64,000 bases of DNA. Origin: an uncultured Alphaproteobacteria bacterium (GTDB lineage Bacteria; Pseudomonadota; Alphaproteobacteria; GCA-2731375). The stretch spans positions 62,001 through 126,000 of the forward strand of contig CATOSZ010000005.1 of the NCBI GenBank assembly GCA_951812805.1, written 5' to 3'. Made by a program: the position numbers and the translations under genes. Shown here in pieces: positions 1 through 64,000 of this stretch (positions are counted from its first letter, which is position 1; every line of letters begins with the position of its first letter). The notes below the pieces were generated by a model. That model worked only from the letters and a program-made list of their open reading frames with translations. It did not search any database and was not told the origin of the DNA.

Positions 1-865
1 CGGTCAGCATCGCGTGTTCCGGCAGGATGCCGGTCGCGTTCGGCCAGATCTCGATCTGGCTGGAGGTCGCCTTGGCGCCCGCGTCATGGTGCGCCCAGCC
101 GATGTCGTTGACCGCGGCGATGACATAGCCGGCGCCGACCAACGCGTTGCGGCGCTGATCCATCGGCGTCGGCCCGGTATGCGCCGTCTCGCCGGAAATA
201 CGGATCCGCATGCCGCGTGTCGCATAGCCGCCGGTAACGACCCCGACGGGGACGCCGGCCGCCTCCAGCAAGGGGCCCTGCTCGATGTGCAGTTCGAAAT
301 AGGAATCGATCTCCCGCCCGCCGACGGGCGTGCTGCCGGCATAGCCGATCTCGGCCAGCGCATCGCCAAAAGTGATGCCGTCGAGATCGGTGCGCGCCAG
401 CCCCCATTCCAGGCTTTGAATGCCGGCGAACACCGCGGAGGCCATCATCGGCGGGTTGAAGCGCGCACCCTCCTCGTTCGACCAGTCGACCAGCTCTATC
501 GGCCGGCGGGTTTCGATGCCGCGGTCGTTCAGGCTGCGCAACGCTTCCAAGCCGCCCAACACGCCGAGGATGCCGTCGAACTTGCCCCCGGTGTATTGCG
601 TGTCCAGATGGCTGCCGACCAGAACCGGCGGCAGCTCGTCCTCGCGCCCGGCCCGGCGCGCGAAGATCGAGCCCATGCCATCGACCCGCACCGCAAGCCC
701 GGCCTCTTCGCACCAGGCCACGAACAGGTCGCGCATCTCGCCGTCGGATGCATCCAGGGCCAGCCGGCGCAAGCCCTGATCGCGGCCCGGCCCGATCTCG
801 CCCGACCGCATGACCGTGTCCCACAGCCGCTGTTCGTTTATCGCCAGGGTATTCTTCGTGTTCAT
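1..865 (-). CDS. M20-family amidohydrolase (N-carbamoyl-amino acid / allantoate amidohydrolase type), partial
   Basis: Runs off the left edge, so about 288 N-terminal residues are present. It is a zinc-dependent M20 amidase of the allantoate/N-carbamoyl-L-amino acid hydrolase group, which releases CO2 and NH3 from ureido compounds. Visible metal-site segments are GSHLDTQ (His86, Asp88) and SNEEGARF (Glu131, Glu132), followed by the HTGPTPM segment of the lid domain. The ATG at 865 follows a GGGAGA ribosome site. It is last in a minus-strand operon, 14 bp after the FAH-family gene. A paralogue lies at 59535-60770 with the same RxNxxRLWD-like start. The substrate cannot be told from sequence. 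Confidence 0.85.
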   Translation of the reverse strand, partial: MNTKNTLAINEQRLWDTVMRSGEIGPGRDQGLRRLALDASDGEMRDLFVAWCEEAGLAVRVDGMGSIFARRAGREDELPPVLVGSHLDTQYTGGKFDGILGVLGGLEALRSLNDRGIETRRPIELVDWSNEEGARFNPPMMASAVFAGIQSLEWGLARTDLDGITFGDALAEIGYAGSTPVGGREIDSYFELHIEQGPLLEAAGVPVGVVTGGYATRGMRIRISGETAHTGPTPMDQRRNALVGAGYVIAAVNDIGWAHHDAGAKATSSQIEIWPNATGILPEHAMLT

Positions 866-879
866 GTCCCGTCTCCCGG

Positions 880-1878
880 TCAGAGCGTTCGCACCCGGAC
901 GTCTTCCGCCGCGTCCGCGACGATTCCATTGCGGAGCGGCCGGCCGAACAGCTCGCTCTCGATCTCGAATACGTCGCCCGGACGGGTTTCGACGCCGTCG
1001 GCGGTGCTGATCGCGTCGGCGCCGAAGAAATGGACATGCACGTCGCCCGGCCGGCGGAACAGCCCGTATTTGAAGTGATGGTGTTCCAGGTTGGCGAGGC
1101 TGTGCGACATGTTCGCTTCGCCGGAACGGAACGGCTTCTCCCAAACCACTTCATTGCCCCGGCGCACCCGAACGGTGCCGGCAACGTCGGCCGGCAACTC
1201 GCCGATCAGCAGCTCCGGCCCGAAGGAACAGGGGCGGAGCTTGGAATGGGCGAGGTAGAGATAGTTCTGCCGTTCCATCACATGATCGGCGTACTCGTTG
1301 CCGAGCGCATAGCCGATGCGGCACGGCGTGCCGTCGGGCGCGATGATGTAGAGGCCGGCGATCTCCGCCTCGTCGCCGCCGTCGAGCGCGAAGGCCGGCA
1401 TCGCCAGGCCCGCTTCCGGCGGCACGACACAGGCGCCGTCGCCCTTGTAGAACCATTCGGGCTGCACGCCGGTCTCGCCCGGCGCCGGCTTGCCGCCGTC
1501 GAGGCCGAGCTTGAACATCTTCATCGAGTCGGTGAGCGCATCGTCCGCCGCCGCGGCATCCAGCTTCACATGCATCTGGTCGCGCGCGTCGGCCGAGCCG
1601 AGATGGGTGAGGCCGGTGCCGGTGACGATGCAGTGCGCGGGATCGGGATGGTCGAGGGGGGCGAGGATCCGTCCCTCCGCCAGCACCTGGTCCAAGCTCT
1701 CGCGCCCGTCGCTGAGCCGCGTGGTGACGAGATGGGTGAGCGGCGCGTCCGTCTCAACGGCGATCGAGGCCAGCTCATGGACGGAGGTGCAATCGCCCAG
1801 AACCTCCAGCTCGCCCCCCTCCCCCACCATGGCGACACGGCGTGCGCCATCCCGGTCCTTGAACTGCACCAGCCTCAT
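880..1878 (-). CDS. GguC/AraD1-type fumarylacetoacetate hydrolase family protein
   Basis: 332 residues, starting MRLVQFKDRDG, a start typical of GguC/AraD1 proteins. These belong to the fumarylacetoacetase fold and act on 2-keto-3-deoxy sugar acids or related keto acids using a divalent metal. The C-terminal half carries the family core, with GYALGNEYADH, RPCSFGPELL and the GDVHVHFFGAD region. The frame stays open upstream to 2139, but the ATG at 1878 is chosen for family length and an AAGGAC site upstream. It lies 25 bp after the selenoprotein gene and 14 bp before the M20 hydrolase gene, suggesting one operon for sugar-acid or ureido-compound breakdown. Reaction and substrate are inferred from family only. 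Confidence 0.8.
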   Translation of the reverse strand: MRLVQFKDRDGARRVAMVGEGGELEVLGDCTSVHELASIAVETDAPLTHLVTTRLSDGRESLDQVLAEGRILAPLDHPDPAHCIVTGTGLTHLGSADARDQMHVKLDAAAADDALTDSMKMFKLGLDGGKPAPGETGVQPEWFYKGDGACVVPPEAGLAMPAFALDGGDEAEIAGLYIIAPDGTPCRIGYALGNEYADHVMERQNYLYLAHSKLRPCSFGPELLIGELPADVAGTVRVRRGNEVVWEKPFRSGEANMSHSLANLEHHHFKYGLFRRPGDVHVHFFGADAISTADGVETRPGDVFEIESELFGRPLRNGIVADAAEDVRVRTL

Positions 1879-1903
1879 GATGTCGTGTCCTTTTCTCGTG
1901 CCG

Positions 1904-3019
1904 TCACGTCGGCTTGGCGGAGGGGAACTGGTCGATCCCCAGCTCCGCCCGGATCCCGACGGAGAGATCGGCCTTGTAGTCCTCCAGCGGGATGCCCGTG
2001 GCATCGGCGATCCTGACGACCGCGTTGAAGATCGCCACCACGCCCGCCGCCTCGATCGCCGCCTGCGCACCGAGCCCGGTGACGAGCCGCGCCCGCGCCT
2101 CGGCCAGGCGACCGCCGCCCTCGAAGAACGCCTCGGCAAAATCGATCAGCGCTTCGGCGTCGTCGACGCCGCTCGGACCCATGTTGTCGCCGCCCGTCCC
2201 CAGGATGCCGCCGAACCCGTAGTCCTCGCCCTTGTGTTCGCCGCTCGCACGGAGCAGCACCGCATGGCTGGTGGTTCAGTAGAAGCACTGGTTGATGGCG
2301 GACACCCGCGCCGCCAGCAGCTCGATCTGCGCATGGGTCAGCGCCCGGTACTCGTTGGCGAAGTCGCGCAGCACCGCGTCGGGAAGATAATGGATGGAAT
2401 CCAGGTCGAAGAAGCCCTTGACCTCCGCCGGCACCAGGCTGAGCGCCCGGTGGATGTTGGCGCCGCCGAGCCCGTCGTAGAGATCCGCTTCCCCCGCGCC
2501 CACATCCTCCGGCGCCACCGTCGGCACCCAGGCGAGGCCCGCCTTGGCGCCGGCCGGGCGCTGCCGCGTCGGTATCCCCGGCTGTGGCGCCGGCAAGGGA
2601 TGGGGCGGCATGTCGAGGGCCTCGGCGAAACTGTCGATCGCGGTCACATTGGCGATCACTGCGACCGCCTCGACATACTCGCCCTCCGCCATGCCGTCGG
2701 TGATGAGGGCGTCGTACCAGGACCGGGTCAAGCGGCTCTGATCCGTCGTGATCCGATGGACGACGTCGACCAGGGCCTCGGGCAGGTCGCCGAGGCTCTC
2801 GTGTGTGCCTTCCACCATGGCGGGCGACAGCGCCGCCTTGCGCTCGCGGCAGAGGGGACAGGCGCGGGCCTGCCGGGCCTCGGCCGCGATCGCCACGCGG
2901 GTCGCACCGTCCCACCAGGCGCCTGCCGCCGCGAGGCGGGCCCAGGCCCGGCGATGGGCGGCGACGATCTCCTCGTCGATATCGAGCGGGGAGGCTTCGT
3001 ATGTGATGTCATCGGCCAC
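1904..3019 (-). CDS. Two-domain AhpD-like/carboxymuconolactone decarboxylase-fold selenoprotein (Sec at UGA 2276-2278)
   Basis: Read as one frame of 371 residues with an internal TGA at 2276-2278 decoded as selenocysteine 248. The halves on either side are in the same frame and together make a two-domain AhpD-like protein. The first domain has CPLC (Cys54, Cys57). The second has NQCFY-Sec-TTSH, where the family normally has CxxC followed by a His two or three residues on. Replacing the second Cys by Sec gives CxxU, a classical redox motif; the expected role is thiol or selenol peroxidase. The GTG start at 3019 follows AAGGAG by 10 bases. An 8-pair hairpin lies just past the UGA. Standard callers would report a truncated 247-residue protein plus a fragment. 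It heads the operon 3019 to <1. Confidence 0.87.
2239..2259 (-). other. Candidate bacterial SECIS hairpin for the AhpD-like selenoprotein
   Basis: Counting the U of UGA as 1, bases 20-27 pair with 33-40 (8 pairs, two of them G-U), closing a five-base loop CGUGC at 28-32. A G sits in the second loop position. This matches the general rule for bacterial SECIS elements: a short stem-loop shortly after the UGA with a G at the start of the apical loop, recognised by SelB. The fold was done by eye; no folding program was run. Confidence 0.6.
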
Positions 3020-3152
3020 GGCGGCCCGGCTCCTTCCAGGAAAATGATGCCGCAACGTTAGTCGGCCCGGCCGCCGTCTTCAACGGCCTTGAATAACCCC
3101 GCCCGGCGCGGGATCTTGGCGGACCGCCCCTGCGCCCGCGAGGAGATCCGCC

Positions 3153-4388
3153 ATGCCCGCCATCGCCCAGCCGCTGCCCGACGATATCGCCGCCGCCGTC
3201 GAGGGCCTGATCGCCTTCGCCCGGGCCGAGATCCAGCCGCGCCACGAACGATACGGCGACATCCTCGACGACCCCCGCCGCCGCTTTCGCGAGGACGGCC
3301 GCCTGGCGGACGAGACGGTCGAAATCATCCGGGAGATGCGGATGTGCGCGGCCGAGGCCGGCTTCTACACGATGTGCGTTCCGGAATCGCTTGGCGGCGG
3401 CGGGCTCGGCCATCTCGCCTATTTCGCCGGCTGGCAGGCGCTCTTCCATCACTGCGGGCCGCACCACTGGCTGATGCTCTATGCCATCAGCCATTGGGCC
3501 TTCGGGCCGAGCCGCCTGCTGGAAAAGGTCGGGCCCCGCGCGCGCGAGGAAATCCTGGCGCCGCTGATGCGCGGCGAGCAGTCGATGTGCTTCGGCCTTT
3601 CGGAACCGGGCGCCGGCTCGGACGTCCAGGCGATGCGCACGCGCGCCGTGGCCGACGGCGAGGGCTGGCGGCTCTCGGGGCGGAAGATCTGGACCACGAA
3701 TTCGCCGATCGCCGACTACTGCATCGTCTTCGCCGTGACCGACAGCGACCGCGCGGCCGAGCGCCGGGGCGGCATTTCCGCCTTCCTGGTGCCGACGGAC
3801 GCGCCCGGCTTCCGTATCGACCGGGTCATCCGCATGTTCGGCTCGATCGGTGGCGACGAGGCGGAACTCGCCTTCGAGGATATCCGGGTCGAGCCCTGGC
3901 AACTCGTCGGCGAGCTGCACGACGGGTTCCGCACCGCGCTCTATGGCGTCAATCTCGGGCGGATCTACAACACCGCGCGCGCCGTTGGCCTCGGGCGCTG
4001 GGCGCTGGAAACCGCCCTCGACCACGCGAGCCAGCGCGAGGCGTTCGGCCAGCCGATCGCCGCCTTCCAGGGCGTCAGCTTTCCCTTGGCGGAAAGTGCG
4101 ATGGAACTGCACGCCGCCCACCTGATGGGCCGCAACATGAGCACCCTGCTGGACCAGGGCGAGGCGGCGGTGAAGGAGGTCTCGATGACCAAGGCCTATG
4201 CGGTGGAAATCGGCGTCCGCGCCGTCGACCGGGCGATGCAGACCCATGGCGCCATGGGCTTCACGAACGAGATCGGCCTGACGGAGGCCTGGCACGCGCT
4301 GCGCGTCGTCAACGTCGCGGACGGTACCAACGAGATCCTGCGCCGCACCATCGCCCAGCGTCTTCTCAAGGGCGACGTCGACATCTGA
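3153..4388 (+). CDS. Acyl-CoA dehydrogenase family protein
   Basis: 411 residues, the usual length for FAD-dependent acyl-CoA dehydrogenases, which put an alpha-beta double bond into acyl-CoA thioesters and pass electrons to ETF. The order is an N-terminal helical domain, a middle beta domain with MCFGLSEPGAGSDV and WTTNSPIADY (FAD contact signature), and a C-terminal helical domain with QTHGAMGFTNEIGL and the NVADGTNEILRRTIA segment. The last is typical of the C-terminal FAD-binding loop. It stands alone on the plus strand, divergent from the selenoprotein operon (133 bp apart) and convergent with the cyclase gene. Chain-length preference is not predictable here. Confidence 0.9.
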   Translation: MPAIAQPLPDDIAAAVEGLIAFARAEIQPRHERYGDILDDPRRRFREDGRLADETVEIIREMRMCAAEAGFYTMCVPESLGGGGLGHLAYFAGWQALFHHCGPHHWLMLYAISHWAFGPSRLLEKVGPRAREEILAPLMRGEQSMCFGLSEPGAGSDVQAMRTRAVADGEGWRLSGRKIWTTNSPIADYCIVFAVTDSDRAAERRGGISAFLVPTDAPGFRIDRVIRMFGSIGGDEAELAFEDIRVEPWQLVGELHDGFRTALYGVNLGRIYNTARAVGLGRWALETALDHASQREAFGQPIAAFQGVSFPLAESAMELHAAHLMGRNMSTLLDQGEAAVKEVSMTKAYAVEIGVRAVDRAMQTHGAMGFTNEIGLTEAWHALRVVNVADGTNEILRRTIAQRLLKGDVDI

Positions 4389-4395
4389 ATTTCGG

Positions 4396-6690
4396 CTACT
4401 TCGTCTCGGCGACGAAGACCCCGTCCCAATCGTCGCCCGGCGGCTCCGCCTCGAAGAGCGCGATGCGCTCCTCGTAGAGATCGTGGAACTCGGCCAGTTC
4501 CGGCGCCATCTCCCGGCAGGTGGCGAGCCACTGCCGTGCCCGGGTCCAGTCCTGGTCGCGGTAGGCCGCCAGCATCCGGTCGTTCGCCGTGGCGAGCTCG
4601 CGGAAGGCGCTGGTCTCGGCGACCTCGCCGTCGCCCATCAGGGTGAAGATGCGGGTCGCCTCGCTGCGCCCCTTGACCGCGATCAGGTCGAGTTCGAGAG
4701 CCGCCAGCTCCGGCACCTGGCGCTCGGTATCCTCACCGATGATGATGCGCACGCCGTAGGTTTTCGATTGTCCTTCCAGGCGCGAGGCCAGGTTCACCGC
4801 ATCGCCCAGCACCGAATAGTCGAAGCGCAGCTCCGAGCCCATGTTGCCGACGATGCAGCCGCCGGTGTTGATGCCGATGCCCACATCCAGGGTCTTGGCC
4901 TCCCGCCCCTCGGCCCGGGCCTCGGCCACCAGCTCGGCATTCAGCGTGGCGAGCTCGGCCTGCATGGCGAAGGCACTGTCGCAGGCGTGGCGGGCATGCT
5001 CGGAATCGTCGAGGGGGGCGTTCCAGAAGGCCATGATGCAGTCGCCCATGTATTTGTCGATCGTCCCCTGCCGCTTCTGGATGATTTGCGTCATCGGCGT
5101 CAGAAAGCGGTTGATCAGCCGGGTCAGGCCCTGGGGATTGTCGCGGAACTGCTCCGAGATCGCGGTGAAGCCACGCACGTCGGAGAACATGAAGGTCAGT
5201 TCCTTATGCTCGCCGCCGAGCTGCAGCAGGTCCGGCTGATCCGCCAGCTGCTCGACGAGATCGGGCGATAGGTACTGTCCCATGGCCCCCTTGATGAAGA
5301 CGCGTTGCTTCTCCTCCGCCACGTGGCTGGCGTATACGAGGTAGATGTAGAGCACCAGGGCCACGGCGATCGGATAGGAAGGGTCGAACAGCAGGAGCTC
5401 GGTCCGCAGGAAATAGACGGCGCCGACGGCGAGCCCTCCGGCGACGGCGAGGAGGGCGACCAGGGTCAACCGCGCGCCCACAACCCCCAATGCAACGACC
5501 AACAGCAGGCCGACGAGGACGGCCGCGGTGTGCTCGTAGGCGCTGGCGTAGGGAGGCCGCACCAGATGGGTATTGTTGACGGCGTTCTCGATCAGATGGG
5601 CATGAATCTCCACCCCCGGTATGTTCGCTTCCAGGGATGTCGAGCGAATATCCTGCAGGCCCTTCGCCGTCGCCCCGACGAGAACGATCTTCTGAGCCAG
5701 TTCGGCGGAGTCCACGCGGCCCGCCAGGATGTCGGTAATCGAGAGATAGCGGGACGGGTCGTGCCGAAGCCCTTTCAGCCACATCCGACCCTTCCAGTCG
5801 ACCGGAATTCGCACCCCCTGCAACACCACTTCGTAGAGACCGTAGGTATCGGTTTTCATCGCGAGGCCTCTTTGCTGCGTCGCGACGCGCAGGACCTCCA
5901 GGCTGAGGGTGGGAACGATCGACTTCCGGCCGACGAGATAGACCGCCGGGACACGGCGGACGATGCTGTCGCGATCGATATCCGGAATGACGACACCGAT
6001 GCCTCGCGCAGCCTCCGTCAGCACCGGCAGGTTCTTGATCAATCCACCGATCGGCATCATGAAGCCTCTGGGATCCTCGCCGAGGCGCGCGACGGCCATC
6101 TTCTTGAGGACGTCCTCGTCTTCCACGGCATTCGGATCGAACTCGGCGAACAGGCCGAGGGCGACGGGATGCTTGGCGATGATGCGTGCGAAGGTGTCGT
6201 CGTAAGACGGCATCTTCTTCAGCGCCTCGACCATCGACTGGCCGAGGCCGGGGGTCCGCTCGGCGATGTAATCCGGCGAGGTCCGGTCCGGCTCGGCGAA
6301 GACCATGTCGAAGCCGACCGCGATCGCCCCCATGCGACGCAGCTTGACGACCAATTGCGCCATCGTCCGCCGGGACCAGGGCCATTGCCCCAGTTCCCGC
6401 AGGCTCTTCTCGTCGATCGCCGCGACCTTCACCAAGGGCGGCTTGGTCTCGACCGGCAGCTGGGTTTGCATCAGGTCGAAGGTCTTGTAGCGCAGCACCT
6501 GCACCGGCGCCGGATCGGCGCCGCGCAGGAAGACGAAACCGACGATCAACAACAGGGCGACGGGACGCCCCTTGCTCGTGCAGGCCCGCCAGACCGCGCG
6601 GCCCCATGACCCGAAGCGCGCCCGCCAGCGCCCGGCCTCGCCCTCTTCGGCGATCAGGTCGGCGGGGGTCAGGGCGGGATCGCCATGCAT
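4396..6690 (-). CDS. CHASE2-domain adenylate/guanylate cyclase (class III)
   Basis: 764 residues. One membrane segment lies near residues 43-56, followed by a long periplasmic CHASE2 sensor up to about 370, then three membrane spans (about 380-455). The cytoplasmic class III cyclase domain begins near residue 490. Metal-binding Asp residues sit in MFSDVRGFT and KYMGDCIMAFW, the latter also holding the purine-contacting Lys. DAVNLASRLE supplies the transition-state Asn and Arg. The enzyme should make cAMP (or cGMP) in response to an extracytoplasmic signal. It starts 4 bp after the HlyD gene, so it is probably co-transcribed with the secretion genes, suggesting control of, or response to, the secreted product. 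Confidence 0.88.
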   Translation of the reverse strand: MHGDPALTPADLIAEEGEAGRWRARFGSWGRAVWRACTSKGRPVALLLIVGFVFLRGADPAPVQVLRYKTFDLMQTQLPVETKPPLVKVAAIDEKSLRELGQWPWSRRTMAQLVVKLRRMGAIAVGFDMVFAEPDRTSPDYIAERTPGLGQSMVEALKKMPSYDDTFARIIAKHPVALGLFAEFDPNAVEDEDVLKKMAVARLGEDPRGFMMPIGGLIKNLPVLTEAARGIGVVIPDIDRDSIVRRVPAVYLVGRKSIVPTLSLEVLRVATQQRGLAMKTDTYGLYEVVLQGVRIPVDWKGRMWLKGLRHDPSRYLSITDILAGRVDSAELAQKIVLVGATAKGLQDIRSTSLEANIPGVEIHAHLIENAVNNTHLVRPPYASAYEHTAAVLVGLLLVVALGVVGARLTLVALLAVAGGLAVGAVYFLRTELLLFDPSYPIAVALVLYIYLVYASHVAEEKQRVFIKGAMGQYLSPDLVEQLADQPDLLQLGGEHKELTFMFSDVRGFTAISEQFRDNPQGLTRLINRFLTPMTQIIQKRQGTIDKYMGDCIMAFWNAPLDDSEHARHACDSAFAMQAELATLNAELVAEARAEGREAKTLDVGIGINTGGCIVGNMGSELRFDYSVLGDAVNLASRLEGQSKTYGVRIIIGEDTERQVPELAALELDLIAVKGRSEATRIFTLMGDGEVAETSAFRELATANDRMLAAYRDQDWTRARQWLATCREMAPELAEFHDLYEERIALFEAEPPGDDWDGVFVAETK

Positions 6691-6694
6691 CGGT

Positions 6695-7984
6695 TCACCG
6701 TTCGCGGAAGGATTCGTGCTTCAGCTTCAGCACCGGTCGCAGCAAATAGTCTATGACGGACTTGGAGCCGGTGTGAATGTCGACGCTGGCCTGCATGCCG
6801 GGAATGATCGGCAGGCTGCCCGCGACATCACCGAGATAGGCCTTGTCCGTCTCGGCGATCACGCGGAAGTAGGCCTGGCCGTTCTGGTCGGAGTTCGCGT
6901 CGGCGGCGATATGGGCCACCTTGCCCTCGAGGCCGCCGTAGCGCACGAAGTCGTAGGAACCGACCTTGACGACGACACGCTGCCCCTCCTCGACATAGCC
7001 CCGGTCGATGGGATTGAGGCGGGCCTCGATCACCAGCTTCTCGTGCGTCGGTACGATCTCCATGATCGGTTCGCCCGGCCGGACCACGCCGCCGATGGTG
7101 TGGTAGCGCAAGTTCTTCACGATGCCGTCGATCGGGCTGGTGATCTGGGTGCGATCGGCCTGCGCCGTGGCCTCGACCATCAACTCACCGATACGGGTGA
7201 TCTCCACCTCGACGTCGCGGATCTCGTCGCTCGCCTGCCGTTTGAACTTGCGGTCGATCTCATTCTCGCGCTCCCGCGCCTCGGCAAGCGCCGCGCGGGA
7301 GCGGGGGATCGAGGCATCGAGCGCTTCCATCTTCTTGCGCAGCGCCTCGACCTCGCGGGTCAGCTGCACATGCTCCATGCGCGAGGTCAGGCCCTTCTCC
7401 AGCAGTCCTTGCGACATCTCGAACCGTTCCCGGCTGTAGCCGAGATCGACCTTCACCGCGCGCCGGTTGGTCTGCAGCTCGCGGGTGTCGAGCTGGCGCT
7501 GGCGGATCTGTTCCTTGAGGACGGCGATCGCGCTCTGCTGCTCGCGCCGGCCGCTCTCGAACTGCTCGCGTTCGCGGCGCAGCATTTCGGGCCGGCGCGC
7601 GGCCTCTTCCGCCGGAAACTCGGGCTCGGAGCCGTTGACCTCGGCGTCCAGGCGGGCGCGGGCCAGCGTCAGGCCGTCCAGGCGGACCTGCAACTCCTCC
7701 CGGTTGATCCGATTGGCCGCGAGGTTGAGGCGGACCAGCGGCTGACCGGCCTGCACCGTATCGCCGTCGGCGACGGTGATGTCCTCGACAATGCCGCCTT
7801 CCAGGTGCTGGATCACCTTGATCTGGCCGACCGGCACGACCTCGCCGTCGGCGATCGCGACCTCCTCCAGCTGGGTGAAATGCGCCCAGCCGACCGCCAG
7901 GACGATCAGGGTAATGACGATCCATGCCGCCCACCGCCAGGTCGGCAGCGGATGCTTGCGGATCATGCCGTCGAGCTCGCTCAT
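6695..7984 (-). CDS. HlyD-family type I secretion periplasmic adaptor
   Basis: 429 residues. It has a short cytoplasmic N-terminus, one membrane helix (about residues 17-35, AAWIVITLIVLAVGWA), then a lipoyl-like half motif (GGIVEDITVADGDTVQAGQPL), a long Arg/Glu-rich coiled-coil hairpin (about 90-260) and the second lipoyl half and beta-barrel (about 270-400). This is the membrane-fusion subunit that links the ABC exporter to a TolC-type outer membrane channel. The ATG at 7984 overlaps the stop of the ABC gene as ATGA, indicating translational coupling. No TolC homologue or RTX substrate is present in the window. Confidence 0.92.
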   Translation of the reverse strand: MSELDGMIRKHPLPTWRWAAWIVITLIVLAVGWAHFTQLEEVAIADGEVVPVGQIKVIQHLEGGIVEDITVADGDTVQAGQPLVRLNLAANRINREELQVRLDGLTLARARLDAEVNGSEPEFPAEEAARRPEMLRREREQFESGRREQQSAIAVLKEQIRQRQLDTRELQTNRRAVKVDLGYSRERFEMSQGLLEKGLTSRMEHVQLTREVEALRKKMEALDASIPRSRAALAEARERENEIDRKFKRQASDEIRDVEVEITRIGELMVEATAQADRTQITSPIDGIVKNLRYHTIGGVVRPGEPIMEIVPTHEKLVIEARLNPIDRGYVEEGQRVVVKVGSYDFVRYGGLEGKVAHIAADANSDQNGQAYFRVIAETDKAYLGDVAGSLPIIPGMQASVDIHTGSKSVIDYLLRPVLKLKHESFRER

Positions 7985-9723
7985 GGCGTCGTCCCCAGAC
8001 GCACCGGGCCGTCGGCGCCGCCCACCAGCTCCGGCACCGCCTCGTGCGGTGGGCCGACCCGGACGATGCGGCCGCGGTCCAGCACCACGACGATCCGGCA
8101 GGCCGCAAGCAGCGTCGCGCTGTGGGTTACCGCGACGACCATATGATCGGCGGCGAGCGCGGCGAGTGCCTGGGTCAATTCCCGCTCCCCCTGATGGTCG
8201 AGATTGCTCGACGGCTCGTCCAGCAATACCACCGGCGGATCCTTGATCAGCGCCCGGGCGATGGCGATCCGCTGGCGCACCCCACCGGCGAGCCGCATGC
8301 CCCCCTCGCCCACGTCCGTACCGTAGCCTTCCGGCAGGTCGACGACGCGGGCATGCAGGCCGACCAGCTCCGCCGCGCGAAGCAGCTCGGCATCGCCCGC
8401 CTCCGGCGCGCCGGCCAGCAGGTTGTCGCGGATGGTCCCGCCGAACAGCACGTTCTCCTGCGGCACGTAGCCGATCCAGCCGGAGATCTCCGGCCTGGAA
8501 AACTGCGCGAGATCGGCGCCGTCCAGCAGGACCCGACCGGAGTCCGGCGCATAGAGCCCTTGCAGGACCTTGAGCAGGGTCGTCTTGCCGCTGCCGTTCG
8601 CGCCGACGATGCCGAGCATGCCCGGCGGCTTGATCTGCGCGCGCAGCCCGTCGAGCGCCGGTGCCTCGCCGTCGGGATAGGTGAAACTCACCTGGTCGAG
8701 GCTGAGCTCGCCCTTCGGCCGTTCCATCTCGACGGCGGGCCGCTGCACCTCCCCCGGCAGGGCGAAAACTTCGCCGAGACGCTCGATCGCCTGGTTGTAG
8801 CTGGCATAGTTGCGCCAGGAGGAGACCAGCTGGTTGAAGGGCGCGGCGATACGCCCGACCAGGATATTGGCGGCGATCAGCGCACCGATGGTCAACTGCT
8901 GCTCGACGATGGCGATGGCGCCGAAGGTGGTGACGGCGACCGTCGTCGCCACGGTCGCGACCGCGGCGATGTTCACATAGCCGTCCGTATGGCTGCCGCG
9001 CTCCAGGCTGCGTTCGATGGTGCCGGCGTGGAAATGCTCCCACTTCGGCCGCAACCAGTCGTCGAGCGCCAGCGCCTTCACGGTCGAGCGGCCGGCGACG
9101 ACCTCGCCGATCAGCCGCTCCCGGTTGAAGGCGGCCTGGCGTTCGGCGCTGTTGGTCCGGTTCAGCACCTGGCCGGAGCGGATCGCCAGCAGCAAGAAGA
9201 CCGGCAGGGCGGCCAGCATCACCCAGGCGACCGGCTCGGCGATGACGAAGACCAGCAGCAGAAACAGCACCGCGAAGGGCAGGTCGATCACCAGGACGGC
9301 GGAGGCGCCCGACAGCGTGTTGCGTACCACCTCCAGATCGCGAAACAGCGCCTGCCAGAAGGTCGCCGGCCGTCGCTCCAGCTCGGCGAGCGGCAAGCTC
9401 ATCAATTTATCGAACAGCTTGCGTCCGACCACGGCATCGATCTGCAGCGCCGCCTTCTGCAGCATTCGCGCCCGGCTCTGTCGCAGGATCAGGTCGAAAG
9501 CCAGGACCAGGATCATCCCGACCACCAGCCCCTTCAGGGTGGAAAGGCCGGCATAAAACACCACCCGGTCGTAGACCTGCAGCACGAAGATCGGCGTCGC
9601 CAGGGCCATGCAATTGACGAACAGGCTCATCACGGCGACTTCGCGGTAGACCGGTTTCACCGGTCGAAGGACGGGCCCCAGCCAGCGTCGGCGCTGGGCC
9701 TTGGTCGTCTTCGCTCCGTCCAC
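7981..9723 (-). CDS. Type I secretion system permease/ATPase
   Basis: 580 residues, half-transporter of the PrtD/LapB type without an N-terminal C39 peptidase-like domain. The membrane domain (about 30-310) is followed by the nucleotide-binding domain. Walker A is GANGSGKTT (near residues 373-381), the Q-loop is YVPQENVLFGG, Walker B is VVLLDEP and the H-loop is VAVTHS. The signature motif is degenerate, LAGGVRQR in place of LSGGQ(R/K)Q. It exports an unfolded protein across both membranes together with HlyD and an outer membrane channel. Its start lies 107 bp after the SapC stop, still on the same strand. Confidence 0.92.
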   Translation of the reverse strand: MDGAKTTKAQRRRWLGPVLRPVKPVYREVAVMSLFVNCMALATPIFVLQVYDRVVFYAGLSTLKGLVVGMILVLAFDLILRQSRARMLQKAALQIDAVVGRKLFDKLMSLPLAELERRPATFWQALFRDLEVVRNTLSGASAVLVIDLPFAVLFLLLVFVIAEPVAWVMLAALPVFLLLAIRSGQVLNRTNSAERQAAFNRERLIGEVVAGRSTVKALALDDWLRPKWEHFHAGTIERSLERGSHTDGYVNIAAVATVATTVAVTTFGAIAIVEQQLTIGALIAANILVGRIAAPFNQLVSSWRNYASYNQAIERLGEVFALPGEVQRPAVEMERPKGELSLDQVSFTYPDGEAPALDGLRAQIKPPGMLGIVGANGSGKTTLLKVLQGLYAPDSGRVLLDGADLAQFSRPEISGWIGYVPQENVLFGGTIRDNLLAGAPEAGDAELLRAAELVGLHARVVDLPEGYGTDVGEGGMRLAGGVRQRIAIARALIKDPPVVLLDEPSSNLDHQGERELTQALAALAADHMVVAVTHSATLLAACRIVVVLDRGRIVRVGPPHEAVPELVGGADGPVRLGTTP

Positions 9724-9830
9724 GTCCTTCCTCCGCCGCCGGCTCCCAACTCACCACGGCCCTCGCCGGCGTCGCCCGAATGGTAGAGGAGCCCGCCGGC
9801 CGCGTCATCAACGATGCGGTTTTCGACCGT

Positions 9831-10571
9831 TCATGCCGATTTCGGTTGGTTTCGCAGCGAGAGACTCTCCCACGCCCCGACCGACAACAGGTGGGCGTAG
9901 AGAATCGGCAGGAAGCCTCGACGGCGCCAGTCCAGCAGCATCTCGTCCTCGAGCGCATTGAACCGCGCCTCATCCACGGCCTGAAAGCCGCCCAGCGAAC
10001 GTTCGGCCTCGCCCTGGCGGACCTTGGCCTGGCGTTGCACCAGCACCTCTTGTGCACGGAGCGCCTCGACGAAAGCACGTGTCTTGGCGACTTCCTGCTG
10101 GTAGGCGGTACAAAAATCAAGCGCGCGCCGCGTGAGCTCCGAAGGCTCGCCATCGATGATAAGGGCCTGTCCGCGTTTCTCCGTGGTGACGGATGGGGCG
10201 GCCTCGTCGATGCAGAGGGTCAGCCGGTCCTCGCCCTGTCGCTCGATGAAGATGAAGGGGTAGCGGCGGATATAGGCGGGAACGTAGCATCCCGGCGCCC
10301 AGCGGCCATCCTGCACGAACAGGTTCCGGCCGGCCTCGATGCCGACGACCGCGACGGGGACCGGGTCGTCGCCCGGGGTGAAGACGATCGGATAGTGCCG
10401 CGCGGCGGCCGCGAACTCGACCGCGTTCAAGGGCACGGAGGTCATCTCGGCGGCGAAGCCGTGGCCGACGCCGGTGTCGAGGCGCGTTTCCGCGTGCCGC
10501 TCGGCCGCAAGCGGCACCGGCCGTTGATAGGGCGCCGGCAGCCGCGGCGCGGGATCGTCGCTCGAGCTCAA
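9831..10571 (-). CDS. SapC family protein
   Basis: 246 residues matching the SapC family, named from Campylobacter S-layer genes but of unproven function. Supporting segments are HYPIVFTPGDDPVPVAVVG, GRWAPGCYVPAYIRRYPF and the C-terminal NALEDEMLLDWRRRGFLPIL with the usual LLSVGAWESL ending. There is no signal peptide. It starts 2 bp after the SDR stop codon and precedes the type I exporter, so it may help make, store or cap the exported substrate. A Gln/Glu-rich helix spans about 155-200. The role in secretion is inference from location. Confidence 0.85.
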   Translation of the reverse strand: MSSSDDPAPRLPAPYQRPVPLAAERHAETRLDTGVGHGFAAEMTSVPLNAVEFAAAARHYPIVFTPGDDPVPVAVVGIEAGRNLFVQDGRWAPGCYVPAYIRRYPFIFIERQGEDRLTLCIDEAAPSVTTEKRGQALIIDGEPSELTRRALDFCTAYQQEVAKTRAFVEALRAQEVLVQRQAKVRQGEAERSLGGFQAVDEARFNALEDEMLLDWRRRGFLPILYAHLLSVGAWESLSLRNQPKSA

Positions 10572-10573
10572 AC

Positions 10574-11365
10574 TCAGATCTCCCGCGTCGGGCGACCGGG
10601 GATATGGGCCATGATGGAATCGTCGAAGCCGCCGTCGACGCAGATGTCCTTGCCGGTGACGTAGGTATTGTCGGGCCCGACCAACCAGGCGATGGCGTTG
10701 GCGATGTCGATCGGCTCACCGACGCGGCCCATCGGCACCAGGTCCGTGCGCGCCTGGGCGATGGCGTTGTCGGCATAGGCCGCGTGGGTCAACGGCGTGC
10801 GGATCATGCCGGGTGAGACCGCGTTGCACCGGATACCGTCCGGCGCCCATTCCTGGGCGAGCGTCCGGCACAGCATGATGATCGCCGCCTTGGAGGGTGC
10901 GTACGCCCCCATGCCCGGATGCGCGTTCCGCCCGGAGATCGAGCCAATGCCGACGAACGCGCCGCGGCTTTCCTTCAGATGCGGATAGGCCGCCTGGGCC
11001 AGAAGAAAGCCCGCGGTGACGTTGACCCGCATCACCCGTTCCCAGTCCTGGAAGGCGAGATCGGCGGCGAAACCGGGCGCCGTGATGCCGGCGTTGGAAA
11101 CGACCGCGTCCAGGCCACCGAAGGCCGCCACCGCCGCTTCGACCAGCTGCGCCGGCGTTTCGGGATCCATCAGGTCGCCGGTCGGCGTCACCACCTCCGC
11201 GCCCATGCCCGAAAGCCTTTCCGCCAGGGCCGCCAGCTCGTCCGTCTCGCGCACCTCGCAGGCCGCGATCGCCGCCCGTTCACCCCGCGCCAGCGCGTCG
11301 CGCGCCAGCTTCACGCAGGTCTCCCCGCCGATCCCCGGGCTGGATCCCGTCACCAGTGCGCGCAT
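10574..11365 (-). CDS. SDR-family NAD(P)-dependent oxidoreductase
   Basis: 263 residues with the short-chain dehydrogenase cofactor motif TGSSPGIGG at the N-terminus, the VSNAGIT segment, and the catalytic Ser and YxxxK in SISGRNAHPGMGAYAPSKAA. The C-terminal ITGKDICVDGG-like segment (here VTGKDICVDGGFDD) is typical of 3-ketoacyl reductase-like enzymes. The frame is open further upstream to 11503, inside the insertion sequence, but the ATG at 11365 gives family length and is preceded by GGGGAGA. The IS1182-type element is inserted 47 bp upstream, so its native promoter may be displaced. Substrate unknown; it may be co-transcribed with sapC. Confidence 0.88.
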   Translation of the reverse strand: MRALVTGSSPGIGGETCVKLARDALARGERAAIAACEVRETDELAALAERLSGMGAEVVTPTGDLMDPETPAQLVEAAVAAFGGLDAVVSNAGITAPGFAADLAFQDWERVMRVNVTAGFLLAQAAYPHLKESRGAFVGIGSISGRNAHPGMGAYAPSKAAIIMLCRTLAQEWAPDGIRCNAVSPGMIRTPLTHAAYADNAIAQARTDLVPMGRVGEPIDIANAIAWLVGPDNTYVTGKDICVDGGFDDSIMAHIPGRPTREI

Positions 11366-11412
11366 GCTCGTCTCCCCTTCGTCTATGTGGCGGTCGAGTA
11401 TAGGCCCGCCGG

Positions 11413-12964
11413 CTAGCAGCCTGTCGGACTTGAGCCGAGTTTCGAGATGAGATTCACTGTCACGGTCTGATTCTCTCCTGCGCGGTGATTTTGTGATGAG
11501 CAACTTTCGACAGGTTGACCGGGAGACCAGCTATCTTCTGCCGCCTTCGGTGGACGAATGGCTGCCTGATCGTCATCTGGCGCGCTTCGTGGTCGATGTG
11601 CTGGAGCAGCTGGATCTCTCTGCGTTCGTGAAGGCCTATCGTGGTTCGGGCTCGGCGGCGCATCACCCGAGCGTCCTGCTGGGCCTGCTGATCTACGGCT
11701 ACGCGACGGGGGTGCATTCCAGCCGGAAGCTGGAGCGGGCGAGCTATGATTCGGTGGCCTTCCGCTTCATCGCGGCAAACGACCACCCCGACCACGACAC
11801 GATCGCCACGTTCCGCCGTCGCTTCCTGCCGCTGATCGAGGGGCTGTTCGTGCAGGTTCTGCTGCTGGCGCGGCAGGCCGGCATGCTGCAACTGGGCACG
11901 GTGGCGCTGGACGGGACGAAGATCCATGCCGACGCGAGCCGGCACAGCGCCCTGTCGTGGCAGCGTGCGGGCGAGATCGAAGCCCGGCTGCGGGCCGAGG
12001 TGGCGGAGTTGATGGCGTTGGCGGAAGCGGCGGACCGGTCCGAGGTTCCCGACGGCATGAGCGTGCCGGAGGAGCTGGCACGGCGCGAGGACCGGCTGGC
12101 GGCGATCGCCGCGGCGAAGGCGGAGATCGAGGCGCGGGCGGCCGAGCGTCATGCGCGGGAGCAGGCGGAGTACGAAGAGAAGCTGGCAGCCCGCGAGGCG
12201 AAGGAAACGCGGACCGGCCGCAAGCCGGGCGGGCGGCCACCGAAGCCGCCGGAGCCGGGGCCACGGGCGAAGGACCAGGTCAACCTGACGGACCCGGACT
12301 CGCGCATCATGCCGGTGGCCGGCGGCGGCTTCGAGCAGTGCTACAACGCCCAGGCTGCGGTGGCCGCCGGCAGCCTGCTGGTGGTCAGCGCCGACGTGGT
12401 GCAGGCGGCGAACGACAAGCAGCAGATCGAACCGACGCTCGAAGCACTCGCCGGCCTGCCGGACGGGCTTGGCGAGGTCGAGACCCTGTTGGCGGACAGC
12501 GGCTACTTCAGCCAGGCCAACGTCGAGGCCTGCGGGGAAGCGGAGATCGCGCCGCTGATCGCGCTCGGCCGGGAGCACCACCATCTTTCCTGGCGGGACC
12601 GCTTCGCCGAGGCGCCGCCAGCGCCCGAGGATCCGACGCCGCTCGAGGCGATGTGCCATCGCCTGGCCACACCCGAGGGCCGGGCGCTCTACGCGCTTCG
12701 CAAGCAGACGCCGGAGCCGGTGTTCGGCATCATCAAATCGGTGATGGGCTTGCGTCAGTTCAGCCTGCGCGGCCTCGACAAGGCGAAGGGGGAATGGACC
12801 TTGGCCACGCTCTCCTGGAACATCAAGCGGATGTTCGTCCTCAGCCACGCCTGAACGGGCGGGCCAACCCGCGTTCGCAACTTCATGGGGGTAAATCCAT
12901 GACATCGACGCCCGCCAAGCCAATCTTACCAATCCTTGCATGCCCGAGTCCGACAGGCTGCTAG
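11413..12964 (+). mobile_element. IS1182-family insertion sequence
   Basis: The element carries one transposase gene and is bounded by inverted copies of CTAGCAGCCTGTCGGACT (18 bp identical, left at 11413, right ending 12964). The outer CTAG at both ends is either part of the repeat or a duplicated 4-bp target; taking CTAG as target, the element is 11417-12960. It lies between the SDR and the FAD-dependent dehydrogenase genes without breaking either. The transposase is intact, so the copy may be active. Confidence 0.88.
11496..12854 (+). CDS. IS1182 family transposase
   Basis: 452 residues beginning MSNFRQVDRETSYLLPPSVD, the classical IS1182 N-terminus. It has an N-terminal DUF772-type domain (about 1-120), a charged Ala/Glu-rich helical insert (about 170-245), and a DDE core with Asp in ALDGTKIHADAS, Asp in LLADSGYFS and Glu in TPEPVFGIIK. 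The C-terminal LATLSWNIKRMF segment is typical of the family. A GTG three bases upstream could also be used. Full length with no frameshift, so probably functional. Confidence 0.93.
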   Translation: MSNFRQVDRETSYLLPPSVDEWLPDRHLARFVVDVLEQLDLSAFVKAYRGSGSAAHHPSVLLGLLIYGYATGVHSSRKLERASYDSVAFRFIAANDHPDHDTIATFRRRFLPLIEGLFVQVLLLARQAGMLQLGTVALDGTKIHADASRHSALSWQRAGEIEARLRAEVAELMALAEAADRSEVPDGMSVPEELARREDRLAAIAAAKAEIEARAAERHAREQAEYEEKLAAREAKETRTGRKPGGRPPKPPEPGPRAKDQVNLTDPDSRIMPVAGGGFEQCYNAQAAVAAGSLLVVSADVVQAANDKQQIEPTLEALAGLPDGLGEVETLLADSGYFSQANVEACGEAEIAPLIALGREHHHLSWRDRFAEAPPAPEDPTPLEAMCHRLATPEGRALYALRKQTPEPVFGIIKSVMGLRQFSLRGLDKAKGEWTLATLSWNIKRMFVLSHA

Positions 12965-13027
12965 GTGATTGAAATTGCGGGCGCCGGGGCCTCTACTGGC
13001 GGGACCGAGTCGTACCGTGAGGCAGCG

Positions 13028-15475
13028 ATGTCCGATCCCTTTCCGACCCAGGCCCGGGCCGTCGTCATCGGCGGCGGCGCCATGGGCTGTTCCACCCTCT
13101 ATCACCTGGCCAAGTTCGGCATCACCGACGCGGTGCTGCTGGAACGCCAGCAGCTGACGGCCGGGACCACCTGGCACTCTGCCGCGCAAGTCCGTCGCCT
13201 GCGTGCCTCTAACAACTTGACGCAGCTGATCAAATACTCGGCCGAGCTCTATGCCGCGCTGGAGGCGGAGACGGGACAGTCGACCGGCTGGTCGCGCACC
13301 GGCAGCCTGTCGATCGCCACAAGCGCCGACCGCTTCGCCTTTATCAAGCGCCAGGCGGCACTCGCCGCTGCCTTCGGCGTCGACACCGAAGTGATGAGCG
13401 GCGCGGAGGCGGGCCGCATATGGCCCCTGATGGCGACGGACGACATCGTCGGCGCCGTCTATGCGCCCGACGACGGCCGGGTCAATCCAAGCGACCTCTG
13501 CCAGGCGCTGGCCAAGGGCGCGCGGGCCCGCGGCGCGCGCATTTTCGAAGATACCGAGGTCACGGGCTTCGACATCCGCGACGGCCGCGTCGCCGGCGTG
13601 CGCACCGCCCGCGGCGACATCGCCTGCGAGATCGTCGTCAACTGCGCCGGCCTGTGGGGTCACCGGGTGGCCGACCTCGCCGGCGTCGCAGCACCGCTCC
13701 ATGCCTGCGAACACTTCTACCTGCTGACCAAACCGATACCCGGCATCGAGGGCCATCTGCCGACGCTCGGCGATCACGACAACTACCTCTATATCCGCGA
13801 CGACGTCGGCGGCCTGCTGGTCGGCTGTTTCGAGCCGAACGCCAAGGGCCTGCCGTTGGATCGCCTGCCGAACGACTTCGCCTTCGACCTGTTGAACGAG
13901 GACTGGGACCATTTCGAACCGATGATGGAAAACGCGCTGCGCCGTATCCCCGCGCTGGAAACGGCGGAAGTGCGCATGCTGCTGAACGGCCCCGAAAGCT
14001 TCACCGCCGACGGCGCCTTCCTGATGGGCGAGGCGCCGGAGCTGGCCGGCTTCTATCTCGGCTGTGGCATGAACTCGATGGGGGTCGCCAGTTCCGGCGG
14101 CGCCGGCCGCGCGCTCGCCGAATGGATCGTCGAGGGCAAGCCGACCATGGATCTCTCCCCGGTCGACATCCGCCGCTTCCAGGCCTTCCAGAACAACCCC
14201 AACCTGCTGGCCGCCCGGATCCCGGAGGAACTCTCGCGCCATTACGCCATCGGCTATCCGGGCCGGGAGTTCGAAACCGCCCGTGGCGTCCGCCGCTCCC
14301 CCGTGCACGATGCGCTGGCCGCGGCCGGTGCCCAGTTCGGCGAACGCCATGGCTGGGAGCGAGCGACCTGGTTCCGGCCGCCGGGCCAAGAGGGCGCGAT
14401 CCCGCTTCGCTACGGCAAACCCTATTGGCACGAAGCGGTCGCGGCGGAATGCCGGGCGGCGCGGGAGACGGCGGCCCTCTTCGATCAAGGCTCCTTCGGC
14501 AAGCTGCTGGTCGAGGGGCCGGAGGCCTGCGCGCTGTTGCAGCGTGTCTCGGCCAACGACGTCGACGTGGCCCCCGGGCGCATCGTTTACACCGCCATGC
14601 TGAACGAGCGCGCCGGCTTCGAAAGCGACCTGACGATCATGCGCACCGGCGCCGAGCGATTCCTCATGGTGACCGGCACCGGACAGGCCAGGCGCGACGC
14701 GGACTGGCTTCGCCGCCACACGGGCCCCTCGGACCGCGTCGCCGTCACGGAAGTGTCCGGCGCCATCGCCGTTTTCGGGTTGATGGGACCGAGGGCGGTC
14801 GAGATCCTGCAAGCGCTCACCGACCAGGATCTCTCGCGTGTCGCCTTCCCCCTCTTCACCCGGCGCGAGATCGCGATCGGCCCGGTCATGGCCGCCGCGG
14901 CGTGCCTCTCCTATGTGGGCGAAGCGGGTTTCGAGATCTATATCGCCGCCGAGATGGCCGCCAGCCTGCACGAGGCCCTGCTCGAGGCCGGCGCCGGACT
15001 TGGCCTGCGGCACGCGGGCACGCATGCGATGACGGCGCTGCGTATCGAGAAGGGCTACCGCGCCTGGGGCCACGACGTCACGCCCGACGACACCCCGGAC
15101 GAGGCGGGCCTCGCCTTCGCGGTCAAGGCCGGCAAGCAAGTTCCCTTCACCGGTCGCGCCGCGTTGCTGGCAGCCCGCGAACGCCCGCTCGCCCGCCGCC
15201 TCGTCCACCTGGCACTTCCCGAGCCCGACGCCTGGCCGATCGGCGACGAGCCGATCCTGAAGGGCGGCGAGATCGTCGGCCAGATCACCTCGGCCGCCTT
15301 CGGCCACACGCTCGGCCACGCCGTCGCCATGGGCTACGTCCGCCTGAACGGCGCGGCACCTTCGGAAGTCGAGGGCTGGGACGACCTCCAGATCGACATC
15401 GCCGGCGACCGCTTCACCGCACGGGCGAGCCTGCGCCCGCTCTTCGACCCGGACGGCAGCCGCATGCGGAATTAG
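13028..15475 (+). CDS. FAD-dependent oxidoreductase with C-terminal GcvT domain (dimethylglycine/sarcosine dehydrogenase type)
   Basis: 815 residues. The N-terminal DAO domain has the dinucleotide motif [16 protein letters not shown] (about 13-28) followed by TAGTTWHSA, the usual position of the flavin-linking region in this family. The C-terminal half (about 430-800) is GcvT-like, with [30 protein letters not shown] and EAGLAFAVK. Such enzymes oxidatively demethylate N-methylated glycines and pass the one-carbon unit to tetrahydrofolate. The ATG at 13028 is used because the frame upstream enters the IS end. Its 3' end overlaps the tgt stop by 4 bp, tail to tail. A BCCT transporter at 44102 could feed such substrates. 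Confidence 0.88.
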
Positions 15476-16614
15476 GACGTCGCGTCCAGGCGAGGGATGT
15501 CGCCTTCCGCCTGGGCGCTGGCGAAGTCGGCGGCGACGGCGTCGAGGGTTCCGCTGGCGATGGCGTTGCGCAGGCCCGCCATCAGGTCCTGGTAGTAGGT
15601 GAGGTTATGGCGGGTCAGCAGCATGGCGCCCAGGATCTCGCCGCCGCGGATTAAGTGGTGTAGGTAGGCGCGGGAAAAGCGGGTGCAGGCCGGACAGGCG
15701 CAAACCTCGTCCAGGGGACGCGGGTCGTCGGCATGACGGGCGTTCTTCAGGTTGAGGGCGCCGCGCCGGGTGAAGGCCTGGCCGGTCCGCCCGGAGCGGG
15801 TCGGCAGCACGCAGTCGAACATGTCGATGCCGCGGCGGACCGCCTCGACCAGGTCGGAGGGTTTGCCGACGCCCATCAGATAGCGTGGCCGTCCCTCGGG
15901 CAGGGCCGGCACCGTCTCGTCGAGGGTGGCGAGCATCATTTCCTGCCCCTCCCCCACCGCCAGGCCGCCGACCGCGTAACCGTCGAAACCGATGTCGGCC
16001 AGGCGGGCCGCGCTCTCGCGCCGGAGTTCGCCGTAGACGCTGCCCTGGACGATGCCGAAGAGGCCGTAGCCCGGCCGCGCCACGAAGGCGGTACGGCAAC
16101 GCGCCGCCCAGCGCATCGAAAGCTCCATGGAGGTCCGCGCCTCCGCCGCGCTCGCCGGCCAGCGGGTGCATTCGTCCAGCACCATGGTGATGTCCGAGCC
16201 CAGCAGATGCTGGATCTCGACGCTGCGCTCCGGCGTCAGCCGATGACGGCTGCCGTCGATGTGGGATTGGAAGGTCACCCCCTCCTCCGTCATCTTCCTG
16301 AGTTCGCTCAGGCTCATGACCTGGAAGCCGCCCGAATCCGTGAGGATCGGCCCTGACCAATCCATGAAGCGATGCAGGCCGCCCAGCCGGTCGATCCGCT
16401 CCGCCCCCGGCCGCAGCATCAGGTGATAGGTGTTGCCGAGCAGGATGTCCGCACCCGTCATCGCGACGTCTTCCGGCATCATCGCCTTCACCGTCGCGGC
16501 GGTGCCCACGGGCATGAAGGCCGGGGTCCGAATGACGCCCCGACCGGTCACCAGGCGCCCGCTGCGCGCGGCGCCATCGCGCGCGTCGAGGTGAAAGGCG
16601 AACTCACCGCTCAT
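15472..16614 (-). CDS. tgt: Queuine/preQ1 tRNA-ribosyltransferase
   Basis: 380 residues, the standard length for bacterial TGT, which exchanges guanine-34 for preQ1 in tRNAs with GUN anticodons. Features are [10 protein letters not shown], the catalytic Asp in [13 protein letters not shown], the nucleophile Asp in [15 protein letters not shown], and the zinc site [18 protein letters not shown] (three Cys and a His). Its start overlaps the queA stop (16611-16614), so the two queuosine genes are translationally coupled. Confidence 0.97.
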
Positions 16615-17639
16615 CCGGCCCGCTCCAGCAGGCAGGCATCGCCATAGGAATAGAACCGGTACCCGGACCCGACCGCATGGGCATAGGCGGCCTGGATCCG
16701 TTCCCGCCCCACGACGGCGGCGACCAGCATGAAAAGGGTGGAACGCGGCAGATGGAAGTTCGTCAACATCAAGTCGATGACCCGGAAGCGGTAGCCCGGG
16801 CGGATGAACAGGTCGGTGCGGCCGTCGAAGGGATGGACCTCACCGTCGGGATCGGCCGCGGCCTCCATCAGGCGCAGGCTGGTCGAGCCGACCGCGAGGA
16901 TGCGCCCGCCCTCGGCCCGGGCCCGGTTGATCCGCGCGGCGACCGCCGCGTCGAGAATGCCGCGCTCCGCCATCATCCGATGCTGGGAGACGTCGTCGAC
17001 GGTCACCGGCAGGAATGTCCCGGGGCCCACATGCAGGGTCAGCCGCGCGGTGTCGATGCCGCGCACGGCCAGTTCCGCGACGAGGGCCGGCGTGAAATGC
17101 AGGCCCGCCGTCGGCGCGGCGACGGCGCCGGCCTCGGCGGCGAACATGGTCTGGTAATCATCGACGTCGGCCGCGTCGGCGGCCCGGCGGGCGCGGATAT
17201 AGGGCGGGATCGGCACCGTGCCCACACGGGCGAGCCGCTCGGCGAAGGCCGCCTCGCCAAGCTGGAAATCGAGCTCGACCTCCGCACCCTCGCGGGCCAG
17301 CACGCGGGCTTCGAAGTCGTCGGCAAAACAGACAACGTCGTCGGCACGCAAGCGCCGTGCGGGCCGGGCGAAGGCACGGTAGCACCCGGGCCCGCTCGCC
17401 TCGATCAAGGTTATCTCGATGTTCGCCGCCCCGCGCGTCCCGAAAAGTTGCGCGGGTATGACGCGGGTGTCGTTCACCACCATCAGGTCGCCCGGTCGCA
17501 ACAGGTCCGGCAGATCGGCGATGCGATGGTCCACCAGCCCGTCGCCGACGCGCAGCAGGCGCGCGTTTTCGCGCGGCTCGGCCGGGCGCGTGGCGATGCG
17601 CTCGGCCGGCAGCTCGAAATCGAAGTCCTGGAGGCGCAT
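16611..17639 (-). CDS. queA: S-adenosylmethionine:tRNA ribosyltransferase-isomerase
   Basis: 342 residues. QueA transfers and rearranges the ribosyl group of SAM onto preQ1-tRNA to make epoxyqueuosine. The protein begins [20 protein letters not shown] and contains [25 protein letters not shown], the [10 protein letters not shown] segment and [17 protein letters not shown], all family hallmarks. It precedes tgt with a 4-bp overlap and follows the cyclophilin gene by 31 bp in a minus-strand housekeeping run from gyrA to tgt. Confidence 0.97.
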
Positions 17640-17670
17640 TACCTGGTCCGCCCGTCCGGGCGGCGACAGC

Positions 17671-18213
17671 CTACTCGACGTCGGCGGCGACCCGCATGCT
17701 GACGATCTTGTCCGGACCGTCGACGATGCCGTTGCCGCCCGCGCCCTTCTTGATCATGTCGACATACTCCATGCCGTCGACCACCTGGCCCCAGATCGTG
17801 TACTGGCCGTCCAGATGCGACGAGGGTGCGAGCATGATGAAGAACTGACTGTTGGCGCTGTCGGGATTGGCGGCGCGGGCCATCGAGGTGGTGCCGCGCA
17901 GATGCTTGGCGCTGTTGGAAAACTCCGCCTTCAGGTCCGGCTTGTCGGAGCTGCCGGTGCCCGTGCCCGTCGGATCGCCGCCCTGCGCCATGAAGCCGTC
18001 GATCACCCGGTGGAAGACGACGCCGTCATAGAACTTTTCGCGCGCCAGCTCCTTGATCCGGGCGACGTGGTTCGGCGCCAGGTCGGGACGCAGCTCGATG
18101 ACGACGCGGCCGTCCTTGAGCTCGAGGTAGAGGGTGTTCTCCGGATCGGCGGCCATGACGGCTCCCTTCGGCATGATGAGTGAGAAAAACAAGGCGAGGA
18201 AGAGATACCGCAT
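17671..18213 (-). CDS. Peptidylprolyl isomerase, cyclophilin type (exported)
   Basis: 180 residues. A short hydrophobic N-terminus (MRYLFLALFFSLIMPKG) looks like a signal peptide, so the enzyme is probably periplasmic. The cyclophilin core includes VFHRVIDGFMAQGGDPTGTG with the active-site Arg, Phe and Gln, and SQFFIMLAPSSHLDG. It accelerates cis-trans isomerisation of Xaa-Pro bonds. It sits between coaD (30 bp) and queA (31 bp) on the same strand. Confidence 0.92.
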   Translation of the reverse strand: MRYLFLALFFSLIMPKGAVMAADPENTLYLELKDGRVVIELRPDLAPNHVARIKELAREKFYDGVVFHRVIDGFMAQGGDPTGTGTGSSDKPDLKAEFSNSAKHLRGTTSMARAANPDSANSQFFIMLAPSSHLDGQYTIWGQVVDGMEYVDMIKKGAGGNGIVDGPDKIVSMRVAADVE

Positions 18214-18243
18214 GGGCTTCGAACCTCTGGGTTGCGTGGTTGA

Positions 18244-18783
18244 TCAGTCGGCGGTGCCGGCCGCGGCCGGCACCTTGCCATAGGCGTGATAGACCCGCGC
18301 GGCGACCGCCGGCGAGACGAACTCTTCGATCCTGCCGTCGAGGCGGGCGATTTCCTTCACCAGGCGCGAGGCGATGAACTGGTGGCGTTCGCTCGCCATC
18401 AGAAAGACCGTCTCGACGTCCGGATTCATGCGGCGGTTCATGCCGACCATCTGGAACTCGTAGTCGAAGTCGGAGACGGCGCGCAGGCCGCGGATGATGA
18501 TGCTTGCGCCCGCCTGTTCGGCCAGCTGCACCAGCAAGTTCTCGAACGGGATGATCTCGAAGGTCGTACCGTTCAGGCCGTTGAGCCCGTCGAGTTCCGC
18601 CTCGACCATCTCGATGCGTTCCTCGAGCGTGAACAACGGGCCCTTGTCCCGGTTGATGGCAACGCCGATCGCCATATGGTCGACCAGGCCGCTCGCCCGT
18701 TTGATGATGTCGAGATGACCCAGGGTGATCGGGTCAAATGTCCCCGGATAGAGACCAACGCGCCGCTCTGCCAAGACGTGCAC
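18244..18783 (-). CDS. coaD: Pantetheine-phosphate adenylyltransferase
   Basis: 179 residues. CoaD makes dephospho-CoA from 4'-phosphopantetheine and ATP. The nucleotidyltransferase motif is GTFDPITLGHLDII (TxGH), with the following RGLRAVSDFDYEFQM and FLMASERHQFIASRLVKEI segments typical of CoaD. An ATG at 18783 gives MHVLAERRVGLYPG, slightly longer at the N-terminus than usual; translation could start a few residues later. It lies 68 bp after gyrA on the same strand. Confidence 0.96.
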   Translation of the reverse strand: MHVLAERRVGLYPGTFDPITLGHLDIIKRASGLVDHMAIGVAINRDKGPLFTLEERIEMVEAELDGLNGLNGTTFEIIPFENLLVQLAEQAGASIIIRGLRAVSDFDYEFQMVGMNRRMNPDVETVFLMASERHQFIASRLVKEIARLDGRIEEFVSPAVAARVYHAYGKVPAAAGTAD

Positions 18784-18851
18784 CCCTTCTGGAACCTCGG
18801 AATCGGTGTTCGCGGGGCCGCTTTTTGGACCAGCCGCCGTTGCTTGTCCAG

Positions 18852-21647
18852 TCAGCCGTCGCCATCCGGCGTCGGATCGTCCGGCGTCTCCGGGGATGCG
18901 ACGTCGTCAGCGGTATCGTCGCCACCGCCGCCACCGCCACCCTCGCCTTCGTCCTCGTCCCCTTCGTCGTCGTCCTCGCCCGCCTCCGGCTCGCTCAGCC
19001 GGGCAACGGAGACGACACGCTCGTCCTCCGCCGTGTCGAACAGGGTGACGCCCTGGGTGTTGCGCGAGGCGATGCGGATGTCGTCGACCGGGCAGCGGAT
19101 GATCTGGCCACCGTCGGTCACCAGCATGATCTGGTCGTTGCCCTGGATCGCGAAGGTGGCGACGACCGGCCCGTTGCGCGCCGAGGTTTCGATGTTGATG
19201 ATGCCCTGCCCACCCCGGCCGGTAATGCGATATTCGTAGGCCGAGGTGCGCTTGCCATAGCCGTTCTCGGTGATCGCCAGGACGAACTGTTCGGCCGCGG
19301 CCAGGTCCTCGGCGCCGGCGGGCGGGTTCGGCAATTCATCGTTGCCGTTCTCACCGGCCTCGGCACGCCGTTTGGCCGTCGCCCAGCGCAGATAGGCGTC
19401 ACGCTGGGTGGTATCGATCTCGAAGTGGCGCAGCACCGCCATGGAGATCACCCGGTCGTCGCGGCCGATCTGCATGCCGCGCACGCCGACCGAGTCCCGG
19501 CCGCGGAAGACCCGAACGTCGATCACCGGGAAGCGGATGCATTTGCCGCCGGCGGCCGAGAGCAGGACGTCGTCCTTCTCCGTGCAGAGCCTGACGTTGA
19601 CGATCGAATCGCCCTCGTTCAGCTTCATCGCGATCTTGCCGTTCGAGGGCACATTGATGAAATCGGCCATGTCGTTGCGCCGGACATAGCCGGACGCGGT
19701 GGCGAACATCACGTAGAGATTTTGCCACTCCGCCTCGTCTTCGGGCAGCGGCAGGATGGTATGGATCGTCTCCCCCTGGCCGAGCGGCAGCAGATTGACC
19801 ATCGCCTTGCCGCGGGCCTGCGGCGTGCCTTGCGGCAGCCGGTAGACCTTCAACCGATAGACCTGTCCGGTGGAGGAAAAGAACAGCACCGGGGCATGCG
19901 TGCTGGCGACGAACACCTTGGAGACGAAATCCTCGTCCCGGGTCGACATGCCGGCCCGGCCCTTGCCGCCGCGCCGCTGCGGGCGGTAGGTGTCGAGGGG
20001 CACGCGTTTGATGTAGCCGTTGTGGCTGACCGTCACCACCATCGCCTCGCGGCGGATCAGGTCCTCGTCGTCGCTTTCGAATTCCTGGTCGAGGATTTCC
20101 GTCCGCCGGGGCGTGGCGAAGGCCTCGCGCACCGCGGTCAGCTCCTCGTGCACGATGGCCGTCAGCCGCTCCCGGCTCGCCAGGATCTCGAGATAGTCGC
20201 GGATCTTCTCGCCCAGGCTCTCCATCTCCTCGCGGATCTCCTCCGCGCCGAGAGCGGTCAGCCGTTGCAGGCGCAGATCGAGGATGGCGCGGGCCTGGGT
20301 TTCCGACAGCCGGTAGCGACCGTCGACCACGACGTGGGAGGGATCGTCGATCAGCTGGATCATGTCGGCGACCTGGGCCGCCGGCCAGTCCCGCTCCAGC
20401 AGCCGGGCGCGGGCAGACGCCGGGTCGGGCGCGGCGCGGATCAGCCGGATCACCTCGTCGATATTGCCGACGGCGATCGCCAGGCCGGCCAGCACATGCG
20501 CCCGCTCCCGGGCACGGTTCAGCAAGTACTTGATGCGTCGCGTCACCACCTCGAGGCGGAACTCGACGAAGGCCGCGATCAGCGCCCGCAGGTTCATCAA
20601 CTCGGGCCGCCCGCCGTTCAGGGCCAGCATGTTGACGCCAAAACTGGTCTGCAACGGGGTAAAGCGATAGAGCTGGTTCAAGACCACGTCGGCCATGGCG
20701 TCGCGGCGCAGCTCGATGACGATGCGCACGCCCAGCCGGTTGCTCTCGTCGCGCAGGGCGGAGATGCCCTCGATCCGTTTGGAGCGATGCGCCTCGGCGA
20801 TCTTCTCGACCAGGGTAAGCTTGTTCACCTGATAGGGAATCTCGGTGACGACGATCGCCTCGCGATCCTTGCGCGGCGTCTCGACATGGGCGCGCGCGCG
20901 CATAATCACTGAGCCCCGGCCGGTGTGGAAGGCGCTGTTGATGCCGGCCCGCCCCAGGATCTGCGCGCCGGTCGGAAAGTCCGGGCCCTGGACGTGGCGC
21001 ATCAGGTCCTCGACCGAGACGTGCGGATTGGCGAGATAGTCCAGGCAGGCGTCAACGATCTCGCCGAGGTTGTGGGTCGGAATGTTGGTCGCCATGCCGA
21101 CGGCGATGCCGCCCGCCCCGTTCACCAGGAGATTGGGCAATTCCGAGGGCAGCACCTTCGGTTCCTGGATCGAATCGTCGTAGTTCGACTGGAAATCGAC
21201 GGTCTCCCTGTCGATGTCGTTCAACATCGCCTCGGCCGCCTTGGCCATGCGGACCTCGGTGTAGCGCATCGCCGCCGCCCGGTCGCCGTCCATCGAGCCG
21301 AAGTTGCCCTGGCCGTCCACCAGTTCCAGCCGCATGGAGAATGGCTGCGCCATGCGGACCATCGCGTCATAAATCGCGCTGTCGCCATGGGGGTGGTACT
21401 TGCCCATGACGTCGCCGACGACATGGGCCGACTTGCGGTAGGGGCGGTCGGAGGCGAGGTTGTTCACGTGCATCGAGTAGAGGATCCGCCGATGCACCGG
21501 TTTCAAGCCGTCGCGCGCGTCGGGCAGGGCCCGCGCCACGATCACGCTCATGGCGTAATCGAGGTAGGAACGGCGCATTTCGTCTTCGAGGGCGAGCGGC
21601 GTGACGTTGGGGTCCTCGGGTGGCGGCGTCGTCGTCTCGTCGGTCAA
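18852..21647 (-). CDS. gyrA: DNA gyrase subunit A
   Basis: 931 residues from a TTG at 21647 ([14 protein letters not shown]...). The frame is open to an ATG at 21716, but the TTG start matches the MTD...[15 protein letters not shown]-terminus usual in alphaproteobacteria. The catalytic Tyr is Tyr129 in AMRYTEVRM (E. coli Tyr122). The quinolone region reads [11 protein letters not shown] with Ser90 and Asp94 (E. coli Ser83, Asp87), the wild-type form. The GyrA box QRRGGKGR is present before the six-bladed C-terminal domain. The tail is an acidic Asp/Glu/Gly-rich stretch with a run of seven Gly. It heads the gyrA-coaD-ppi-queA-tgt run. Confidence 0.96.
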
Positions 21648-21925
21648 AACCGATGTCTCGCGATGGATCCAAAGTAATGCTATATGTCGTGGTGTGAGGG
21701 ATCGACCCCACACCATCTAGCGGGTGAGCACAGCTATGAATTTAGCACTTTCAGCGCCCGCAAACAACGTTGGCCGGCGCCTTTTCCGGCGCAAAAAATC
21801 CCTTCTTCGTCAATCGCTTAGGGGCGGAATTCTAGGGCGATGACGGGATCCCTTGGCGGCGGGCGTCGATTGGGTTAAGCAACGCTCCTTGAGGGGGCGA
21901 ATCGAGCTTCGGGGGAAGAGCTGAC

Positions 21926-22441
21926 ATGAAACGACTTCTTGCCACCCTCCTCGTCGCCGCGACGATGGCGATGACCGGTACGGTGGGGGCGCAAGCTCCC
22001 AAGGTGGGCGACAAATTCGGCGACTGGAACTTCAACTGCCGCGCCGTCGGCCAGGACACGACCGTCTGCGGTCTCTACCAGATCGTCCTCTGGGAGACCG
22101 AAAGCGGCAAGTCGCCGATCATGAACCTGACGATCCGCCGTTTCGACGACACGAAAACGAAGACCCGGCGCACGGTGTTGGCGGCGCTCATGCCGCTCGG
22201 CATTTTCCTGCCCGCGGGCGTCGCCGCGCGCATCGACAAGGGCGAGCAGTTCGCCCTGGTGCCGCAGACCTGCTCCAAGAACGGCTGCGAGGCGGCGGTC
22301 GTGCTGAACGACAAGACGCTGGCGACGCTGAAGGCCGGCAAGGAACTGTTCGTCGGCTTTCAGGTCGGCCTCGGCGGCAAGGTCGTTACCGTGTCCGTCT
22401 CGCTCGCCGGCATCACCAAGGGGCTGACCGCGCTCAAATGA
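21926..22441 (+). CDS. Invasion-associated locus B (IalB) family protein
   Basis: 171 residues with a clear signal peptide (MKRLLATLLVAATMAMTGTVGAQ, cleavage near residue 23). The mature part has the IalB pattern: KFGDWNFNC, a Cys pair (CRAVGQDTTVCGLYQ), PLGIFLPAG, and LVPQTCSKNGCEAAV, with four Cys likely forming two disulfides. The family is common in alphaproteobacteria; it was named in Bartonella, but free-living species also carry it and its molecular role is unknown. The start follows GGGGGAAGAG. Its stop overlaps the purB start as ATGA. Confidence 0.88.
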   Translation: MKRLLATLLVAATMAMTGTVGAQAPKVGDKFGDWNFNCRAVGQDTTVCGLYQIVLWETESGKSPIMNLTIRRFDDTKTKTRRTVLAALMPLGIFLPAGVAARIDKGEQFALVPQTCSKNGCEAAVVLNDKTLATLKAGKELFVGFQVGLGGKVVTVSVSLAGITKGLTALK

Positions 22442-23742
22442 TCCCACGCTATTCCCGGCCCGAGATGGTCGCGCTCTGGGCGCCGGAGGCCAAGTTCCAG
22501 ATCTGGTTCGAAATCGAGGCACACGCCTGCGACGCGCAGGCCGAATTGGGCGTGATCCCGAAGGAGGCGGCGGCCGCCGTGTGGGACCGCGGGCGCTTCG
22601 AGGTCGAACGGATCGACGCCATCGAGGCCGAGGTCAAGCACGACGTCATCGCCTTCCTCACCAATTTGGCGGAACATGTCGGGCCGGAGGCGCGCTTCGT
22701 GCACCAGGGGATGACCTCCTCCGACGTGCTCGACACCTGTTTCAACCTGCAGCTGGTCCGCGCCGCCGATCTTCTGCTGGCCGACATCGACCGCCTGCTG
22801 GCCGCGTTGGAAACCCGGGCGCGGGAGCACAAGCTCACCCCCTGTATCGGCCGCAGCCACGCGATCCACGCCGAACCGACCACCTTCGGCCTGAAGCTGG
22901 CGCAGGCGCACGCGGAATTTCAACGCAACCGAACCCGGCTGGAAGCGGCGCGGGCCGAGGTCGCCACCTGTGCCCTCTCCGGCGCCGTCGGCACTTTCGC
23001 CGGCATCGATCCGCGGGTCGAAGCGCATGTCGCCGAGGCGCTCGGCCTCGAAGCCGAGACCATATCGACCCAGGTCATCCCGCGCGACCGACACGCGATG
23101 TACTTCGCGACCCTCGCCGTCGTCGCCTCTTCGATCGAACGGCTGGCGGTCGAAATCCGCCACTTGCAGCGGACCGAGGTGCTGGAGGCGGAGGAGTTCT
23201 TCTCGGAGGGCCAGAAGGGCTCGTCGGCGATGCCGCACAAGCGTAATCCGGTGCTGACGGAGAACCTGACGGGCCTCGCCCGCATGGTGCGTGCCTATGC
23301 CCTGCCGGCGATGGAGAACGTCGCGCTCTGGCATGAGCGCGACATCTCGCATTCCAGTGTCGAGCGGATGATCGGGCCGGACGCGACGGTGACGCTGGAT
23401 TTCGCGCTCGGCCGCCTGGCCGGCGTGATCGAGCGGCTGATGGTCTATCCGGAGAACATGGCCGCCAACCTGGACCGCCTGGGTGGCCTGATCCATAGCC
23501 AGGCCGTGCTGCTCGCCCTGACCCAGGCGGGCATGAGCCGCGAGGCGGCCTACGCACTGGTGCAGAAAAACGCGATGCCGATCTGGCGCGAGGGCGGAAG
23601 CTTCAAGGATGCACTGAAAGCCGACGCGGAGGTCTCCGCCCATCTCGACGCCGCGGCCCTGGACGCCTGCTTCGACCTCGCCCCACACCTCGCCCGGGTC
23701 GACCTCATCTTCGCCCGCGTCTTCGGCCCCTCGGCCGACTGA
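22438..23742 (+). CDS. purB: Adenylosuccinate lyase
   Basis: 434 residues, normal for the bacterial enzyme that cleaves SAICAR and adenylosuccinate to fumarate in purine synthesis. It begins MIPRYSRPEMVALW, has the VHQGMTSSDVLDT segment, a GRSHAIHAEPTT catalytic His region, and the superfamily signature GSSAMPHKRNP containing the mobile-loop catalytic Ser. It overlaps the IalB-family gene by 4 bp and converges on the cytochrome gene across a hairpin terminator. Confidence 0.97.
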   Translation: MIPRYSRPEMVALWAPEAKFQIWFEIEAHACDAQAELGVIPKEAAAAVWDRGRFEVERIDAIEAEVKHDVIAFLTNLAEHVGPEARFVHQGMTSSDVLDTCFNLQLVRAADLLLADIDRLLAALETRAREHKLTPCIGRSHAIHAEPTTFGLKLAQAHAEFQRNRTRLEAARAEVATCALSGAVGTFAGIDPRVEAHVAEALGLEAETISTQVIPRDRHAMYFATLAVVASSIERLAVEIRHLQRTEVLEAEEFFSEGQKGSSAMPHKRNPVLTENLTGLARMVRAYALPAMENVALWHERDISHSSVERMIGPDATVTLDFALGRLAGVIERLMVYPENMAANLDRLGGLIHSQAVLLALTQAGMSREAAYALVQKNAMPIWREGGSFKDALKADAEVSAHLDAAALDACFDLAPHLARVDLIFARVFGPSAD

Positions 23743-23756
23743 AGAGCGCCGTCAGG

Positions 23757-23775
23757 GCGCGCCGCTTCGGCGCGC
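23757..23775. terminator. Hairpin between convergent purB and cytochrome c genes
   Basis: GCGCGCCG, a CTT loop, then CGGCGCGC form a perfect 8-bp stem in the 43-bp gap between two convergent genes. It could stop transcription from both sides. There is no strong T tract, so it is a weak or Rho-assisted terminator at best. Confidence 0.5.
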
Positions 23776-23785
23776 TCGTCGATCG

Positions 23786-24169
23786 CTACTTGGAGTTTTC
23801 CTTGAGATAGGCGATCACATTCTTGCGCTGGCTTTCCTTCTTGAGGCCGGCGAAGGCCGTGCGGGTCTTCGGTACCAGCTTCCTCGGCTTGGTCAGGAAT
23901 TTATCCAACGTCTCTTCGTCCCAGGTCAGGCCCGAGGCCTTCATCGCCTTGGAATACTTAAAACCTTCGACACTTGCCGCCTCGCGGCCGACGATACCAT
24001 GCAGGTTCGGGCCCTGCTTCTTCTTGCCACCCGCCTCGATGGTGTGACAGGCCTTGCACTTCTTGAAGACCTTGGCGCCCTTGGCGGCGTCTCCCTCGGC
24101 CTGTGCGGCACCGGCACCGAGCGACAGCGCAGCCACGATCACGAGGCCGGGCAGTGTCCATTTCGACAT
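23786..24169 (-). CDS. Cytochrome c family protein lacking the usual axial methionine
   Basis: 127 residues with a signal peptide (cleaved after AAQA, about residue 24) and one haem site CKACH (Cys38, Cys41, His42). The fold resembles class I cytochrome c, with [33 protein letters not shown] and a C-terminal [15 protein letters not shown] helix. Where relatives have P-G-T-K-M-A-F, this protein has PKTRTAF, so the sixth-ligand Met is replaced by Thr. It may therefore be five-coordinate or use another ligand (Met76 is the only nearby Met). It was probably a small electron carrier or c2-like protein; present function is unclear. The ATG at 24169 is chosen by the signal peptide. Confidence 0.88.
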
Positions 24170-24201
24170 GACGTACTTCTCCTGCTGCGTTGGAAGCGGG
24201 C

Positions 24202-24621
24202 TCAATCGTCCCGGTAGACCTTTTCGCGTCGCTCGTGGCGTTCCTGGGCCTCGATCGAGAGCGTGGCGATCGGGCGGGCCTCGAGACGGCGGAGCGTGAT
24301 CGGCTCCCCGGTCTCGTCGCAATAGCCGTAGTTGCCCTCTTCGATCCGGCGCAACGCGGCATCGATCTTCGCGACCAGCTTGCGTTGGCGATCACGCGCG
24401 CGCAGCTCGATCGATCGCTCCGTCTCCGTCGAGGCGCGATCGGCGATGTCCGGCTCGGGCGTGTTTTCGGTCTGCAGGTGCAGGATCGTTTCCTGCGCCT
24501 CTTTCAGGATTTCTTCCTTCCAGCTCAATAGCTTACGCCGGAAGAACTCCTGCTGGCGCGGATTCATGAAGGGTTCTTTTTCGCTCGGACTGTAGTTGGG
24601 CGGCAGGGTCACGTCGTTCAT
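24202..24621 (-). CDS. dksA: RNA polymerase-binding transcription factor DksA, cysteine-poor type
   Basis: 139 residues with a coiled-coil hairpin (about 20-100) and a C-terminal degenerate zinc-finger region. E. coli DksA has four Cys; here the site reads GYCDETG and ATLSIEAQE, so one Cys remains and the others are Thr, Ser and Ala. Such low-Cys DksA proteins are usual in alphaproteobacteria and act without zinc. It binds the RNA polymerase secondary channel and works with ppGpp. The ATG at 24621 gives [13 protein letters not shown]. It sits next to the flagellar genes, 112 bp from fliX. Confidence 0.92.
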
Positions 24622-24733
24622 GCGAAACTCCCGAGCGTCGAGGTCGTCGTACAAAGGCGGGCCCTATATATCCACCTAGAACGGCGGCTTCAAGACGTTC
24701 ATTGCCGGGACTTGCGGGAAAGGCGGTCGCGGC

Positions 24734-25147
24734 TCAGGCCCGTTCGAGCTTGGCGAGCTCGACTGCCGCGCGAACCTCGATTTCGGCGAGAACGGCGGCA
24801 AGGCCGGGATCAATCGCCTCGTCGCGCCGTGCTCGTACCAAGTGAGCGAGACGATCGAGCTGGGCCGAGCTGAGATGGCCGCTGAGCAGGGCCAGGCGCA
24901 GGCGGTCGAGGGAATCGAGCAGGTCGTGCCCGCGCCGTTGCGCACGTCGGCCCGCCTCGCCGCGATCGGGAACCTCCTGGAGGGCGAGCAACGCATCGAT
25001 CCCTCCGGTTTGCGCCGGCCCTCCCACCGCCGCGGTATTCGCCTCGTCCGCGACGGGCAAGCTGAAGCGTGCACCGTCGGCGCTCCCGGTGCGCTTTGCG
25101 CGGGAGGGCGTCGCCGCCAGGGGTCCCCTCGGTCCCTCGATCTTCAT
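24734..25147 (-). CDS. fliX: Flagellar assembly regulator FliX
   Basis: 137 residues beginning MKIEGP, the typical FliX start, with GGIDALLALQEV and a C-terminal helix containing the RLRLALLSGHLSSAQLDRLA region. In Caulobacter FliX couples assembly of early (class II) flagellar structures to the sigma-54 activator FlbD. The frame is open to 25480, but only the last 137 codons resemble the family. It is divergent from flgI, as in Caulobacter, with a palindrome and a sigma-54 promoter in the gap. Confidence 0.88.
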   Translation of the reverse strand: MKIEGPRGPLAATPSRAKRTGSADGARFSLPVADEANTAAVGGPAQTGGIDALLALQEVPDRGEAGRRAQRRGHDLLDSLDRLRLALLSGHLSSAQLDRLAHLVRARRDEAIDPGLAAVLAEIEVRAAVELAKLERA

Positions 25148-25209
25148 TCCCGACCTCGCTGCCTGAACCGGGAGGAGAGTGCCGCGGCGATGGTTAACGA
25201 AGCTTGAAG

Positions 25210-25226
25210 CCGGCAGGCCCTGCCGG
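25210..25226. promoter_or_regulatory. Palindrome CCGGCAG-N3-CTGCCGG, candidate flagellar enhancer
   Basis: CCGGCAG GCC CTGCCGG lies in the fliX-flgI gap, about 60-80 bp upstream of the sigma-54 promoter of flgI. The same 7+7 arms, with GAT as spacer, occur upstream of flagellin at 28799-28815. The position fits an upstream binding site for a sigma-54 activator such as FlbD. The activator's identity is inference. Confidence 0.55.
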
Positions 25227-25287
25227 CGGCGGCGGGCACTTTCTGCCGCCCCGTCGCCCGAAGCCAGGATTTCCGCGGCAACCGGGC

Positions 25288-25303
25288 TGGCATGAATTTC
25301 GCA
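25288..25303 (+). promoter_or_regulatory. Sigma-54 promoter of flgI
   Basis: TGGCATGAATTTCGCA matches the -24/-12 pattern (TGGCAC-N5-TTGC) with the correct spacing; the -12 box has one mismatch (TCGC). It lies 37 bp before the flgI ATG. Sigma-54 control of the P-ring operon is usual in alphaproteobacteria with FliX. Confidence 0.65.
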
Positions 25304-25340
25304 ACGCGGACCCCGCATCCAAAACGGAGCGGCGCCCAGA

Positions 25341-26477
25341 ATGACGCAATCCCCCGGTACCCGACCCCTCGCCCTTACGGTGGCCATCGCCCTGGCCATC
25401 CTCGTGTCCTGCCTCGATCCCTCGGCCCGGGCCGCCTCCCGCATCAAGGACATCGCCGACTTCGAGGGCATCCGCGACAATATGTTGATCGGCTATGGCC
25501 TCGTGGTCGGCCTCAACGGCACCGGCGACAGCCTCAGAAACGCCCCCTTCACCCGGCAAAGCCTGGAAGCCATGCTGGAACGGCTCGGCGTCAACACGCG
25601 CGATGCCAACGCCAACACCAAGAACGTCGCGGCCGTCATGGTGACCGCCAATCTGCATCCCTTCGCCCGCCAGGGCAGCCGTATCGACGTGACGATCTCG
25701 ACGCTCGGGGATTCAGGCTCGCTCCTCGGCGGCACCCTGCTGGTGACACCCCTGCTCGGCGCCGACGGCGAGGTCTATGCCGTCGCCCAGGGCACCGTCG
25801 CTGTCGGCGGCTTCAGCGCCGGCGGCGAGGCCGAGACGGTGATCAAGGGCGTGCCGACCAGTGGGCGCATCGCCAACGGCGCCATCATCGAACGCGAGAT
25901 CGGCTTCGAGCTGGCCAAGATGACGACGATGCACATCTCGCTGCGCAACCCGGACCTCACCACCTCGCGCCGCATGGCCAAGGTGATCAACAAGCGCTTC
26001 GCGACCGGCATTGCCCGCGCCCTCGACCCGGCGACCGTGGCCGTGATGCTTCCCCCCGGCGGCGGCCTCGCCATGGTCGACCTGATGGGCGAGATCGAGT
26101 TGCTTCGCGTCGAGCCGGATCAGATCGCCCGCGTGGTGATCGACGAGCAGGCCGGCATCATCGTCATGGGCGCCGACGTCCGCGTCGACGAGGTCGCCAT
26201 CGCCCAAGGCAACCTGACGGTCCGCGTGACCGAGACGCCGCAGGTCTCGCAGCCGGCGCCCTTCTCCGAGAACGGCGAAACCGTGGTCGTGCCGCGCACC
26301 ACCGTCGAAGTCGACGAATCCGGCGACCGGCAGCTGACGGTTCTGAACCGGGGCGTCAGCCTGCGCGACCTGGTCGACGGGCTGAACGCGCTCGGCGTCG
26401 GGCCGCGCGACCTGATCTCGATCCTACAGAGCATCAAGGTCGCGGGCGCCCTACAAGCCGAAATCGTGGTGCAATAG
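25341..26477 (+). CDS. flgI: Flagellar basal body P-ring protein FlgI
   Basis: 378 residues with a signal peptide (hydrophobic ALTVAIALAILVSCL, cleavage near ARA, residue 31). FlgI polymerises in the periplasm to form the P-ring bushing around the rod. Family features are RIKDIADFEGIRDNMLIGYGLVVGLNGTGD, KNVAAVMVTA, TLLVTPLLGADGEVYAVAQG and the C-terminal LVDGLNALGVGPRDLISILQSIK. It heads the flgI-flgJ-flgN run and has a sigma-54 promoter upstream. Confidence 0.97.
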   Translation: MTQSPGTRPLALTVAIALAILVSCLDPSARAASRIKDIADFEGIRDNMLIGYGLVVGLNGTGDSLRNAPFTRQSLEAMLERLGVNTRDANANTKNVAAVMVTANLHPFARQGSRIDVTISTLGDSGSLLGGTLLVTPLLGADGEVYAVAQGTVAVGGFSAGGEAETVIKGVPTSGRIANGAIIEREIGFELAKMTTMHISLRNPDLTTSRRMAKVINKRFATGIARALDPATVAVMLPPGGGLAMVDLMGEIELLRVEPDQIARVVIDEQAGIIVMGADVRVDEVAIAQGNLTVRVTETPQVSQPAPFSENGETVVVPRTTVEVDESGDRQLTVLNRGVSLRDLVDGLNALGVGPRDLISILQSIKVAGALQAEIVVQ

Positions 26478-26479
26478 CC

Positions 26480-26803
26480 ATGACGACGACGATGCTTCCC
26501 CCGATGGTCGCCAGCCCGCCCGCCCTGCCGGCGTCCCTCGCCTCGGCCGGCACGGCCCCGCTCGGCCCCGGCCGGGCCCGCGAGGTGGCCGAGGCCTTCG
26601 AAAGCTTCTTCCTCGCCCAAGTGCTGGGCCAGATGAGCAGTGGGCTGGAAACCGACGGCCCGTTCGGCGGCGGCGCCTCGGAGAAGACCTGGCGCGCCAT
26701 GTTGTTCGACACCTACGCGCAGTCGGTCACGGCCCGCGGCGGCATCGGCATCGCCGACGTCGTGCAGGCCGAGATTTTGCGCCTGCAGGAGGTACCCCGA
26801 TGA
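26480..26803 (+). CDS. FlgJ-type rod-binding protein (N-terminal domain only)
   Basis: 107 residues. It matches the rod-binding domain of FlgJ (REVAEAFESFFLAQVLGQMSSGL ... WRAMLFDTYAQSVTARGGIGIADVV) and lacks the C-terminal muramidase domain, as is usual in alphaproteobacteria. It should help rod assembly through the peptidoglycan layer. The ATG is 2 bp after the flgI stop, and the 3' end overlaps the next gene by 4 bp. A longer same-frame reading from 25292 is only a shadow of flgI. Confidence 0.88.
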   Translation: MTTTMLPPMVASPPALPASLASAGTAPLGPGRAREVAEAFESFFLAQVLGQMSSGLETDGPFGGGASEKTWRAMLFDTYAQSVTARGGIGIADVVQAEILRLQEVPR

Positions 26804-27243
26804 CCGATCTTCAGACCCGCGCCCTGGCCGCGACGACCCTCGGCCGACGCCTGGGCGACCTGGTGGCGGAGGAGAACGCCCTGCTGCGGTCCCGCCGGCC
26901 AGCGGCGCTCGCGAGTTCGGCCGACGAGAAACAACGGCTGACCGAGGCCTATGAGATCGAAGTCCAGGCCCTGAAGGCGGAGCCCGCGGCGCTCTCCGCG
27001 CTCGGCAAGGAACCGCTGGCCCGGCTGCGCGACGCCACCGGCTATTTCCAGGACCAGCTGGAGGAGCATCGCCGCCTGGTGCAGGCGGCCAAGGCGTTGA
27101 CGGAAAAAATGTTGAACCAGGTGGCCGAACGGGCCGGCCGGCGCGACAAACCGGTGATGAACTACGGCCGCGACGCGGTCATGGCGCCGGCCTTCAAGGC
27201 GGCGGCGACGGCGGTGCCGCTGACCCTGGACCAGGTGATCTGA
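26800..27243 (+). CDS. FlgN-like flagellar chaperone
   Basis: 147 residues, largely helical. It starts MTDLQTRALAATTLGRRL and contains a LVAEENALLRSRRPAALASSADEK segment and a C-terminal NYGRDAVM motif common in alphaproteobacterial FlgN-like proteins, which escort hook-associated proteins FlgK/FlgL to the export gate. Its start overlaps the flgJ-like stop as ATGA. Family assignment rests on pattern and operon position. Confidence 0.75.
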   Translation: MTDLQTRALAATTLGRRLGDLVAEENALLRSRRPAALASSADEKQRLTEAYEIEVQALKAEPAALSALGKEPLARLRDATGYFQDQLEEHRRLVQAAKALTEKMLNQVAERAGRRDKPVMNYGRDAVMAPAFKAAATAVPLTLDQVI

Positions 27244-27245
27244 CG

Positions 27246-27629
27246 TCAGGCCTCCCGGTCGATGGCGACCCCGCGCAGCTCGCGCAGACGGGCCGCGCGT
27301 TCCAGCAGCTCGTCGGGAGGGTACTGCCGTACCACCTCACCGGTCGAAGGATCGAGGCCCCGATAGATGAAACGCCCGGTTCCCTCGTCGTAACTGATCG
27401 ACAGCCGTACCCCGTCCCCCTGGGCGACGTCCTCGGCGGCTGCGCGCAATTGCTCGATCTTGCCGACGCGACGGTCGTCGGGCCGCTCCTCCGGCCCCGC
27501 GGTAGCGGCGACGCCCGCGGTCTCCGGTCGGGTCTCCGCACGCGTTTCGCCCGCCTCCTCCGCGTTGCTGCGTGAGGGCGGGGTAATCCTGGCGACGACG
27601 GCGCTTGTAAAGTCGACTCCCTTGTCCAT
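27246..27629 (-). CDS. FlaG family protein (internal start within the fused frame)
   Basis: 127 residues from the ATG at 27629, preceded by GGGAGAAGAGGCC. The N-terminal half is low-complexity and polar. The C-terminal half carries the FlaG pattern: [42 protein letters not shown]. FlaG proteins modulate flagellar filament length in some bacteria. Because of its own ribosome site it can be made independently of the upstream flagellin, as the original two-gene layout would have done. Confidence 0.65.
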   Translation of the reverse strand: MDKGVDFTSAVVARITPPSRSNAEEAGETRAETRPETAGVAATAGPEERPDDRRVGKIEQLRAAAEDVAQGDGVRLSISYDEGTGRFIYRGLDPSTGEVVRQYPPDELLERAARLRELRGVAIDREA

Positions 27630-28577
27630 GGCCTCTTCTCCCTGCCACCCGGAACGACCTGAGCGGCGAGACGCGGCCCGCCATGGCCCGTGCATGCGCC
27701 GGCGCACCGGTCTCCCGGCGCGCGAACGCGGGAGGGGCCGGAAGGCCCCTCCCCTTGGCTCGGACCAGAACAGGCCCAGGATGATCTGCGGGCCGGAGTT
27801 CGCGATCGACAGAGCCTGCACGCCCAGCTGCTGCTGGATCTGCAAGGCCTGCAACTTCGCGCTTTCGGCCGCGAGATCGGCATCGACCAGATTACCGATA
27901 CCCGATTTGAAGATATCGGTGAGCTTGGTGTTGAACTCACCCTGCACCTCGATGCGCTTCGCCACCGAACCCAAGGCCGCGAGCTTGTCGCTGACCGACG
28001 TGATGGCGCTGTCGACGACCGAGAGGGCGGAGGACGCCCCGACGGAGGTGGTCAACGTCAGGCTGGCGATGGAGAGCGTCGAGATGTCCATCGACTGCGC
28101 GGACACCGAGATGGTGCTGCCGTCGACGGTGGAGAGCACGCTGGTGGCGGTGGCACTGGCCTGAACCAGGTTGGTGCCGTTGAAATCGGCCGCCTTGACG
28201 ATTTCCTCGACCTGGTTGCGCAACTCCGCGAAGTCGTTGTGCAGGGCCGAGCGCGAGGTCGAATCGAGGCCGGCCTGGTTGGCCTGCACCACCTTCGCCT
28301 TCATTTCGATCAGCAGATCGGAAACGGCCTTGCCCGCCTCGACGGCGACCGAGACCGTGGCATCGCCGTTGGCGAGAGCCGTCTGGACGGCGCCGAGACC
28401 CGCGACCTCACCGCGCATGTTCTGCGCGATGGCGAACGACGACGCATCGTCCTTCGGACCGTTGACCCGAAGACCGGTGGTGATGGAAAGCTGAGTCTGT
28501 TCGAGGCTCTTGTTCGTCCTGGCGAGATTCTGCAGGGCGACCATGGCACCTTCATTGGTGTTCACGGATAGCGTCAT
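27246..28577 (-). CDS. Flagellin fused in frame to FlaG-like protein (lost stop codon)
   Basis: 443 residues in one frame. Residues 1-270 are a short flagellin: N-terminal D0/D1 ([40 protein letters not shown]) and C-terminal D1/D0 ending [21 protein letters not shown] normal flagellin ends about here, but the next codon is TGG and the frame continues through an Arg/Gly-rich linker (271-316) into a FlaG-like domain (317-443, ending [13 protein letters not shown]). The linker looks like translated spacer and contains a perfect 10-bp hairpin. FlaG has its own ATG at 27629 behind GGGAGAAGAGG. Since the flagellin C-terminus packs in the filament core, the fused product is unlikely to polymerise normally. 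The start at 28577 follows an AAGAAGG site and a sigma-54 promoter. Confidence 0.85.
27730..27753 (-). terminator. Terminator-like hairpin inside the flagellin-FlaG frame
   Basis: GGGAGGGGCC and GGCCCCTCCC form a perfect 10-bp stem with a 4-base loop, starting about a dozen bases after the last flagellin-like codon. No T tract follows. In a normal layout it would sit just after the flagellin stop, as an attenuator or mRNA-stabilising structure that lets strong flagellin and weaker flaG expression coexist. Confidence 0.55.
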
Positions 28578-28653
28578 TTTCTCTGACCCCTTCTTCTGAA
28601 GTCTGTTGTGCGCGTTTCTGCGCCGAACCGCCTTGTGCGGTCACGACGGGCGT

Positions 28654-28669
28654 TGCAACAGATGTGCCA
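28654..28669 (-). promoter_or_regulatory. Sigma-54 promoter of flagellin
   Basis: On the minus strand TGGCACATCTGTTGCA matches the sigma-54 consensus (TGGCAC, 5 bases, TTGCA) exactly. It lies 76 bp upstream of the flagellin ATG at 28577, in locally AT-rich DNA. It predicts activator-dependent, late-class flagellin transcription. Confidence 0.85.
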
Positions 28670-28798
28670 GTAGAAGACGTTAACGATGTTGTATCGGCAA
28701 AGTATTGAGGGGGCGATTACTTGTTGGTTAATTTGATGTTTACTGTAAACGCCAAGTCTCGGCAAAAAATGCCCATAGGGCAATTCCTGCCTGGAGAA

Positions 28799-28815
28799 CC
28801 GGCAGGATCTGCCGG
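28799..28815. promoter_or_regulatory. Palindrome CCGGCAG-N3-CTGCCGG upstream of flagellin
   Basis: CCGGCAG GAT CTGCCGG lies about 130 bp upstream of the flagellin sigma-54 promoter, a normal distance for an enhancer. Its arms are identical to those of the site at 25210-25226 before flgI. The rest of the 278-bp gap 28578-28855 holds the promoter and an AT-rich stretch but no gene that I can see. It also lies 41 bp past the hyuB stop, so a terminator role is possible. Confidence 0.55.
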
Positions 28816-28855
28816 GCCCGACAACGATATCTCGGGATGATCCGTGCGCGGCGGA

Positions 28856-30601
28856 TTACGACACCGCCGTCCGTCTCGCGGCACGCAGCGCCTCGGTGCC
28901 GGCCTCGTCCACGCGCGGTACCGGCCCCTCGGCGATGACCACGCCGTAGGCCTCGGCCGCATGGGCGGGCGTGACCTTTTCTTCCAGCACGTCGTCGAGG
29001 ACGAGGGCCGGATCGCGCGCCAGGGCTTCGCCGTTGCCGCCGCCGCCCGACATCACATGGCGGAAGACATCGCCCTCGTGCATGTAGACGGGATCGGTCA
29101 GCAGCACGGGCAGGCTTTCCTCAGCCCCGTCGGCGCGGGCGAGGATGTTGGAGGAGGCGTGACCCTCCTCGCCGCCGAACAGGCCGTGCGGGCGATGCTT
29201 GCGCTTGTCGGAGCGGACGTTCAGCACCGCTTCGTCCGAGAGCAGGCGATACTCGCGGGTGAGCGAGAGGCCGCCCCGGTGGCGGCCCGGGCCGCCGGTG
29301 TCGGGCACCAGGCCGTAGCGTTCGATGCGCAGCGGATACTCCGCCTCGATCATCTCGATCGGCACGTTGGTCTGGTTGGCCCCCATGTGCGGTACCCCCT
29401 CCTGGCCGTCGTGGGTTTCGGCCGCGCCCCAGGTGCCCATGAAGGTTTCGCAGAAGACGAAGGCCTTGCCGTCCTGGTAGCCGCCGATGGTCGGCAGGGT
29501 CGAGCCGCCGCTGCCGTCCGCCGTCACCTTGTCCGGTGCGGCCTGCGAGAGGGCGCCGAACAGGCAATCGATCATCCGGTAGCCGGTGATGCCCCGTGCC
29601 CCGCAGGGTCCGGGATGGACCGGATTGACCACGGTTCCGGCCGGCGCGATCACCTCGATCGCCCGGGTGAACCCGTGGCAGTTCGGCACGTCCGCCGGCA
29701 TCACCGAGCGCATCGCCGTATAGGCACAGGCCTTGGTGAACGGCAGCGTCGAGTTGATGCCGCCGCGCACCTGGGGCGAGGAGCCGGTCCAGTCCACGCA
29801 GCATTGGTCGCCTCGAATCGTCACGGCGGCGTTGAGGACGATTTCCTCACCGCTTTCACCCAGGCCGTCGATGTGATCGACGAAGCGATAGACGCCGTCC
29901 GGCAGCTCGGCGATTTCGGCGCGGGCCAGCCGCTCGGCATAATCGTGCAAGTGATCGGCGTAGCCGAGGACGGTGTCGAGGCCGTAGCGTTCGAACAGTT
30001 CGCACAACTCCCGCTCGCCGCTGACGCAGGCCGCCATCTGTGCCTGCAGGTCACCGATCACCTTCTCGGGCGTGCGCACGTTGGTGGCGACGATGTCCCA
30101 GACCGCCTGGTTGGGCCGGCCGGCCTCGACGAACTTGATGACGGGCAGGCGCAGCCCCTCCTGGTAGATCTCAACCGCGCCCAGCGCGTTGCTGCCCGGC
30201 ACAATGCCGCCGACGTCGGAATGGTGCGCCACCGTCGTCGACCAGCCGGCCAGCCGCCCCTGCCAGAAGATCGGCTTGACGATGTAGATGTCCGGCAGGT
30301 GCTGCCCTTCCGCCGTGTAGGGATCGTTCGAGATGAAGACGTCGCCTTCCTCGATACGCCCTTCGTACTGGCCGATGATCTTGCGCATGGCGTCGTAGAA
30401 GGATCCGAGGTGCATCGGCGTGCACACGCCCTGGGCCAGCGTCAGGCCGTTCGGATCGCAGATCGCCGTCGAGAAGTCGAGCGAGTCGCGGATGATGCCG
30501 GAATAGGACGTGCGCATCAGCGTGATCGCGATGTCGTCCGCGATGGTGTCGAAGGCGCTCTTCAGGACCTCGAGCTGGAAGGGATCGATGTTGGCGCTCA
30601 T
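28856..30601 (-). CDS. Hydantoinase B/oxoprolinase family protein
   Basis: 581 residues, matching the HyuB subunit of ATP-dependent hydantoinase/oxoprolinase-type enzymes. Family segments are LEVLKSAFDTIADDIAITLMRTSYSGIIRDSLDFS, DVFISNDPYTAEGQHLPDI, and the Gly-rich FGGEEGHAS and VMSGGGGNG segments. The ATG at 30601 overlaps the hyuA stop, so the subunits are co-translated. The pair may hydrolyse N-methylhydantoin, 5-oxoproline or a related ring, or carboxylate ketones; sequence alone does not tell which. Confidence 0.92.
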   Translation of the reverse strand: MSANIDPFQLEVLKSAFDTIADDIAITLMRTSYSGIIRDSLDFSTAICDPNGLTLAQGVCTPMHLGSFYDAMRKIIGQYEGRIEEGDVFISNDPYTAEGQHLPDIYIVKPIFWQGRLAGWSTTVAHHSDVGGIVPGSNALGAVEIYQEGLRLPVIKFVEAGRPNQAVWDIVATNVRTPEKVIGDLQAQMAACVSGERELCELFERYGLDTVLGYADHLHDYAERLARAEIAELPDGVYRFVDHIDGLGESGEEIVLNAAVTIRGDQCCVDWTGSSPQVRGGINSTLPFTKACAYTAMRSVMPADVPNCHGFTRAIEVIAPAGTVVNPVHPGPCGARGITGYRMIDCLFGALSQAAPDKVTADGSGGSTLPTIGGYQDGKAFVFCETFMGTWGAAETHDGQEGVPHMGANQTNVPIEMIEAEYPLRIERYGLVPDTGGPGRHRGGLSLTREYRLLSDEAVLNVRSDKRKHRPHGLFGGEEGHASSNILARADGAEESLPVLLTDPVYMHEGDVFRHVMSGGGGNGEALARDPALVLDDVLEEKVTPAHAAEAYGVVIAEGPVPRVDEAGTEALRAARRTAVS

Positions 30602-32697
30602 GACCGCGTATCTCCGGGCTGCTCGGCGACGTCGATGACGATATTGCCATGATCGTCGAGGGCCGCGCGACAATCGGGCGCGACCACGGTGGTGCTGTCG
30701 TATTCCTCGACGATGAAGGGCCCGGCGCGCAGGCGGGCATCGAGGTCCGCGCGGGCCAGGATCGGGGTCTCGATCTCCGCGGCGAAGCCCGGGCCGAAAT
30801 GTACCCGGCGGCTCGTGTCGCCCGAGGGCGGCGGTGCGTCGGTGAGCGCGATGGCGCCCATTTCGGCGACCGGCACGACGCCGACCAGGCGCAGGTTGAC
30901 GATCTCCAACTCGTGCGCGCCGGCGAACTTGTGGCCGTAGCGCCGCTCGTGCTCGTCCTCGAAGGCCTCGCCCAGTGCCGCCAGTGCCGCGCTATCGAGC
31001 GCGCCGTCCGGCAACGGCACGGTCAGCTCGAACGCCTGGCCGCCGTAGCGCATGTCGGCGAGGCGGCGGAAGGCCAGCGCCTCGCCGGTAAACCGCGCGC
31101 GCACCTCGGCCTCGAGGCCGGCCCAGACCCGCTCCGCCGCCGTCACGTCGATATCGGCGATGGTCGTACGGAAGGCGGCGGACAGGTTCAGCTCCCGGTT
31201 GGCGTTCAACAGGCCGATGGCGCTGAAGACGCCGGCGGCGGGCGGCACGATCACCTTCGAAATCCGCAGGACCCGGGCGAGGTCGACGCCGTGCACGCCG
31301 CCGTTGCCGCCGAAGGCGACGAGGGAGAAGTCACGCGGATCGCGCCCCCGGTAGGTGGTCACCGCCTTCACGGCGCGCATCATGTTGGCGTTGGCGACGG
31401 TATGGATGCCGTGCGCGGTCTCCATCAGGTCGCGGCCGAGCGGTCGGGCGATCCGCTCGACGATGGCCCGGCGCGAGCGTTCCGCTTCGATTTCGACCGT
31501 GCCGCCCGCAAGCGTCGTCTGTGAGAGATAGCCGAGCACCACGTTCGCATCCGTCACCGTCGGCGCCTCGCCGCCCTGGCCGTAGCAGGCCGGTCCCGGC
31601 ACCGCGCCGGCGCTTTCCGGCCCGACCTTGAGGGCGCCCGCCTTGTCGATCCAGACGATGGAACCACCGCCGGCGCCAACTTCGGAGATGTCGATCGCCG
31701 GCAGTTTCAGGGCATAGCCGCCACCGCCGCCGAGCGCGCCGCCGCTGGAGATGCCGCCGCCGACCTCGAACTCGTCGGCGCTCATCAGCCGGCCCTTCTC
31801 GATAATCGCCGCCTTTGCGGTGGTCCCGCCCATGTCGAAGGTGATGAGGTCGGGATAGCCGCAGCGCCGGCCGAGCTCCCGCGCGGCGATGACGCCCGCG
31901 GCGGGGCCGCACTCGACGATCTGCGCCGGCCGGTCCGCCGCCGTCGCGGCATCGAGGATCCCGCCGCTCGACTGCATGACCATGAGGCGCCGCGTCAGTC
32001 CGGCGGCCGACAGGTCCTCGACCATGGAATCGAGATAGCGTTTCACCGGCGGGCCGACATAGGCGTTGATCACCGTCGTGCTCGTCCGCTCGTACTCGCG
32101 AATCTCCGGCAGCACGTCGACGGAAAGCGAGATGAAGGCGCCGGGCATGGCGGCCCGCAGCATCTCACCCACCCGGCGCTCGTGCGCGGGATTGGCGTAG
32201 GCGTGCAGGAAACAGACGGCGACCGCCTCGACCTTCATATCCGCCAGGCGTTCGATCGCGCGGGCCACGTCCGCCTCGTCGAGCGCGGTGAGCACCCCCC
32301 CGGCCGCATCCATCCGTTCGGTGATCTCCAGCCGGCGGCGGCGCGGCACCAGCGGCGGCGGCTTGACGTAGAGCGGTTCGTAGAGCCGGGGCACGCGAAT
32401 GCGGCGCAATTCCAGAATGTCGCGAAAGCCGCGCGTGGTCAGCAGCGCCGTCGCGGCGCCCTTCTGTTCGAGGATGGCGTTGGTCGCGACGGTACAGCCG
32501 TGCAGCATCTCCCCCACCCGGCCGGGCGCCAGCTCGGCGCGGGTCAGCAGGTCGCCGATGCCGGTGACGACACCGGCTGCATAATTCTCCGGCGTCGAGG
32601 GCACCTTGCCCGTCACCAGCCGGCCGTCGTCGTCGATATAGGCGATGTCGGTGAAGGTGCCGCCGATATCGGAGGCCACCCGTTGATCCGCTTGCAC
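30598..32697 (-). CDS. Hydantoinase/oxoprolinase family protein, HyuA-type
   Basis: 699 residues, the ATP-binding partner of HyuB. The N-terminus has the actin-fold phosphate motif SDIGGTFTDIAY (residues 9-20). Next come LHGCTVATNAILEQKGAATALLTTRGF, a central DMGGTTAKAAIIEKG second phosphate motif, FGGNGGVHGVDLA and a C-terminal domain ending in ATVVAPDCRA-like residues (here STTVVAPDCRAAL). It is the first gene of the pair; the divergent dioxygenase gene begins 108 bp away. Confidence 0.92.
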   Translation of the reverse strand: MQADQRVASDIGGTFTDIAYIDDDGRLVTGKVPSTPENYAAGVVTGIGDLLTRAELAPGRVGEMLHGCTVATNAILEQKGAATALLTTRGFRDILELRRIRVPRLYEPLYVKPPPLVPRRRRLEITERMDAAGGVLTALDEADVARAIERLADMKVEAVAVCFLHAYANPAHERRVGEMLRAAMPGAFISLSVDVLPEIREYERTSTTVINAYVGPPVKRYLDSMVEDLSAAGLTRRLMVMQSSGGILDAATAADRPAQIVECGPAAGVIAARELGRRCGYPDLITFDMGGTTAKAAIIEKGRLMSADEFEVGGGISSGGALGGGGGYALKLPAIDISEVGAGGGSIVWIDKAGALKVGPESAGAVPGPACYGQGGEAPTVTDANVVLGYLSQTTLAGGTVEIEAERSRRAIVERIARPLGRDLMETAHGIHTVANANMMRAVKAVTTYRGRDPRDFSLVAFGGNGGVHGVDLARVLRISKVIVPPAAGVFSAIGLLNANRELNLSAAFRTTIADIDVTAAERVWAGLEAEVRARFTGEALAFRRLADMRYGGQAFELTVPLPDGALDSAALAALGEAFEDEHERRYGHKFAGAHELEIVNLRLVGVVPVAEMGAIALTDAPPPSGDTSRRVHFGPGFAAEIETPILARADLDARLRAGPFIVEEYDSTTVVAPDCRAALDDHGNIVIDVAEQPGDTRS

Positions 32698-32804
32698 GCT
32701 CGCGCACTCCCCTCCCGTTTGGAAGCGCGATGATACAGCTTTTTGACGCGGGCGCGGCGGCTTGGCAGGATGGGCGCGAACGATATCCAGGGAGAGATGA
32801 TCGC

Positions 32805-33632
32805 ATGGCCAAGAATTCGATCGAGATCAAACCGCTGACACCACGCATCGGCGCCGAAGTTTTCGGCGTCGACCTCGCGAACATGGACGATGCGGATTTC
32901 AAGGCGGCGCACGACGCGCTGATGCACCACCAGGTCATCTTCTTCCGCGACCAGAACATGGACGTCGACCAGCACAAGGCGGCCGGGCGCCGGTTCGGCG
33001 AGCTGCACATCCACCCGGGCTCGCCGCCGCCAGACGGCCATCCGGAAATCTTGATCATTCACGCCGACGAAAACTCGAAGCGCATCGCCGGGGAAAAATG
33101 GCACTCCGACGTCTCCTGCGACGCGGAGCCGCCGATGGGCTCGATGCTCTATCTGTGGACCATTCCGGAAGGCGGCGGCGGCGATACCCTGTTCGCCTCC
33201 CAGTACGCCGCCTATGAGGCGCTTTCCGAGCCGATGAAAGAATTCCTCGCCGACAAGACCGCAACCCATTCGGGCGAGCATGTCTACCGGGGGCGCTATA
33301 ACCATCGCGGCATCGACGACCGGGACAAGGTCTATCCGGAATCGATACATCCCGTCGTCCGCACCCATCCGGTCACCGGTCGCAAGGGGCTCTACGTGAA
33401 TTCGACCTTCACGACCCGGATCAACGAGCTGGAAAAGGGCGAGAGCGACGCGCTGCTCGGCTTTCTCTGCAGCCATTCGACCCGGCTCGACTTCCAGTGC
33501 CGCTTCCGCTGGGAGCGGAACTCGGTCGCGCTCTGGGACAATCGCTGCGTTCAGCACACCGCGATGTGGGATTATTTCCCGCAGGTCCGTTCCGGGCACC
33601 GGGTGACCATCAAGGGGGACCGCCCGGTCTAG
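32805..33632 (+). CDS. TauD/TfdA-family 2-oxoglutarate-dependent dioxygenase
   Basis: 275 residues. It contains the iron-binding facial triad: His100 and Asp102 in KWHSDVSC and His251 in CVQHTAMWDY. Arg266 in GHRVTIKGDRPV should bind 2-oxoglutarate. The family hydroxylates organosulfonates, aryloxyacetates and similar small molecules; residues around the active site resemble TauD but the substrate is not certain. The ATG at 32805 follows GGAGAGATGATCGC; upstream codons in frame look non-coding. It is divergent from hyuA. Confidence 0.92.
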   Translation: MAKNSIEIKPLTPRIGAEVFGVDLANMDDADFKAAHDALMHHQVIFFRDQNMDVDQHKAAGRRFGELHIHPGSPPPDGHPEILIIHADENSKRIAGEKWHSDVSCDAEPPMGSMLYLWTIPEGGGGDTLFASQYAAYEALSEPMKEFLADKTATHSGEHVYRGRYNHRGIDDRDKVYPESIHPVVRTHPVTGRKGLYVNSTFTTRINELEKGESDALLGFLCSHSTRLDFQCRFRWERNSVALWDNRCVQHTAMWDYFPQVRSGHRVTIKGDRPV

Positions 33633-33647
33633 GGCGCTCACTCGCCC

Positions 33648-35105
33648 ATGGTGGAGAGCGGTCACGGCGCGGCGCGGGCGATCCGACGCTACGACGACGC
33701 CGAGGCCGCGCTCGCCCGTATCGTCGAGATCTACGAGGAAGGCGCGCGCCGGGTCCGCGAGCGCTTCGCGCGCTACGCGGCGGGCGACCGGACCAGCCCG
33801 GGAGACGTCGGCTACTATCCCTATGTCGGCATCACCATCCGGCCGGGCGACGTCAGCACGGATTCCCGTGTCCCCTACGGTGTGCTGTCGGACCACGGCA
33901 CCTACGGCGCGACGCTGACCCGGCCGACGCTGTTCCGGAACTACTATCTCGAACAGCTCGGCCGCCTGATCGCCAACCATGGCCGGCCGATCGCCGTCGG
34001 GATCTCCGACCGGCCGATCGCGCTCCCCTTCGTCGTCGAAGACGCGACCGCCGGGGTCACGGCGGAGGACGTTACCTCGCTGCAGACCCTGTTCACCCTG
34101 CCGGACCTGGCCGCGATCGAGGACTCGGTGGCAAACGGCACCAATGCGCCGCGCGCGGGCGAGCCGAAGCCCCTCGCGCTATTTTCGGCGGAACGTGTCG
34201 ATCTCTCGCTGACCCGGCTGCGGCACTATACCGGAACCGCGCCCGAACATTTTCAACGCTTCATCTTGTTCACGAACTATCAGAGATATATCGATGAATT
34301 TGTTGAATTTTCCCTCGGAGAACTAAGGCGGGATAATGACGACGTCAGCTTCGTCGAACCGGGCGACGTCGTCACGAACCGCAGTGGCGAGACGGTAGGT
34401 GAGCGGCCGCGCCACCTGCCGCAGATGCCGGCCTACCACCTCACGCGCGAGGGTCGCGCCGGCATCACCTTGATCAACATCGGCGTCGGCCCCTCGAACG
34501 CCAAGACGATTACCGACCATGTCGCGGTGCTGCGGCCGCACTGCTGGCTGATGATCGGCCACTGCGGGGGCCTGCGCCACACCCAGCGGCTGGGCGACTA
34601 TGTTTTGGCGCACGCCTATGTGCGCGAGGACCATGTGCTGGACCGCGATTTGCCGCCCTGGGTGCCGGTGCCGCCGATCGCCGAGATGCAGGTCGCACTG
34701 GAATCGACGGTGGCCGCGACGACGGGCCTCAGCGGGCGCAAGCTGAAGACCCGGATGCGCACCGGCACCGTCTTCACCACCGACGACCGGGACTGGGAAT
34801 TTCGCCTGAACGAGCTGGCGGTGCGCTTCAACCAGTCGCGCGCCATCGCCATCGATATGGAATCGGCGACCATTGCCGCCAACGGTTTCCGCCTGCGGGT
34901 GCCCTACGGCACCTTGCTTTGCGTCTCCGACAAGCCGGTGCACGGCGAGCTGAAACTACCGGGCATGGCAAGCGCCTTCTACCGCGAGAGCGTGGGCCAG
35001 CACCTCGCCATCGCCATCCGCACCCTCGACCACCTGCGCGAGGCCGGCGCCGAAAGCCTGCATTCCCGCAAACTCAGAAGCTATGACGAGCCGGCGTTCC
35101 GCTGA
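33648..35105 (+). CDS. amn: AMP nucleosidase
   Basis: 485 residues, the length of bacterial Amn, which splits AMP into adenine and ribose 5-phosphate. The N-terminal substrate-binding domain (about 1-190; YYPYVGITIRPGDVSTDSRVPYG) is followed by a phosphorylase-fold catalytic domain containing INIGVGPSNAKTITDHVAVLRP, MIGHCGGLR, and IAIDMESATIAANGFRLRVPYG. It begins 15 bp after the dioxygenase stop with a poor ribosome site; co-transcription is possible. Confidence 0.92.
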   Translation: MVESGHGAARAIRRYDDAEAALARIVEIYEEGARRVRERFARYAAGDRTSPGDVGYYPYVGITIRPGDVSTDSRVPYGVLSDHGTYGATLTRPTLFRNYYLEQLGRLIANHGRPIAVGISDRPIALPFVVEDATAGVTAEDVTSLQTLFTLPDLAAIEDSVANGTNAPRAGEPKPLALFSAERVDLSLTRLRHYTGTAPEHFQRFILFTNYQRYIDEFVEFSLGELRRDNDDVSFVEPGDVVTNRSGETVGERPRHLPQMPAYHLTREGRAGITLINIGVGPSNAKTITDHVAVLRPHCWLMIGHCGGLRHTQRLGDYVLAHAYVREDHVLDRDLPPWVPVPPIAEMQVALESTVAATTGLSGRKLKTRMRTGTVFTTDDRDWEFRLNELAVRFNQSRAIAIDMESATIAANGFRLRVPYGTLLCVSDKPVHGELKLPGMASAFYRESVGQHLAIAIRTLDHLREAGAESLHSRKLRSYDEPAFR

Positions 35106-35116
35106 GGTATCGATCC

Positions 35117-35560
35117 TCACACGCGCACCACACCGAAGGCCAGAAGCCCCAACCCGATGACCAGGACCATGGCACCGGTGAGCGCGATGACGCTCGGGCG
35201 ATCGCTGTCGCCCGCTCCGGTCAGGACGAGGTCGCTCGGATCGTCGCGCCGATAGACGATCTCCACCACGCTCTTGTCGGCAACGAGGTTCGCATAGAGC
35301 TCGGCGCCGACCACCACGTCGCCTTCGATCTTCTGACCGTCCGCGGCGGTGAAGGCATAGGCGATGCGGGAAATGCTCTTGCCGTTGTCCGCGACCTCGA
35401 CCCATGTCGCGGTCACCTGGGCGGCGACGGCGTGGCCGTTGGCGAGGATGTCCTGGCGGTGCGCCCCGTACCAGATGCCGCTGCTCAAGACGCCGGCACC
35501 GGACAGCGAAAAGACCAGCCCGACCCAAAAGTGCGCTCGACTGCGTATGCGAATCGCCAT
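35117..35560 (-). CDS. DUF3592-type membrane protein
   Basis: 147 residues with two membrane helices, near residues 11-29 and 124-144, flanking an extracytoplasmic beta-rich domain. The middle (HAVAAQVTATWVEVADNG ... YAFTAADGQKIEGDVVV ... VEIVYRRDDPSD) matches the DUF3592 pattern. Function unknown. It is convergent with amn and divergent from the ydbH-like gene. Confidence 0.75.
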   Translation of the reverse strand: MAIRIRSRAHFWVGLVFSLSGAGVLSSGIWYGAHRQDILANGHAVAAQVTATWVEVADNGKSISRIAYAFTAADGQKIEGDVVVGAELYANLVADKSVVEIVYRRDDPSDLVLTGAGDSDRPSVIALTGAMVLVIGLGLLAFGVVRV

Positions 35561-35667
35561 TCCGCGGCCCCCTCTCCGCCACAGGGAAAATATCCTTCGA
35601 CCGGGATAATTCGGCCAATCACGATCCGGCGATATCGCGAACGCGACGGAGGCCGTACTCTTCGCCC

Positions 35668-38600
35668 ATGCGCCGCGCCGCCCTCATCCTGTTCTGCGTT
35701 CTCATCCCGGTTCTGGCGGGCGGAGCGGCTGCGGCCTGGATTTACCGGATCGATCTCGCCCGCATTGCGATCGACGACGGCCTGGCCCGCACCGGGCTCA
35801 CCGCGGCCAGTTATGAAATCGAGCGTTTGGACCTCACCGGCGCGCGGCTGCGAAATGTCGCGCTGGCGGACGGTCTCGCCGGCGAGGCGATCGACGTCGC
35901 CTACGACCTGTCGACCCCCTGGGCACCGCGCCTCGGCGAAATCCGGCTGACCCGCCCCAGGCTCGACCTGTCGGCGCCGGCGGTCCGCGCCCTTTTCGCG
36001 GGCGACGACGAGGGCGGCGGGGACGGATTCGATCCGGGCCCGCTCGCACTCCACGTGACGGGAGGCGAACTCGACTGGCAAAGCCCGCTCGGCCCCCTGC
36101 GGATCGCGCTCGATGGAAAAGCGCACCGCGCCGCGGACGGCACCTACGGCATCGAGACGACCCTGGTTGCCCGGGCGGAACGGGGCCGGGTCGAAGCCAC
36201 GCTCGAGCTTGCCGGATCGCCCGCCGGCGACGTCACGGGCGCCGCGCGTCTTTCGGGAGGTTTCCTCGAGTTCGAACAGGCACGCGTCGACGGCCTCACA
36301 GGTGACATCGGCTTTACTGTCGCGGGCGGCGCCATGGCGGCGTTGCACGTCGAACTGGCGGAGCTGGCGCTCTCCCTCGACGGCGAGCGGGTGGCGCGGG
36401 GGGCGCTGTCGCTCAGCCGGCAGGGCGACATCGTACTCGCCGGGTTTGCCGGCAGCGCCTTCGGTGCCGAGGGCGGAATCGAAGTGTCGGGCATCCCCAA
36501 CCTCGAAGCCGGCCTGATCCGTCTGCAACGCCTGTCGATCGAGGCGCGCGCGCCCCACCACGCGGCGCTCTGGCGCCATGCCGGGACGGCGGCGCCGACG
36601 GCGGGCGCGGTTGCCGTCAGCCTCGCCGGCCATGACCTCAGCCTCGATGTCGCCGCGCTCGGCGCCGCCCCGTTGGCGGCATTGCCGGCGGTCCTGGCGG
36701 ACGGCCAGCTCTCCGGTGTCGTCGAGATCAAGGACCTGGCCCTGCCCGGTCTCACCTCCAACATCTCCGGCGCCGCGAACCTCGACATCGCGGCGCCCGC
36801 GGGCGAGCTGGAGGCAAGCCTCGCCGTGCCCGCCCTCTTCACCGTCGGCGCGATCGACCGGGCCGCGTTCACCGGCTGGACGCCGCCCGCCGATATGCTG
36901 GATGGCGGCGGCAGCCTCGCCATCGCGCCGACACCCGCCCTGCGCCTGCGCCCCTTACGGGACCCGGAAGGCGCGATCTCGGGCCTGGCCCTGAGCGGCG
37001 GCGCGCAACTCTCACTCAGCCTCGGCGCCGGTTTCGCCGTCGAGGCGACGACGAGCCTGGAGGGGCGTCTCGATCAAAACGGTCTGGCCGGCCGCCTCAC
37101 CGCCGCACCGACGACCGCGCGTCTCGACCGATTCTCCGCCGCCGGTCACCGCATGCGGCGTCTCGCCTTCACCGGCGCACTCGGCTACGGGGACAAGGGC
37201 TTCACGGCCGGTGGTCGCCTCAGCGGCGAGTATAAGCCCCGCGTCGCCGCGCTGCCGGACCTCGGCTGGATCGTTGCCCGGCTTCCCCTGGAGGCGGCGT
37301 TCGATGGCAGCCGGTTGACCTTAGGCCTCCGTGCGCCGGGTGACCTGCGCCTGCCGGCGATCCGCCTTGGCGAAAAGCTCACGCTGCCCGCGCCGACGGT
37401 GGTGACGCTGGCCAAGCCGGCGGGCCCGGTCCTCGACCTCGACACAGGCAGCGGACAGTTCGCGTTGAACCTCCCTCTTCGGGCAACGGCCTTCCCCCTG
37501 CAGGTGCGGACGGCCAACGACACGCTGGCGCTGGAGGTCGCCCCGGGTGCGGTCGCCGTCACGTTCGACGACGACGGAAGCCGGATCGCCCTTTCGGGCG
37601 GTGCGCTCTCCCTGCCCGCCGAGGGCGTCTACCTCCAGGGCATCGACGCGGCGATCACGGACCTGGCGACGGCCGAGTTCAAGGTCGGTCAGATCGACTG
37701 GACGGATGCGCCGGTCGAACTGCCCGCGCTGCTCGCCCTCGGCCGCGCCCGGATCGGCGATGAGGACCTGGGCGTCGGCCTCTCCCTGCTCGACGCGGAA
37801 CAGCGCGTGCGTCTCGACGCGACGCTTCGCCATCACCTGGACGAGGCGACGACGGAGGTCGAGGCGACGCTGGTCCCCCTCGACTTCACGCCGGACGGTT
37901 TGCAGCCGGGCGACCTGGCAACGGAGCTGGAGATATTGACCGACGTCATCGGCCAGCTGTCGGGTGGCGTAAAACTGTCGTTGCGGGATGGCGAACTCAC
38001 CGGCACGGGCGTCCTCGAGCTTGCCGATATCGCCTTCGAGACCGAGGCGGCGAGCGTCGACGGCCTCGACGTCCGCTTCGAGTTCGACCGGATCTGGCCA
38101 CCGCGCACCGCACGACCCGCCGTCCTCAGAATCGCGAACGTCGTTTCCGGCGTCGAGGCGAGCGAGGTGAGCGCCGAGTTGTCGCTCGCCGGCGACGCGA
38201 CACGGCCGTTGATTCTCGGCGTCGACGAGGCCCAGGCGACAACCCCGTTCGCCCGGGTCACGCTCGACCCGCTGCGCATCGATGCCACGTCCGGGCGGCA
38301 CGACATGACGGTGCGCTTGAGCGAGGTCGACCTCGCCGCCCTTTTGTCCCGTCTCGATGTCGAAGGGGTCGCGGGCAGCGGGCGCCTCTCCGGCGCGATC
38401 CCGATCACCGTGCTCGAGGACAACTTCACGGTGACGGACGGCCGCCTGGCGGCCGAAGCGCCCGGCGTCATCAAGATTTCCGTCGAGGCGTTGAACCAGT
38501 CGCTCACCGGGACGGCGGAGCAGGTGAAGCTGCTGCTCACCGCGCTCGAGGATTTTCATTATTCGAGCCTGGTGCTGGCGTTGGAGAAACCCGCCGACGG

Positions 38601-38766
38601 CGGCGGTCGATTGAAGCTCTTCATCGACGGCCACAATCCTGCCGTACTCAATGGCCATCCTTTCGATGTGAACATCGATCTGCGGGGCCGTTTCGACGAT
38701 CTTCTGGACACCGCGCTCCGGGCCTATCGCTTGTCCGACCAGGCCATACGCGCTACCGTCAAGTGA
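35668..38766 (+). CDS. YdbH-family AsmA-like intermembrane lipid transport protein
   Basis: 1032 residues. An N-terminal membrane anchor (about 4-25) is followed by a very long beta-rich repetitive region, the expected groove-shaped bridge across the periplasm. The C-terminal part carries the YdbH-domain pattern with IPITVLEDNFTVTDGRLAAEAPGVIK and HNPAVLNGHPFDVNIDLRG. In E. coli, YdbH with the lipoprotein YnbE links inner and outer membranes for phospholipid movement and is partly redundant with TamB and YhdP. Both companion genes follow here, which strongly supports the assignment. The ATG at 35668 is chosen because it begins the anchor. Confidence 0.88.
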   Translation: MRRAALILFCVLIPVLAGGAAAAWIYRIDLARIAIDDGLARTGLTAASYEIERLDLTGARLRNVALADGLAGEAIDVAYDLSTPWAPRLGEIRLTRPRLDLSAPAVRALFAGDDEGGGDGFDPGPLALHVTGGELDWQSPLGPLRIALDGKAHRAADGTYGIETTLVARAERGRVEATLELAGSPAGDVTGAARLSGGFLEFEQARVDGLTGDIGFTVAGGAMAALHVELAELALSLDGERVARGALSLSRQGDIVLAGFAGSAFGAEGGIEVSGIPNLEAGLIRLQRLSIEARAPHHAALWRHAGTAAPTAGAVAVSLAGHDLSLDVAALGAAPLAALPAVLADGQLSGVVEIKDLALPGLTSNISGAANLDIAAPAGELEASLAVPALFTVGAIDRAAFTGWTPPADMLDGGGSLAIAPTPALRLRPLRDPEGAISGLALSGGAQLSLSLGAGFAVEATTSLEGRLDQNGLAGRLTAAPTTARLDRFSAAGHRMRRLAFTGALGYGDKGFTAGGRLSGEYKPRVAALPDLGWIVARLPLEAAFDGSRLTLGLRAPGDLRLPAIRLGEKLTLPAPTVVTLAKPAGPVLDLDTGSGQFALNLPLRATAFPLQVRTANDTLALEVAPGAVAVTFDDDGSRIALSGGALSLPAEGVYLQGIDAAITDLATAEFKVGQIDWTDAPVELPALLALGRARIGDEDLGVGLSLLDAEQRVRLDATLRHHLDEATTEVEATLVPLDFTPDGLQPGDLATELEILTDVIGQLSGGVKLSLRDGELTGTGVLELADIAFETEAASVDGLDVRFEFDRIWPPRTARPAVLRIANVVSGVEASEVSAELSLAGDATRPLILGVDEAQATTPFARVTLDPLRIDATSGRHDMTVRLSEVDLAALLSRLDVEGVAGSGRLSGAIPITVLEDNFTVTDGRLAAEAPGVIKISVEALNQSLTGTAEQVKLLLTALEDFHYSSLVLALEKPADGGGRLKLFIDGHNPAVLNGHPFDVNIDLRGRFDDLLDTALRAYRLSDQAIRATVK

Positions 38767-38821
38767 TCGTGCGTCCGGCTCCGCGTCCGGCGTCACATCG
38801 ACCGGTTCCCTGGAGTTCGCC

Positions 38822-39028
38822 ATGCGCGCAGCCCTCGACCCTCGCCTCGCCATGATCGCACCGCTGGTGTTGGCACTGTCGGTCATGGCCTGTTCGCCGA
38901 CCGTGAAGGTCGAGACACCGACGGAACCGATCACCATCAACCTGAACATCAACCTCTCGGCCGAGGTCGTGCTGAAGCTGGAAGAAGCAGCCCAGGACGA
39001 CATCGCGCAAAACCCGAACGTGTTCTGA
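38822..39028 (+). CDS. YnbE-like outer-membrane lipoprotein
   Basis: 68 residues. The signal peptide ends in a lipobox, LSVMAC, with lipidated Cys24. The short mature part (TPTEPITINLNINLSAEVVLK) matches YnbE, which stacks on the YdbH bridge at the outer membrane. It lies 55 bp after the ydbH-like gene, and its stop overlaps the next start (TGATG). Confidence 0.88.
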   Translation: MRAALDPRLAMIAPLVLALSVMACSPTVKVETPTEPITINLNINLSAEVVLKLEEAAQDDIAQNPNVF

Positions 39029-39399
39029 TGATGAATATCGCTTTGAAACTCCCCGCCCCGGCCCGCTTCTGGCTGGCCCTCCCGCTCCTGATGGCCCTGC
39101 TGTTCGCGCTCTCGCCCTCGCCCGCGTCGGCCCAGTCGCTCGACAGTTATCGCGCCAAAGGGCAGATCGGTGAGCGTTACGACGGCTACGTCATGGCAAC
39201 GCAGAAGAAGCCGTCGTCGAAGATCAAGAAGATGGTCCGCTCGGTAAACAGCAAGCGGCGTTCCATCTACAACAAGCGGGCCAAACAGCAACGCGTGTCT
39301 GCCAAGCAAGTCGGCCGCGTCTATGCCCGAACCGTACTCTCGAAGGCGCCGCGCGGCACCTACTTCCTGAAGGAAAACGGCAAGTGGGTGCGCAAGTGA
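39028..39399 (+). CDS. YdbL-family (DUF1318) periplasmic protein
   Basis: 123 residues. A signal peptide (AR-F-WLALPLLMALLFALS, cleaved near ASA) precedes a basic DUF1318 domain with KAKGQIGERYDGY-like sequence (here RAKGQIGERYDGYV) and VNSKRRSIYNKRAKQ. YdbL is thought to regulate or chaperone YdbH-YnbE. Two adjacent ATG codons (39028, 39031) are possible starts. The 3' end overlaps the next gene. Confidence 0.88.
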   Translation: MMNIALKLPAPARFWLALPLLMALLFALSPSPASAQSLDSYRAKGQIGERYDGYVMATQKKPSSKIKKMVRSVNSKRRSIYNKRAKQQRVSAKQVGRVYARTVLSKAPRGTYFLKENGKWVRK

Positions 39400-40838
39400 G
39401 CACGCCGATCTCGGACGGCTTGATCGTCGTCGCCAAGCGCGACTGCCCGACCTGCACCCTGATCGAGCCGGTCTACCGCCAGCTCGCCGACGGGCCCGCC
39501 GAACTCCTCGTCTACAGCCAGGACGACCCGGCCTTCCCCGATGCGATCGCCCAGCCCATCGACGACCGCGAGCTCGAAGCCTCCTGGCGGCTCGACATCG
39601 AGACCGTGCCGACGCTGATCCGCATGGCCGGCGGCCGTGAAGTCGCCCGCGCCATCGGCTGGCATCGCGGGGAATGGGAAGAGGTGTCGGGCCAGGCCGC
39701 GCTCGGCCCCGCGCTGCCCGAGGCCCAGCCCGGCTGCGGCTCGCGCACCTACGACCCGGGTATGGAGGAGGTGCTGGAACTGCGCTACGGCGAGGCGCCG
39801 ATGGCAGCCCGGCGGATCGAACTCGGCGGCTATGAGGACCCGGTCGAGAGCGCTTACGAACGCGGCTGGAGCGACGGCCTGCCGGTCGTCCCGCCGACGG
39901 AAATCCGGGTGCTGCGCATGCTGAAAGGCACGAAGCGCGATCCGGGCGAGGTCCTGGGCCTGGTGCCGCCGAACCTCGCCGAATGCACCGTCGAGAAGGT
40001 TGCGATCAATGCGGTGATGGCCGGCTGCAAGCCCGAATACATGCCGGTCGTGCTGGCCGCGGTCGAGGCGGCGCTGATCCCCGACTTCTGCATGCACGGC
40101 CTGTTGTGCACGACCTATTTCTCCGCGCCGGTTCTCATCGTCAACGGACCGGTAGCCCAGGCCATCGGCATGAATTCGCGGGAGAACGCGCTCGGCCAGG
40201 GCAACCGGGCGAACGCCACGATCGGGCGCGCCCTGCAGCTGGTGATCCGCAATGTCGGCGGCGGCGTGCCGGGCGGCATCGACCGGGCGACGCTGGGCAC
40301 CCCCGGAAAGTACACCTTCTGCTTCGCGGAGGACGAGTCGAATTCCTGCTGGACGCCGCTCGCGGTCGAGCGCGGCATCGCGCCTGGGCGCTCCGCCGTG
40401 ACGCTGTTCGGCGGCGACGGCGTGCTCGGCTGTTTCGATCAGAAGAGCCGCACACCGGAAAGCCTGACCGCCTCCCTCGCCATGGCGATGAACGCGATCG
40501 GCCATCCGAAGAAGGCGCAGGCGCACGACGCCCTGCTGGTGATCTCGCCGGAGCATCTCAGGACCTTTGCGAACGCCGGATGGAGCCGCAAGGACGTTCG
40601 CGCGGCTCTCGATCGGGCCTCGGAACGCCCGGGCGACGACCTGGTCTACGGCGCGGGCGGCATCGCCGAGGGTATGCCCGAGAGCGTGGCCGGCCAGCGC
40701 CTGCAGAAATTCCGTCCCGACGGCCTCAACATCGTGCGGGCCGGCGGCGAGGCCGGCATGATGTCGGCGATTATCGGCGGCTGGGCCGCGACGGGCGACA
40801 AGGGAAGCCAGATGGTAACCAAGGAGGTGGGCGAATGA
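39396..40838 (+). CDS. Thioredoxin-fold protein, partner of the UGSC selenoprotein
   Basis: 480 residues from a GTG at 39396 that overlaps the ydbL stop (GTGA). A GTG at 39384 would add four residues. Residues 1-105 form a thioredoxin-like domain with an active-site CPTC (Cys17, Cys20) and the cis-Pro region TVPTLIRM. The remainder (about 125-480) is a domain of unknown function rich in conserved-looking Cys: ECTVEKV, AGCKPEY, DFCMHGLLCTTYF, TFCFAED, SCWTPL, GCFDQK. There is no signal peptide, so it is cytoplasmic. Its stop overlaps the UGSC gene start. The pairing suggests electron or substrate transfer between the two proteins; the actual reaction is unknown. Confidence 0.8.
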   Translation: MSTPISDGLIVVAKRDCPTCTLIEPVYRQLADGPAELLVYSQDDPAFPDAIAQPIDDRELEASWRLDIETVPTLIRMAGGREVARAIGWHRGEWEEVSGQAALGPALPEAQPGCGSRTYDPGMEEVLELRYGEAPMAARRIELGGYEDPVESAYERGWSDGLPVVPPTEIRVLRMLKGTKRDPGEVLGLVPPNLAECTVEKVAINAVMAGCKPEYMPVVLAAVEAALIPDFCMHGLLCTTYFSAPVLIVNGPVAQAIGMNSRENALGQGNRANATIGRALQLVIRNVGGGVPGGIDRATLGTPGKYTFCFAEDESNSCWTPLAVERGIAPGRSAVTLFGGDGVLGCFDQKSRTPESLTASLAMAMNAIGHPKKAQAHDALLVISPEHLRTFANAGWSRKDVRAALDRASERPGDDLVYGAGGIAEGMPESVAGQRLQKFRPDGLNIVRAGGEAGMMSAIIGGWAATGDKGSQMVTKEVGE

Positions 40839-41359
40839 GCCAATCAACCGTATTGCTGGACCCGACGGCGGAGACGACGCCGGCGAAACGCCAGCGCAAG
40901 GCGCCACCGGCGGCGCTCGAGGGGCTGACGATCGGCCTGCTCGACATCGGCAAGGCCCGGGGCGACGAGTTCATCGACCGGGTCGAGGAACTGATGGCGG
41001 AACGCGGCATTATCGTGCGGCGCTATGCCAAACCGACCAACACCAAGACCGCCCCGGTCGAGGTGCTGCAGGCGATCACCACGGAGTGCGACCTCGTCGT
41101 CGAAGCCTTGAGCGATTGAGGCTCCTGCACGTCGTGCAGTTTGCATGACATTGCGGATCTCGACTCTCGCGGCATCCCCGGCGGCATGATCGCCACCACG
41201 GCCTTCGAAAAGGCCGCCGAAGCGCAAGCGGTCTCGCTCGGCTTCGAGCCGGGCATCGTCTACGTGCCGCATCCGATCCAGGATCGGACCAACGCGGAAA
41301 TCCGCGCTATTGCCGAGGATGCCTTCCAGGACATCCTGGGCATGATCACCGCGCGCTAG
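40835..41359 (+). CDS. UGSC-motif selenoprotein (Sec at UGA 41117-41119)
   Basis: 174 residues when the TGA at 41117-41119 is read as selenocysteine 95. The frame continues as Sec-GSCTSC, i.e. the UGSC motif, then IADLDSRGIPGGMIATTAFEKAA to a TAG at 41357. Without recoding one gets a 94-residue stub and an orphan 72-residue fragment starting at a TTG. The start is set by a near-perfect AAGGAGG at 40821-40827, 7 bases before the ATG, overlapping the upstream stop. The UGSC family is known from selenoproteome surveys, with Cys in place of Sec in some members; its reaction is not established. The N-terminal half (GLTIGLLDIGKARGDEFIDR) resembles a nucleotide- or cobalamin-fold beta-alpha unit. 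Confidence 0.88.
41131..41149 (+). other. Bacterial SECIS hairpin of the UGSC gene
   Basis: Counting the U of UGA as 1, GTCGTGCA (15-22) pairs with TGCATGAC (26-33), 8 pairs with one G-U, closing a GUU loop at 23-25. The G-U in the loop falls at the same distance as G23-U24 of the E. coli fdhF SECIS. A competing hairpin CTGCAC/GTGCAG exists at 9-23. Folded by eye. Confidence 0.7.
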
Positions 41360-41365
41360 GAGATC

Positions 41366-41396
41366 CGGTCCCGGCCCTCGCGCGGGGCCGGGACCG
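41366..41396 (+). terminator. Terminator hairpin after the UGSC gene
   Basis: CGGTCCCGGCCC and GGGCCGGGACCG form a perfect 12-bp stem with a 7-base loop, 7 bp after the UGSC stop. No T tract follows. It marks the likely end of the ydbH-to-UGSC operon. Confidence 0.65.
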
Positions 41397-41408
41397 GGAC
41401 CCGACCTC

Positions 41409-42446
41409 ATGAGCGAAGCCTTTCTCACCACCGTCGTCGGCAGCATGCCGAAACCGATCTGGCTGCAGGAACAACTGCCGCTGAACGCCGAGGGCAAGCA
41501 GGTGCACGGCGCCGGCGCCGACTGGCGGTTTTCCGGTGAGACGCTGGACGTGGCACTCGACGACGCGGTGCGACTGTCGATCCACGAACAGCAACACGCC
41601 GGCATCGACATCGTGTCCGACGGCGAGCAGCGGCGGAAGTCCTACCTCACCCACATCACCCGGGCGTTGGGCGGGGTCGACTACACGACGCTCGCCAAGA
41701 AATGGACGCGCAACAATCGCCGCCTCGCGGAGGTCGGGCGCTGCATCGGGCCACTGCATCGCCAGGCGCCGATCCTGGTCGACGACCTGGCCTTCGCGCT
41801 GGCCGAGGCGGACCGACCGTTGAAGGTCACGCTCCCCGGCCCGATGACCATCGTCGACACCCTGGCGGACGAGCATTACGGCGACGAGCGGGCCATGTCG
41901 ATGGCCGCGGCCGAGGCCATGAACGCCGAAGCCCGCGCGCTCGACGCCCTCGGCCCCGCCGTCATCCAGTTCGACGAGCCGGTGTTCTCGCGCTATCCCG
42001 AAAAGGTCGCGGACTGGGGCATCGAAGCCCTGGACGCAGCACTCCGCGGGCTTTCGGCGCGGACCGCCGTGCATGTCTGCTACAGCTATCCCATGCCGGG
42101 CGTGCCGCGGCCGATCCAGGACAGCTACCCCACCATCCTCGCCGCGCTGGAACGTTCCGCGGTGGACGAGTTGGCGTTGGAGTTCGAGGCCTCCCGCCTC
42201 GATCCCGCCCTGCTGTCGCTCTGTCCCTCGAAGACCGTCCTCTTTGGCTGCATCGACAACGGCATCGACGCGGTCGAAACGCCCGAAGCGGTCGCCGACA
42301 AGCTGCTCGCCGCCGCCCGCCACCTGCCGGCGACGCAGATCCAAGCCGCGCCCGATTGCGGCCTGGTCCCGCTTTCGCCGGCCATCGCCCGCGCCAAGCT
42401 CGAGACCATGGTCGCCGGCGCCCGCCTGGCGCGCGAGCGGCTCTAA
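41409..42446 (+). CDS. MetE C-terminal-domain-like methyltransferase
   Basis: 345 residues, corresponding to the catalytic C-terminal barrel of cobalamin-independent methionine synthase without the N-terminal half. The zinc ligands are visible in order: His and Cys in VHVCYSY, Glu in ALEFEASRL and Cys in APDCGLVPL. The N-terminal TTVVGSMPKP and SDGEQRRKSY segments are also typical. Stand-alone members of this kind are often involved in methyl transfer from methylated substrates to a thiol, or in core methionine synthesis. The stop codon lies within the 17-bp target duplicated by the following IS, so the coding sequence is intact. Confidence 0.87.
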   Translation: MSEAFLTTVVGSMPKPIWLQEQLPLNAEGKQVHGAGADWRFSGETLDVALDDAVRLSIHEQQHAGIDIVSDGEQRRKSYLTHITRALGGVDYTTLAKKWTRNNRRLAEVGRCIGPLHRQAPILVDDLAFALAEADRPLKVTLPGPMTIVDTLADEHYGDERAMSMAAAEAMNAEARALDALGPAVIQFDEPVFSRYPEKVADWGIEALDAALRGLSARTAVHVCYSYPMPGVPRPIQDSYPTILAALERSAVDELALEFEASRLDPALLSLCPSKTVLFGCIDNGIDAVETPEAVADKLLAAARHLPATQIQAAPDCGLVPLSPAIARAKLETMVAGARLARERL

Positions 42447-42457
42447 CCACCGCGGGC
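42441..42457. repeat. Target-site duplication, left copy (17 bp)
   Basis: CTCTAACCACCGCGGGC is present here and again at 43872-43888, directly flanking the ISNCY element. It includes the stop codon of the MetE-like gene. Confidence 0.9.
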
Positions 42458-43871
42458 TGTAGGTGACGCGTGAAGTTGCCCGCTTTACGTAGCGAGTGAA
42501 TTGACCGCTTTTGATGATGTTGTCCCTGTGGGGATGTGGTCAAGTCGTAGACTTGTCCACATCCCCACAGGGCGCGGAAGCGAGATGGCGTCGCGATCGT
42601 TCACGCCGCCTCGCTCCGTGAGCTGTTAGCCTCTTCCGTCGGCGGGAAGTCAGCGATGCGGTGAGGGCCCCAGAAGATGGCGATGGCGCCGTCGGGGTAT
42701 TCGTTGAGCCGCACTTTGGTCTTTGCAAAGTGGGGTCTGAGACGCGAAGGCGGGATCTGTAGCCGCCGGCCCTGCCAGTGCACGGTGTTGTCGTTGGCGA
42801 CTTGCCGGGTTTCGCGGCAACAGAGGATATCCCGCCATTGTTCGGGCCGGCACGAGACCCAAGCGGATGTGGGATCCTCTGGCGGCACGGCGAAGCGCTT
42901 GTTGTGGTCGGGGATATAGACCTCGGCGATGAAGCGGTTGGCGAGATCGATGTTGGTGATGCCGGCGAGCGCGAGTTCGTTGACGAGGCGGTCCTGAAGG
43001 GTTCGGAAGAGCCGCTCGGAGCGTCCCCTGGCCTCGGGCGAGTAGGCCGGAATGTGCTCGATGCCCAGCTCGGCCAAGGCGCGGTCGACCTGGGTGAGCT
43101 GGGTCTTGGAGACCTTGCCGCCGGCCTCAGGCGTGTGGAAGTAGTGGCTCCCCCGATCGGTATAGAGGGCGCAGAACAGGCCCTTGGCATGGATCGTCTC
43201 GGCGAGGCCGCGGAAGCTGGAGGCTGTGCCCTCCTCCGCGACAAGGAAGGCCGAGGTGATCTCGCTGGTCGCATCGTCCATGGTCACCACCAAGTCGAGG
43301 GGCGCCGCGCCCGCGAGCCAGGCATGGCTGGAAGCGTCCTGGTGCAGCATCATGCCGGCCATCGGCCGGCGCGGACGCTTGCGCCGGTGCGCGCCACGCC
43401 GCTTGGCCGGCTGGACATGGCCCGAGCGCTGCAGGGCGACACGGGTCGTCGTGTAGCCGAGCTTGTAGCCATGCTGCTCGACCAGCTTCTCGTGGAAGTG
43501 CTTGACCGTGAAGTCACCGTACATCTCCTCCCAGAGCGCTCGAGCCCGCTCCAGCTCGCTCTCATCCGCCCGGTGTGGCGAGGGCTTGCCGATCCGGCCG
43601 TCCAGCAGGCCAGCCGCCCCCTCCTCCCGGTAGCGATCCCGCCAGCGGCGGAACGTCCGCTCGTCCATCCCCAATATCTCGGCAGCCTCGAGCTGGCTCA
43701 GCTCGCGACGCTCGTGACGCGAAAGTATCTCCTCAAAACGCATGATCCGGATCTCCTGACGGATAAGTGCCGGTCCCATCCAAGCCTCCAAAAAAAAAAC
43801 CACTTTGGAGACATCTCAGAACCGGTCACTTCGTGCGCTACATAATCCGGTCAACTCACGCGTCACCTACA
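42458..43871 (-). mobile_element. ISNCY-family insertion sequence (IS1202-like)
   Basis: 1414 bp bounded by inverted repeats TGTAGGTGACGCGTGA (16 bp identical, then imperfect with a second shared GTAGCG). It is flanked by a perfect 17-bp direct repeat. Inside the ends, motifs like GTGAATTGACCGCTTT and GTGACCGGTT recur and may be transposase sites. The long duplication fits the IS1202-like group. The perfect duplication and intact transposase suggest a recent insertion. Confidence 0.9.
42601..43779 (-). CDS. ISNCY family transposase
   Basis: 392 residues from the ATG at 43779, placed 5 bases after GGAGG. A later ATG at 43743 (MRFEEILSRHERRE) is also possible. An N-terminal helix-turn-helix (LSQLEAAEILGMDERTFRRWRDRY) is followed by a basic linker and an rve-type DDE core. 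Its acidic residues lie in MLHQDASSHAW, LYTDRGSHYFH and SPEARGRSERLFRTLQDRL. The C-terminal region has the QGRRLQIPPSRLRP segment seen in this family. A ten-A run upstream of the start lies outside the coding region. Confidence 0.9.
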   Translation of the reverse strand: MGPALIRQEIRIMRFEEILSRHERRELSQLEAAEILGMDERTFRRWRDRYREEGAAGLLDGRIGKPSPHRADESELERARALWEEMYGDFTVKHFHEKLVEQHGYKLGYTTTRVALQRSGHVQPAKRRGAHRRKRPRRPMAGMMLHQDASSHAWLAGAAPLDLVVTMDDATSEITSAFLVAEEGTASSFRGLAETIHAKGLFCALYTDRGSHYFHTPEAGGKVSKTQLTQVDRALAELGIEHIPAYSPEARGRSERLFRTLQDRLVNELALAGITNIDLANRFIAEVYIPDHNKRFAVPPEDPTSAWVSCRPEQWRDILCCRETRQVANDNTVHWQGRRLQIPPSRLRPHFAKTKVRLNEYPDGAIAIFWGPHRIADFPPTEEANSSRSEAA

Positions 43872-43888
43872 CTCTAACCACCGCGGGC
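43872..43888. repeat. Target-site duplication, right copy (17 bp)
   Basis: Identical to 42441-42457 and abutting the right end of the ISNCY element. The rest of the gap to the BCCT gene (43889-44101) is comparatively AT-rich in its first half and probably holds that gene's promoter; no convincing boxes were assigned. Confidence 0.9.
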
Positions 43889-44101
43889 TTGTGGCGAGGC
43901 GCGGAGAACACTAAGATTCTTAAATTCTTGGTAAATAATCGTTAACCGCCTTCTGGCCTTCGGGATAGGGCCACCTCGAGTACCTTGAAATTGTGGATGT
44001 CTATAGTGCGTGCATGAATTCAGACGCGATTGTTCGCCCGACCGCTGACGCATGCTGATCATCGGACGGGGCCTGCACAGCAGCCGGGAGGGGGAAACGG
44101 C

Positions 44102-45760
44102 ATGGCTACGGATAGATCGAAGTTAGTTGCGCAATCGGGGCTATGGCGGGGATTACATCCCGGAATGGGCCTCGCCGCGAAGGGCATGGTCGTCGCCTTC
44201 GTGGTCTTTACGGTTCTCAACGTCGAGTTCGCCAATTCCATCTATACGGCAATACGCGGTTGGATCGAGTCGGCGCTGAACTGGTATTACATCTCGGCGC
44301 TGGTCATCATGATGTTCGTCTGCTTCTACCTGATGTGCAGCCGATTCGGCAGCATTCGGTTGGGCGACGACGACAGCCGACCGGAATTCTCCAATTTTTC
44401 CTGGTTCGCCATGCTTTTCTCGGCGGGCGTCGGCATCGGCCTGCTGTTCTTCGGCATTGCCGAGCCGATGTTCTATTTCGACAATACCAAGCCCTGGGGC
44501 TATCCGAACAATCCCTTCGCCGACCAGGCCATGGTGACGGAAATGAACGAGGCGCGCGCGGTCCATGCGATGCGCGTGACCTACTATCATTGGGGCTTCC
44601 ATGGCTGGGCCGTCTACGTGATGGTCGGCTTGAGCCTGGCCTACTTCGGCTTCCGCAAGAAGCTGCCGCTGACGCTCAGATCGTCGCTCTATCCGATCAT
44701 CGGCGAGAAGATCTACGGCCCGGTCGGCCATGCGGTCGACCTGCTCGCGGTCTTCGGCACGGTCTTCGGCGTCGCCACCTCGCTCGGCCTTGGCGTCTCA
44801 CAGATGGCGGTCGGGCTCAATCACCTCTTCGGCGTCGATCCCGGAACGACGACGCAGCTCATCCTGATCGTGGTGATTTCCATCGTCGCCACCTTCTCCG
44901 CCGTCTCCGGCGTCGGCAACGGCATCCGGATCATTTCGGAATGGAACATCTGGCTCTCCATCGCACTGCTCGCCTTCTTCCTCTTCGGCGGGCCGACGAA
45001 CTGGCTGCTCGGCTTCTTCGTCACGACGACGGGCGACTATCTCTGGAACGTCATTCCGATGGGCTTCCAGATCTTCAATGGTGAAGGCGCTTCGTCCTGG
45101 CAGGGCAATTGGACCATTTTCTATTGGGGCTGGTGGATATCCTGGGCGCCCTTCGTCGGCATGTTCATCGCCCGCATCAGCCGGGGCCGGACGATCCGCG
45201 AATTCATGATCGGCGTCATGTTCGTGCCGACCACGCTCGCCTTCTTCTGGCTCTGCATCTTCGGCGGCAGTGCCATACATGCCGAGTTGACCGCGGCCGG
45301 CGGCGTCGGCACCGCGGGCATTGCCGACCTGGTCCGCGGTTGGAACCTGCCCGCCGCCCTCTACGGGACGATCGAACAGGTAACCGTGCTCGATTGGCTG
45401 AACTGGGCGATGGCGGCGCTTGCGACCTTCCTGCTGGCGACCTGGTTCATCACCTCGTCCGACTCCGGCACCCTGGTGATCACCACCATGCTGTCGATGG
45501 GCGACGACGATCCGCCGCAGAAATTCCGCATCGTCTGGGGCCTCGGCGAAGGTTTCGTCGCGGGGGCGTTGTTGCTGGCCGGCGGTCTCAAGGCCTTGCA
45601 GACCGCCTCCATCGCAGCGGCCCTGCCGGTGAGCGTCGTCCTGCTCCTGATGACCTGGGGCGTCGTGAAATCCTTGCACGAGGATTCGAGCGCGGTGGCC
45701 GCACCGGAGGAGGAGTTCGCCCCCGACGGCACCAGCCTCAGCGGGGAGTTGCGAGCCTAA
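44102..45760 (+). CDS. BCCT family transporter
   Basis: 552 residues with about 12 membrane helices. The family signature GWWISWAPFVGMFIARISRG is complete, and WNVIPMGFQIFNGEG-type residues occur nearby. BCCT carriers import betaine, choline, carnitine or DMSP with sodium or protons, or exchange them. The start at 44102 follows GGAGGGGG. The short C-terminal tail lacks the long osmosensing extension of BetP. A possible metabolic partner is the dimethylglycine/sarcosine-type dehydrogenase at 13028, but they are far apart. Confidence 0.93.
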   Translation: MATDRSKLVAQSGLWRGLHPGMGLAAKGMVVAFVVFTVLNVEFANSIYTAIRGWIESALNWYYISALVIMMFVCFYLMCSRFGSIRLGDDDSRPEFSNFSWFAMLFSAGVGIGLLFFGIAEPMFYFDNTKPWGYPNNPFADQAMVTEMNEARAVHAMRVTYYHWGFHGWAVYVMVGLSLAYFGFRKKLPLTLRSSLYPIIGEKIYGPVGHAVDLLAVFGTVFGVATSLGLGVSQMAVGLNHLFGVDPGTTTQLILIVVISIVATFSAVSGVGNGIRIISEWNIWLSIALLAFFLFGGPTNWLLGFFVTTTGDYLWNVIPMGFQIFNGEGASSWQGNWTIFYWGWWISWAPFVGMFIARISRGRTIREFMIGVMFVPTTLAFFWLCIFGGSAIHAELTAAGGVGTAGIADLVRGWNLPAALYGTIEQVTVLDWLNWAMAALATFLLATWFITSSDSGTLVITTMLSMGDDDPPQKFRIVWGLGEGFVAGALLLAGGLKALQTASIAAALPVSVVLLLMTWGVVKSLHEDSSAVAAPEEEFAPDGTSLSGELRA

Positions 45761-45772
45761 CCAGAGCATCCC

Positions 45773-45807
45773 ACGGTCCCGCCCGGCGCCTGTCCGGGCG
45801 GGACCGT
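45773..45807 (+). terminator. Terminator hairpin after the BCCT gene
   Basis: ACGGTCCCGCCCGG and CCGGGCGGGACCGT form a perfect 14-bp stem with a 7-base loop, 12 bp after the stop codon. No T tract. It is the strongest intergenic hairpin noticed in the window. Confidence 0.7.
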
Positions 45808-45942
45808 GACACGAACTCGATCACGCCATTGCCGGGCGATGACGCAAGCAGCGCCTCGCCCGTCGTTCGATAGGGTGGCCGAGGGATTGCCGGATCCCGG
45901 CGTTGCGGCCCCCTCGGCGCGGCCCCTTTCGATCGTCGTCGG

Positions 45943-47055
45943 CTACCACATGAAGACGGCGGTATCGCCTGCGACATCGGCGTAATAGAGGCGCAGGCGA
46001 AGCACGTACTCGCGTCCCCGGTAGAGCCGAAGACGCAGCTTCGCGTTGAAGTCGGTGCCGCCGTCGTCATCGCCGTCGACATACCAGGGCTCACCATCGA
46101 CCGTCTCGAACAGCACCATCACCGTGTCCGCGGCGCCGAAGGTCTGGATCGTATAGTCGCGGGTGAATTGCGGGTGGATCGTGTAATTCACCTGCTCGCC
46201 GGCGCCGATGGTGATGCGATGGGACTCGAACGGCCTCAGTTCCGGATCCCGCGCCTCCTCGAGCGGGGGATAGAACCGGCGGACCCACTCTTCGTCGACG
46301 GGCGAAAGACCCGGATCCGGCGTCAGCCCGCCGGCATACCCCGTGGGGTGGACGATCAGGCCCGGCCCGAAACTGTAGTGCATGATCGAGTTCGGGTCCC
46401 AATCCGAACCGGTAACTTCGGCCGCGGAAAGCTTGCGCAGGATGTTGCTCTCGATCTGGTCGTCGGGCCAGTTGTTGGGCGGCCCTCTGAAGTCGTCGTA
46501 GACCGCCGCCTCGTTCCAGACGATGCCGGCATTCGGGTTCTGATGTTCGTGCGGCGCGCCCAGGGTATGACCGATCTCGTGCAGGGCTGTATCCCTGCCG
46601 TGCGGCGTCGTGAGATCCCAGCCGAAATTCATGGTCCGCCGGTTGGGGTCCGTGACGAATTCGACCAGGTCACGACCGACATAGGACCAGGAGCCGTCGC
46701 CGACCATGAAACCGATGCGGATCTCCGCGTCCTCCCGATCCCGGACCTCCTCGAAATCCAGGCCGATACCGAGGTCCTTCCATGTCCGGAACGCGTCCCG
46801 CACGACCGCCTTTTGCGCCTCCGGGCCGACCCAGCTGCCGCCAATGCCGTCGGTATTGCGATCGAAGAAGTAATACCTGAGCCGCGTGCCGTTGACCCAT
46901 TTCTTCTCGTTGTAGCGAATAAATCCGGCCCGTCGGGGATCAATGTCGACCGGCAAAGGCCGCAGGTGCGCCTGGGGCGCCGTGCAAGACGGCTTGTCGT
47001 AACCGTCCGTGGCCGTGTCCATTTCCGCTTTGCGTGGGCGTCTAGTCATTGCCAA
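45943..47055 (-). CDS. Astacin-like (M12-type) zinc metallopeptidase
   Basis: 370 residues. The zinc site is HEIGHTLGAPHEH (His159, Glu160, His163, His169), with a Met-turn in SIMHYSF near residue 225, as in metzincins of the astacin group. The catalytic domain spans about 45-285. The C-terminal 80 residues (HRITIGAGEQVNYTIHP ... LRLYYADVAGDTAVFMW) look like a pre-peptidase C-terminal type beta domain, usually cleaved after secretion. There is no signal peptide (MAMTRRPRKAEMD), so secretion would need another route; the type I exporter is far away and no RTX repeats are seen. Neighbouring DNA is lower in GC, suggesting acquisition by transfer. Confidence 0.85.
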   Translation of the reverse strand: MAMTRRPRKAEMDTATDGYDKPSCTAPQAHLRPLPVDIDPRRAGFIRYNEKKWVNGTRLRYYFFDRNTDGIGGSWVGPEAQKAVVRDAFRTWKDLGIGLDFEEVRDREDAEIRIGFMVGDGSWSYVGRDLVEFVTDPNRRTMNFGWDLTTPHGRDTALHEIGHTLGAPHEHQNPNAGIVWNEAAVYDDFRGPPNNWPDDQIESNILRKLSAAEVTGSDWDPNSIMHYSFGPGLIVHPTGYAGGLTPDPGLSPVDEEWVRRFYPPLEEARDPELRPFESHRITIGAGEQVNYTIHPQFTRDYTIQTFGAADTVMVLFETVDGEPWYVDGDDDGGTDFNAKLRLRLYRGREYVLRLRLYYADVAGDTAVFMW

Positions 47056-47343
47056 TATCCTTCTCTAATTCAGATAGCGTAGATTTTCTAGCGACTTTCG
47101 ACATTTCTCCTGAACCGCATCGGAGTTCGATCAGCCCTTCATGGAATGCCATGCGTATCGGACGCTAATCAAATTGCTCCAAATTGGTCTTGATGCGAAA
47201 TGCCACGGTTATCCTAGACGAATCGGCGTTCATTTCGCAATAGATCTGAATTCAGGCGTAGGCCGCGCGTGATCCGACAGGCCATGCGAGGGCGCGGGAG
47301 AGCTGCTTCCATGGAAAAATGAGGTGGAGCCCCCCCGGTTCCT

Positions 47344-47694
47344 TCAGCCTACTCTATGAATTCGAATGTAGCCGTAGGCGCAATCGCCTTGGCCGTCGAA
47401 GCCGATGTTTACGGACTGCTGCGATTGATGCGCTGTCAGAGCGCGCGCGTACATTCTATCGATGATGTCGTTGCCGAGATCGCTCGGCCCCATGGCAAAA
47501 AAGGCATTGTTACACGACGGGTGACTCGTCGGTTGGTTCTGCAGCTTTATGAGGACCAGACCGGACGCATAGGAAATGACATGGGTCGGTATGCCATACA
47601 AGTTCTGGTCGTATCCGGCATGGACAGAAGATACGGGAACAACGGTAAGGGCCCCCACGACCAATCCCACAATCCAAAGAGCTCTATGTTTCAC
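47344..47694 (-). CDS. Small secreted protein of unknown function
   Basis: 116 residues from a GTG at 47694, selected because GGAGG stands 7 bases upstream and a signal peptide begins here (KHRALWIVGLVVGALTVVPVSSVHA, cleavage near residue 26). The frame upstream to 47787 looks non-coding. The mature protein has two Cys (HPSCNNAFF and GDCAYGYIRI) that could form a disulfide, and ends GYIRIHRVG. I do not recognise the family with certainty; similar small exported proteins occur in many proteobacteria. The flanking gaps (47056-47343 and 47695-47936) are relatively AT-rich and hold no gene I can see. Confidence 0.7.
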   Translation of the reverse strand: MKHRALWIVGLVVGALTVVPVSSVHAGYDQNLYGIPTHVISYASGLVLIKLQNQPTSHPSCNNAFFAMGPSDLGNDIIDRMYARALTAHQSQQSVNIGFDGQGDCAYGYIRIHRVG

Positions 47695-47936
47695 CGTTGC
47701 ACCTCCAAATTCTGGATCGGATTCCCGAACGCACCGCATGGGGACAGAACCAGAAATCCAATATCGACCGATCCTGTAACTCGGCAAAAACTTTACAAAA
47801 ACTTCTCAATACAATCAAGACATGAAACAGAGCTCCGGTCCAGCGCCATCAGAGCATCGAAAAGACGGGAGCTGGTAGCGTTTCGAGGACACAACGCACC
47901 CCCTCCCCGCACCAGGCGAGGAGGAGGCGCGTCACC

Positions 47937-49589
47937 TCACGTCGAATACTGCGCGAACTGCTGGGTGCCGGCGCGGGCGCGGTGGTCGGTCTTGATGTTG
48001 ACCACCGCGACCATGCCTTCGTCGACCTTGGCCTGGGCGCGGTCCAGCGCCGGGCGGATGTCGCCCGGCTCTTCGACATACTCGGCGTAACAGCCCAACG
48101 CCTCGGCCATCTTGTCGTAGCGGGTATAGCCGAGGTCGCGGCCGGGCTTGGTGCCGTCCGGGTCCGCGGTCCAGCCGCCGTTGAGGCTGATCACCACCAA
48201 CACGGCGATGCCGTGGCGCACCGCCGTGTCCAGCTCCATCGCGTTCAGGCCGAAGGAGCCATCGCCGTGCACGACGATGACCTGGGTGTCGGGCTTCGCC
48301 ACCTTGGCGCCGAGGCCGAAGGGCAGGCCGACACCCATGGTGCCGAAGGGGCCCGAGTTCAGCCGGTGGCCCGGTGCATAGGTCGGCATCGACTGGCGGC
48401 CGTAGTTCAGGATCTCCTGCCCGTCGACGACGAGAACGGCGTCGCGGTTCATGAAGTTCTTCACTTCCTCGCAGAGCCGCAACGGATGGATCGGGGTCTC
48501 GTCCGAGACTGTGTTGGCGCCCGGCCGCGACCGCTTCTCCGCCTCCTGGTCGCCGAGCTGCTTGCGCCAGCCGGCGTAACTATCGTCGTTCACCTTTCCG
48601 TCGAGCTTGGCCATGACCTGTTTCAGCACCGCCTTGGCGTCGCCGACGACACCGATGTCGATCTCGCGCGGACTGGTCGAGACCTCCTCCTCGTCGATGT
48701 CGATGCGCACGATGGTGGCATCCGCGTTGAAGCGCGGCGGTGCGGCGTGGCCGATGATGTAGTTCATGCGGGTGCCGATCACCATGATCAGGTCCGCCTC
48801 GCGGAAGGCGGTCGAGCGCACGGTCATGTAGCAGTAGGGATGATCCTCCGGGATCACGCCGCGGCCCTGCGGCGTCGTGTAGAAGGGGATGCCGGCCTTG
48901 TCGACGAATTCGTGCAGCTCGGACGAGGCGTCCGACCAGAGGATGCCACCGCCGGAGACGATCACCGGTCGTTCCGCCTTGGCGAGCGCGTCCACCAGGC
49001 GATCGATGACCTCGGGATCGCCGTGCGGGCGGGCGCGGGCGAGCTTGCGGCCGGAGAGCGTCCAGTCGATCTCGCTCTCGTCCACCTTCTGGTAGAGCAC
49101 GTCGCCCGGCAGGTCGAGGTAGACCGGTCCCGGCTTGCCGGCCATCGCCTTCTGGAAGGCGACGTTGACCATTTCCGGGATACGGCGGGGGTTGTAGACC
49201 CGCTCCGCCCATTTCACGCAGGGCCGCAGGATGGCGACCTGGTCGATCTCCTGGAAGACCTGGCGGCCGTACATGTTGAAGGGGCTGGAGCCGCCGATCG
49301 CGACCACGGGCACGCAGTCGACCAGCGCATTGGCGATGCCGGTCACCAGGTTGGTGACGCCCGGGCCGGAGGCGGCCATGCAGACGCTCGGCTTGTTCAG
49401 CAGGCGGCTGTAGGCCTGGCCCATGAAGGCGGCGGCCTGTTCATGGCGCACGTCCAGCGGACGGATGCCTTCCTTGATGCAGCTCTCCTCCGCGAGCAGC
49501 ATCGGCCCGCCCATGATGAAGAACAAGGTGTCGACGCCTTCGCGCGCCAGCGCCTTGGCGAGAATTTCCGATCCTGTGAGTTCCGCCAC
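47937..49589 (-). CDS. Thiamine diphosphate-dependent enzyme (oxalyl-CoA decarboxylase / 2-hydroxyacyl-CoA lyase / acetolactate synthase type)
   Basis: 550 residues in the three-domain order of the acetolactate synthase superfamily. The catalytic Glu is Glu50 in DVRHEQAAAFMG. The central domain contains VIVSGGGILWSDA, and the ThDP-binding motif is GDGSFGLNAMELDTAVRHGIAVLVVISLNGGW. It lies 46 bp after a class III CoA-transferase gene and near a 10-formyl-THF hydrolase-like gene, so a role on CoA thioesters yielding formyl-CoA is plausible: oxalyl-CoA decarboxylase or a 2-hydroxyacyl-CoA lyase. The true substrate is not determined by sequence. It is last in the operon from 54992. Confidence 0.87.
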   Translation of the reverse strand: MAELTGSEILAKALAREGVDTLFFIMGGPMLLAEESCIKEGIRPLDVRHEQAAAFMGQAYSRLLNKPSVCMAASGPGVTNLVTGIANALVDCVPVVAIGGSSPFNMYGRQVFQEIDQVAILRPCVKWAERVYNPRRIPEMVNVAFQKAMAGKPGPVYLDLPGDVLYQKVDESEIDWTLSGRKLARARPHGDPEVIDRLVDALAKAERPVIVSGGGILWSDASSELHEFVDKAGIPFYTTPQGRGVIPEDHPYCYMTVRSTAFREADLIMVIGTRMNYIIGHAAPPRFNADATIVRIDIDEEEVSTSPREIDIGVVGDAKAVLKQVMAKLDGKVNDDSYAGWRKQLGDQEAEKRSRPGANTVSDETPIHPLRLCEEVKNFMNRDAVLVVDGQEILNYGRQSMPTYAPGHRLNSGPFGTMGVGLPFGLGAKVAKPDTQVIVVHGDGSFGLNAMELDTAVRHGIAVLVVISLNGGWTADPDGTKPGRDLGYTRYDKMAEALGCYAEYVEEPGDIRPALDRAQAKVDEGMVAVVNIKTDHRARAGTQQFAQYST

Positions 49590-49635
49590 GGTTTCCTCCC
49601 TCGTTGCGGTCGTGATTTCGACTAGGAGCCCGGCG

Positions 49636-50865
49636 CTAGATCGCGCCGTCGTCCTTCAGGCCGGCGACGTCGGCGGCGCTCAGGCCCAACCAGTCGCCGA
49701 GCACGCTTTCCGAATGCTCGCCCAGCAGTGGGGCGGGCTCGAGCGGTACCTCGTTCGCGCTCATCTTCACCGGCCAGGCCGGCATCTTGAAGTCGCCCCG
49801 GGTCGGGTGTTGCACGGTCTGGAAGATGCCGCGGGCCTCCAGGTTCTCGTCCGCCTGCAGCTCGGCCGTATCGAACACGGCGCCGGCCGGAATGCCGGCG
49901 GCGCCCAGCGTCTCCATCGCCTCGCGCTTGTCGCGGCCCATCGACCATTCGGTCAGCATGGCGTCGAGTTCCGCCTCGTTCTCCATCCGGCTGACGGGTG
50001 TCGCGAAGCGCGGATCCTCGGCCAGCTCGTCGCGCCCCAGCACGTTGCACAGGCGCACCCACTGATGGTTCGCGGCCCGGGTCGTGTAGATGTAGACGTA
50101 GTCGTTCGGGCCGCCCGGCGCGCACGGGTAAAGCCCGCTCGGCGCGTTGGCGCCGGTGATGACCTTGGCGCCGGTCCGCGGGCCCGGCTTGCCGGTCTGC
50201 GCCATCACGGAATAGGCGATCCGGGTGTATTGGATCATCGCATCCTGCATGGCGACCTGGATGCGCTGGCCGCGCCCGGTTTCGCGTCGCTGATAGAGCG
50301 CACCCAGGATGCTGATCGCCGCCAGCATGCCGGTGCCGGTATCGCCGATGGTGGCGCCGGGCTTGATCGGCGGGCCGTCCGCCTCGCCGGTGATCGACAT
50401 GACGCCGCCCACCGACTGGCCGATCATGTCGAAGGAGAGGTAGTCCTCGTACGGGCTGCCCTCGGCATAGCCCTTGACCTGGGCATAGATGATGCCGGGG
50501 TTGATCGCCTGCAGCACGTCGTAGCCGAGGCCCAGGCGATCGATGACGCCGGGGCCGAAATTCTCGATGAAGATGTCCGCCTCCGCCGCCATGCGCTTGA
50601 CGAGCTCGAGGCCCTTCTCGCTTTTGAGGTTGGCGGTGATGCTCTTCTTGTTGGCGTTGAACAGCAGGAAATAGTGGCTGTCGCGACCCTCGGGATCGCT
50701 GCCGGCAAAGCGGCCCTGGTCGCCGCCCTTCGGGTTCTCCACCTTCACCACGTCCGCGCCGAGCCAGGCCAACGCCTCGGTACACGAGGGGCCGGCTTCG
50801 AACTGCGTGAGGTCGAGGACCCGCACACCGGCAAGGGCGCGCTCGGCGCCGATCGTCGTATTCAT
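49636..50865 (-). CDS. Class III (CaiB/BaiF) CoA-transferase
   Basis: 409 residues, the normal length for formyl-CoA:oxalate-type CoA-transferases. It begins with LAGVRVLDLTQFEAGPSCTEALAWLGADVVKVE-type family sequence (Gly/Pro-rich N-terminus), followed by FIENFGPGVIDRLGL and the SFDMIGQSVGG segment. There Asp146 is the likely catalytic Asp that carries the CoA ester intermediate. It transfers CoA between carboxylic acids. The ThDP enzyme follows it directly, as in oxalate degradation pairs, but the acceptor acid is unknown. Confidence 0.9.
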   Translation of the reverse strand: MNTTIGAERALAGVRVLDLTQFEAGPSCTEALAWLGADVVKVENPKGGDQGRFAGSDPEGRDSHYFLLFNANKKSITANLKSEKGLELVKRMAAEADIFIENFGPGVIDRLGLGYDVLQAINPGIIYAQVKGYAEGSPYEDYLSFDMIGQSVGGVMSITGEADGPPIKPGATIGDTGTGMLAAISILGALYQRRETGRGQRIQVAMQDAMIQYTRIAYSVMAQTGKPGPRTGAKVITGANAPSGLYPCAPGGPNDYVYIYTTRAANHQWVRLCNVLGRDELAEDPRFATPVSRMENEAELDAMLTEWSMGRDKREAMETLGAAGIPAGAVFDTAELQADENLEARGIFQTVQHPTRGDFKMPAWPVKMSANEVPLEPAPLLGEHSESVLGDWLGLSAADVAGLKDDGAI

Positions 50866-50930
50866 ATCGATGTTCCTCCCGCGGCGATCATATCTGAAGG
50901 CGCGGGGGAAATTCTAGCGAGCGTTAGATT

Positions 50931-51848
50931 CTATTCGCCGAACCTGGCACCGACCTCCAGGCCCACGGCCTGGGCGAACTCCGCTGCCGGCACTTTGCCG
51001 CCGGCGCCGTGGCGCACGCGCTGGACCAGGATGCCGCCACGCCCGGCGACGACGGTGATCCCGTCGTCGGAAATCGCCGCCACCTGGCCGACCCGACCGC
51101 CGGCCTCGACCCGCTGGGCATCGAAGATCTGCAGCGTCTCGCCGCCATAGGTGGTCCAGGCGCCCGGCGCGGGATTTGCGCCGCGGATCAGGTTGTAGAC
51201 CTCGCCGACGGAACGCGACCAGTCGATTTCGACCTGCTCGGCCCGGCACCAGCTCTCGTAGGTCGCCAGGGAATGGTTCTGCACGATCTTGGGCGCGGTC
51301 CCGGCACGAACAAGATCGATCGATTCCAAAACCGCCTCGACCCCAAGCGGGAAGATCTTGGAGAAGTAGACCGTACCCAACGTGTCGTCGGGTTCGATGT
51401 CGACCTCCTTTTGCAGCAGGATCTCGCCCTCGTCCAGGCCGTCGTCGGGCCAGAAGATGGTGAGGCCGGTCTTCTCCGCGCCCCAGATGATCGGCCAGTT
51501 GATCGAGCTCGGACCCCGGTGCAGCGGCAGCAGGGAGGGGTGGAAACAGATCGAGCCGTGGGTCGGGATATCGCGCGCCGCCTCCGGCACGAAGGCGGTG
51601 ACGAAGGCCAGCACCATCAGGTCGGCCTCGACTTCGCGGAGCTGCGCCAGCACCGCGTCGTCCCGGTAGCTCTTCGGCTGGAATACGGGCAGGCCATGCG
51701 CCTCGCCGGCCTCCTTGACCGGATCGACCCGGCCGCCCTTGCCATCGGGCGCGGTATAGACCGCGACGACCTCGTCCTCGCCCTTCTCCAGGATCGCCTC
51801 CAGGCAGGCTTTGCCGAAGGCCTGCTGGCCGTTCAGGATGATCCGCAT
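50931..51848 (-). CDS. Formyltransferase-family protein resembling 10-formyl-THF hydrolase domain
   Basis: 305 residues. The N-terminal Rossmann-like formyltransferase domain has FHPSLLPLHRGPSSINWPII with His103 and a DDGLDEGEILLQ segment with Asp139. These match His106 and Asp142 of the hydrolase domain of 10-formyltetrahydrofolate dehydrogenase in order and spacing. The C-terminal Fmt-like domain (NLIRGANPAPGAWTTYGG) completes it. It probably uses or releases a formyl group on tetrahydrofolate. It is not the housekeeping methionyl-tRNA formyltransferase, given its operon. Located 25 bp after the MBL gene. Confidence 0.87.
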   Translation of the reverse strand: MRIILNGQQAFGKACLEAILEKGEDEVVAVYTAPDGKGGRVDPVKEAGEAHGLPVFQPKSYRDDAVLAQLREVEADLMVLAFVTAFVPEAARDIPTHGSICFHPSLLPLHRGPSSINWPIIWGAEKTGLTIFWPDDGLDEGEILLQKEVDIEPDDTLGTVYFSKIFPLGVEAVLESIDLVRAGTAPKIVQNHSLATYESWCRAEQVEIDWSRSVGEVYNLIRGANPAPGAWTTYGGETLQIFDAQRVEAGGRVGQVAAISDDGITVVAGRGGILVQRVRHGAGGKVPAAEFAQAVGLEVGARFGE

Positions 51849-51873
51849 CTCGTTTCCTCCAGACTTATTTGCT

Positions 51874-52785
51874 TCAGACCGCCCGGTAGACGGCGTCGGA
51901 GCGGGCCGGCCCGTCGGTCGCCGCGCGCTCCGTCTCGACCATGTGGATGAGGTGGGAGAGCACGGAACGCTCCGCCGCCTTGTGCAGGAACTGCGGCACG
52001 TCGGTGTACATCCGCGCCACCATGTCGGGGATCCGGCCGACGCCGTCGGCGAGGCACGCCGTGATCTGCGTCTCGCGCGCCTCGCGGTGGGCGATCAGGC
52101 CGCGGACATGGTCCTGCGGCCGGGCGATCGCCGGCCCGTGCGTCGGCCAGTAGAGCTTCTCGTTCCGGTGCGTCAGCTTGTCGAGGCTTTCCATGTAGCG
52201 CTTCATGTCGCCGTCCGGCGGCGAGACGATCGTCGTCGACCAGCCCATGACATGGTCGCCCGGAAACAGCGTCTCCTCCTCCGCCAGGGTGAAGCAGAGA
52301 TGGTTCGAGGTATGGCCGGGCGTATACACCGCCTCCAGCGTCCAGCCGGCGCCCGAGATGACATCGCCGTCGGTCATGCGGACGTCGGGATCGAAGTCGC
52401 TGTCGCCGCCCTCCTCCACGTCCTCGCCCTGCCCCTCGGCGTCCGGCCGGCCGGAGCCGTGTGGGCCGAAGCCATAGGTCTTGGCGCCGGTCGCGGCCTT
52501 CAGCGCGGCGGCGGCCGGTGAATGGTCGCGGTGGGTGTGGGTGATGACGAGATGGTTCACCGTCTCGCCGTCGAGGGCGGCGAGCAGCGCCTCGACATGG
52601 GCGGGATCATCGGGGCCTGGATCGATCACCGCGACGTCGCGGCCCTGGCCGATGATGTAGGTGCCGGTGCCGTGCAGGGTAAAGGCGCTCGGGTTATGGG
52701 CGACGACACGGCGGATCAGCGGCGTGATCTGCGCCGGCGCGCCATACTCGAATTCCACCTCACGATTGAATGTCAGTTCGGCCAC
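51874..52785 (-). CDS. MBL-fold metallo-hydrolase (LACTB2/glyoxalase II-like)
   Basis: 303 residues. The metal motif ITHTHRDHSPAA (THxHxDH) is followed by AVYTPGHTSNHLCF and FPGDHVMGWSTTIV, which supply further metal ligands. A C-terminal helical domain has GRIPDMVARMYTDVP, as in LACTB2-like proteins. Between motifs there is a Glu/Gly/Asp-rich insert (about 115-137). Such enzymes hydrolyse thioesters or lactones; within this operon a lactone or CoA thioester is plausible. It begins 13 bp after the enolase-superfamily gene. Confidence 0.9.
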   Translation of the reverse strand: MAELTFNREVEFEYGAPAQITPLIRRVVAHNPSAFTLHGTGTYIIGQGRDVAVIDPGPDDPAHVEALLAALDGETVNHLVITHTHRDHSPAAAALKAATGAKTYGFGPHGSGRPDAEGQGEDVEEGGDSDFDPDVRMTDGDVISGAGWTLEAVYTPGHTSNHLCFTLAEEETLFPGDHVMGWSTTIVSPPDGDMKRYMESLDKLTHRNEKLYWPTHGPAIARPQDHVRGLIAHREARETQITACLADGVGRIPDMVARMYTDVPQFLHKAAERSVLSHLIHMVETERAATDGPARSDAVYRAV

Positions 52786-52798
52786 GGGGCGGCTCTCC

Positions 52799-53890
52799 TC
52801 AAGCTTCGACGCGATAGTCGCGCAGGACGTTGGAATCGGGATCGGCGCCGAGCCCGGGCCCGTCGGGCACGCGGAACGAACAGCCGTCGGGGTGGTTCAG
52901 CGCGCCGTAGGGATAGGCCTCGACGTCGAGATAGATGTGCTCCGCCAGGAAGGCGTTCGGATCGGCGGCGAGCAGGTGCAGCGTCGCCAGGAAGCCCGGG
53001 CCGAAATAGGGCGAATGCGGCACGCATTGCACGCCCCTCGCCTCGGCCAGCATCGCGACCTTGCGGTATTCGGTGATGCCGCCGACCTTGGTAACACTCG
53101 GCTGGACGAAGCTGGCCGCACCGGCGTCCATCATCTTGGCGAACTCGAAGGCGGTGCAGGCGTTCTCGCCGGCGGCGATCGGGATCCCGGTCTGCAGCTG
53201 CAATTCGGCGAGCGCGTCGAAATCCTCCGGCGGATAGATCGGCTCCTCCAGCCAATAGAGATCGAACTCGGCCAGGCGCGCCGCCGCCTCACGCGCCTCG
53301 CGCGGGGTCCAGGGGCAGTTGGTGTCCAGCATGATGGCGACGTCCGGGCCCACCGCCTCGCGGGCCGCGCGGGTTTCCGCCACCTCGGTCTCGTGCAGCT
53401 TCACATGGCGGTAGCCGTTCGCCACCGCATGGGCGGAGCGTTCGGCGACGATCTCCGGGTCCTGGTATTTGAACAGGCTGGCATAGGCCGGCAGGCTTTC
53501 GTGCACCCGGCCGCCCAGCAGTTCGTGCACCGGCTTGCCCGCCGCCTTGCCGGCGATATCCCACAACGCGATGTCGGCGCCGCCGATCGCGAACATGGTA
53601 ACGCCGTAGCGGCCCCAGATGTGGTTCGCCTTCTGCAGGCGGTGCGAGATGCCGGCGATATCGCGCGCATCCTCGCCGATCAGGGCCGGCGCGATCATGT
53701 GCTTGACCGCCCCGTAGGTCGCCTGCGCGGCGCCGTAGCCGAAGGCGTCCCCCCAGCCGGAGATGCCGGCGTCCGTGTCGATCCGCATCAACACATAGTC
53801 GAGGGTGTTCCAGGCCTTCCAGTCCTTCAGCTCGCCACCGGCGGTGAAGGGGATCTTGATCAGGAAGGTTTCGACGTTCTCGATTTTCAC
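52799..53890 (-). CDS. Mandelate racemase/muconate lactonizing enzyme (enolase superfamily), copy B
   Basis: 363 residues from a GTG at 53890; the longer frame overlaps the previous gene's end and lacks family sequence. It has an N-terminal capping domain and a barrel with KLH at HVKLHE (acid/base Lys), metal ligands Asp in MLDTNCPW, Glu in YWLEEPIYP and Glu in AAGENACT, then His in CVPHSPYF. The likely reaction is dehydration or racemisation of a sugar acid or similar carboxylate by proton abstraction. It lies 13 bp after copy A. Confidence 0.9.
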   Translation of the reverse strand: MKIENVETFLIKIPFTAGGELKDWKAWNTLDYVLMRIDTDAGISGWGDAFGYGAAQATYGAVKHMIAPALIGEDARDIAGISHRLQKANHIWGRYGVTMFAIGGADIALWDIAGKAAGKPVHELLGGRVHESLPAYASLFKYQDPEIVAERSAHAVANGYRHVKLHETEVAETRAAREAVGPDVAIMLDTNCPWTPREAREAAARLAEFDLYWLEEPIYPPEDFDALAELQLQTGIPIAAGENACTAFEFAKMMDAGAASFVQPSVTKVGGITEYRKVAMLAEARGVQCVPHSPYFGPGFLATLHLLAADPNAFLAEHIYLDVEAYPYGALNHPDGCSFRVPDGPGLGADPDSNVLRDYRVEA

Positions 53891-53903
53891 GGGCCTCGGG
53901 TCC

Positions 53904-54992
53904 TCAGTTGGGGATGGCCAGGCGGGCGACGGCGTCGGCATCGAAGGTGAAGCCGAGACCGGGCCGGTCCGGGATGATCAGGTCGCCGTCCACGAGCTCC
54001 ATTTGCTCGTTAAAGAGGGCGGTGAACCAGGGCATGTGCTCCGCCCACTCGCAGTTGGCGATCGCACCGCAGAGCTGCAGGCTCTGCTCGGTGAAGATGT
54101 GCGGGCTGATCGGCACGTCTTCGGCCTCGGCCATGTGCGCGACCTTCATGAATTCGGAGATACCGCCGACCCGTTGCAGGTCGGGCATCAGAACGTCGGC
54201 GGCGCCGAGGCGCAGCATCTCGCGAAAGCCGTAGCGTGCGTACTCCGTCTCGCCGCTGGCGATGGGCGTGTCGATCTCCGCCGCCACCCGGGCCGAGCCG
54301 GCGAGGTCGTAGGCCTGCACCGGCTCCTCGAACCAGACGAGGTCGTAGGGCTCGATTGCGCGGCCGACTCGGATCGCGTGATTGACGGAAAATCCCTGGT
54401 TGGCATCGGCCATCAGGGCGATCTCGGGCCCGATCGCCTCGCGCACCGCGGCGACCCGTTCGGCGTCCTCCGCCGCGCTCTTCTTGCCGAGGCGCATCTT
54501 CATGGCGCGGAAACCCTGGTCGATGAACCCGCGTGCCTGGGCCTGCAATTCGGGTATGGACATCGACACCCAGAGCCCGGCGCTGGCATAGGCCGGCACC
54601 CGGTCCCGCGCACCGCCGAGCAGCCGGGCGACCGGCTGGCCGAGCGCCTTGCCGTGCAGGTCCCAGCAGGCCGCATCGATCGCCGAGAGCGCGAAGATCG
54701 GCACGCCCTTGTGGCCGACGCAGTTGATGTCGCGCCACATGTCCATCCAGATCCGCTGGCTCATGGCGCTGTCGCGGCCGATCGCGTGCTGCTTCAACGA
54801 ATGCACCATGGCATCGAGCACGTCGAGCCGGGCGCCCGAGAGCGTGAACATGTAGCTCTCGCCGACGACGCCGTCCTCGCCCTCCAGATGGACGAGCACA
54901 CAGCCCACGGACTCGATCCGGTGGATCGAGGTGCGGAGCGGCTCGTCGAAGGGCACGAGCACGCGGCTCGTGCGGAGGTCGGTGATCTTCAT
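53904..54992 (-). CDS. Mandelate racemase/muconate lactonizing enzyme (enolase superfamily), copy A
   Basis: 362 residues, first gene of the minus-strand catabolic operon. The barrel shows AMKMRLGKK (general base Lys region), Asp in LMADANQGF, Glu in WFEEPVQAYD, Glu in ASGETEYARYG and His in ISPHIFTEQS. The DANQ metal segment and SPHIF end are typical of the mandelate-racemase subgroup. It is clearly distinct from copy B, so the two probably act at different steps or on different stereoisomers. Substrate unknown. Confidence 0.9.
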   Translation of the reverse strand: MKITDLRTSRVLVPFDEPLRTSIHRIESVGCVLVHLEGEDGVVGESYMFTLSGARLDVLDAMVHSLKQHAIGRDSAMSQRIWMDMWRDINCVGHKGVPIFALSAIDAACWDLHGKALGQPVARLLGGARDRVPAYASAGLWVSMSIPELQAQARGFIDQGFRAMKMRLGKKSAAEDAERVAAVREAIGPEIALMADANQGFSVNHAIRVGRAIEPYDLVWFEEPVQAYDLAGSARVAAEIDTPIASGETEYARYGFREMLRLGAADVLMPDLQRVGGISEFMKVAHMAEAEDVPISPHIFTEQSLQLCGAIANCEWAEHMPWFTALFNEQMELVDGDLIIPDRPGLGFTFDADAVARLAIPN

Positions 54993-55067
54993 GGGCGCGG
55001 CTCGCCCTCCCCGGTTTCGGCGGGGCGCATAAAAGCAGATGCGGGCCCGGGGGGCAAAGGCGGGTCT

Positions 55068-55772
55068 TCAACGCGGCGGCGGTGGCCGCCGATCGAACAG
55101 CGGAAACAGCACCCAGCCGGCGACGAAGCCGCCGAGATGGGCTTCCCAGGCGATGCCCTGGACGCCGGCGGAGGGGGTGAGGCCGGTGGCGCCGATCAAC
55201 ACGTTGATGCCGGCGAACACGGCCGCGGCGATGATGATCGGCTTGGGGTCGCGGCGGCGTGGCAGGTCGGCGAAGCGTTGCGGCGGGCCGAGCCAGAGGA
55301 TCCAGAGGACGCCCGCAAAGAGGCCGGAGATGGCACCCGACGCGCCGACCAGCAGAACCGGCCCCGGGTGGAAGACCTGCGCCAGCAAGCTGCCGCCGAG
55401 CGCCAGCACCGCGCACAGCAAATAGAAGGCCAACAGGCGGGGCCCGCCGAGGCGGCGTTCGAGCCCGGTGCCGAAGGCCAGGACGAAGCCCATGTTCAAC
55501 AACAGATGCAGCGCGTCGGCATGCAGAAAAGCGTAGGTGACGGCGGAGAGCCAGGACCAGAGGTCGAGCGGGAGGACGATCACCCCGCCGGGCCAGAGAA
55601 AGTCGCCCGGAAAGAAGCCGCCGTGGACCATCACCGCCTCGTCCCAGGCCGGCGGCAACGCCAGACGCCCGAGATGCACGGCGATGCAGATCGCGATCAG
55701 GGCGCCCGCCACCGGCGTGATGTTGACGGCCGGCTCGTGGCCCGCGGTGGGACGGCGGGGTGCGAAACGCAT
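55068..55772 (-). CDS. Rhomboid-family intramembrane serine protease
   Basis: 234 residues with six to seven membrane helices. The catalytic Ser is Ser145 in LVGASGAISGLF, and the His is His212 in AWEAHLGGFVAGW. The NM of HLLLNMGFVLAFG (Asn93) fits the oxyanion side chain. Rhomboids cut substrates within or next to their membrane segment. It stands alone on the minus strand, 75 bp before the catabolic operon and divergent from the trypsin-like protease. Confidence 0.92.
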   Translation of the reverse strand: MRFAPRRPTAGHEPAVNITPVAGALIAICIAVHLGRLALPPAWDEAVMVHGGFFPGDFLWPGGVIVLPLDLWSWLSAVTYAFLHADALHLLLNMGFVLAFGTGLERRLGGPRLLAFYLLCAVLALGGSLLAQVFHPGPVLLVGASGAISGLFAGVLWILWLGPPQRFADLPRRRDPKPIIIAAAVFAGINVLIGATGLTPSAGVQGIAWEAHLGGFVAGWVLFPLFDRRPPPPR

Positions 55773-55849
55773 GGCAGTTCACCATCCTCGGCTGGCGGTC
55801 GGGGCTCGCAATAGATTAGGCTCCGCGCACGCCAGAACAAGGAGCCGGC

Positions 55850-56623
55850 ATGCGTCATCTCGTCCCGATCCTGATTGCCGCCGCGCTGCTTGTGCCCTCG
55901 GCGTCGATGCCCGCCGGGGCGGAGACGCGCGTGCGGATCGACGCGCTCGCCTATCCCTGGCACGCGGTTGGCCGGGTCAACCGGCAGGGCCATGCCCGCG
56001 GCTTCTGCACCGGCGCGCTCATCGCGCCGGACGTCGTCCTGACGGCCGCGCACTGCCTCTATGACGCCAAGCGTGGTGCCTGGGCGGAACCGCGCCTCGT
56101 GCACTTCGTCGCCGCCTACCAGAAGGGCCGCTATCTCTTCGCCGCCAAGGCAAATGCCTATGAGGTGGCGCCGGGCTACCGCCCGGGCGGCAAGCGACGC
56201 GAGGCACCGGACAGCGCCCACGACTGGGCGGTGCTGCGCCTGGCCAAGGCCGCCGGGCCGGAGATCGGCCATCTCGGCCTCGCCCGCATCGCGCCCGGCG
56301 AGCCGCTGCCGCCGGATCCCATCCATAGTCTGGTCGGCTATGGCCGCGACCGGCCCTTCGCGCTTTCCGCCCATCGGGGCTGCCGCCTGCTGCGCTGGGA
56401 CGGTCAGGCCGCCCTGGTGCATCACGACTGCAAGGCGGAGAACGGCACCTCCGGCGCGCCGCTGCTCCGACAGGCGGGCTCGACATACGTCATCGTCGGC
56501 CTGCACGTCGGCCGCGGCGAGATCGAAGGCCGGGAGATCGGCGCCGCCGTGCCCTCGGCCAGCTTTCTTGCCGCCGCCGCCCGGGCCGTCGGACGGAAGC
56601 TGTCGGGCCGCGCCCCCCGTTGA
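55850..56623 (+). CDS. Trypsin-like serine peptidase, exported
   Basis: 257 residues with a signal peptide (VPILIAAALLVPSASM, cleavage near GAE, residue 24). The S1 triad is His68 (LTAAHCLYD), Asp125 (SAHDWAVLRL) and Ser201 (NGTSGAPLL). Cys pairs are in position for disulfides (GFCTG with AHC; RGCRL with HDCKAENG). It is expected in the periplasm or outside the cell; substrate unknown. Confidence 0.9.
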   Translation: MRHLVPILIAAALLVPSASMPAGAETRVRIDALAYPWHAVGRVNRQGHARGFCTGALIAPDVVLTAAHCLYDAKRGAWAEPRLVHFVAAYQKGRYLFAAKANAYEVAPGYRPGGKRREAPDSAHDWAVLRLAKAAGPEIGHLGLARIAPGEPLPPDPIHSLVGYGRDRPFALSAHRGCRLLRWDGQAALVHHDCKAENGTSGAPLLRQAGSTYVIVGLHVGRGEIEGREIGAAVPSASFLAAAARAVGRKLSGRAPR

Positions 56624-56777
56624 ACCGTGCCAGCGCCGACTTCGAAAAAATCGGGAGAAGCTATTTCGCGCGATTTGTTCTATGTCTATAGGCGGAGATT
56701 GTTCTCTTCGTTTCCGGGCTTTGTTTTTGCTGTTTCGGAATTGGAAGAGTTCATAAGGCAACGACGCGGGGCGACGA

Positions 56778-58562
56778 ATGAACGTGCATCGGCAAGGGCA
56801 GCGTGAGGTTTTCAAACTCTTCTTTGTGAAACCCTCGCACTATGATGACGACGGCTACGTCATTCAGTGGATGCGGTCGGAAATCCCCTCGAATTCGATG
56901 GCCTCGGTCTACGGCATCACGCTCGACTGCATCGAACGACAGGTGCTCGGCGACGACGTCGATATCGAAATCGAGGCGGCCGACGAGACGAACACGCGGA
57001 TCCGACCGAAAGAGATCATCAAGGCGATCAAACAGAGTGGCGGCAAGGGTATGGTGGCCCTCGTCGGGGTTCAGTCGAACCAGTTTCCCCGCGCCGTCGA
57101 CCTCGCCCGGCCGCTGCGCGATGCCGGTATCCAGGTCTGCATCGGCGGCTTTCACGTCAGCGGCTGTCTCTCCATGCTCCCGGAGCTGCCAAGCGATATC
57201 CAGGATGCCATGGACCTCGGCATCTCCTTCTTCGCGGGCGAGGCCGAGGGGCGAATGGACCAGGTCCTGCAGGACGCCTATGCCGGCGCGTTGAAGCCGC
57301 TCTACAATTACATGGCGGACCTGCCCGACCTCACCGGCGCGCCGATTCCGATCCTGCCCCGCGGCAGCGTCGAGCGCACGGTCGATACCTTCACCAGCTT
57401 CGATTCGGGACGTGGATGTCCCTTCCAGTGCAGTTTCTGCACCATCATCAACGTGCAGGGCCGGAAATCGCGCTACCGCACCGCCGACGATATCGAGCAT
57501 ATCATCCGCCAGAACGATGCCCAGGGCATTCGCAAGTTCTTCATCACCGACGACAACTTCGCCCGCAATTCAAACTGGGAAGCGATCTTCGACCGTCTGA
57601 TAAAGCTGCGCGAAGAGGACGGCATCGAGCTGAAGCTGATCATCCAGGTCGACACGCTCTGCCACAAGATCGACGGCTTCATCGACAAGGCGGCGCGCGC
57701 CGGGCTCTCCCGGGTTTTCATCGGGCTCGAGAACATCAATCCCGAGAACCTGCTGGCGGCCAAGAAACGGCAGAACAAGATCACCGAGTATCGTGACATG
57801 CTGCAGGCCTGGAAGCGGGCCGGCGCCATGACCTATTGCGGCTATATCCTCGGCTTCCCCGGCGACACGCCCGAACGCGCGCTGAACGATATCGAGATCC
57901 TGAAGCGCGAGCTGCCGATCGACATGCTGGAGTTCTTCTGCCTGACGCCGCTGCCCGGCTCGCAGGATCACCAGGAGCTCGCGGCCAAGGGCGTCGCGAT
58001 GGACCCGGACATGAACAAATACGACCTCGAACATGTCTGCACGGCCCATCCGAAGATGTCGAAGGAAGAATTCCAGGGACTCTATCGGCAGGCCTGGGAC
58101 ACCTTCTATACGGACGAACATGTGGAGACGATCCTGCGCCGCGCCGCCGCGTCGGGCATGCGGCCGAACGCGGTGAAGACGGCGATCCTGGAGTTTTACG
58201 GCTGCCACGTGTTCGAGAAGGTACATCCCCTGCAAGGCGGCCTGTTCCGGCGCAAATACCGTCGCGACCGGCGCTCCACCATGCCGCTGGAGAGCCCCTT
58301 CGTCTTCTACCCGCGTTTCGTCTGGGAAACGGCAGGCAAGTTCATCGGCTTCTACATGATGAAGCGGCGCTACGATGCCATGCTCGCGCGCGTTCGCAGC
58401 GACCCCGAGGCGATGAAGAACTACACCGACCTCTCCCTCACGCCGGTCGTGGAAGAAGAGTACGACGAGCTCGATCTCTATTCGGCCAGCGACTCGGCCA
58501 AGGGGGCGGTCGCCAAGGCACGGCGCCAACAGGCGATCAGCGCGGCGCACGCGGCGGAGTGA
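56778..58562 (+). CDS. B12-binding domain radical SAM protein
   Basis: 594 residues. The N-terminal region (about 1-190) is a cobalamin-binding-like Rossmann unit (VGVQSNQFPRAVDLARPLRDAGIQVCIGG). The radical SAM core has the iron-sulfur motif GRGCPFQCSFCTI (Cys214, Cys218, Cys221), with FFITDDNFARN and YILGFPGDTPERA, both typical of this class. The C-terminal 130 residues are basic and unassigned. Members of the class methylate unreactive carbons or rearrange skeletons, as in hopanoid or lipid modification. The start at 56778 follows a rather poor ribosome site; no pathway partner is adjacent. Confidence 0.88.
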   Translation: MNVHRQGQREVFKLFFVKPSHYDDDGYVIQWMRSEIPSNSMASVYGITLDCIERQVLGDDVDIEIEAADETNTRIRPKEIIKAIKQSGGKGMVALVGVQSNQFPRAVDLARPLRDAGIQVCIGGFHVSGCLSMLPELPSDIQDAMDLGISFFAGEAEGRMDQVLQDAYAGALKPLYNYMADLPDLTGAPIPILPRGSVERTVDTFTSFDSGRGCPFQCSFCTIINVQGRKSRYRTADDIEHIIRQNDAQGIRKFFITDDNFARNSNWEAIFDRLIKLREEDGIELKLIIQVDTLCHKIDGFIDKAARAGLSRVFIGLENINPENLLAAKKRQNKITEYRDMLQAWKRAGAMTYCGYILGFPGDTPERALNDIEILKRELPIDMLEFFCLTPLPGSQDHQELAAKGVAMDPDMNKYDLEHVCTAHPKMSKEEFQGLYRQAWDTFYTDEHVETILRRAAASGMRPNAVKTAILEFYGCHVFEKVHPLQGGLFRRKYRRDRRSTMPLESPFVFYPRFVWETAGKFIGFYMMKRRYDAMLARVRSDPEAMKNYTDLSLTPVVEEEYDELDLYSASDSAKGAVAKARRQQAISAAHAAE

Positions 58563-58580
58563 CCCGGACGGTGCCCAGCC

Positions 58581-59372
58581 TCACACCGTCGCCGTCACCA
58601 GGAACTGGGGATTGAGCGCAAAGAAGTCGCCGTCGGCCACCGCACGGGTCGCGACGTCGACGACGCGCTGAACCGTTGCTTCGTCATGGGTCCCGCTTTC
58701 GCGGGCGTAGCCGGCCAGGTTCCGCACCAGGTTGAGCATCCGGCCCATGGTGTCGGGCACGGCAATCACCCGGACGGCCACGTCCGAAAACCCCGCCCGG
58801 CGGGCCAGGCCATACATCTTGCGGCCAATTTCCGGCGTCCTGAAAGCGGGCAGCGCCGCATCCAGGAGAACGCGCCAATCTTCCGGCGTCACCGGATCGA
58901 AAGCGGTCATGTAAAAGTCGCTGTCGATCGCATGCACCTTGCCGCCCGGCTTCACGACACGGCGAAACTCCGCGAAGCTGGCCAGCGGATCGTCGACGTA
59001 GAGCATCACGTTCTTGACGACGAGCCGGTCGAGCGCATTTTCGCCGAGCGGCAGCACATCGCCTTGCAGATGCGTGACGTCGACGCGCTCGGCGATCCCT
59101 TCGTCCGCTACCCGCTGGCGGGTTCGCGCCACGAAGTCGGAATTGATGTCGAAGGCATGGACATGGCCGCCGGCGCCGACGCGGCGCGCCAGCTCGACGG
59201 AAACAAAGCCGGGTCCGCAGCCATAGTCGGCGACCTTGTGCCCCGCGGCGATGTCCGCCGGCTCCAGCAGGCGGTCCTTGCCGGCGCTCCAGGCGAACTG
59301 CTCCTCGTATCGATCCAAACGATCGGGTTCGATGTCGACCCAATGGTCTCTGTAGTAGGTCTCCCGGGACAT
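58581..59372 (-). CDS. Class I SAM-dependent methyltransferase
   Basis: 263 residues from the ATG at 59372 (MSRETYYRDHW), with the upstream open frame judged non-coding. The SAM motif I is VADYGCGPGFVSVELARRVG, followed by HVHAFDIN (motif I acidic residue) and GGKVHAIDSDFYM. The structure matches UbiE/COQ5-type methyltransferases. It converges on the radical SAM gene. The 162-bp gap 59373-59534 before the M20 gene contains no gene I can support. Confidence 0.88.
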   Translation of the reverse strand: MSRETYYRDHWVDIEPDRLDRYEEQFAWSAGKDRLLEPADIAAGHKVADYGCGPGFVSVELARRVGAGGHVHAFDINSDFVARTRQRVADEGIAERVDVTHLQGDVLPLGENALDRLVVKNVMLYVDDPLASFAEFRRVVKPGGKVHAIDSDFYMTAFDPVTPEDWRVLLDAALPAFRTPEIGRKMYGLARRAGFSDVAVRVIAVPDTMGRMLNLVRNLAGYARESGTHDEATVQRVVDVATRAVADGDFFALNPQFLVTATV

Positions 59373-59534
59373 TCCCGTCCTTCCCTTGCATGCACGCGGG
59401 ACGTCCCGCCATTGATCGAATAGACCGGCAGGGCGCCGCCCGCCGCTATCTACGGCTTGACCCGCGCAATGGCCGAACGCGCCCACAAGAGGCCGACGAC
59501 GGCGATGAAGTCGCTCCTGTCGGGATTGATCCAC

Positions 59535-60770
59535 TCAAGGCGCGTCGGCGCGGTCCAGGATGGCGCCGAGGAGAACGTCGCAGCCGGCGGCGAGGTCCTC
59601 GGCCGTCGCCTCCTCCGCTTCGTTGTGGCTGATCCCGTCCTCGCAGGGGACGAAGATCATCGCCGTCGGCGCGACCTCGCAGATGTTGCAGGCGTCGTGC
59701 CCGGCGCCCGACGTGATGCGCATCGCCGAAAGGCCGCTCACCTCCGCCCCCTTGGCGACGGCCGCCACGCAGGCCTCGTCGAAAACGATCGGCGGCTGAT
59801 GCCAGATTTCGTCGATCTCGAGGTCCAGGCCGATGCCGCCCGTGATCGCTTCGGCCTCGGCCAGCAGGCGGGCCTTCATCTCCGAGAGACGTTCTTCCTC
59901 CGGATGGCGGAAGTCGACGGAAAAGACCACGCGACCGGGAATTGTGTTGCGGGAATTCGGCGCGACGACGAACTGGCCGACCGTGGCGCAGGCGCCCGGC
60001 TGGAAGTCGTGCCCGATGCGGTTGACCAGGTCGACGATGCGGCTGGCACCGACCAGGGCATCGCGGCGGATCGCCATCGGCGTCGGGCCCGCGTGCGCCT
60101 CCTGGCCGGTGACGGTGACGTCGAACCAGCGCTGGCCCTGGGCGCCGCGCACGATGCCGATGGTCTTCCGCTCCGCCTCCAGGATCGGGCCCTGTTCGAT
60201 GTGCGCCTCGAAGAAGGCGGCGATCTCGCGCCCGCCGAGCGGCAGGTCGCCGAGGTAGCCGATCCGTTCCAGCTCCTCCCCCATGCTCTTGCCCTCGCCG
60301 TCGCGGATGGCATGCGCCTCTTCCAGGCTGAACTTGCCAACATAGGCGCTGGAGCCGACCATGGCGGGGGCGAAACGGCAGCCCTCCTCGTTGGTCCAGA
60401 CAGCGACCTCGACCGGGCGCCGTGTCGCGTGACCCATGTCGTTCAGGGTGCGGATCACCTCGAGCCCGGCGAGCACGCCGTAGACCCCGTCGTACTTACC
60501 GCCGGTCGGCTGGGTATCCAAGTGGCTGCCCGTCATTACCGGCGCCAGGCCATCGTCGGTGCCGGCGCGGCGGGCGAAGATATTGCCCATGGTGTCGACG
60601 CGGACGCTACAGCCCTGCGCCTCGCACCAGGAAACGAAGAGGTCGCGCCCCTCCCGGTCGAGATCGGTCAGGGCCTGGCGATTGACGCCGCCCTTCTCCG
60701 TGGCGCCGATCCGCGCCATCTCCATCAGGCTGTCCCAGAGGCGGTCCTGATTGATCCTGAGGTTCCGCAT
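59535..60770 (-). CDS. M20-family amidohydrolase (N-carbamoyl-amino acid / allantoate amidohydrolase type)
   Basis: 411 residues. Metal ligands are visible in GSHLDTQ (His83, Asp85) and TNEEGCRFAP (Glu pair), then AHAGPTPM in the dimerisation/lid domain and GAGHDACN near the C-terminus. The enzyme releases CO2 and ammonia from N-carbamoyl-beta-alanine, N-carbamoyl-amino acids or allantoate. It begins with GGGGAGACG before the ATG at 60770. It follows alanine dehydrogenase by 14 bp and a class III aminotransferase, consistent with beta-alanine or amino-acid catabolism. Confidence 0.92.
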   Translation of the reverse strand: MRNLRINQDRLWDSLMEMARIGATEKGGVNRQALTDLDREGRDLFVSWCEAQGCSVRVDTMGNIFARRAGTDDGLAPVMTGSHLDTQPTGGKYDGVYGVLAGLEVIRTLNDMGHATRRPVEVAVWTNEEGCRFAPAMVGSSAYVGKFSLEEAHAIRDGEGKSMGEELERIGYLGDLPLGGREIAAFFEAHIEQGPILEAERKTIGIVRGAQGQRWFDVTVTGQEAHAGPTPMAIRRDALVGASRIVDLVNRIGHDFQPGACATVGQFVVAPNSRNTIPGRVVFSVDFRHPEEERLSEMKARLLAEAEAITGGIGLDLEIDEIWHQPPIVFDEACVAAVAKGAEVSGLSAMRITSGAGHDACNICEVAPTAMIFVPCEDGISHNEAEEATAEDLAAGCDVLLGAILDRADAP

Positions 60771-60784
60771 CGTCTCCCCTCCCC

Positions 60785-61903
<1,119 letters not shown>

Positions 61904-61918
61904 GGGGTTTCCTCCGGC

Positions 61919-63256
61919 TCAGGCGACGCGCTTCAGCGCGCCGGAAATCGTGTCGACGATGCGGTCGATATGCGACGTCTCCAGGATCAGCGGCGGGGAC
62001 AGCGCGATGATGTCGCCCGTCGTGCGGATCAGCAGGCCATTTTCGTAACAGTCGGTGAAACAGTCGACCGCCCGCGCCGTCGGCTTGCCCTCGCGCGGTT
62101 CCAGCTCGATGCCGCCGATGATGCCGAGGTTGCGGATGTCGATCACATGCGGCGCATCCTTCAAGGAATGCATGCCGTCTTCCCAGTAGTCGGCGAGTTC
62201 GGCGCCGCGCTCCAGCAACCCCTCGTCCCGGTAAACGTCGAGCGTGGCGATCCCGGCGGCGGCGGCGAGCGGATGGCCGGAATAGGTATAGCCGTGGAAC
62301 AGCTCGATCCCATCGGAGGTGGCGTCGACGAAGGTTTGGTAGATCTCGTTGCGGCAGACCACGGCACCCATCGGTACCGCCGCGTTGGTCAGGCCCTTGG
62401 CGAGCGTCATGATGTCCGGCTTGACGTCGAAATACTCCGAGGCAAAGGGCGAGCCGAGGCGACCGAACCCGGTAATGACCTCGTCGAAGATCAGCAGGAT
62501 GCCGTGCTTGTCGCAAATCTCGCGCAAGCGTTTGAGGTATCCGACCGGCGGGATCAGCACGCCGGTGGAGCCGGCGACCGGCTCGACGATCACGGCCGCG
62601 ATGGTCGAGGCATCGTGCAGTGCTACCAGCCGCTCCAATTCGTCCGCCAGATGCGCACCCCATTCCGGCTGGCCGCGAGTGTGGGCGTTGTGCGCCAGGT
62701 CGTGGGTGTGCGGCAGATGGTCGACGCCGTTCAGCAGGGGGCCGAAGAACTTGCGGTTGGAGACGATGCCGCCGACCGAGATGCCGCCGAAGCCAACCCC
62801 GTGATAGCCCCGCTCGCGCCCGACCAGCCGGGTCCGCGTCCCCTCGCCCCGCACGCGCTGGTAGGCAAGCGCGATCTTCAGCGCGGTATCGACGGACTCG
62901 GAACCGGAATTGGTGAAGAACACCCGGTCCATGCCCTCGGGCGTGATCTCGGCGATGCGCGAGGCGAACTCGAAGGCAAGCGGATTGCCCATTTGGAAAT
63001 TGGGTGCGTAATCCATGGTGTCCGCCTGCGCCTTGATCGCCGAGGCGATCTCCTCGCGGCCATGACCGGCGTTGCAACACCACAGGCCCGCCGTGCCGTC
63101 GAGGATGTCGCGCCCGTCGTGGCTGCGGTAGTGCATGTCCTTGGCACCGACCAACATGCGCGGCGCCGACTTGAACTGCCGGTTCGCCGTGAACGGCATC
63201 CAAAAGGCTTCGAGATCGTTCGGCTGCGCAACCTCGGTGGTGATGGGACGGTTCAT
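61919..63256 (-). CDS. Class III aminotransferase (beta-alanine/omega-amino acid:pyruvate type)
   Basis: 445 residues. It has the PLP-binding Lys in MTLAKGLTNAAVPMGAV, Asp in LIFDEVITGFGR, and the N-terminal FFTNSGSESVDTALKIA phosphate site. The GERGYHG-like segment (here RERGYHGVGF) and WMPFTANRQFK N-terminus fit the beta-alanine--pyruvate aminotransferase subgroup. With alanine dehydrogenase downstream, amino groups would be collected as alanine and released as ammonia. The ATG at 63256 is chosen by family length. Confidence 0.92.
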   Translation of the reverse strand: MNRPITTEVAQPNDLEAFWMPFTANRQFKSAPRMLVGAKDMHYRSHDGRDILDGTAGLWCCNAGHGREEIASAIKAQADTMDYAPNFQMGNPLAFEFASRIAEITPEGMDRVFFTNSGSESVDTALKIALAYQRVRGEGTRTRLVGRERGYHGVGFGGISVGGIVSNRKFFGPLLNGVDHLPHTHDLAHNAHTRGQPEWGAHLADELERLVALHDASTIAAVIVEPVAGSTGVLIPPVGYLKRLREICDKHGILLIFDEVITGFGRLGSPFASEYFDVKPDIMTLAKGLTNAAVPMGAVVCRNEIYQTFVDATSDGIELFHGYTYSGHPLAAAAGIATLDVYRDEGLLERGAELADYWEDGMHSLKDAPHVIDIRNLGIIGGIELEPREGKPTARAVDCFTDCYENGLLIRTTGDIIALSPPLILETSHIDRIVDTISGALKRVA

Positions 63257-63369
63257 CTCTATGCTCTCCCGGGCGCCTGAAAAGGGAAGGTGGCGGAGCG
63301 ATCTTCGTCCCGCCCCTTGTGCCGGCACTCTATCAGCCCCGAAAATGCGGCAAAAGCGAAACCGGAGAC

Positions 63370-64000
63370 ATGGCAATGGACGATTACGAGGACCATGACG
63401 CCCTGGGCCTGGCCGATCTCGTCGCCAGGGGCGAGGCCAGTGCCGAGGAGGTACTGGAGGCCGCCATCCGGCGGGTCGAGGCGCGCGACGGCGCGGTGAA
63501 CGCGGTGACGACGCGGATGTACGAGCAGGCCCGGCGCGATATCCAGGCGGGCCTGCCGCAAGGCCCCTTCACCGGCGTCCCCTATCTGCTGAAGGACCTG
63601 AGCGCGTCCATCGCCGGCGAGCCGACGACGCGCGGCTCCCGCTTCTTCGCCGACGTCGTCGGCACGGAGGACAGCGAGATGGTGCGCCGGCTGAAGGCGG
63701 CGGGCCTGGTCGTCTTCGGGCGAACCAATACCTGCGAACTCGGCCTCAGCCTCACCTGCGAACCGCAATTGACCGGGCCGTCCCGCAATCCCTGGAATAC
63801 GGCCCACATTTCCGGCGGCTCGAGCGGCGGGGCGGCGGCGGCCGTCGCCGCGCGCATGGCACCGATGGCGCATGCCTCGGACGGGTTCGGCTCGATCCGG
63901 GCACCGGCCGCCTGCTGCGGCCTGGTCGGCTTGAAGCCGACACGGGGTCGCAACACCATGGCGCCGTTCCTCGGCGAAGGATTGGGCGGGCTGTCGTGCG
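63370..64000 (+). CDS. Amidase (amidase-signature family), partial
   Basis: 210 residues present, cut by the right edge. The amidase signature is complete: Lys75 (LLKDLSAS), Ser151 in SGGSSGGAAAA and nucleophile Ser175 in SDGFGSIRAPA, the expected Ser-Ser-Lys triad. It hydrolyses amides to acid and ammonia; specificity within the family is broad. The ATG at 63370 lies behind ACCGGAG. It diverges from the aminotransferase operon (113 bp apart), fitting a region for nitrogen recovery from amides and ureido compounds. Confidence 0.92.
   Translation, partial: MAMDDYEDHDALGLADLVARGEASAEEVLEAAIRRVEARDGAVNAVTTRMYEQARRDIQAGLPQGPFTGVPYLLKDLSASIAGEPTTRGSRFFADVVGTEDSEMVRRLKAAGLVVFGRTNTCELGLSLTCEPQLTGPSRNPWNTAHISGGSSGGAAAAVAARMAPMAHASDGFGSIRAPAACCGLVGLKPTRGRNTMAPFLGEGLGGLSC

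Follow-up and report, generated by a model that had tools for sequence, protein, structure and literature searches.

A thioredoxin-fused domain and the selenoprotein UGSC are obligate partners and probably form a thioredoxin-driven selenoenzyme

In an uncultured alphaproteobacterium, a thioredoxin domain is fused to a large C-terminal domain (CTD), and the gene for this fusion is followed directly by the gene for UGSC, a selenocysteine (Sec) protein. Judged by their distribution and covariation in sequence, the CTD and UGSC are obligate partners. As UGSC is related to the Sec-bearing subunit of the glycine and proline reductases, the pair is probably, at a rough estimate of 55%, one thioredoxin-driven selenoenzyme, in which the CTD would bind the substrate, the Sec of UGSC would attack it and the thioredoxin domain would act as reductant, with reductive cleavage of a carbon-heteroatom bond as the likely reaction.

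The locus and the pairing of UGSC with the CTD

Features of the locus are listed in Table 1 by their positions in the window, i.e., the whole stretch of 64,000 nt that was analysed. The thioredoxin-CTD open reading frame starts with GTG at 39396, its start being overlapped by the stop codon of a ydbL-like gene, and the stop codon ends at 40838. The 4-bp overlap with the start of the UGSC gene that was described earlier is found as ATGA, and 7 nt separate the ribosome-binding site of UGSC from its ATG. Upstream (33648-39399) are an AMP nucleosidase gene and a YdbH-like/small lipoprotein/YdbL-like cluster; the stop-start coupling between the YdbL-like and thioredoxin-CTD genes is absent from the other loci examined. 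Downstream (41409-45760) a MetE-like catalytic-domain gene lies directly behind UGSC, followed by an IS-type transposase gene on the opposite strand and a BCCT-family transporter gene; this arrangement is not kept at the other UGSC loci examined. The MetE-like gene (41409-42446) was considered as a pathway partner and rejected, being found in the window and not at the other UGSC loci examined. An Rfam scan of the thioredoxin-CTD/UGSC region gave nothing meaningful.

Table 1. Coordinates of features at the thioredoxin-CTD/UGSC locus in the window.
Feature	Position	Strand	Evidence
Thioredoxin-CTD fusion gene	39396..40838	+	480 aa; orthologues in at least 8 phyla; AlphaFold pLDDT 94.4, pTM 0.91
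Thioredoxin domain, residues 1-108	39396..39719	+	AlphaFold model, Foldseek, conservation
CPTC redox motif, C17-C20	39444..39455	+	conserved in 48/49 (C17) and 49/49 (C20) Trx-fused relatives
P72 (VPT), at the cis-Pro of the thioredoxin fold	39609..39611	+	49/49 Trx-fused relatives
CTD, residues 110-480, no Pfam/NCBIfam family or significant PDB fold match	39723..40835	+	profile, PDB and fold searches
C114 in linker (PGCG), invariant in Trx-fused clade, possible relay Cys	39735..39737	+	49/49; role inferred
C211 (MAGC), conserved almost throughout the CTDs, the divergent d-type excepted	40026..40028	+	49/49 and 11/12
C309 (TFCFAE), conserved almost throughout the CTDs, the divergent d-type excepted	40320..40322	+	47/49 and 12/12
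AAGGAGG, ribosome-binding site for UGSC, within the CTD gene	40821..40827	+	sequence
ATGA, CTD stop/UGSC start overlap	40835..40838	+	sequence
Gene for the selenoprotein UGSC (174 aa, Sec95 included)	40835..41359	+	PF24696 1e-38; NF041046 1.9e-38
TGA codon, Sec95 of the UGSC motif	41117..41119	+	read-through at codon 95; SelB and tRNA-Sec in genome
bSECIS-type hairpin 3' of the TGA	41120..41166	+	-23.1 kcal/mol, z -2.57

In this genome UGSC is a genuine selenoprotein. Its scores lie above the curated cut-offs of both family models (133.6 bits against 25 for PF24696, 131.8 against 125 for NF041046), and the genome has SelB (446.7 bits) and a tRNA-Sec with the anticodon TCA. The apical loop of the hairpin is situated ~20 nt downstream of the TGA at 41117, and a bSECIS-like hairpin shape is displayed by 55 of 58 distinct UGSC genes, compared with ~50% of dinucleotide shuffles. 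In one UGSC gene, that of Candidatus Blastococcus massiliensis (L087:9374-9376), TAG serves as the Sec codon and the SECIS-like hairpin is intact, which is in line with the CUA tRNA-Sec (a UAG-Sec code) reported for the Geodermatophilaceae along with UGSC-motif selenoproteins (PMC5330540). Another UGSC gene (G419:C6:12789-13246) is split into two profile matches (18-66 and 71-170), possibly by a frameshift or an assembly error.

A profile search with the CTD was used to assemble 80 named loci, which come from Alpha-, Beta- and Gammaproteobacteria, deltaproteobacterial lineages, Actinobacteria, Acidobacteria, Chloroflexi, Gemmatimonadetes, Myxococcota and Hydrogenedentota (at least 8 phyla overall); because they were chosen by CTD similarity, they over-represent the clade in which the CTD is fused to thioredoxin (the Trx-fused clade). 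UGSC is present at 78 of the 80: directly downstream at 73, a count that takes in UGSC copies truncated at contig ends, divergently adjacent at 3 and within 5 kb at 2. The two CTD loci with no UGSC in view (L111, L128) are both on 3-kb contigs. All 15 genomes of the source organism's family have UGSC. Among 398 sampled genomes, 5 have both UGSC and the CTD, 393 have neither and none has one alone; the hypergeometric chance of this agreement is ~1e-9 with the window's own genome excluded, a figure that treats genomes as independent, which they are not.

The genome of the window contains eight UGSC genes. Each has the TGA and adjoins, or is fused to, a CTD; there are ten CTDs in total. The distance matrices of the eight UGSC and eight CTD paralogues correlate with r of 0.83, a value reached by 8 of 40,320 permutations. 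Because these paralogues are all from one genome, the species tree is removed as a confounder. The obligate-looking partnership noted in the preliminary description holds in other genomes, co-occurrence with UGSC being essentially complete.

Domains of the two proteins

For the thioredoxin domain (residues 1-108), searches with a single sequence gave weak results: thioredoxins were found in a PDB search at E 0.3, TIGR01068 matched at E 0.24 with 11.6 bits, below its cut-off of 96.8, and a Pfam scan showed no match to thioredoxin. With the AlphaFold model, Foldseek matched thioredoxins across ~100 columns at a probability of 1.00. In addition to the motif residues in Table 1, T19 is conserved in 49/49 Trx-fused relatives and several other positions in 48-49/49. 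Because the motif is conserved among 49 relatives and the model matches thioredoxins, residues 1-108 are a genuine thioredoxin domain despite the weak single-sequence searches, as had been proposed from the CPTC motif and a cis-Pro. The domain has the fold, the CPTC and the cis-Pro of the thioredoxin family, but it is highly divergent, falls below all family cut-offs and is fused; in this analysis it was seen only with the Trx-fused CTD clade.

The C-terminal residues, ~350 in the earlier description and ~370 as delimited here, were described there as having no nameable family and still have none. Pfam and NCBIfam scans, also with 23-30 relatives, matched no family, the CTD profile found no relative among PDB sequences, and fold searches of the PDB with AlphaFold models of the thioredoxin-CTD protein and of a UGSC-CTD fusion gave nothing at E < 0.001 for the CTD. 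Three fold matches below 0.001 obtained with the fusion model are assigned to its UGSC part because they span ~181 columns, the size of UGSC. The best Foldseek matches of the CTD are to class I fumarase (PF05681), at E 3e-3, TM 0.2, rmsd 17 and a probability of 0.4; this family is missing among the best 50 fold matches of the second (UGSC-CTD) model, and hhalign with the genome's own fumarase (E 0.65) gives no sequence support. FtsZ-like matches are weak and come from the UGSC-CTD fusion model only. Both candidates were rejected.

About eight further cysteines had been considered conserved. This is the case only for C114, C211 and C309, and not for C232 and C238 of DFCMHGLLC; the stretch quoted at that time, DFCMHGLLCTTYF, is variable at both cysteines (C232 in 16/49, C238 in 20/49). 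Conservation of C114 is confined to the Trx-fused clade. When divergent CTDs are added to the alignment, C211 and C309 are no longer conserved columns, and in the fused paralogue L017 a Leu replaces C211. Because they are lost in divergent CTDs, C211 and C309 may not be catalytic.

The CTD is larger than UGSC, and its invariant polar residues form a dense set (D160, N205, R278, D296, K305, E312). Together with the weak fold similarity to class I fumarase, this could be read to mean that the CTD is itself the enzyme, a hydratase, hydrolase or lyase, and that UGSC serves solely as a redox carrier or repair factor that keeps C211 and C309 reduced, relayed via the thioredoxin domain. We consider this unlikely: the two cysteines to be served are those that vary among divergent CTDs and in L017, UGSC by contrast shows no variation at its Sec/Cys position or at C98, and similarity to the genome's fumarase is absent at the sequence level. 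UGSC is probably the catalytic half of the pair.

UGSC has been called thioredoxin-like, or probably so, in the accessible parts of a 2008 study (PMC2398784) and of a 2026 review (PMC13188914), the latter giving its role as uncharacterised. In the fused UGSC-CTD model, flavodoxin-like and Rossmann-like folds were matched over a UGSC-sized stretch, and no thioredoxin is among the best 50 fold matches. The predicted fold of UGSC is flavodoxin-like, not thioredoxin-like.

Around its Sec, UGSC is homologous to GrdB and PrdB, which carry the Sec in glycine and D-proline reductase. When 40 UGSCs were scanned, 28 matched TIGR01917 GrdB (best 2.5e-5), 24 sarcosine GrdF, 14 TIGR01918, 13 betaine GrdH and 7 PrdB; the score of the window UGSC, 11.9 bits, is far under the full-family cut-off of 602. 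An hhalign comparison of UGSC with 14 GrdB/PrdB-like proteins covers 72 columns and pairs the two Sec positions (E 7e-4, with a probability of only 26%), and the similarity to GrdB spans only ~70 residues. In a search of 9,221 ORFs with the GrdB-like profile, UGSCs, which form 1.3% of the set, are 8 of the 11 matches at E<=1, and no reversed decoy matched at that threshold. PDB sequence searches with the UGSC and GrdB-like profiles gave no usable relative.

UGSC and GrdB/GrdF/GrdH and PrdB share a UxxC motif with Sec, behind which come a helix and a strand of the GIPT type. Like glycine and proline reductase, the pair has two components, a Sec subunit and a presumed substrate subunit, and as in glycine reductase a thioredoxin would be the electron donor. 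The differences are in size, partner and distribution. With ~174 aa, UGSC corresponds to the Sec domain of GrdB/PrdB alone, the tests made show no sequence relationship between the CTD and GrdE/PrdA, and the carriers of the pair found here are Alphaproteobacteria and members of many other phyla, not amino-acid fermenters. HMMER detected no PF09338 (the GrdE/PrdA pyruvoyl partner) in any CTD scanned, nor was it found in 385 genomes of the class and 16 genomes with the pair, a search with no positive control; a search of the genome for GrdA (PF04723), likewise with no positive control, gave no match. The genome does have four GrdB/PrdB-family matches; the two whose sequence was read, L132 (G000:C8:328150) and L145 (C3:1748973), carry TGA at the Sec position.

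The fluoroacetate reductase FarBE of Cloacibacillus porcorum is a precedent both for many GrdB paralogues in one genome and for a GrdB-type protein linked to cleavage of a bond other than C-N, namely C-F (PMC10838667). It differs in that FarE is a GrdE homologue, with a product predicted to feed the glycine reductase system (PMC10838667), and it has neither a CTD nor a thioredoxin fusion.

Architectures and electron supply

Four architectures were found. In (a), that of the window, a thioredoxin-CTD protein is encoded with UGSC. In the CTD tree all thioredoxin fusions fall into one clade, to which a clade of their UGSC partners corresponds; tips are misplaced only where the CTD of a locus starts at a contig end. 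In (b), the CTD lacks thioredoxin, has a C-terminal tail of the CxxC type (CIDCD, CLDCEPP, CVDGTC) and is accompanied by UGSC. Architecture (c) is a single UGSC-CTD polypeptide with neither thioredoxin nor CxxC tail; one UGSC-CTD fusion protein was modelled by AlphaFold as a single particle with a pTM of 0.91. Architecture (d) consists of a UGSC-CTD gene, a second CTD gene and a thioredoxin-reductase-like gene, an order kept at 8/8 loci from eight genomes. The reductase matches TIGR01292 at 1.8e-69, yet below the cut-off, and keeps the CAFC redox motif. The (d) operons (L019:8323-12184 and L182-L188) are all from one bacterial family.

From architectures (a) to (d), the thioredoxin domain, the thiol tail and the thioredoxin reductase can be regarded as alternative electron-supply parts of the same core. 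It should be noted that some UGSC-CTD fusions have no thioredoxin, CxxC tail or thioredoxin reductase nearby, which counts against a thioredoxin-driven reading.

A UGSC/Unknown_1 fusion was already published in the 2008 Global Ocean Sampling study, where the domain was noted as conserved with Cys (PMC2398784, as far as accessible). Architecture (c) agrees with this fusion, and the CTD is very probably Unknown_1, with the fusions found here corresponding to the published one. The window UGSC is a plain member of the UGSC family. The accessible parts of that literature give the fusion, but neither the obligate pairing with the CTD nor the thioredoxin fusion, the CxxC-tailed and thioredoxin-reductase versions or the kinship of UGSC with GrdB/PrdB.

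Upstream of the UGSC-CTD fusion gene at L017 are two 440-aa ORFs (2407-3729 and 5497-6819), ~3 kb apart and with identical first 60 residues, an arrangement that resembles a direct duplication.

Proposed reaction and alternative explanations

In glycine reductase, a thioredoxin dithiol is the reductant and is oxidised by the enzyme; both glycine and proline reductase break Se-C bonds, and glycine reductase forms a selenenylsulfide (PMC10298544). By analogy, each chemical step of a thioredoxin-driven UGSC-CTD enzyme can be proposed. The CTD would bind and activate the substrate, and the Sec95 selenolate of UGSC would attack it. C98, the Cys of UxxC, would then resolve the adduct to give a selenenylsulfide, which C17 and C20 of the thioredoxin domain, perhaps through C114, would reduce, and the cellular thioredoxin reductase would recharge the thioredoxin domain. 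An earlier proposal, made from the window, was a redox pair with the thioredoxin domain as reductant of the Sec-Cys bond in UGSC. Of the two findings named there as speaking against it, a CTD match to a known enzyme family and a lack of co-occurrence with UGSC in other genomes, neither was obtained; the reductase kept in all eight sister operons, the fusions and the GrdB homology lend support to this, the reduction itself being inferred. The most likely chemistry is the reductive breaking of a bond between carbon and a heteroatom (N, S, O or halogen) in a small organic substrate, and since a GrdB-type protein has been linked to C-F cleavage (PMC10838667), the bond need not be C-N. Each UGSC-CTD paralogue would have its own substrate.

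In the tally of next genes, thiolase is found at 9/63 and SelA at 6/63, with scattered lipid and transport genes. As a guide to function the tally shows no single pathway; beyond UGSC, only SelA/SelB and thiolase recur, in subsets of loci. The genes beside the paralogue pairs encode a CoA-transferase III, MaoC, an amidohydrolase, a luciferase-like monooxygenase and a gamma-glutamyltranspeptidase, and suggest catabolism of varied small molecules, pointing to no single substrate.

A wider proposal, advanced tentatively and as a whole, is that, within the GrdB/PrdB reductase superfamily, UGSC-CTD makes up a second branch that works without pyruvoyl. It would be a widespread family of thioredoxin-powered carbon-heteroatom reductases outside amino-acid fermentation; in it the CTD would be a new fold in place of GrdE, and this genome would hold eight versions, each specific for a substrate.

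The same components would also fit an antioxidant system, with UGSC as a thiol/selenol peroxidase or disulfide reductase acting on peroxides or protein disulfides, the CTD as a scaffold and the thioredoxin domain as electron donor. UxxC, thioredoxin and thioredoxin reductase make up the usual electron chain of selenoperoxidases, and UGSC is grouped with thioredoxin-fold redox proteins in the accessible parts of PMC2398784 and PMC13188914. However, the UGSC model is flavodoxin-like and its relatives are GrdB/PrdB, not peroxidases, and eight divergent paralogue pairs with varied metabolic neighbours argue for many substrates, not for general defence, so that a low probability is given to this system. 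Least probable is metal or metalloid handling (organomercurials, arsenicals, tellurium), in which selenol and thiols would bind or reduce the metal and thioredoxin would regenerate them: the partner is Cys-rich, a cobW-type gene is near some copies and some selenoproteins of unknown function are linked to heavy metals (PMC13188914, accessible part), but the neighbour tallies show no recurrence of mer, ars or metal-efflux genes next to the pair.

With a partner, a likely electron donor and a kinship with glycine and proline reductase, UGSC becomes a testable enzyme with defined proteins, an electron chain and a reaction class. If the thioredoxin-driven UGSC-CTD pair does cleave carbon-heteroatom bonds, a reaction known from clostridial fermentation would reach many environmental bacteria. 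Three UGSC forms (L091, L113 and G287:C6:378247) have no in-frame stop, read CGSC where the motif could be read and adjoin normal CTDs; these natural CGSC forms are useful as Sec-free versions for expression.

Follow-up and report, generated by a model that had tools for sequence, protein, structure and literature searches.

The window analysed here is a 64,000-nucleotide stretch of a contig from an uncultured member of the Alphaproteobacteria, and the locus of interest within it comprises two overlapping genes on the forward strand. The second of these (positions 40835-41359, + strand) encodes a UGSC-family selenoprotein of 174 amino acids when TGA is translated as selenocysteine (Sec), which is residue 95. 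The sole internal stop of this frame is the TGA at 41117-41119 (+), read as Sec within the motif U95-G-S-C98-T-S-C101, and our translation agrees in this with a preliminary description of the same DNA. The strong Shine-Dalgarno sequence reported there is also present, as AGGAGG at 40822-40827 (+), 7 nt upstream of the ATG at 40835 and within the 3' end of the upstream gene. That upstream gene (39384-40838, +) encodes a protein of 484 amino acids, hereafter the partner, and its stop codon overlaps the UGSC start codon (ATGA); longer apparent overlaps between partner frames and UGSC were discarded as an artefact of translating through the TGA. Directly upstream of the partner gene, at 35404-39399, lie genes for a YdbH-like protein and a DUF1318 protein, the latter in a frame that overlaps the GTG start of the partner gene. 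On the other side, UGSC is followed by a MetE-like gene (41409-42446), which we rejected as a functional partner since none of the orthologous loci searched has it as a neighbor, and then by an ISNCY-family transposase gene (42601-43803, - strand; 354.9 bits, cut-off 250). Some 2.7 kb beyond UGSC, at 44030-45760, is a gene for a BCCT-type betaine/choline transporter; grdH of Enterococcus gilvus is likewise followed by a BCCT gene, which is possibly a coincidence.

Comparison with family models supports the proposed identity of the second gene, its product matching both PF24696 (E = 1e-38, 133.6 bits, cut-off 25) and NF041046 (131.8 bits, cut-off 125) over its whole length. The UGSC motif, with Sec or Cys at its first position, forms an aligned column across 31 sequences, in which the TGA of the window gene falls on the Sec/Cys column of its 30 relatives. 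The residues that follow the TGA align with these relatives over the whole length as well and are therefore part of the protein, so that a possibility that would have refuted the preliminary description, namely that the downstream segment lies outside the protein, was not borne out. The window protein shares the motif, the in-frame UGA and the SECIS element with the known family and does not itself differ from it. We conclude that the gene is a real selenoprotein gene of the UGSC family, with the incorporation of selenium itself being inferred. What we add to this family is a link to an unnamed partner and a link to the GrdB/PrdB reductases. As the preliminary description had noted, UGSC is listed in the literature without an established reaction (PMC13188914, PMC9312934); surveys of marine and freshwater environments place it among the most abundant prokaryotic selenoproteins (255 GOS sequences, PMC2398784), likewise without assigning it a reaction.

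A hairpin with an 8-bp stem (GUCGUGCA/UGCAUGAC) is predicted by folding at 41131-41149 (+), exactly where it had been placed before; its loop has a G-U at +23/+24, counted from the U of the UGA, and the window gene thus meets the test for a SECIS element directly after the UGA with an apical-loop G-U. The SECIS element of E. coli fdhF has the same G23-U24. Because the hairpin sits in coding sequence, synonymous recoding with the codons of each locus was used as the null model. Taken alone, the window hairpin is only mildly unusual, since its minimum free energy is reached by 6.7% and its full stem by 3.2% of the recodings. Across the family, at least seven of the eight stem pairs together with the GU at +23/+24 are found in 77 of 83 UGSC genes, where 2.5 would be expected under recoding. 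This 83-gene test establishes that the SECIS element of UGSC genes is real and under selection. The genome also contains selB (446.7 bits, cut-off 242.25) and a tRNA-Sec (70.2 bits, gathering threshold 47) with the anticodon UCA (TCA in DNA), which answers the suggestion that both be looked for and removes a lack of selenocysteine machinery as grounds for rejecting the gene.

Eight UGSC genes, all with an in-frame TGA at the motif, were found in this same genome, six by a first search and two more within N-terminal fusions, a count confirmed by a later search; the genome has three UGSC-partner fusions. A profile of the partner retrieved 80 GTDB loci, 78 of which have UGSC within the stretch retrieved, and the Sec position in these 78 is TGA in 74, TAG in one and Cys in two, with one gene cut off before the motif. 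The TAG occurs in the UGSC gene of Candidatus Blastococcus massiliensis (L091:9281-9283), followed by the same SECIS hairpin; it fits the UAG-Sec code already published for Geodermatophilaceae, UGSC included (PMC5330540), and is therefore not new. These data bear on the trivial alternative that the UGA of the window gene is a true stop, yielding a truncated product of 94 amino acids with the downstream part untranslated. Nothing speaks for it except the stop codon itself, and the conservation of the downstream residues in 30 relatives, the presence of Cys or UAG-encoded Sec at the same position elsewhere, the selection on the SECIS element and the presence of selB and tRNA-Sec in the genome leave it with practically no credibility.

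The distribution of UGSC is that of its partner. Of 289 genomes sampled from the class in one draw, 28 contain UGSC, the same 28 contain the partner, and the other 261 have neither. SelB was detected in 27 of the 28 (the exception is a genome 77% complete) and in 41 of the sampled genomes overall. Relatives of the partner flank or are fused to all eight UGSC genes of the genome studied here, and in 73 of the 80 GTDB loci the two genes are same-strand neighbors, overlapping as NTGA in 34 of these loci. Judged from this co-occurrence and gene order, UGSC is obligately paired with an unnamed partner of about 340 amino acids, an association that is new here. The expectation that the neighborhood of UGSC would be informative was correct, although the informative gene is the upstream one (39384-40838) and lies outside the interval of 40835-41359 originally singled out.

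The partner consists of an N-terminal thioredoxin-like domain (39384-39698, +; about residues 9-105, with a CPTC motif) and, as delimited by alignment, a core of about 340 amino acids (39819-40838, +) that belongs to a family without a Pfam or NCBIfam model. Its AlphaFold2 model is confident (pLDDT 94.5, pTM 0.90). The N-terminal domain meets the test for a thioredoxin fold with a CxxC motif by both sequence (E = 1e-4 to thioredoxins in the PDB) and fold (Foldseek probability ~1.0), and relatives of the partner give Thioredoxin_2/TraF matches. Searches of the window partner against Pfam and NCBIfam found no family for it, and the core gave no significant match among PDB folds. The core is probably the domain called 'Unknown_1', known from marine metagenomes as a fusion to UGSC (PMC2398784), although the Unknown_1 sequence was not compared; the portions of that account available to us give no partner, fold or co-occurrence data.

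Where the partner lacks a thioredoxin domain, genes of the thioredoxin system adjoin it in four loci: trxB lies beside the Variovorax SRS16 and Roseovarius THAF8 copies, trxB and trxA adjoin the Arthrobacter copy, and a fusion in the genome studied here (L040) has a TrxB-like neighbor that scores 233.8 bits to TIGR01292, below the equivalog cut-off. Other neighbors vary. In seven of the 73 pairs (L060, L061, L065, L077, L078, L085 and L100, from gammaproteobacteria and betaproteobacteria, including Halopseudomonas pachastrellae and Pseudohongiella), selA and then selB directly follow UGSC, and the Sec machinery is therefore encoded together with UGSC. A thiolase gene lies directly 3' of UGSC in 11 of the 73 pairs (e.g., L079:7066-8250), mostly in gammaproteobacterial metagenome-assembled genomes and often with a small conserved protein encoded upstream of the partner, and CaiB/BaiF CoA-transferase genes occur near some UGSC or partner copies. 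These neighbors point weakly to acyl-CoA metabolism as the substrate area. Since the operon neighbors of the thioredoxin-fused subfamily are mixed, the substrate class remains open.

Profile comparison related UGSC to the selenoprotein subunits of known reductases. Aligned by hhalign to a profile of GrdB/PrdB, the UGSC profile scored 63.6 over 112 columns with Sec on Sec (96.1% probability; E = 3.1e-9, for one comparison), as against scores of no more than 20.9 for 30 column-shuffled profiles and 17.6 for the partner profile. The GrdB/PrdB profile was built from a modest number of sequences, 15 GrdB/GrdF/GrdH/PrdB and PrdB-like proteins; with just three PrdB-like sequences, an earlier comparison had given a weak match (13%), and a single UGSC sequence matched TIGR01917 only with E = 0.077. 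When 31 UGSC members were scanned singly against 18,950 models, the five most frequent non-UGSC families were GrdB (TIGR01917; listed by 23 of the 31, best E = 2.6e-5), GrdF (20, best 1.6e-5), TIGR01918 (13), GrdH (9) and PrdB (4). Over the full length of TIGR01917, the window protein scored 11.9 bits, far below the cut-off of 602.2, and it had no match to PF07355. On this profile evidence, we take it that UGSC is homologous to the Sec-bearing domain at the C-terminus of subunit B of the glycine, sarcosine, betaine and D-proline reductases, a relation that is new here and of which we found no earlier statement in the limited literature searched.

UGSC shares the U-G-x-C-T-x-C motif with GrdB, GrdF and GrdH (TIGR01917, NF040794, NF040795), whose Sec domain is homologous to it, and the UxxCxxC described for GrdB (PMC13188914) is the same motif. 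GrdB-type subunits differ from the window protein in being about 430 rather than 174 amino acids long and in working with a GrdE-type pyruvoyl subunit, to which the UGSC partner shows no detectable relation. D-proline reductase PrdB (TIGR04483), which has the same Sec domain in a stand-alone short subunit and whose reductive C-N cleavage serves as our model reaction, adjoins the gene for the pyruvoyl proprotein PrdA, whereas UGSC has the unrelated partner instead. We rejected the partner as a PrdA/GrdE homologue since there was no profile signal, its scores against PrdA and GrdE profiles (14-21) lying within or near those of shuffled profiles (18-24), and no pyruvoyl companion of the GrdE/PrdA type was recognised. 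Two requirements for GrdB/PrdB membership, a sufficient full-length score and a companion pyruvoyl subunit, were thus tested for and not fulfilled, and UGSC was therefore not assigned to that family.

Searches by sequence found no solved structure of a GrdB/PrdB relative. In the AlphaFold2 model of a 552-amino-acid fusion of UGSC and partner (pLDDT 84.4, pTM 0.65), the UGSC portion has the predicted order beta-alpha-beta-alpha-beta-[Sec]-alpha-beta-alpha-beta-alpha. Foldseek matched this portion to flavodoxin, WrbA and AzoR at a probability of ~1.0, and it failed the thioredoxin-fold test. The UGSC fold is thus predicted to be flavodoxin-like rather than thioredoxin-like, which puts in doubt the thioredoxin-like fold assumed so far and suggested in one earlier study (PMC2398784). 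This prediction weighs on the idea, assumed in the selenoproteome literature, that UGSC is a general thiol-disulfide or peroxide oxidoreductase, a thioredoxin-like protein whose UxxC motif cycles through a selenenylsulfide as it acts on proteins or peroxides. The UxxC motif and the thioredoxin coupling are what such an enzyme would have, but the predicted flavodoxin-like fold, the profile match to GrdB/PrdB and an obligate partner core of 340 amino acids without a known oxidoreductase relative all count against it, and we regard it as unlikely.

We consider it reasonably probable that partner and UGSC instead form a selenoenzyme of two components, driven by thioredoxin, in which Sec-dependent reduction proceeds as in GrdB/PrdB but another protein activates the substrate; the substrate is unknown and the function inferred. 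The comparison with GrdB/PrdB is made because the Sec domain is homologous and because of the link to thioredoxin, and here, as in all our functional statements on the pair, the inference is from sequence and predicted structure. Glycine reductase, which resembles the enzyme proposed here in having thioredoxin as its reductant, consumes thioredoxin dithiol (PMC10298544), and trxA3 and trxB3 lie within the clostridial glycine reductase operon (PMC10880999); thioredoxin has been argued against as the reductant of D-proline reductase (PMC10298544). In both reductases, a Se-carbon adduct is believed to arise from the selenolate and to be resolved by a thiol to a selenenylsulfide (PMC10298544, PMC10880999). 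For action of a GrdB-type Sec subunit on a carbon-halogen bond, there is a precedent in FarB/FarE, proteins of a GrdB-like operon for which cleavage of fluoroacetate at the C-F bond has been proposed (PMC10838667); FarB/FarE are GrdB/GrdE relatives of anaerobes, whereas UGSC is not of full length and has no GrdE. By analogy, the partner core would bind and activate a small substrate, and the selenolate, positioned at a helix N-terminus, would attack an electrophilic carbon or another center bearing a leaving group, so that a C-N, C-S or C-halogen bond would be broken. The Se-adduct could then be resolved by Cys98 of the UxxC motif, giving a selenenylsulfide from which the fused CPTC thioredoxin domain would restore the selenol before being recharged by NADPH and thioredoxin reductase. 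The partner would thereby stand in for PrdA/GrdE, the pyruvoyl subunit, although no relation between the two could be detected, and the activation step of GrdB chemistry is therefore without a shown counterpart. This scheme suggests that the pair breaks chemical bonds by reduction, in the absence of reaction data, and the presence of eight paralogues in a single genome hints at several substrates.

A branch of plasmid-borne fusions bears on whether Sec is catalytic at all. In Sporomusa termitida (L129:6332-8056) and Vibrio europaeus (L133:6362-8047), UGSC-partner fusions carry Met-Gly-Thr-Ser at the UGSC position and adjoin genes for aconitase X and DUF126. Since Met stands in place of Sec and Ser in place of the resolving Cys, this branch cannot use the proposed redox chemistry, and its redox center seems to have been lost. 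A partner that persists beside a domain devoid of Sec and Cys, next to aconitase X and DUF126, is what would be seen if the partner core alone were the catalyst (e.g., a lyase or hydratase) and UGSC a redox-regulatory or electron-transfer subunit whose Sec merely keeps the partner reduced. Weak fold matches between the partner and class I fumarate hydratase would agree with this, but they are not significant (E = 4e-3, TM 0.2), and we make no claim of a fumarate-hydratase-like identity. The retention of TGA (74), TAG (one) or Cys (two) among the 78 GTDB loci with UGSC points to a catalytic Sec, as does the homology of UGSC to a catalytic Sec domain, and we find a purely auxiliary role of UGSC rather improbable. 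A further plasmid fusion, in Neorhizobium galegae (L134:6347-7369), has Cys in a CSTC motif and an apparent frameshift in the partner, and it adjoins genes for malonyl-CoA synthase and decarboxylase.

More broadly, the thioredoxin-coupled selenoenzyme we favor may, as a tentative proposal that could well prove wrong, represent a widespread and unrecognised second lineage of the GrdB/PrdB type, with a new family instead of the pyruvoyl subunit and with electrons coming from a built-in thioredoxin. This lineage would be one of bacteria that for the most part are not Stickland fermenters and, with Cys, of haloarchaea, and the eight paralogues per genome would amount to a substrate-diversified system of C-N or C-X reductases. 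The GrdB/PrdB link, the obligate partner and the thioredoxin supply together turn a protein of unknown function into one with testable chemistry, and the partner is a second gene that would need to be co-expressed in any assay of UGSC.

The same genome contains four further selenoprotein genes that are PrdB/GrdB-like (L028-L031, at C8:328150, C3:1748973, C3:1462852 and C2:138247), each with an in-frame TGA within a U-P-x-C motif. Together with the UGSC genes, they bring the number of selenoproteins that the genome appears to encode to at least 12.
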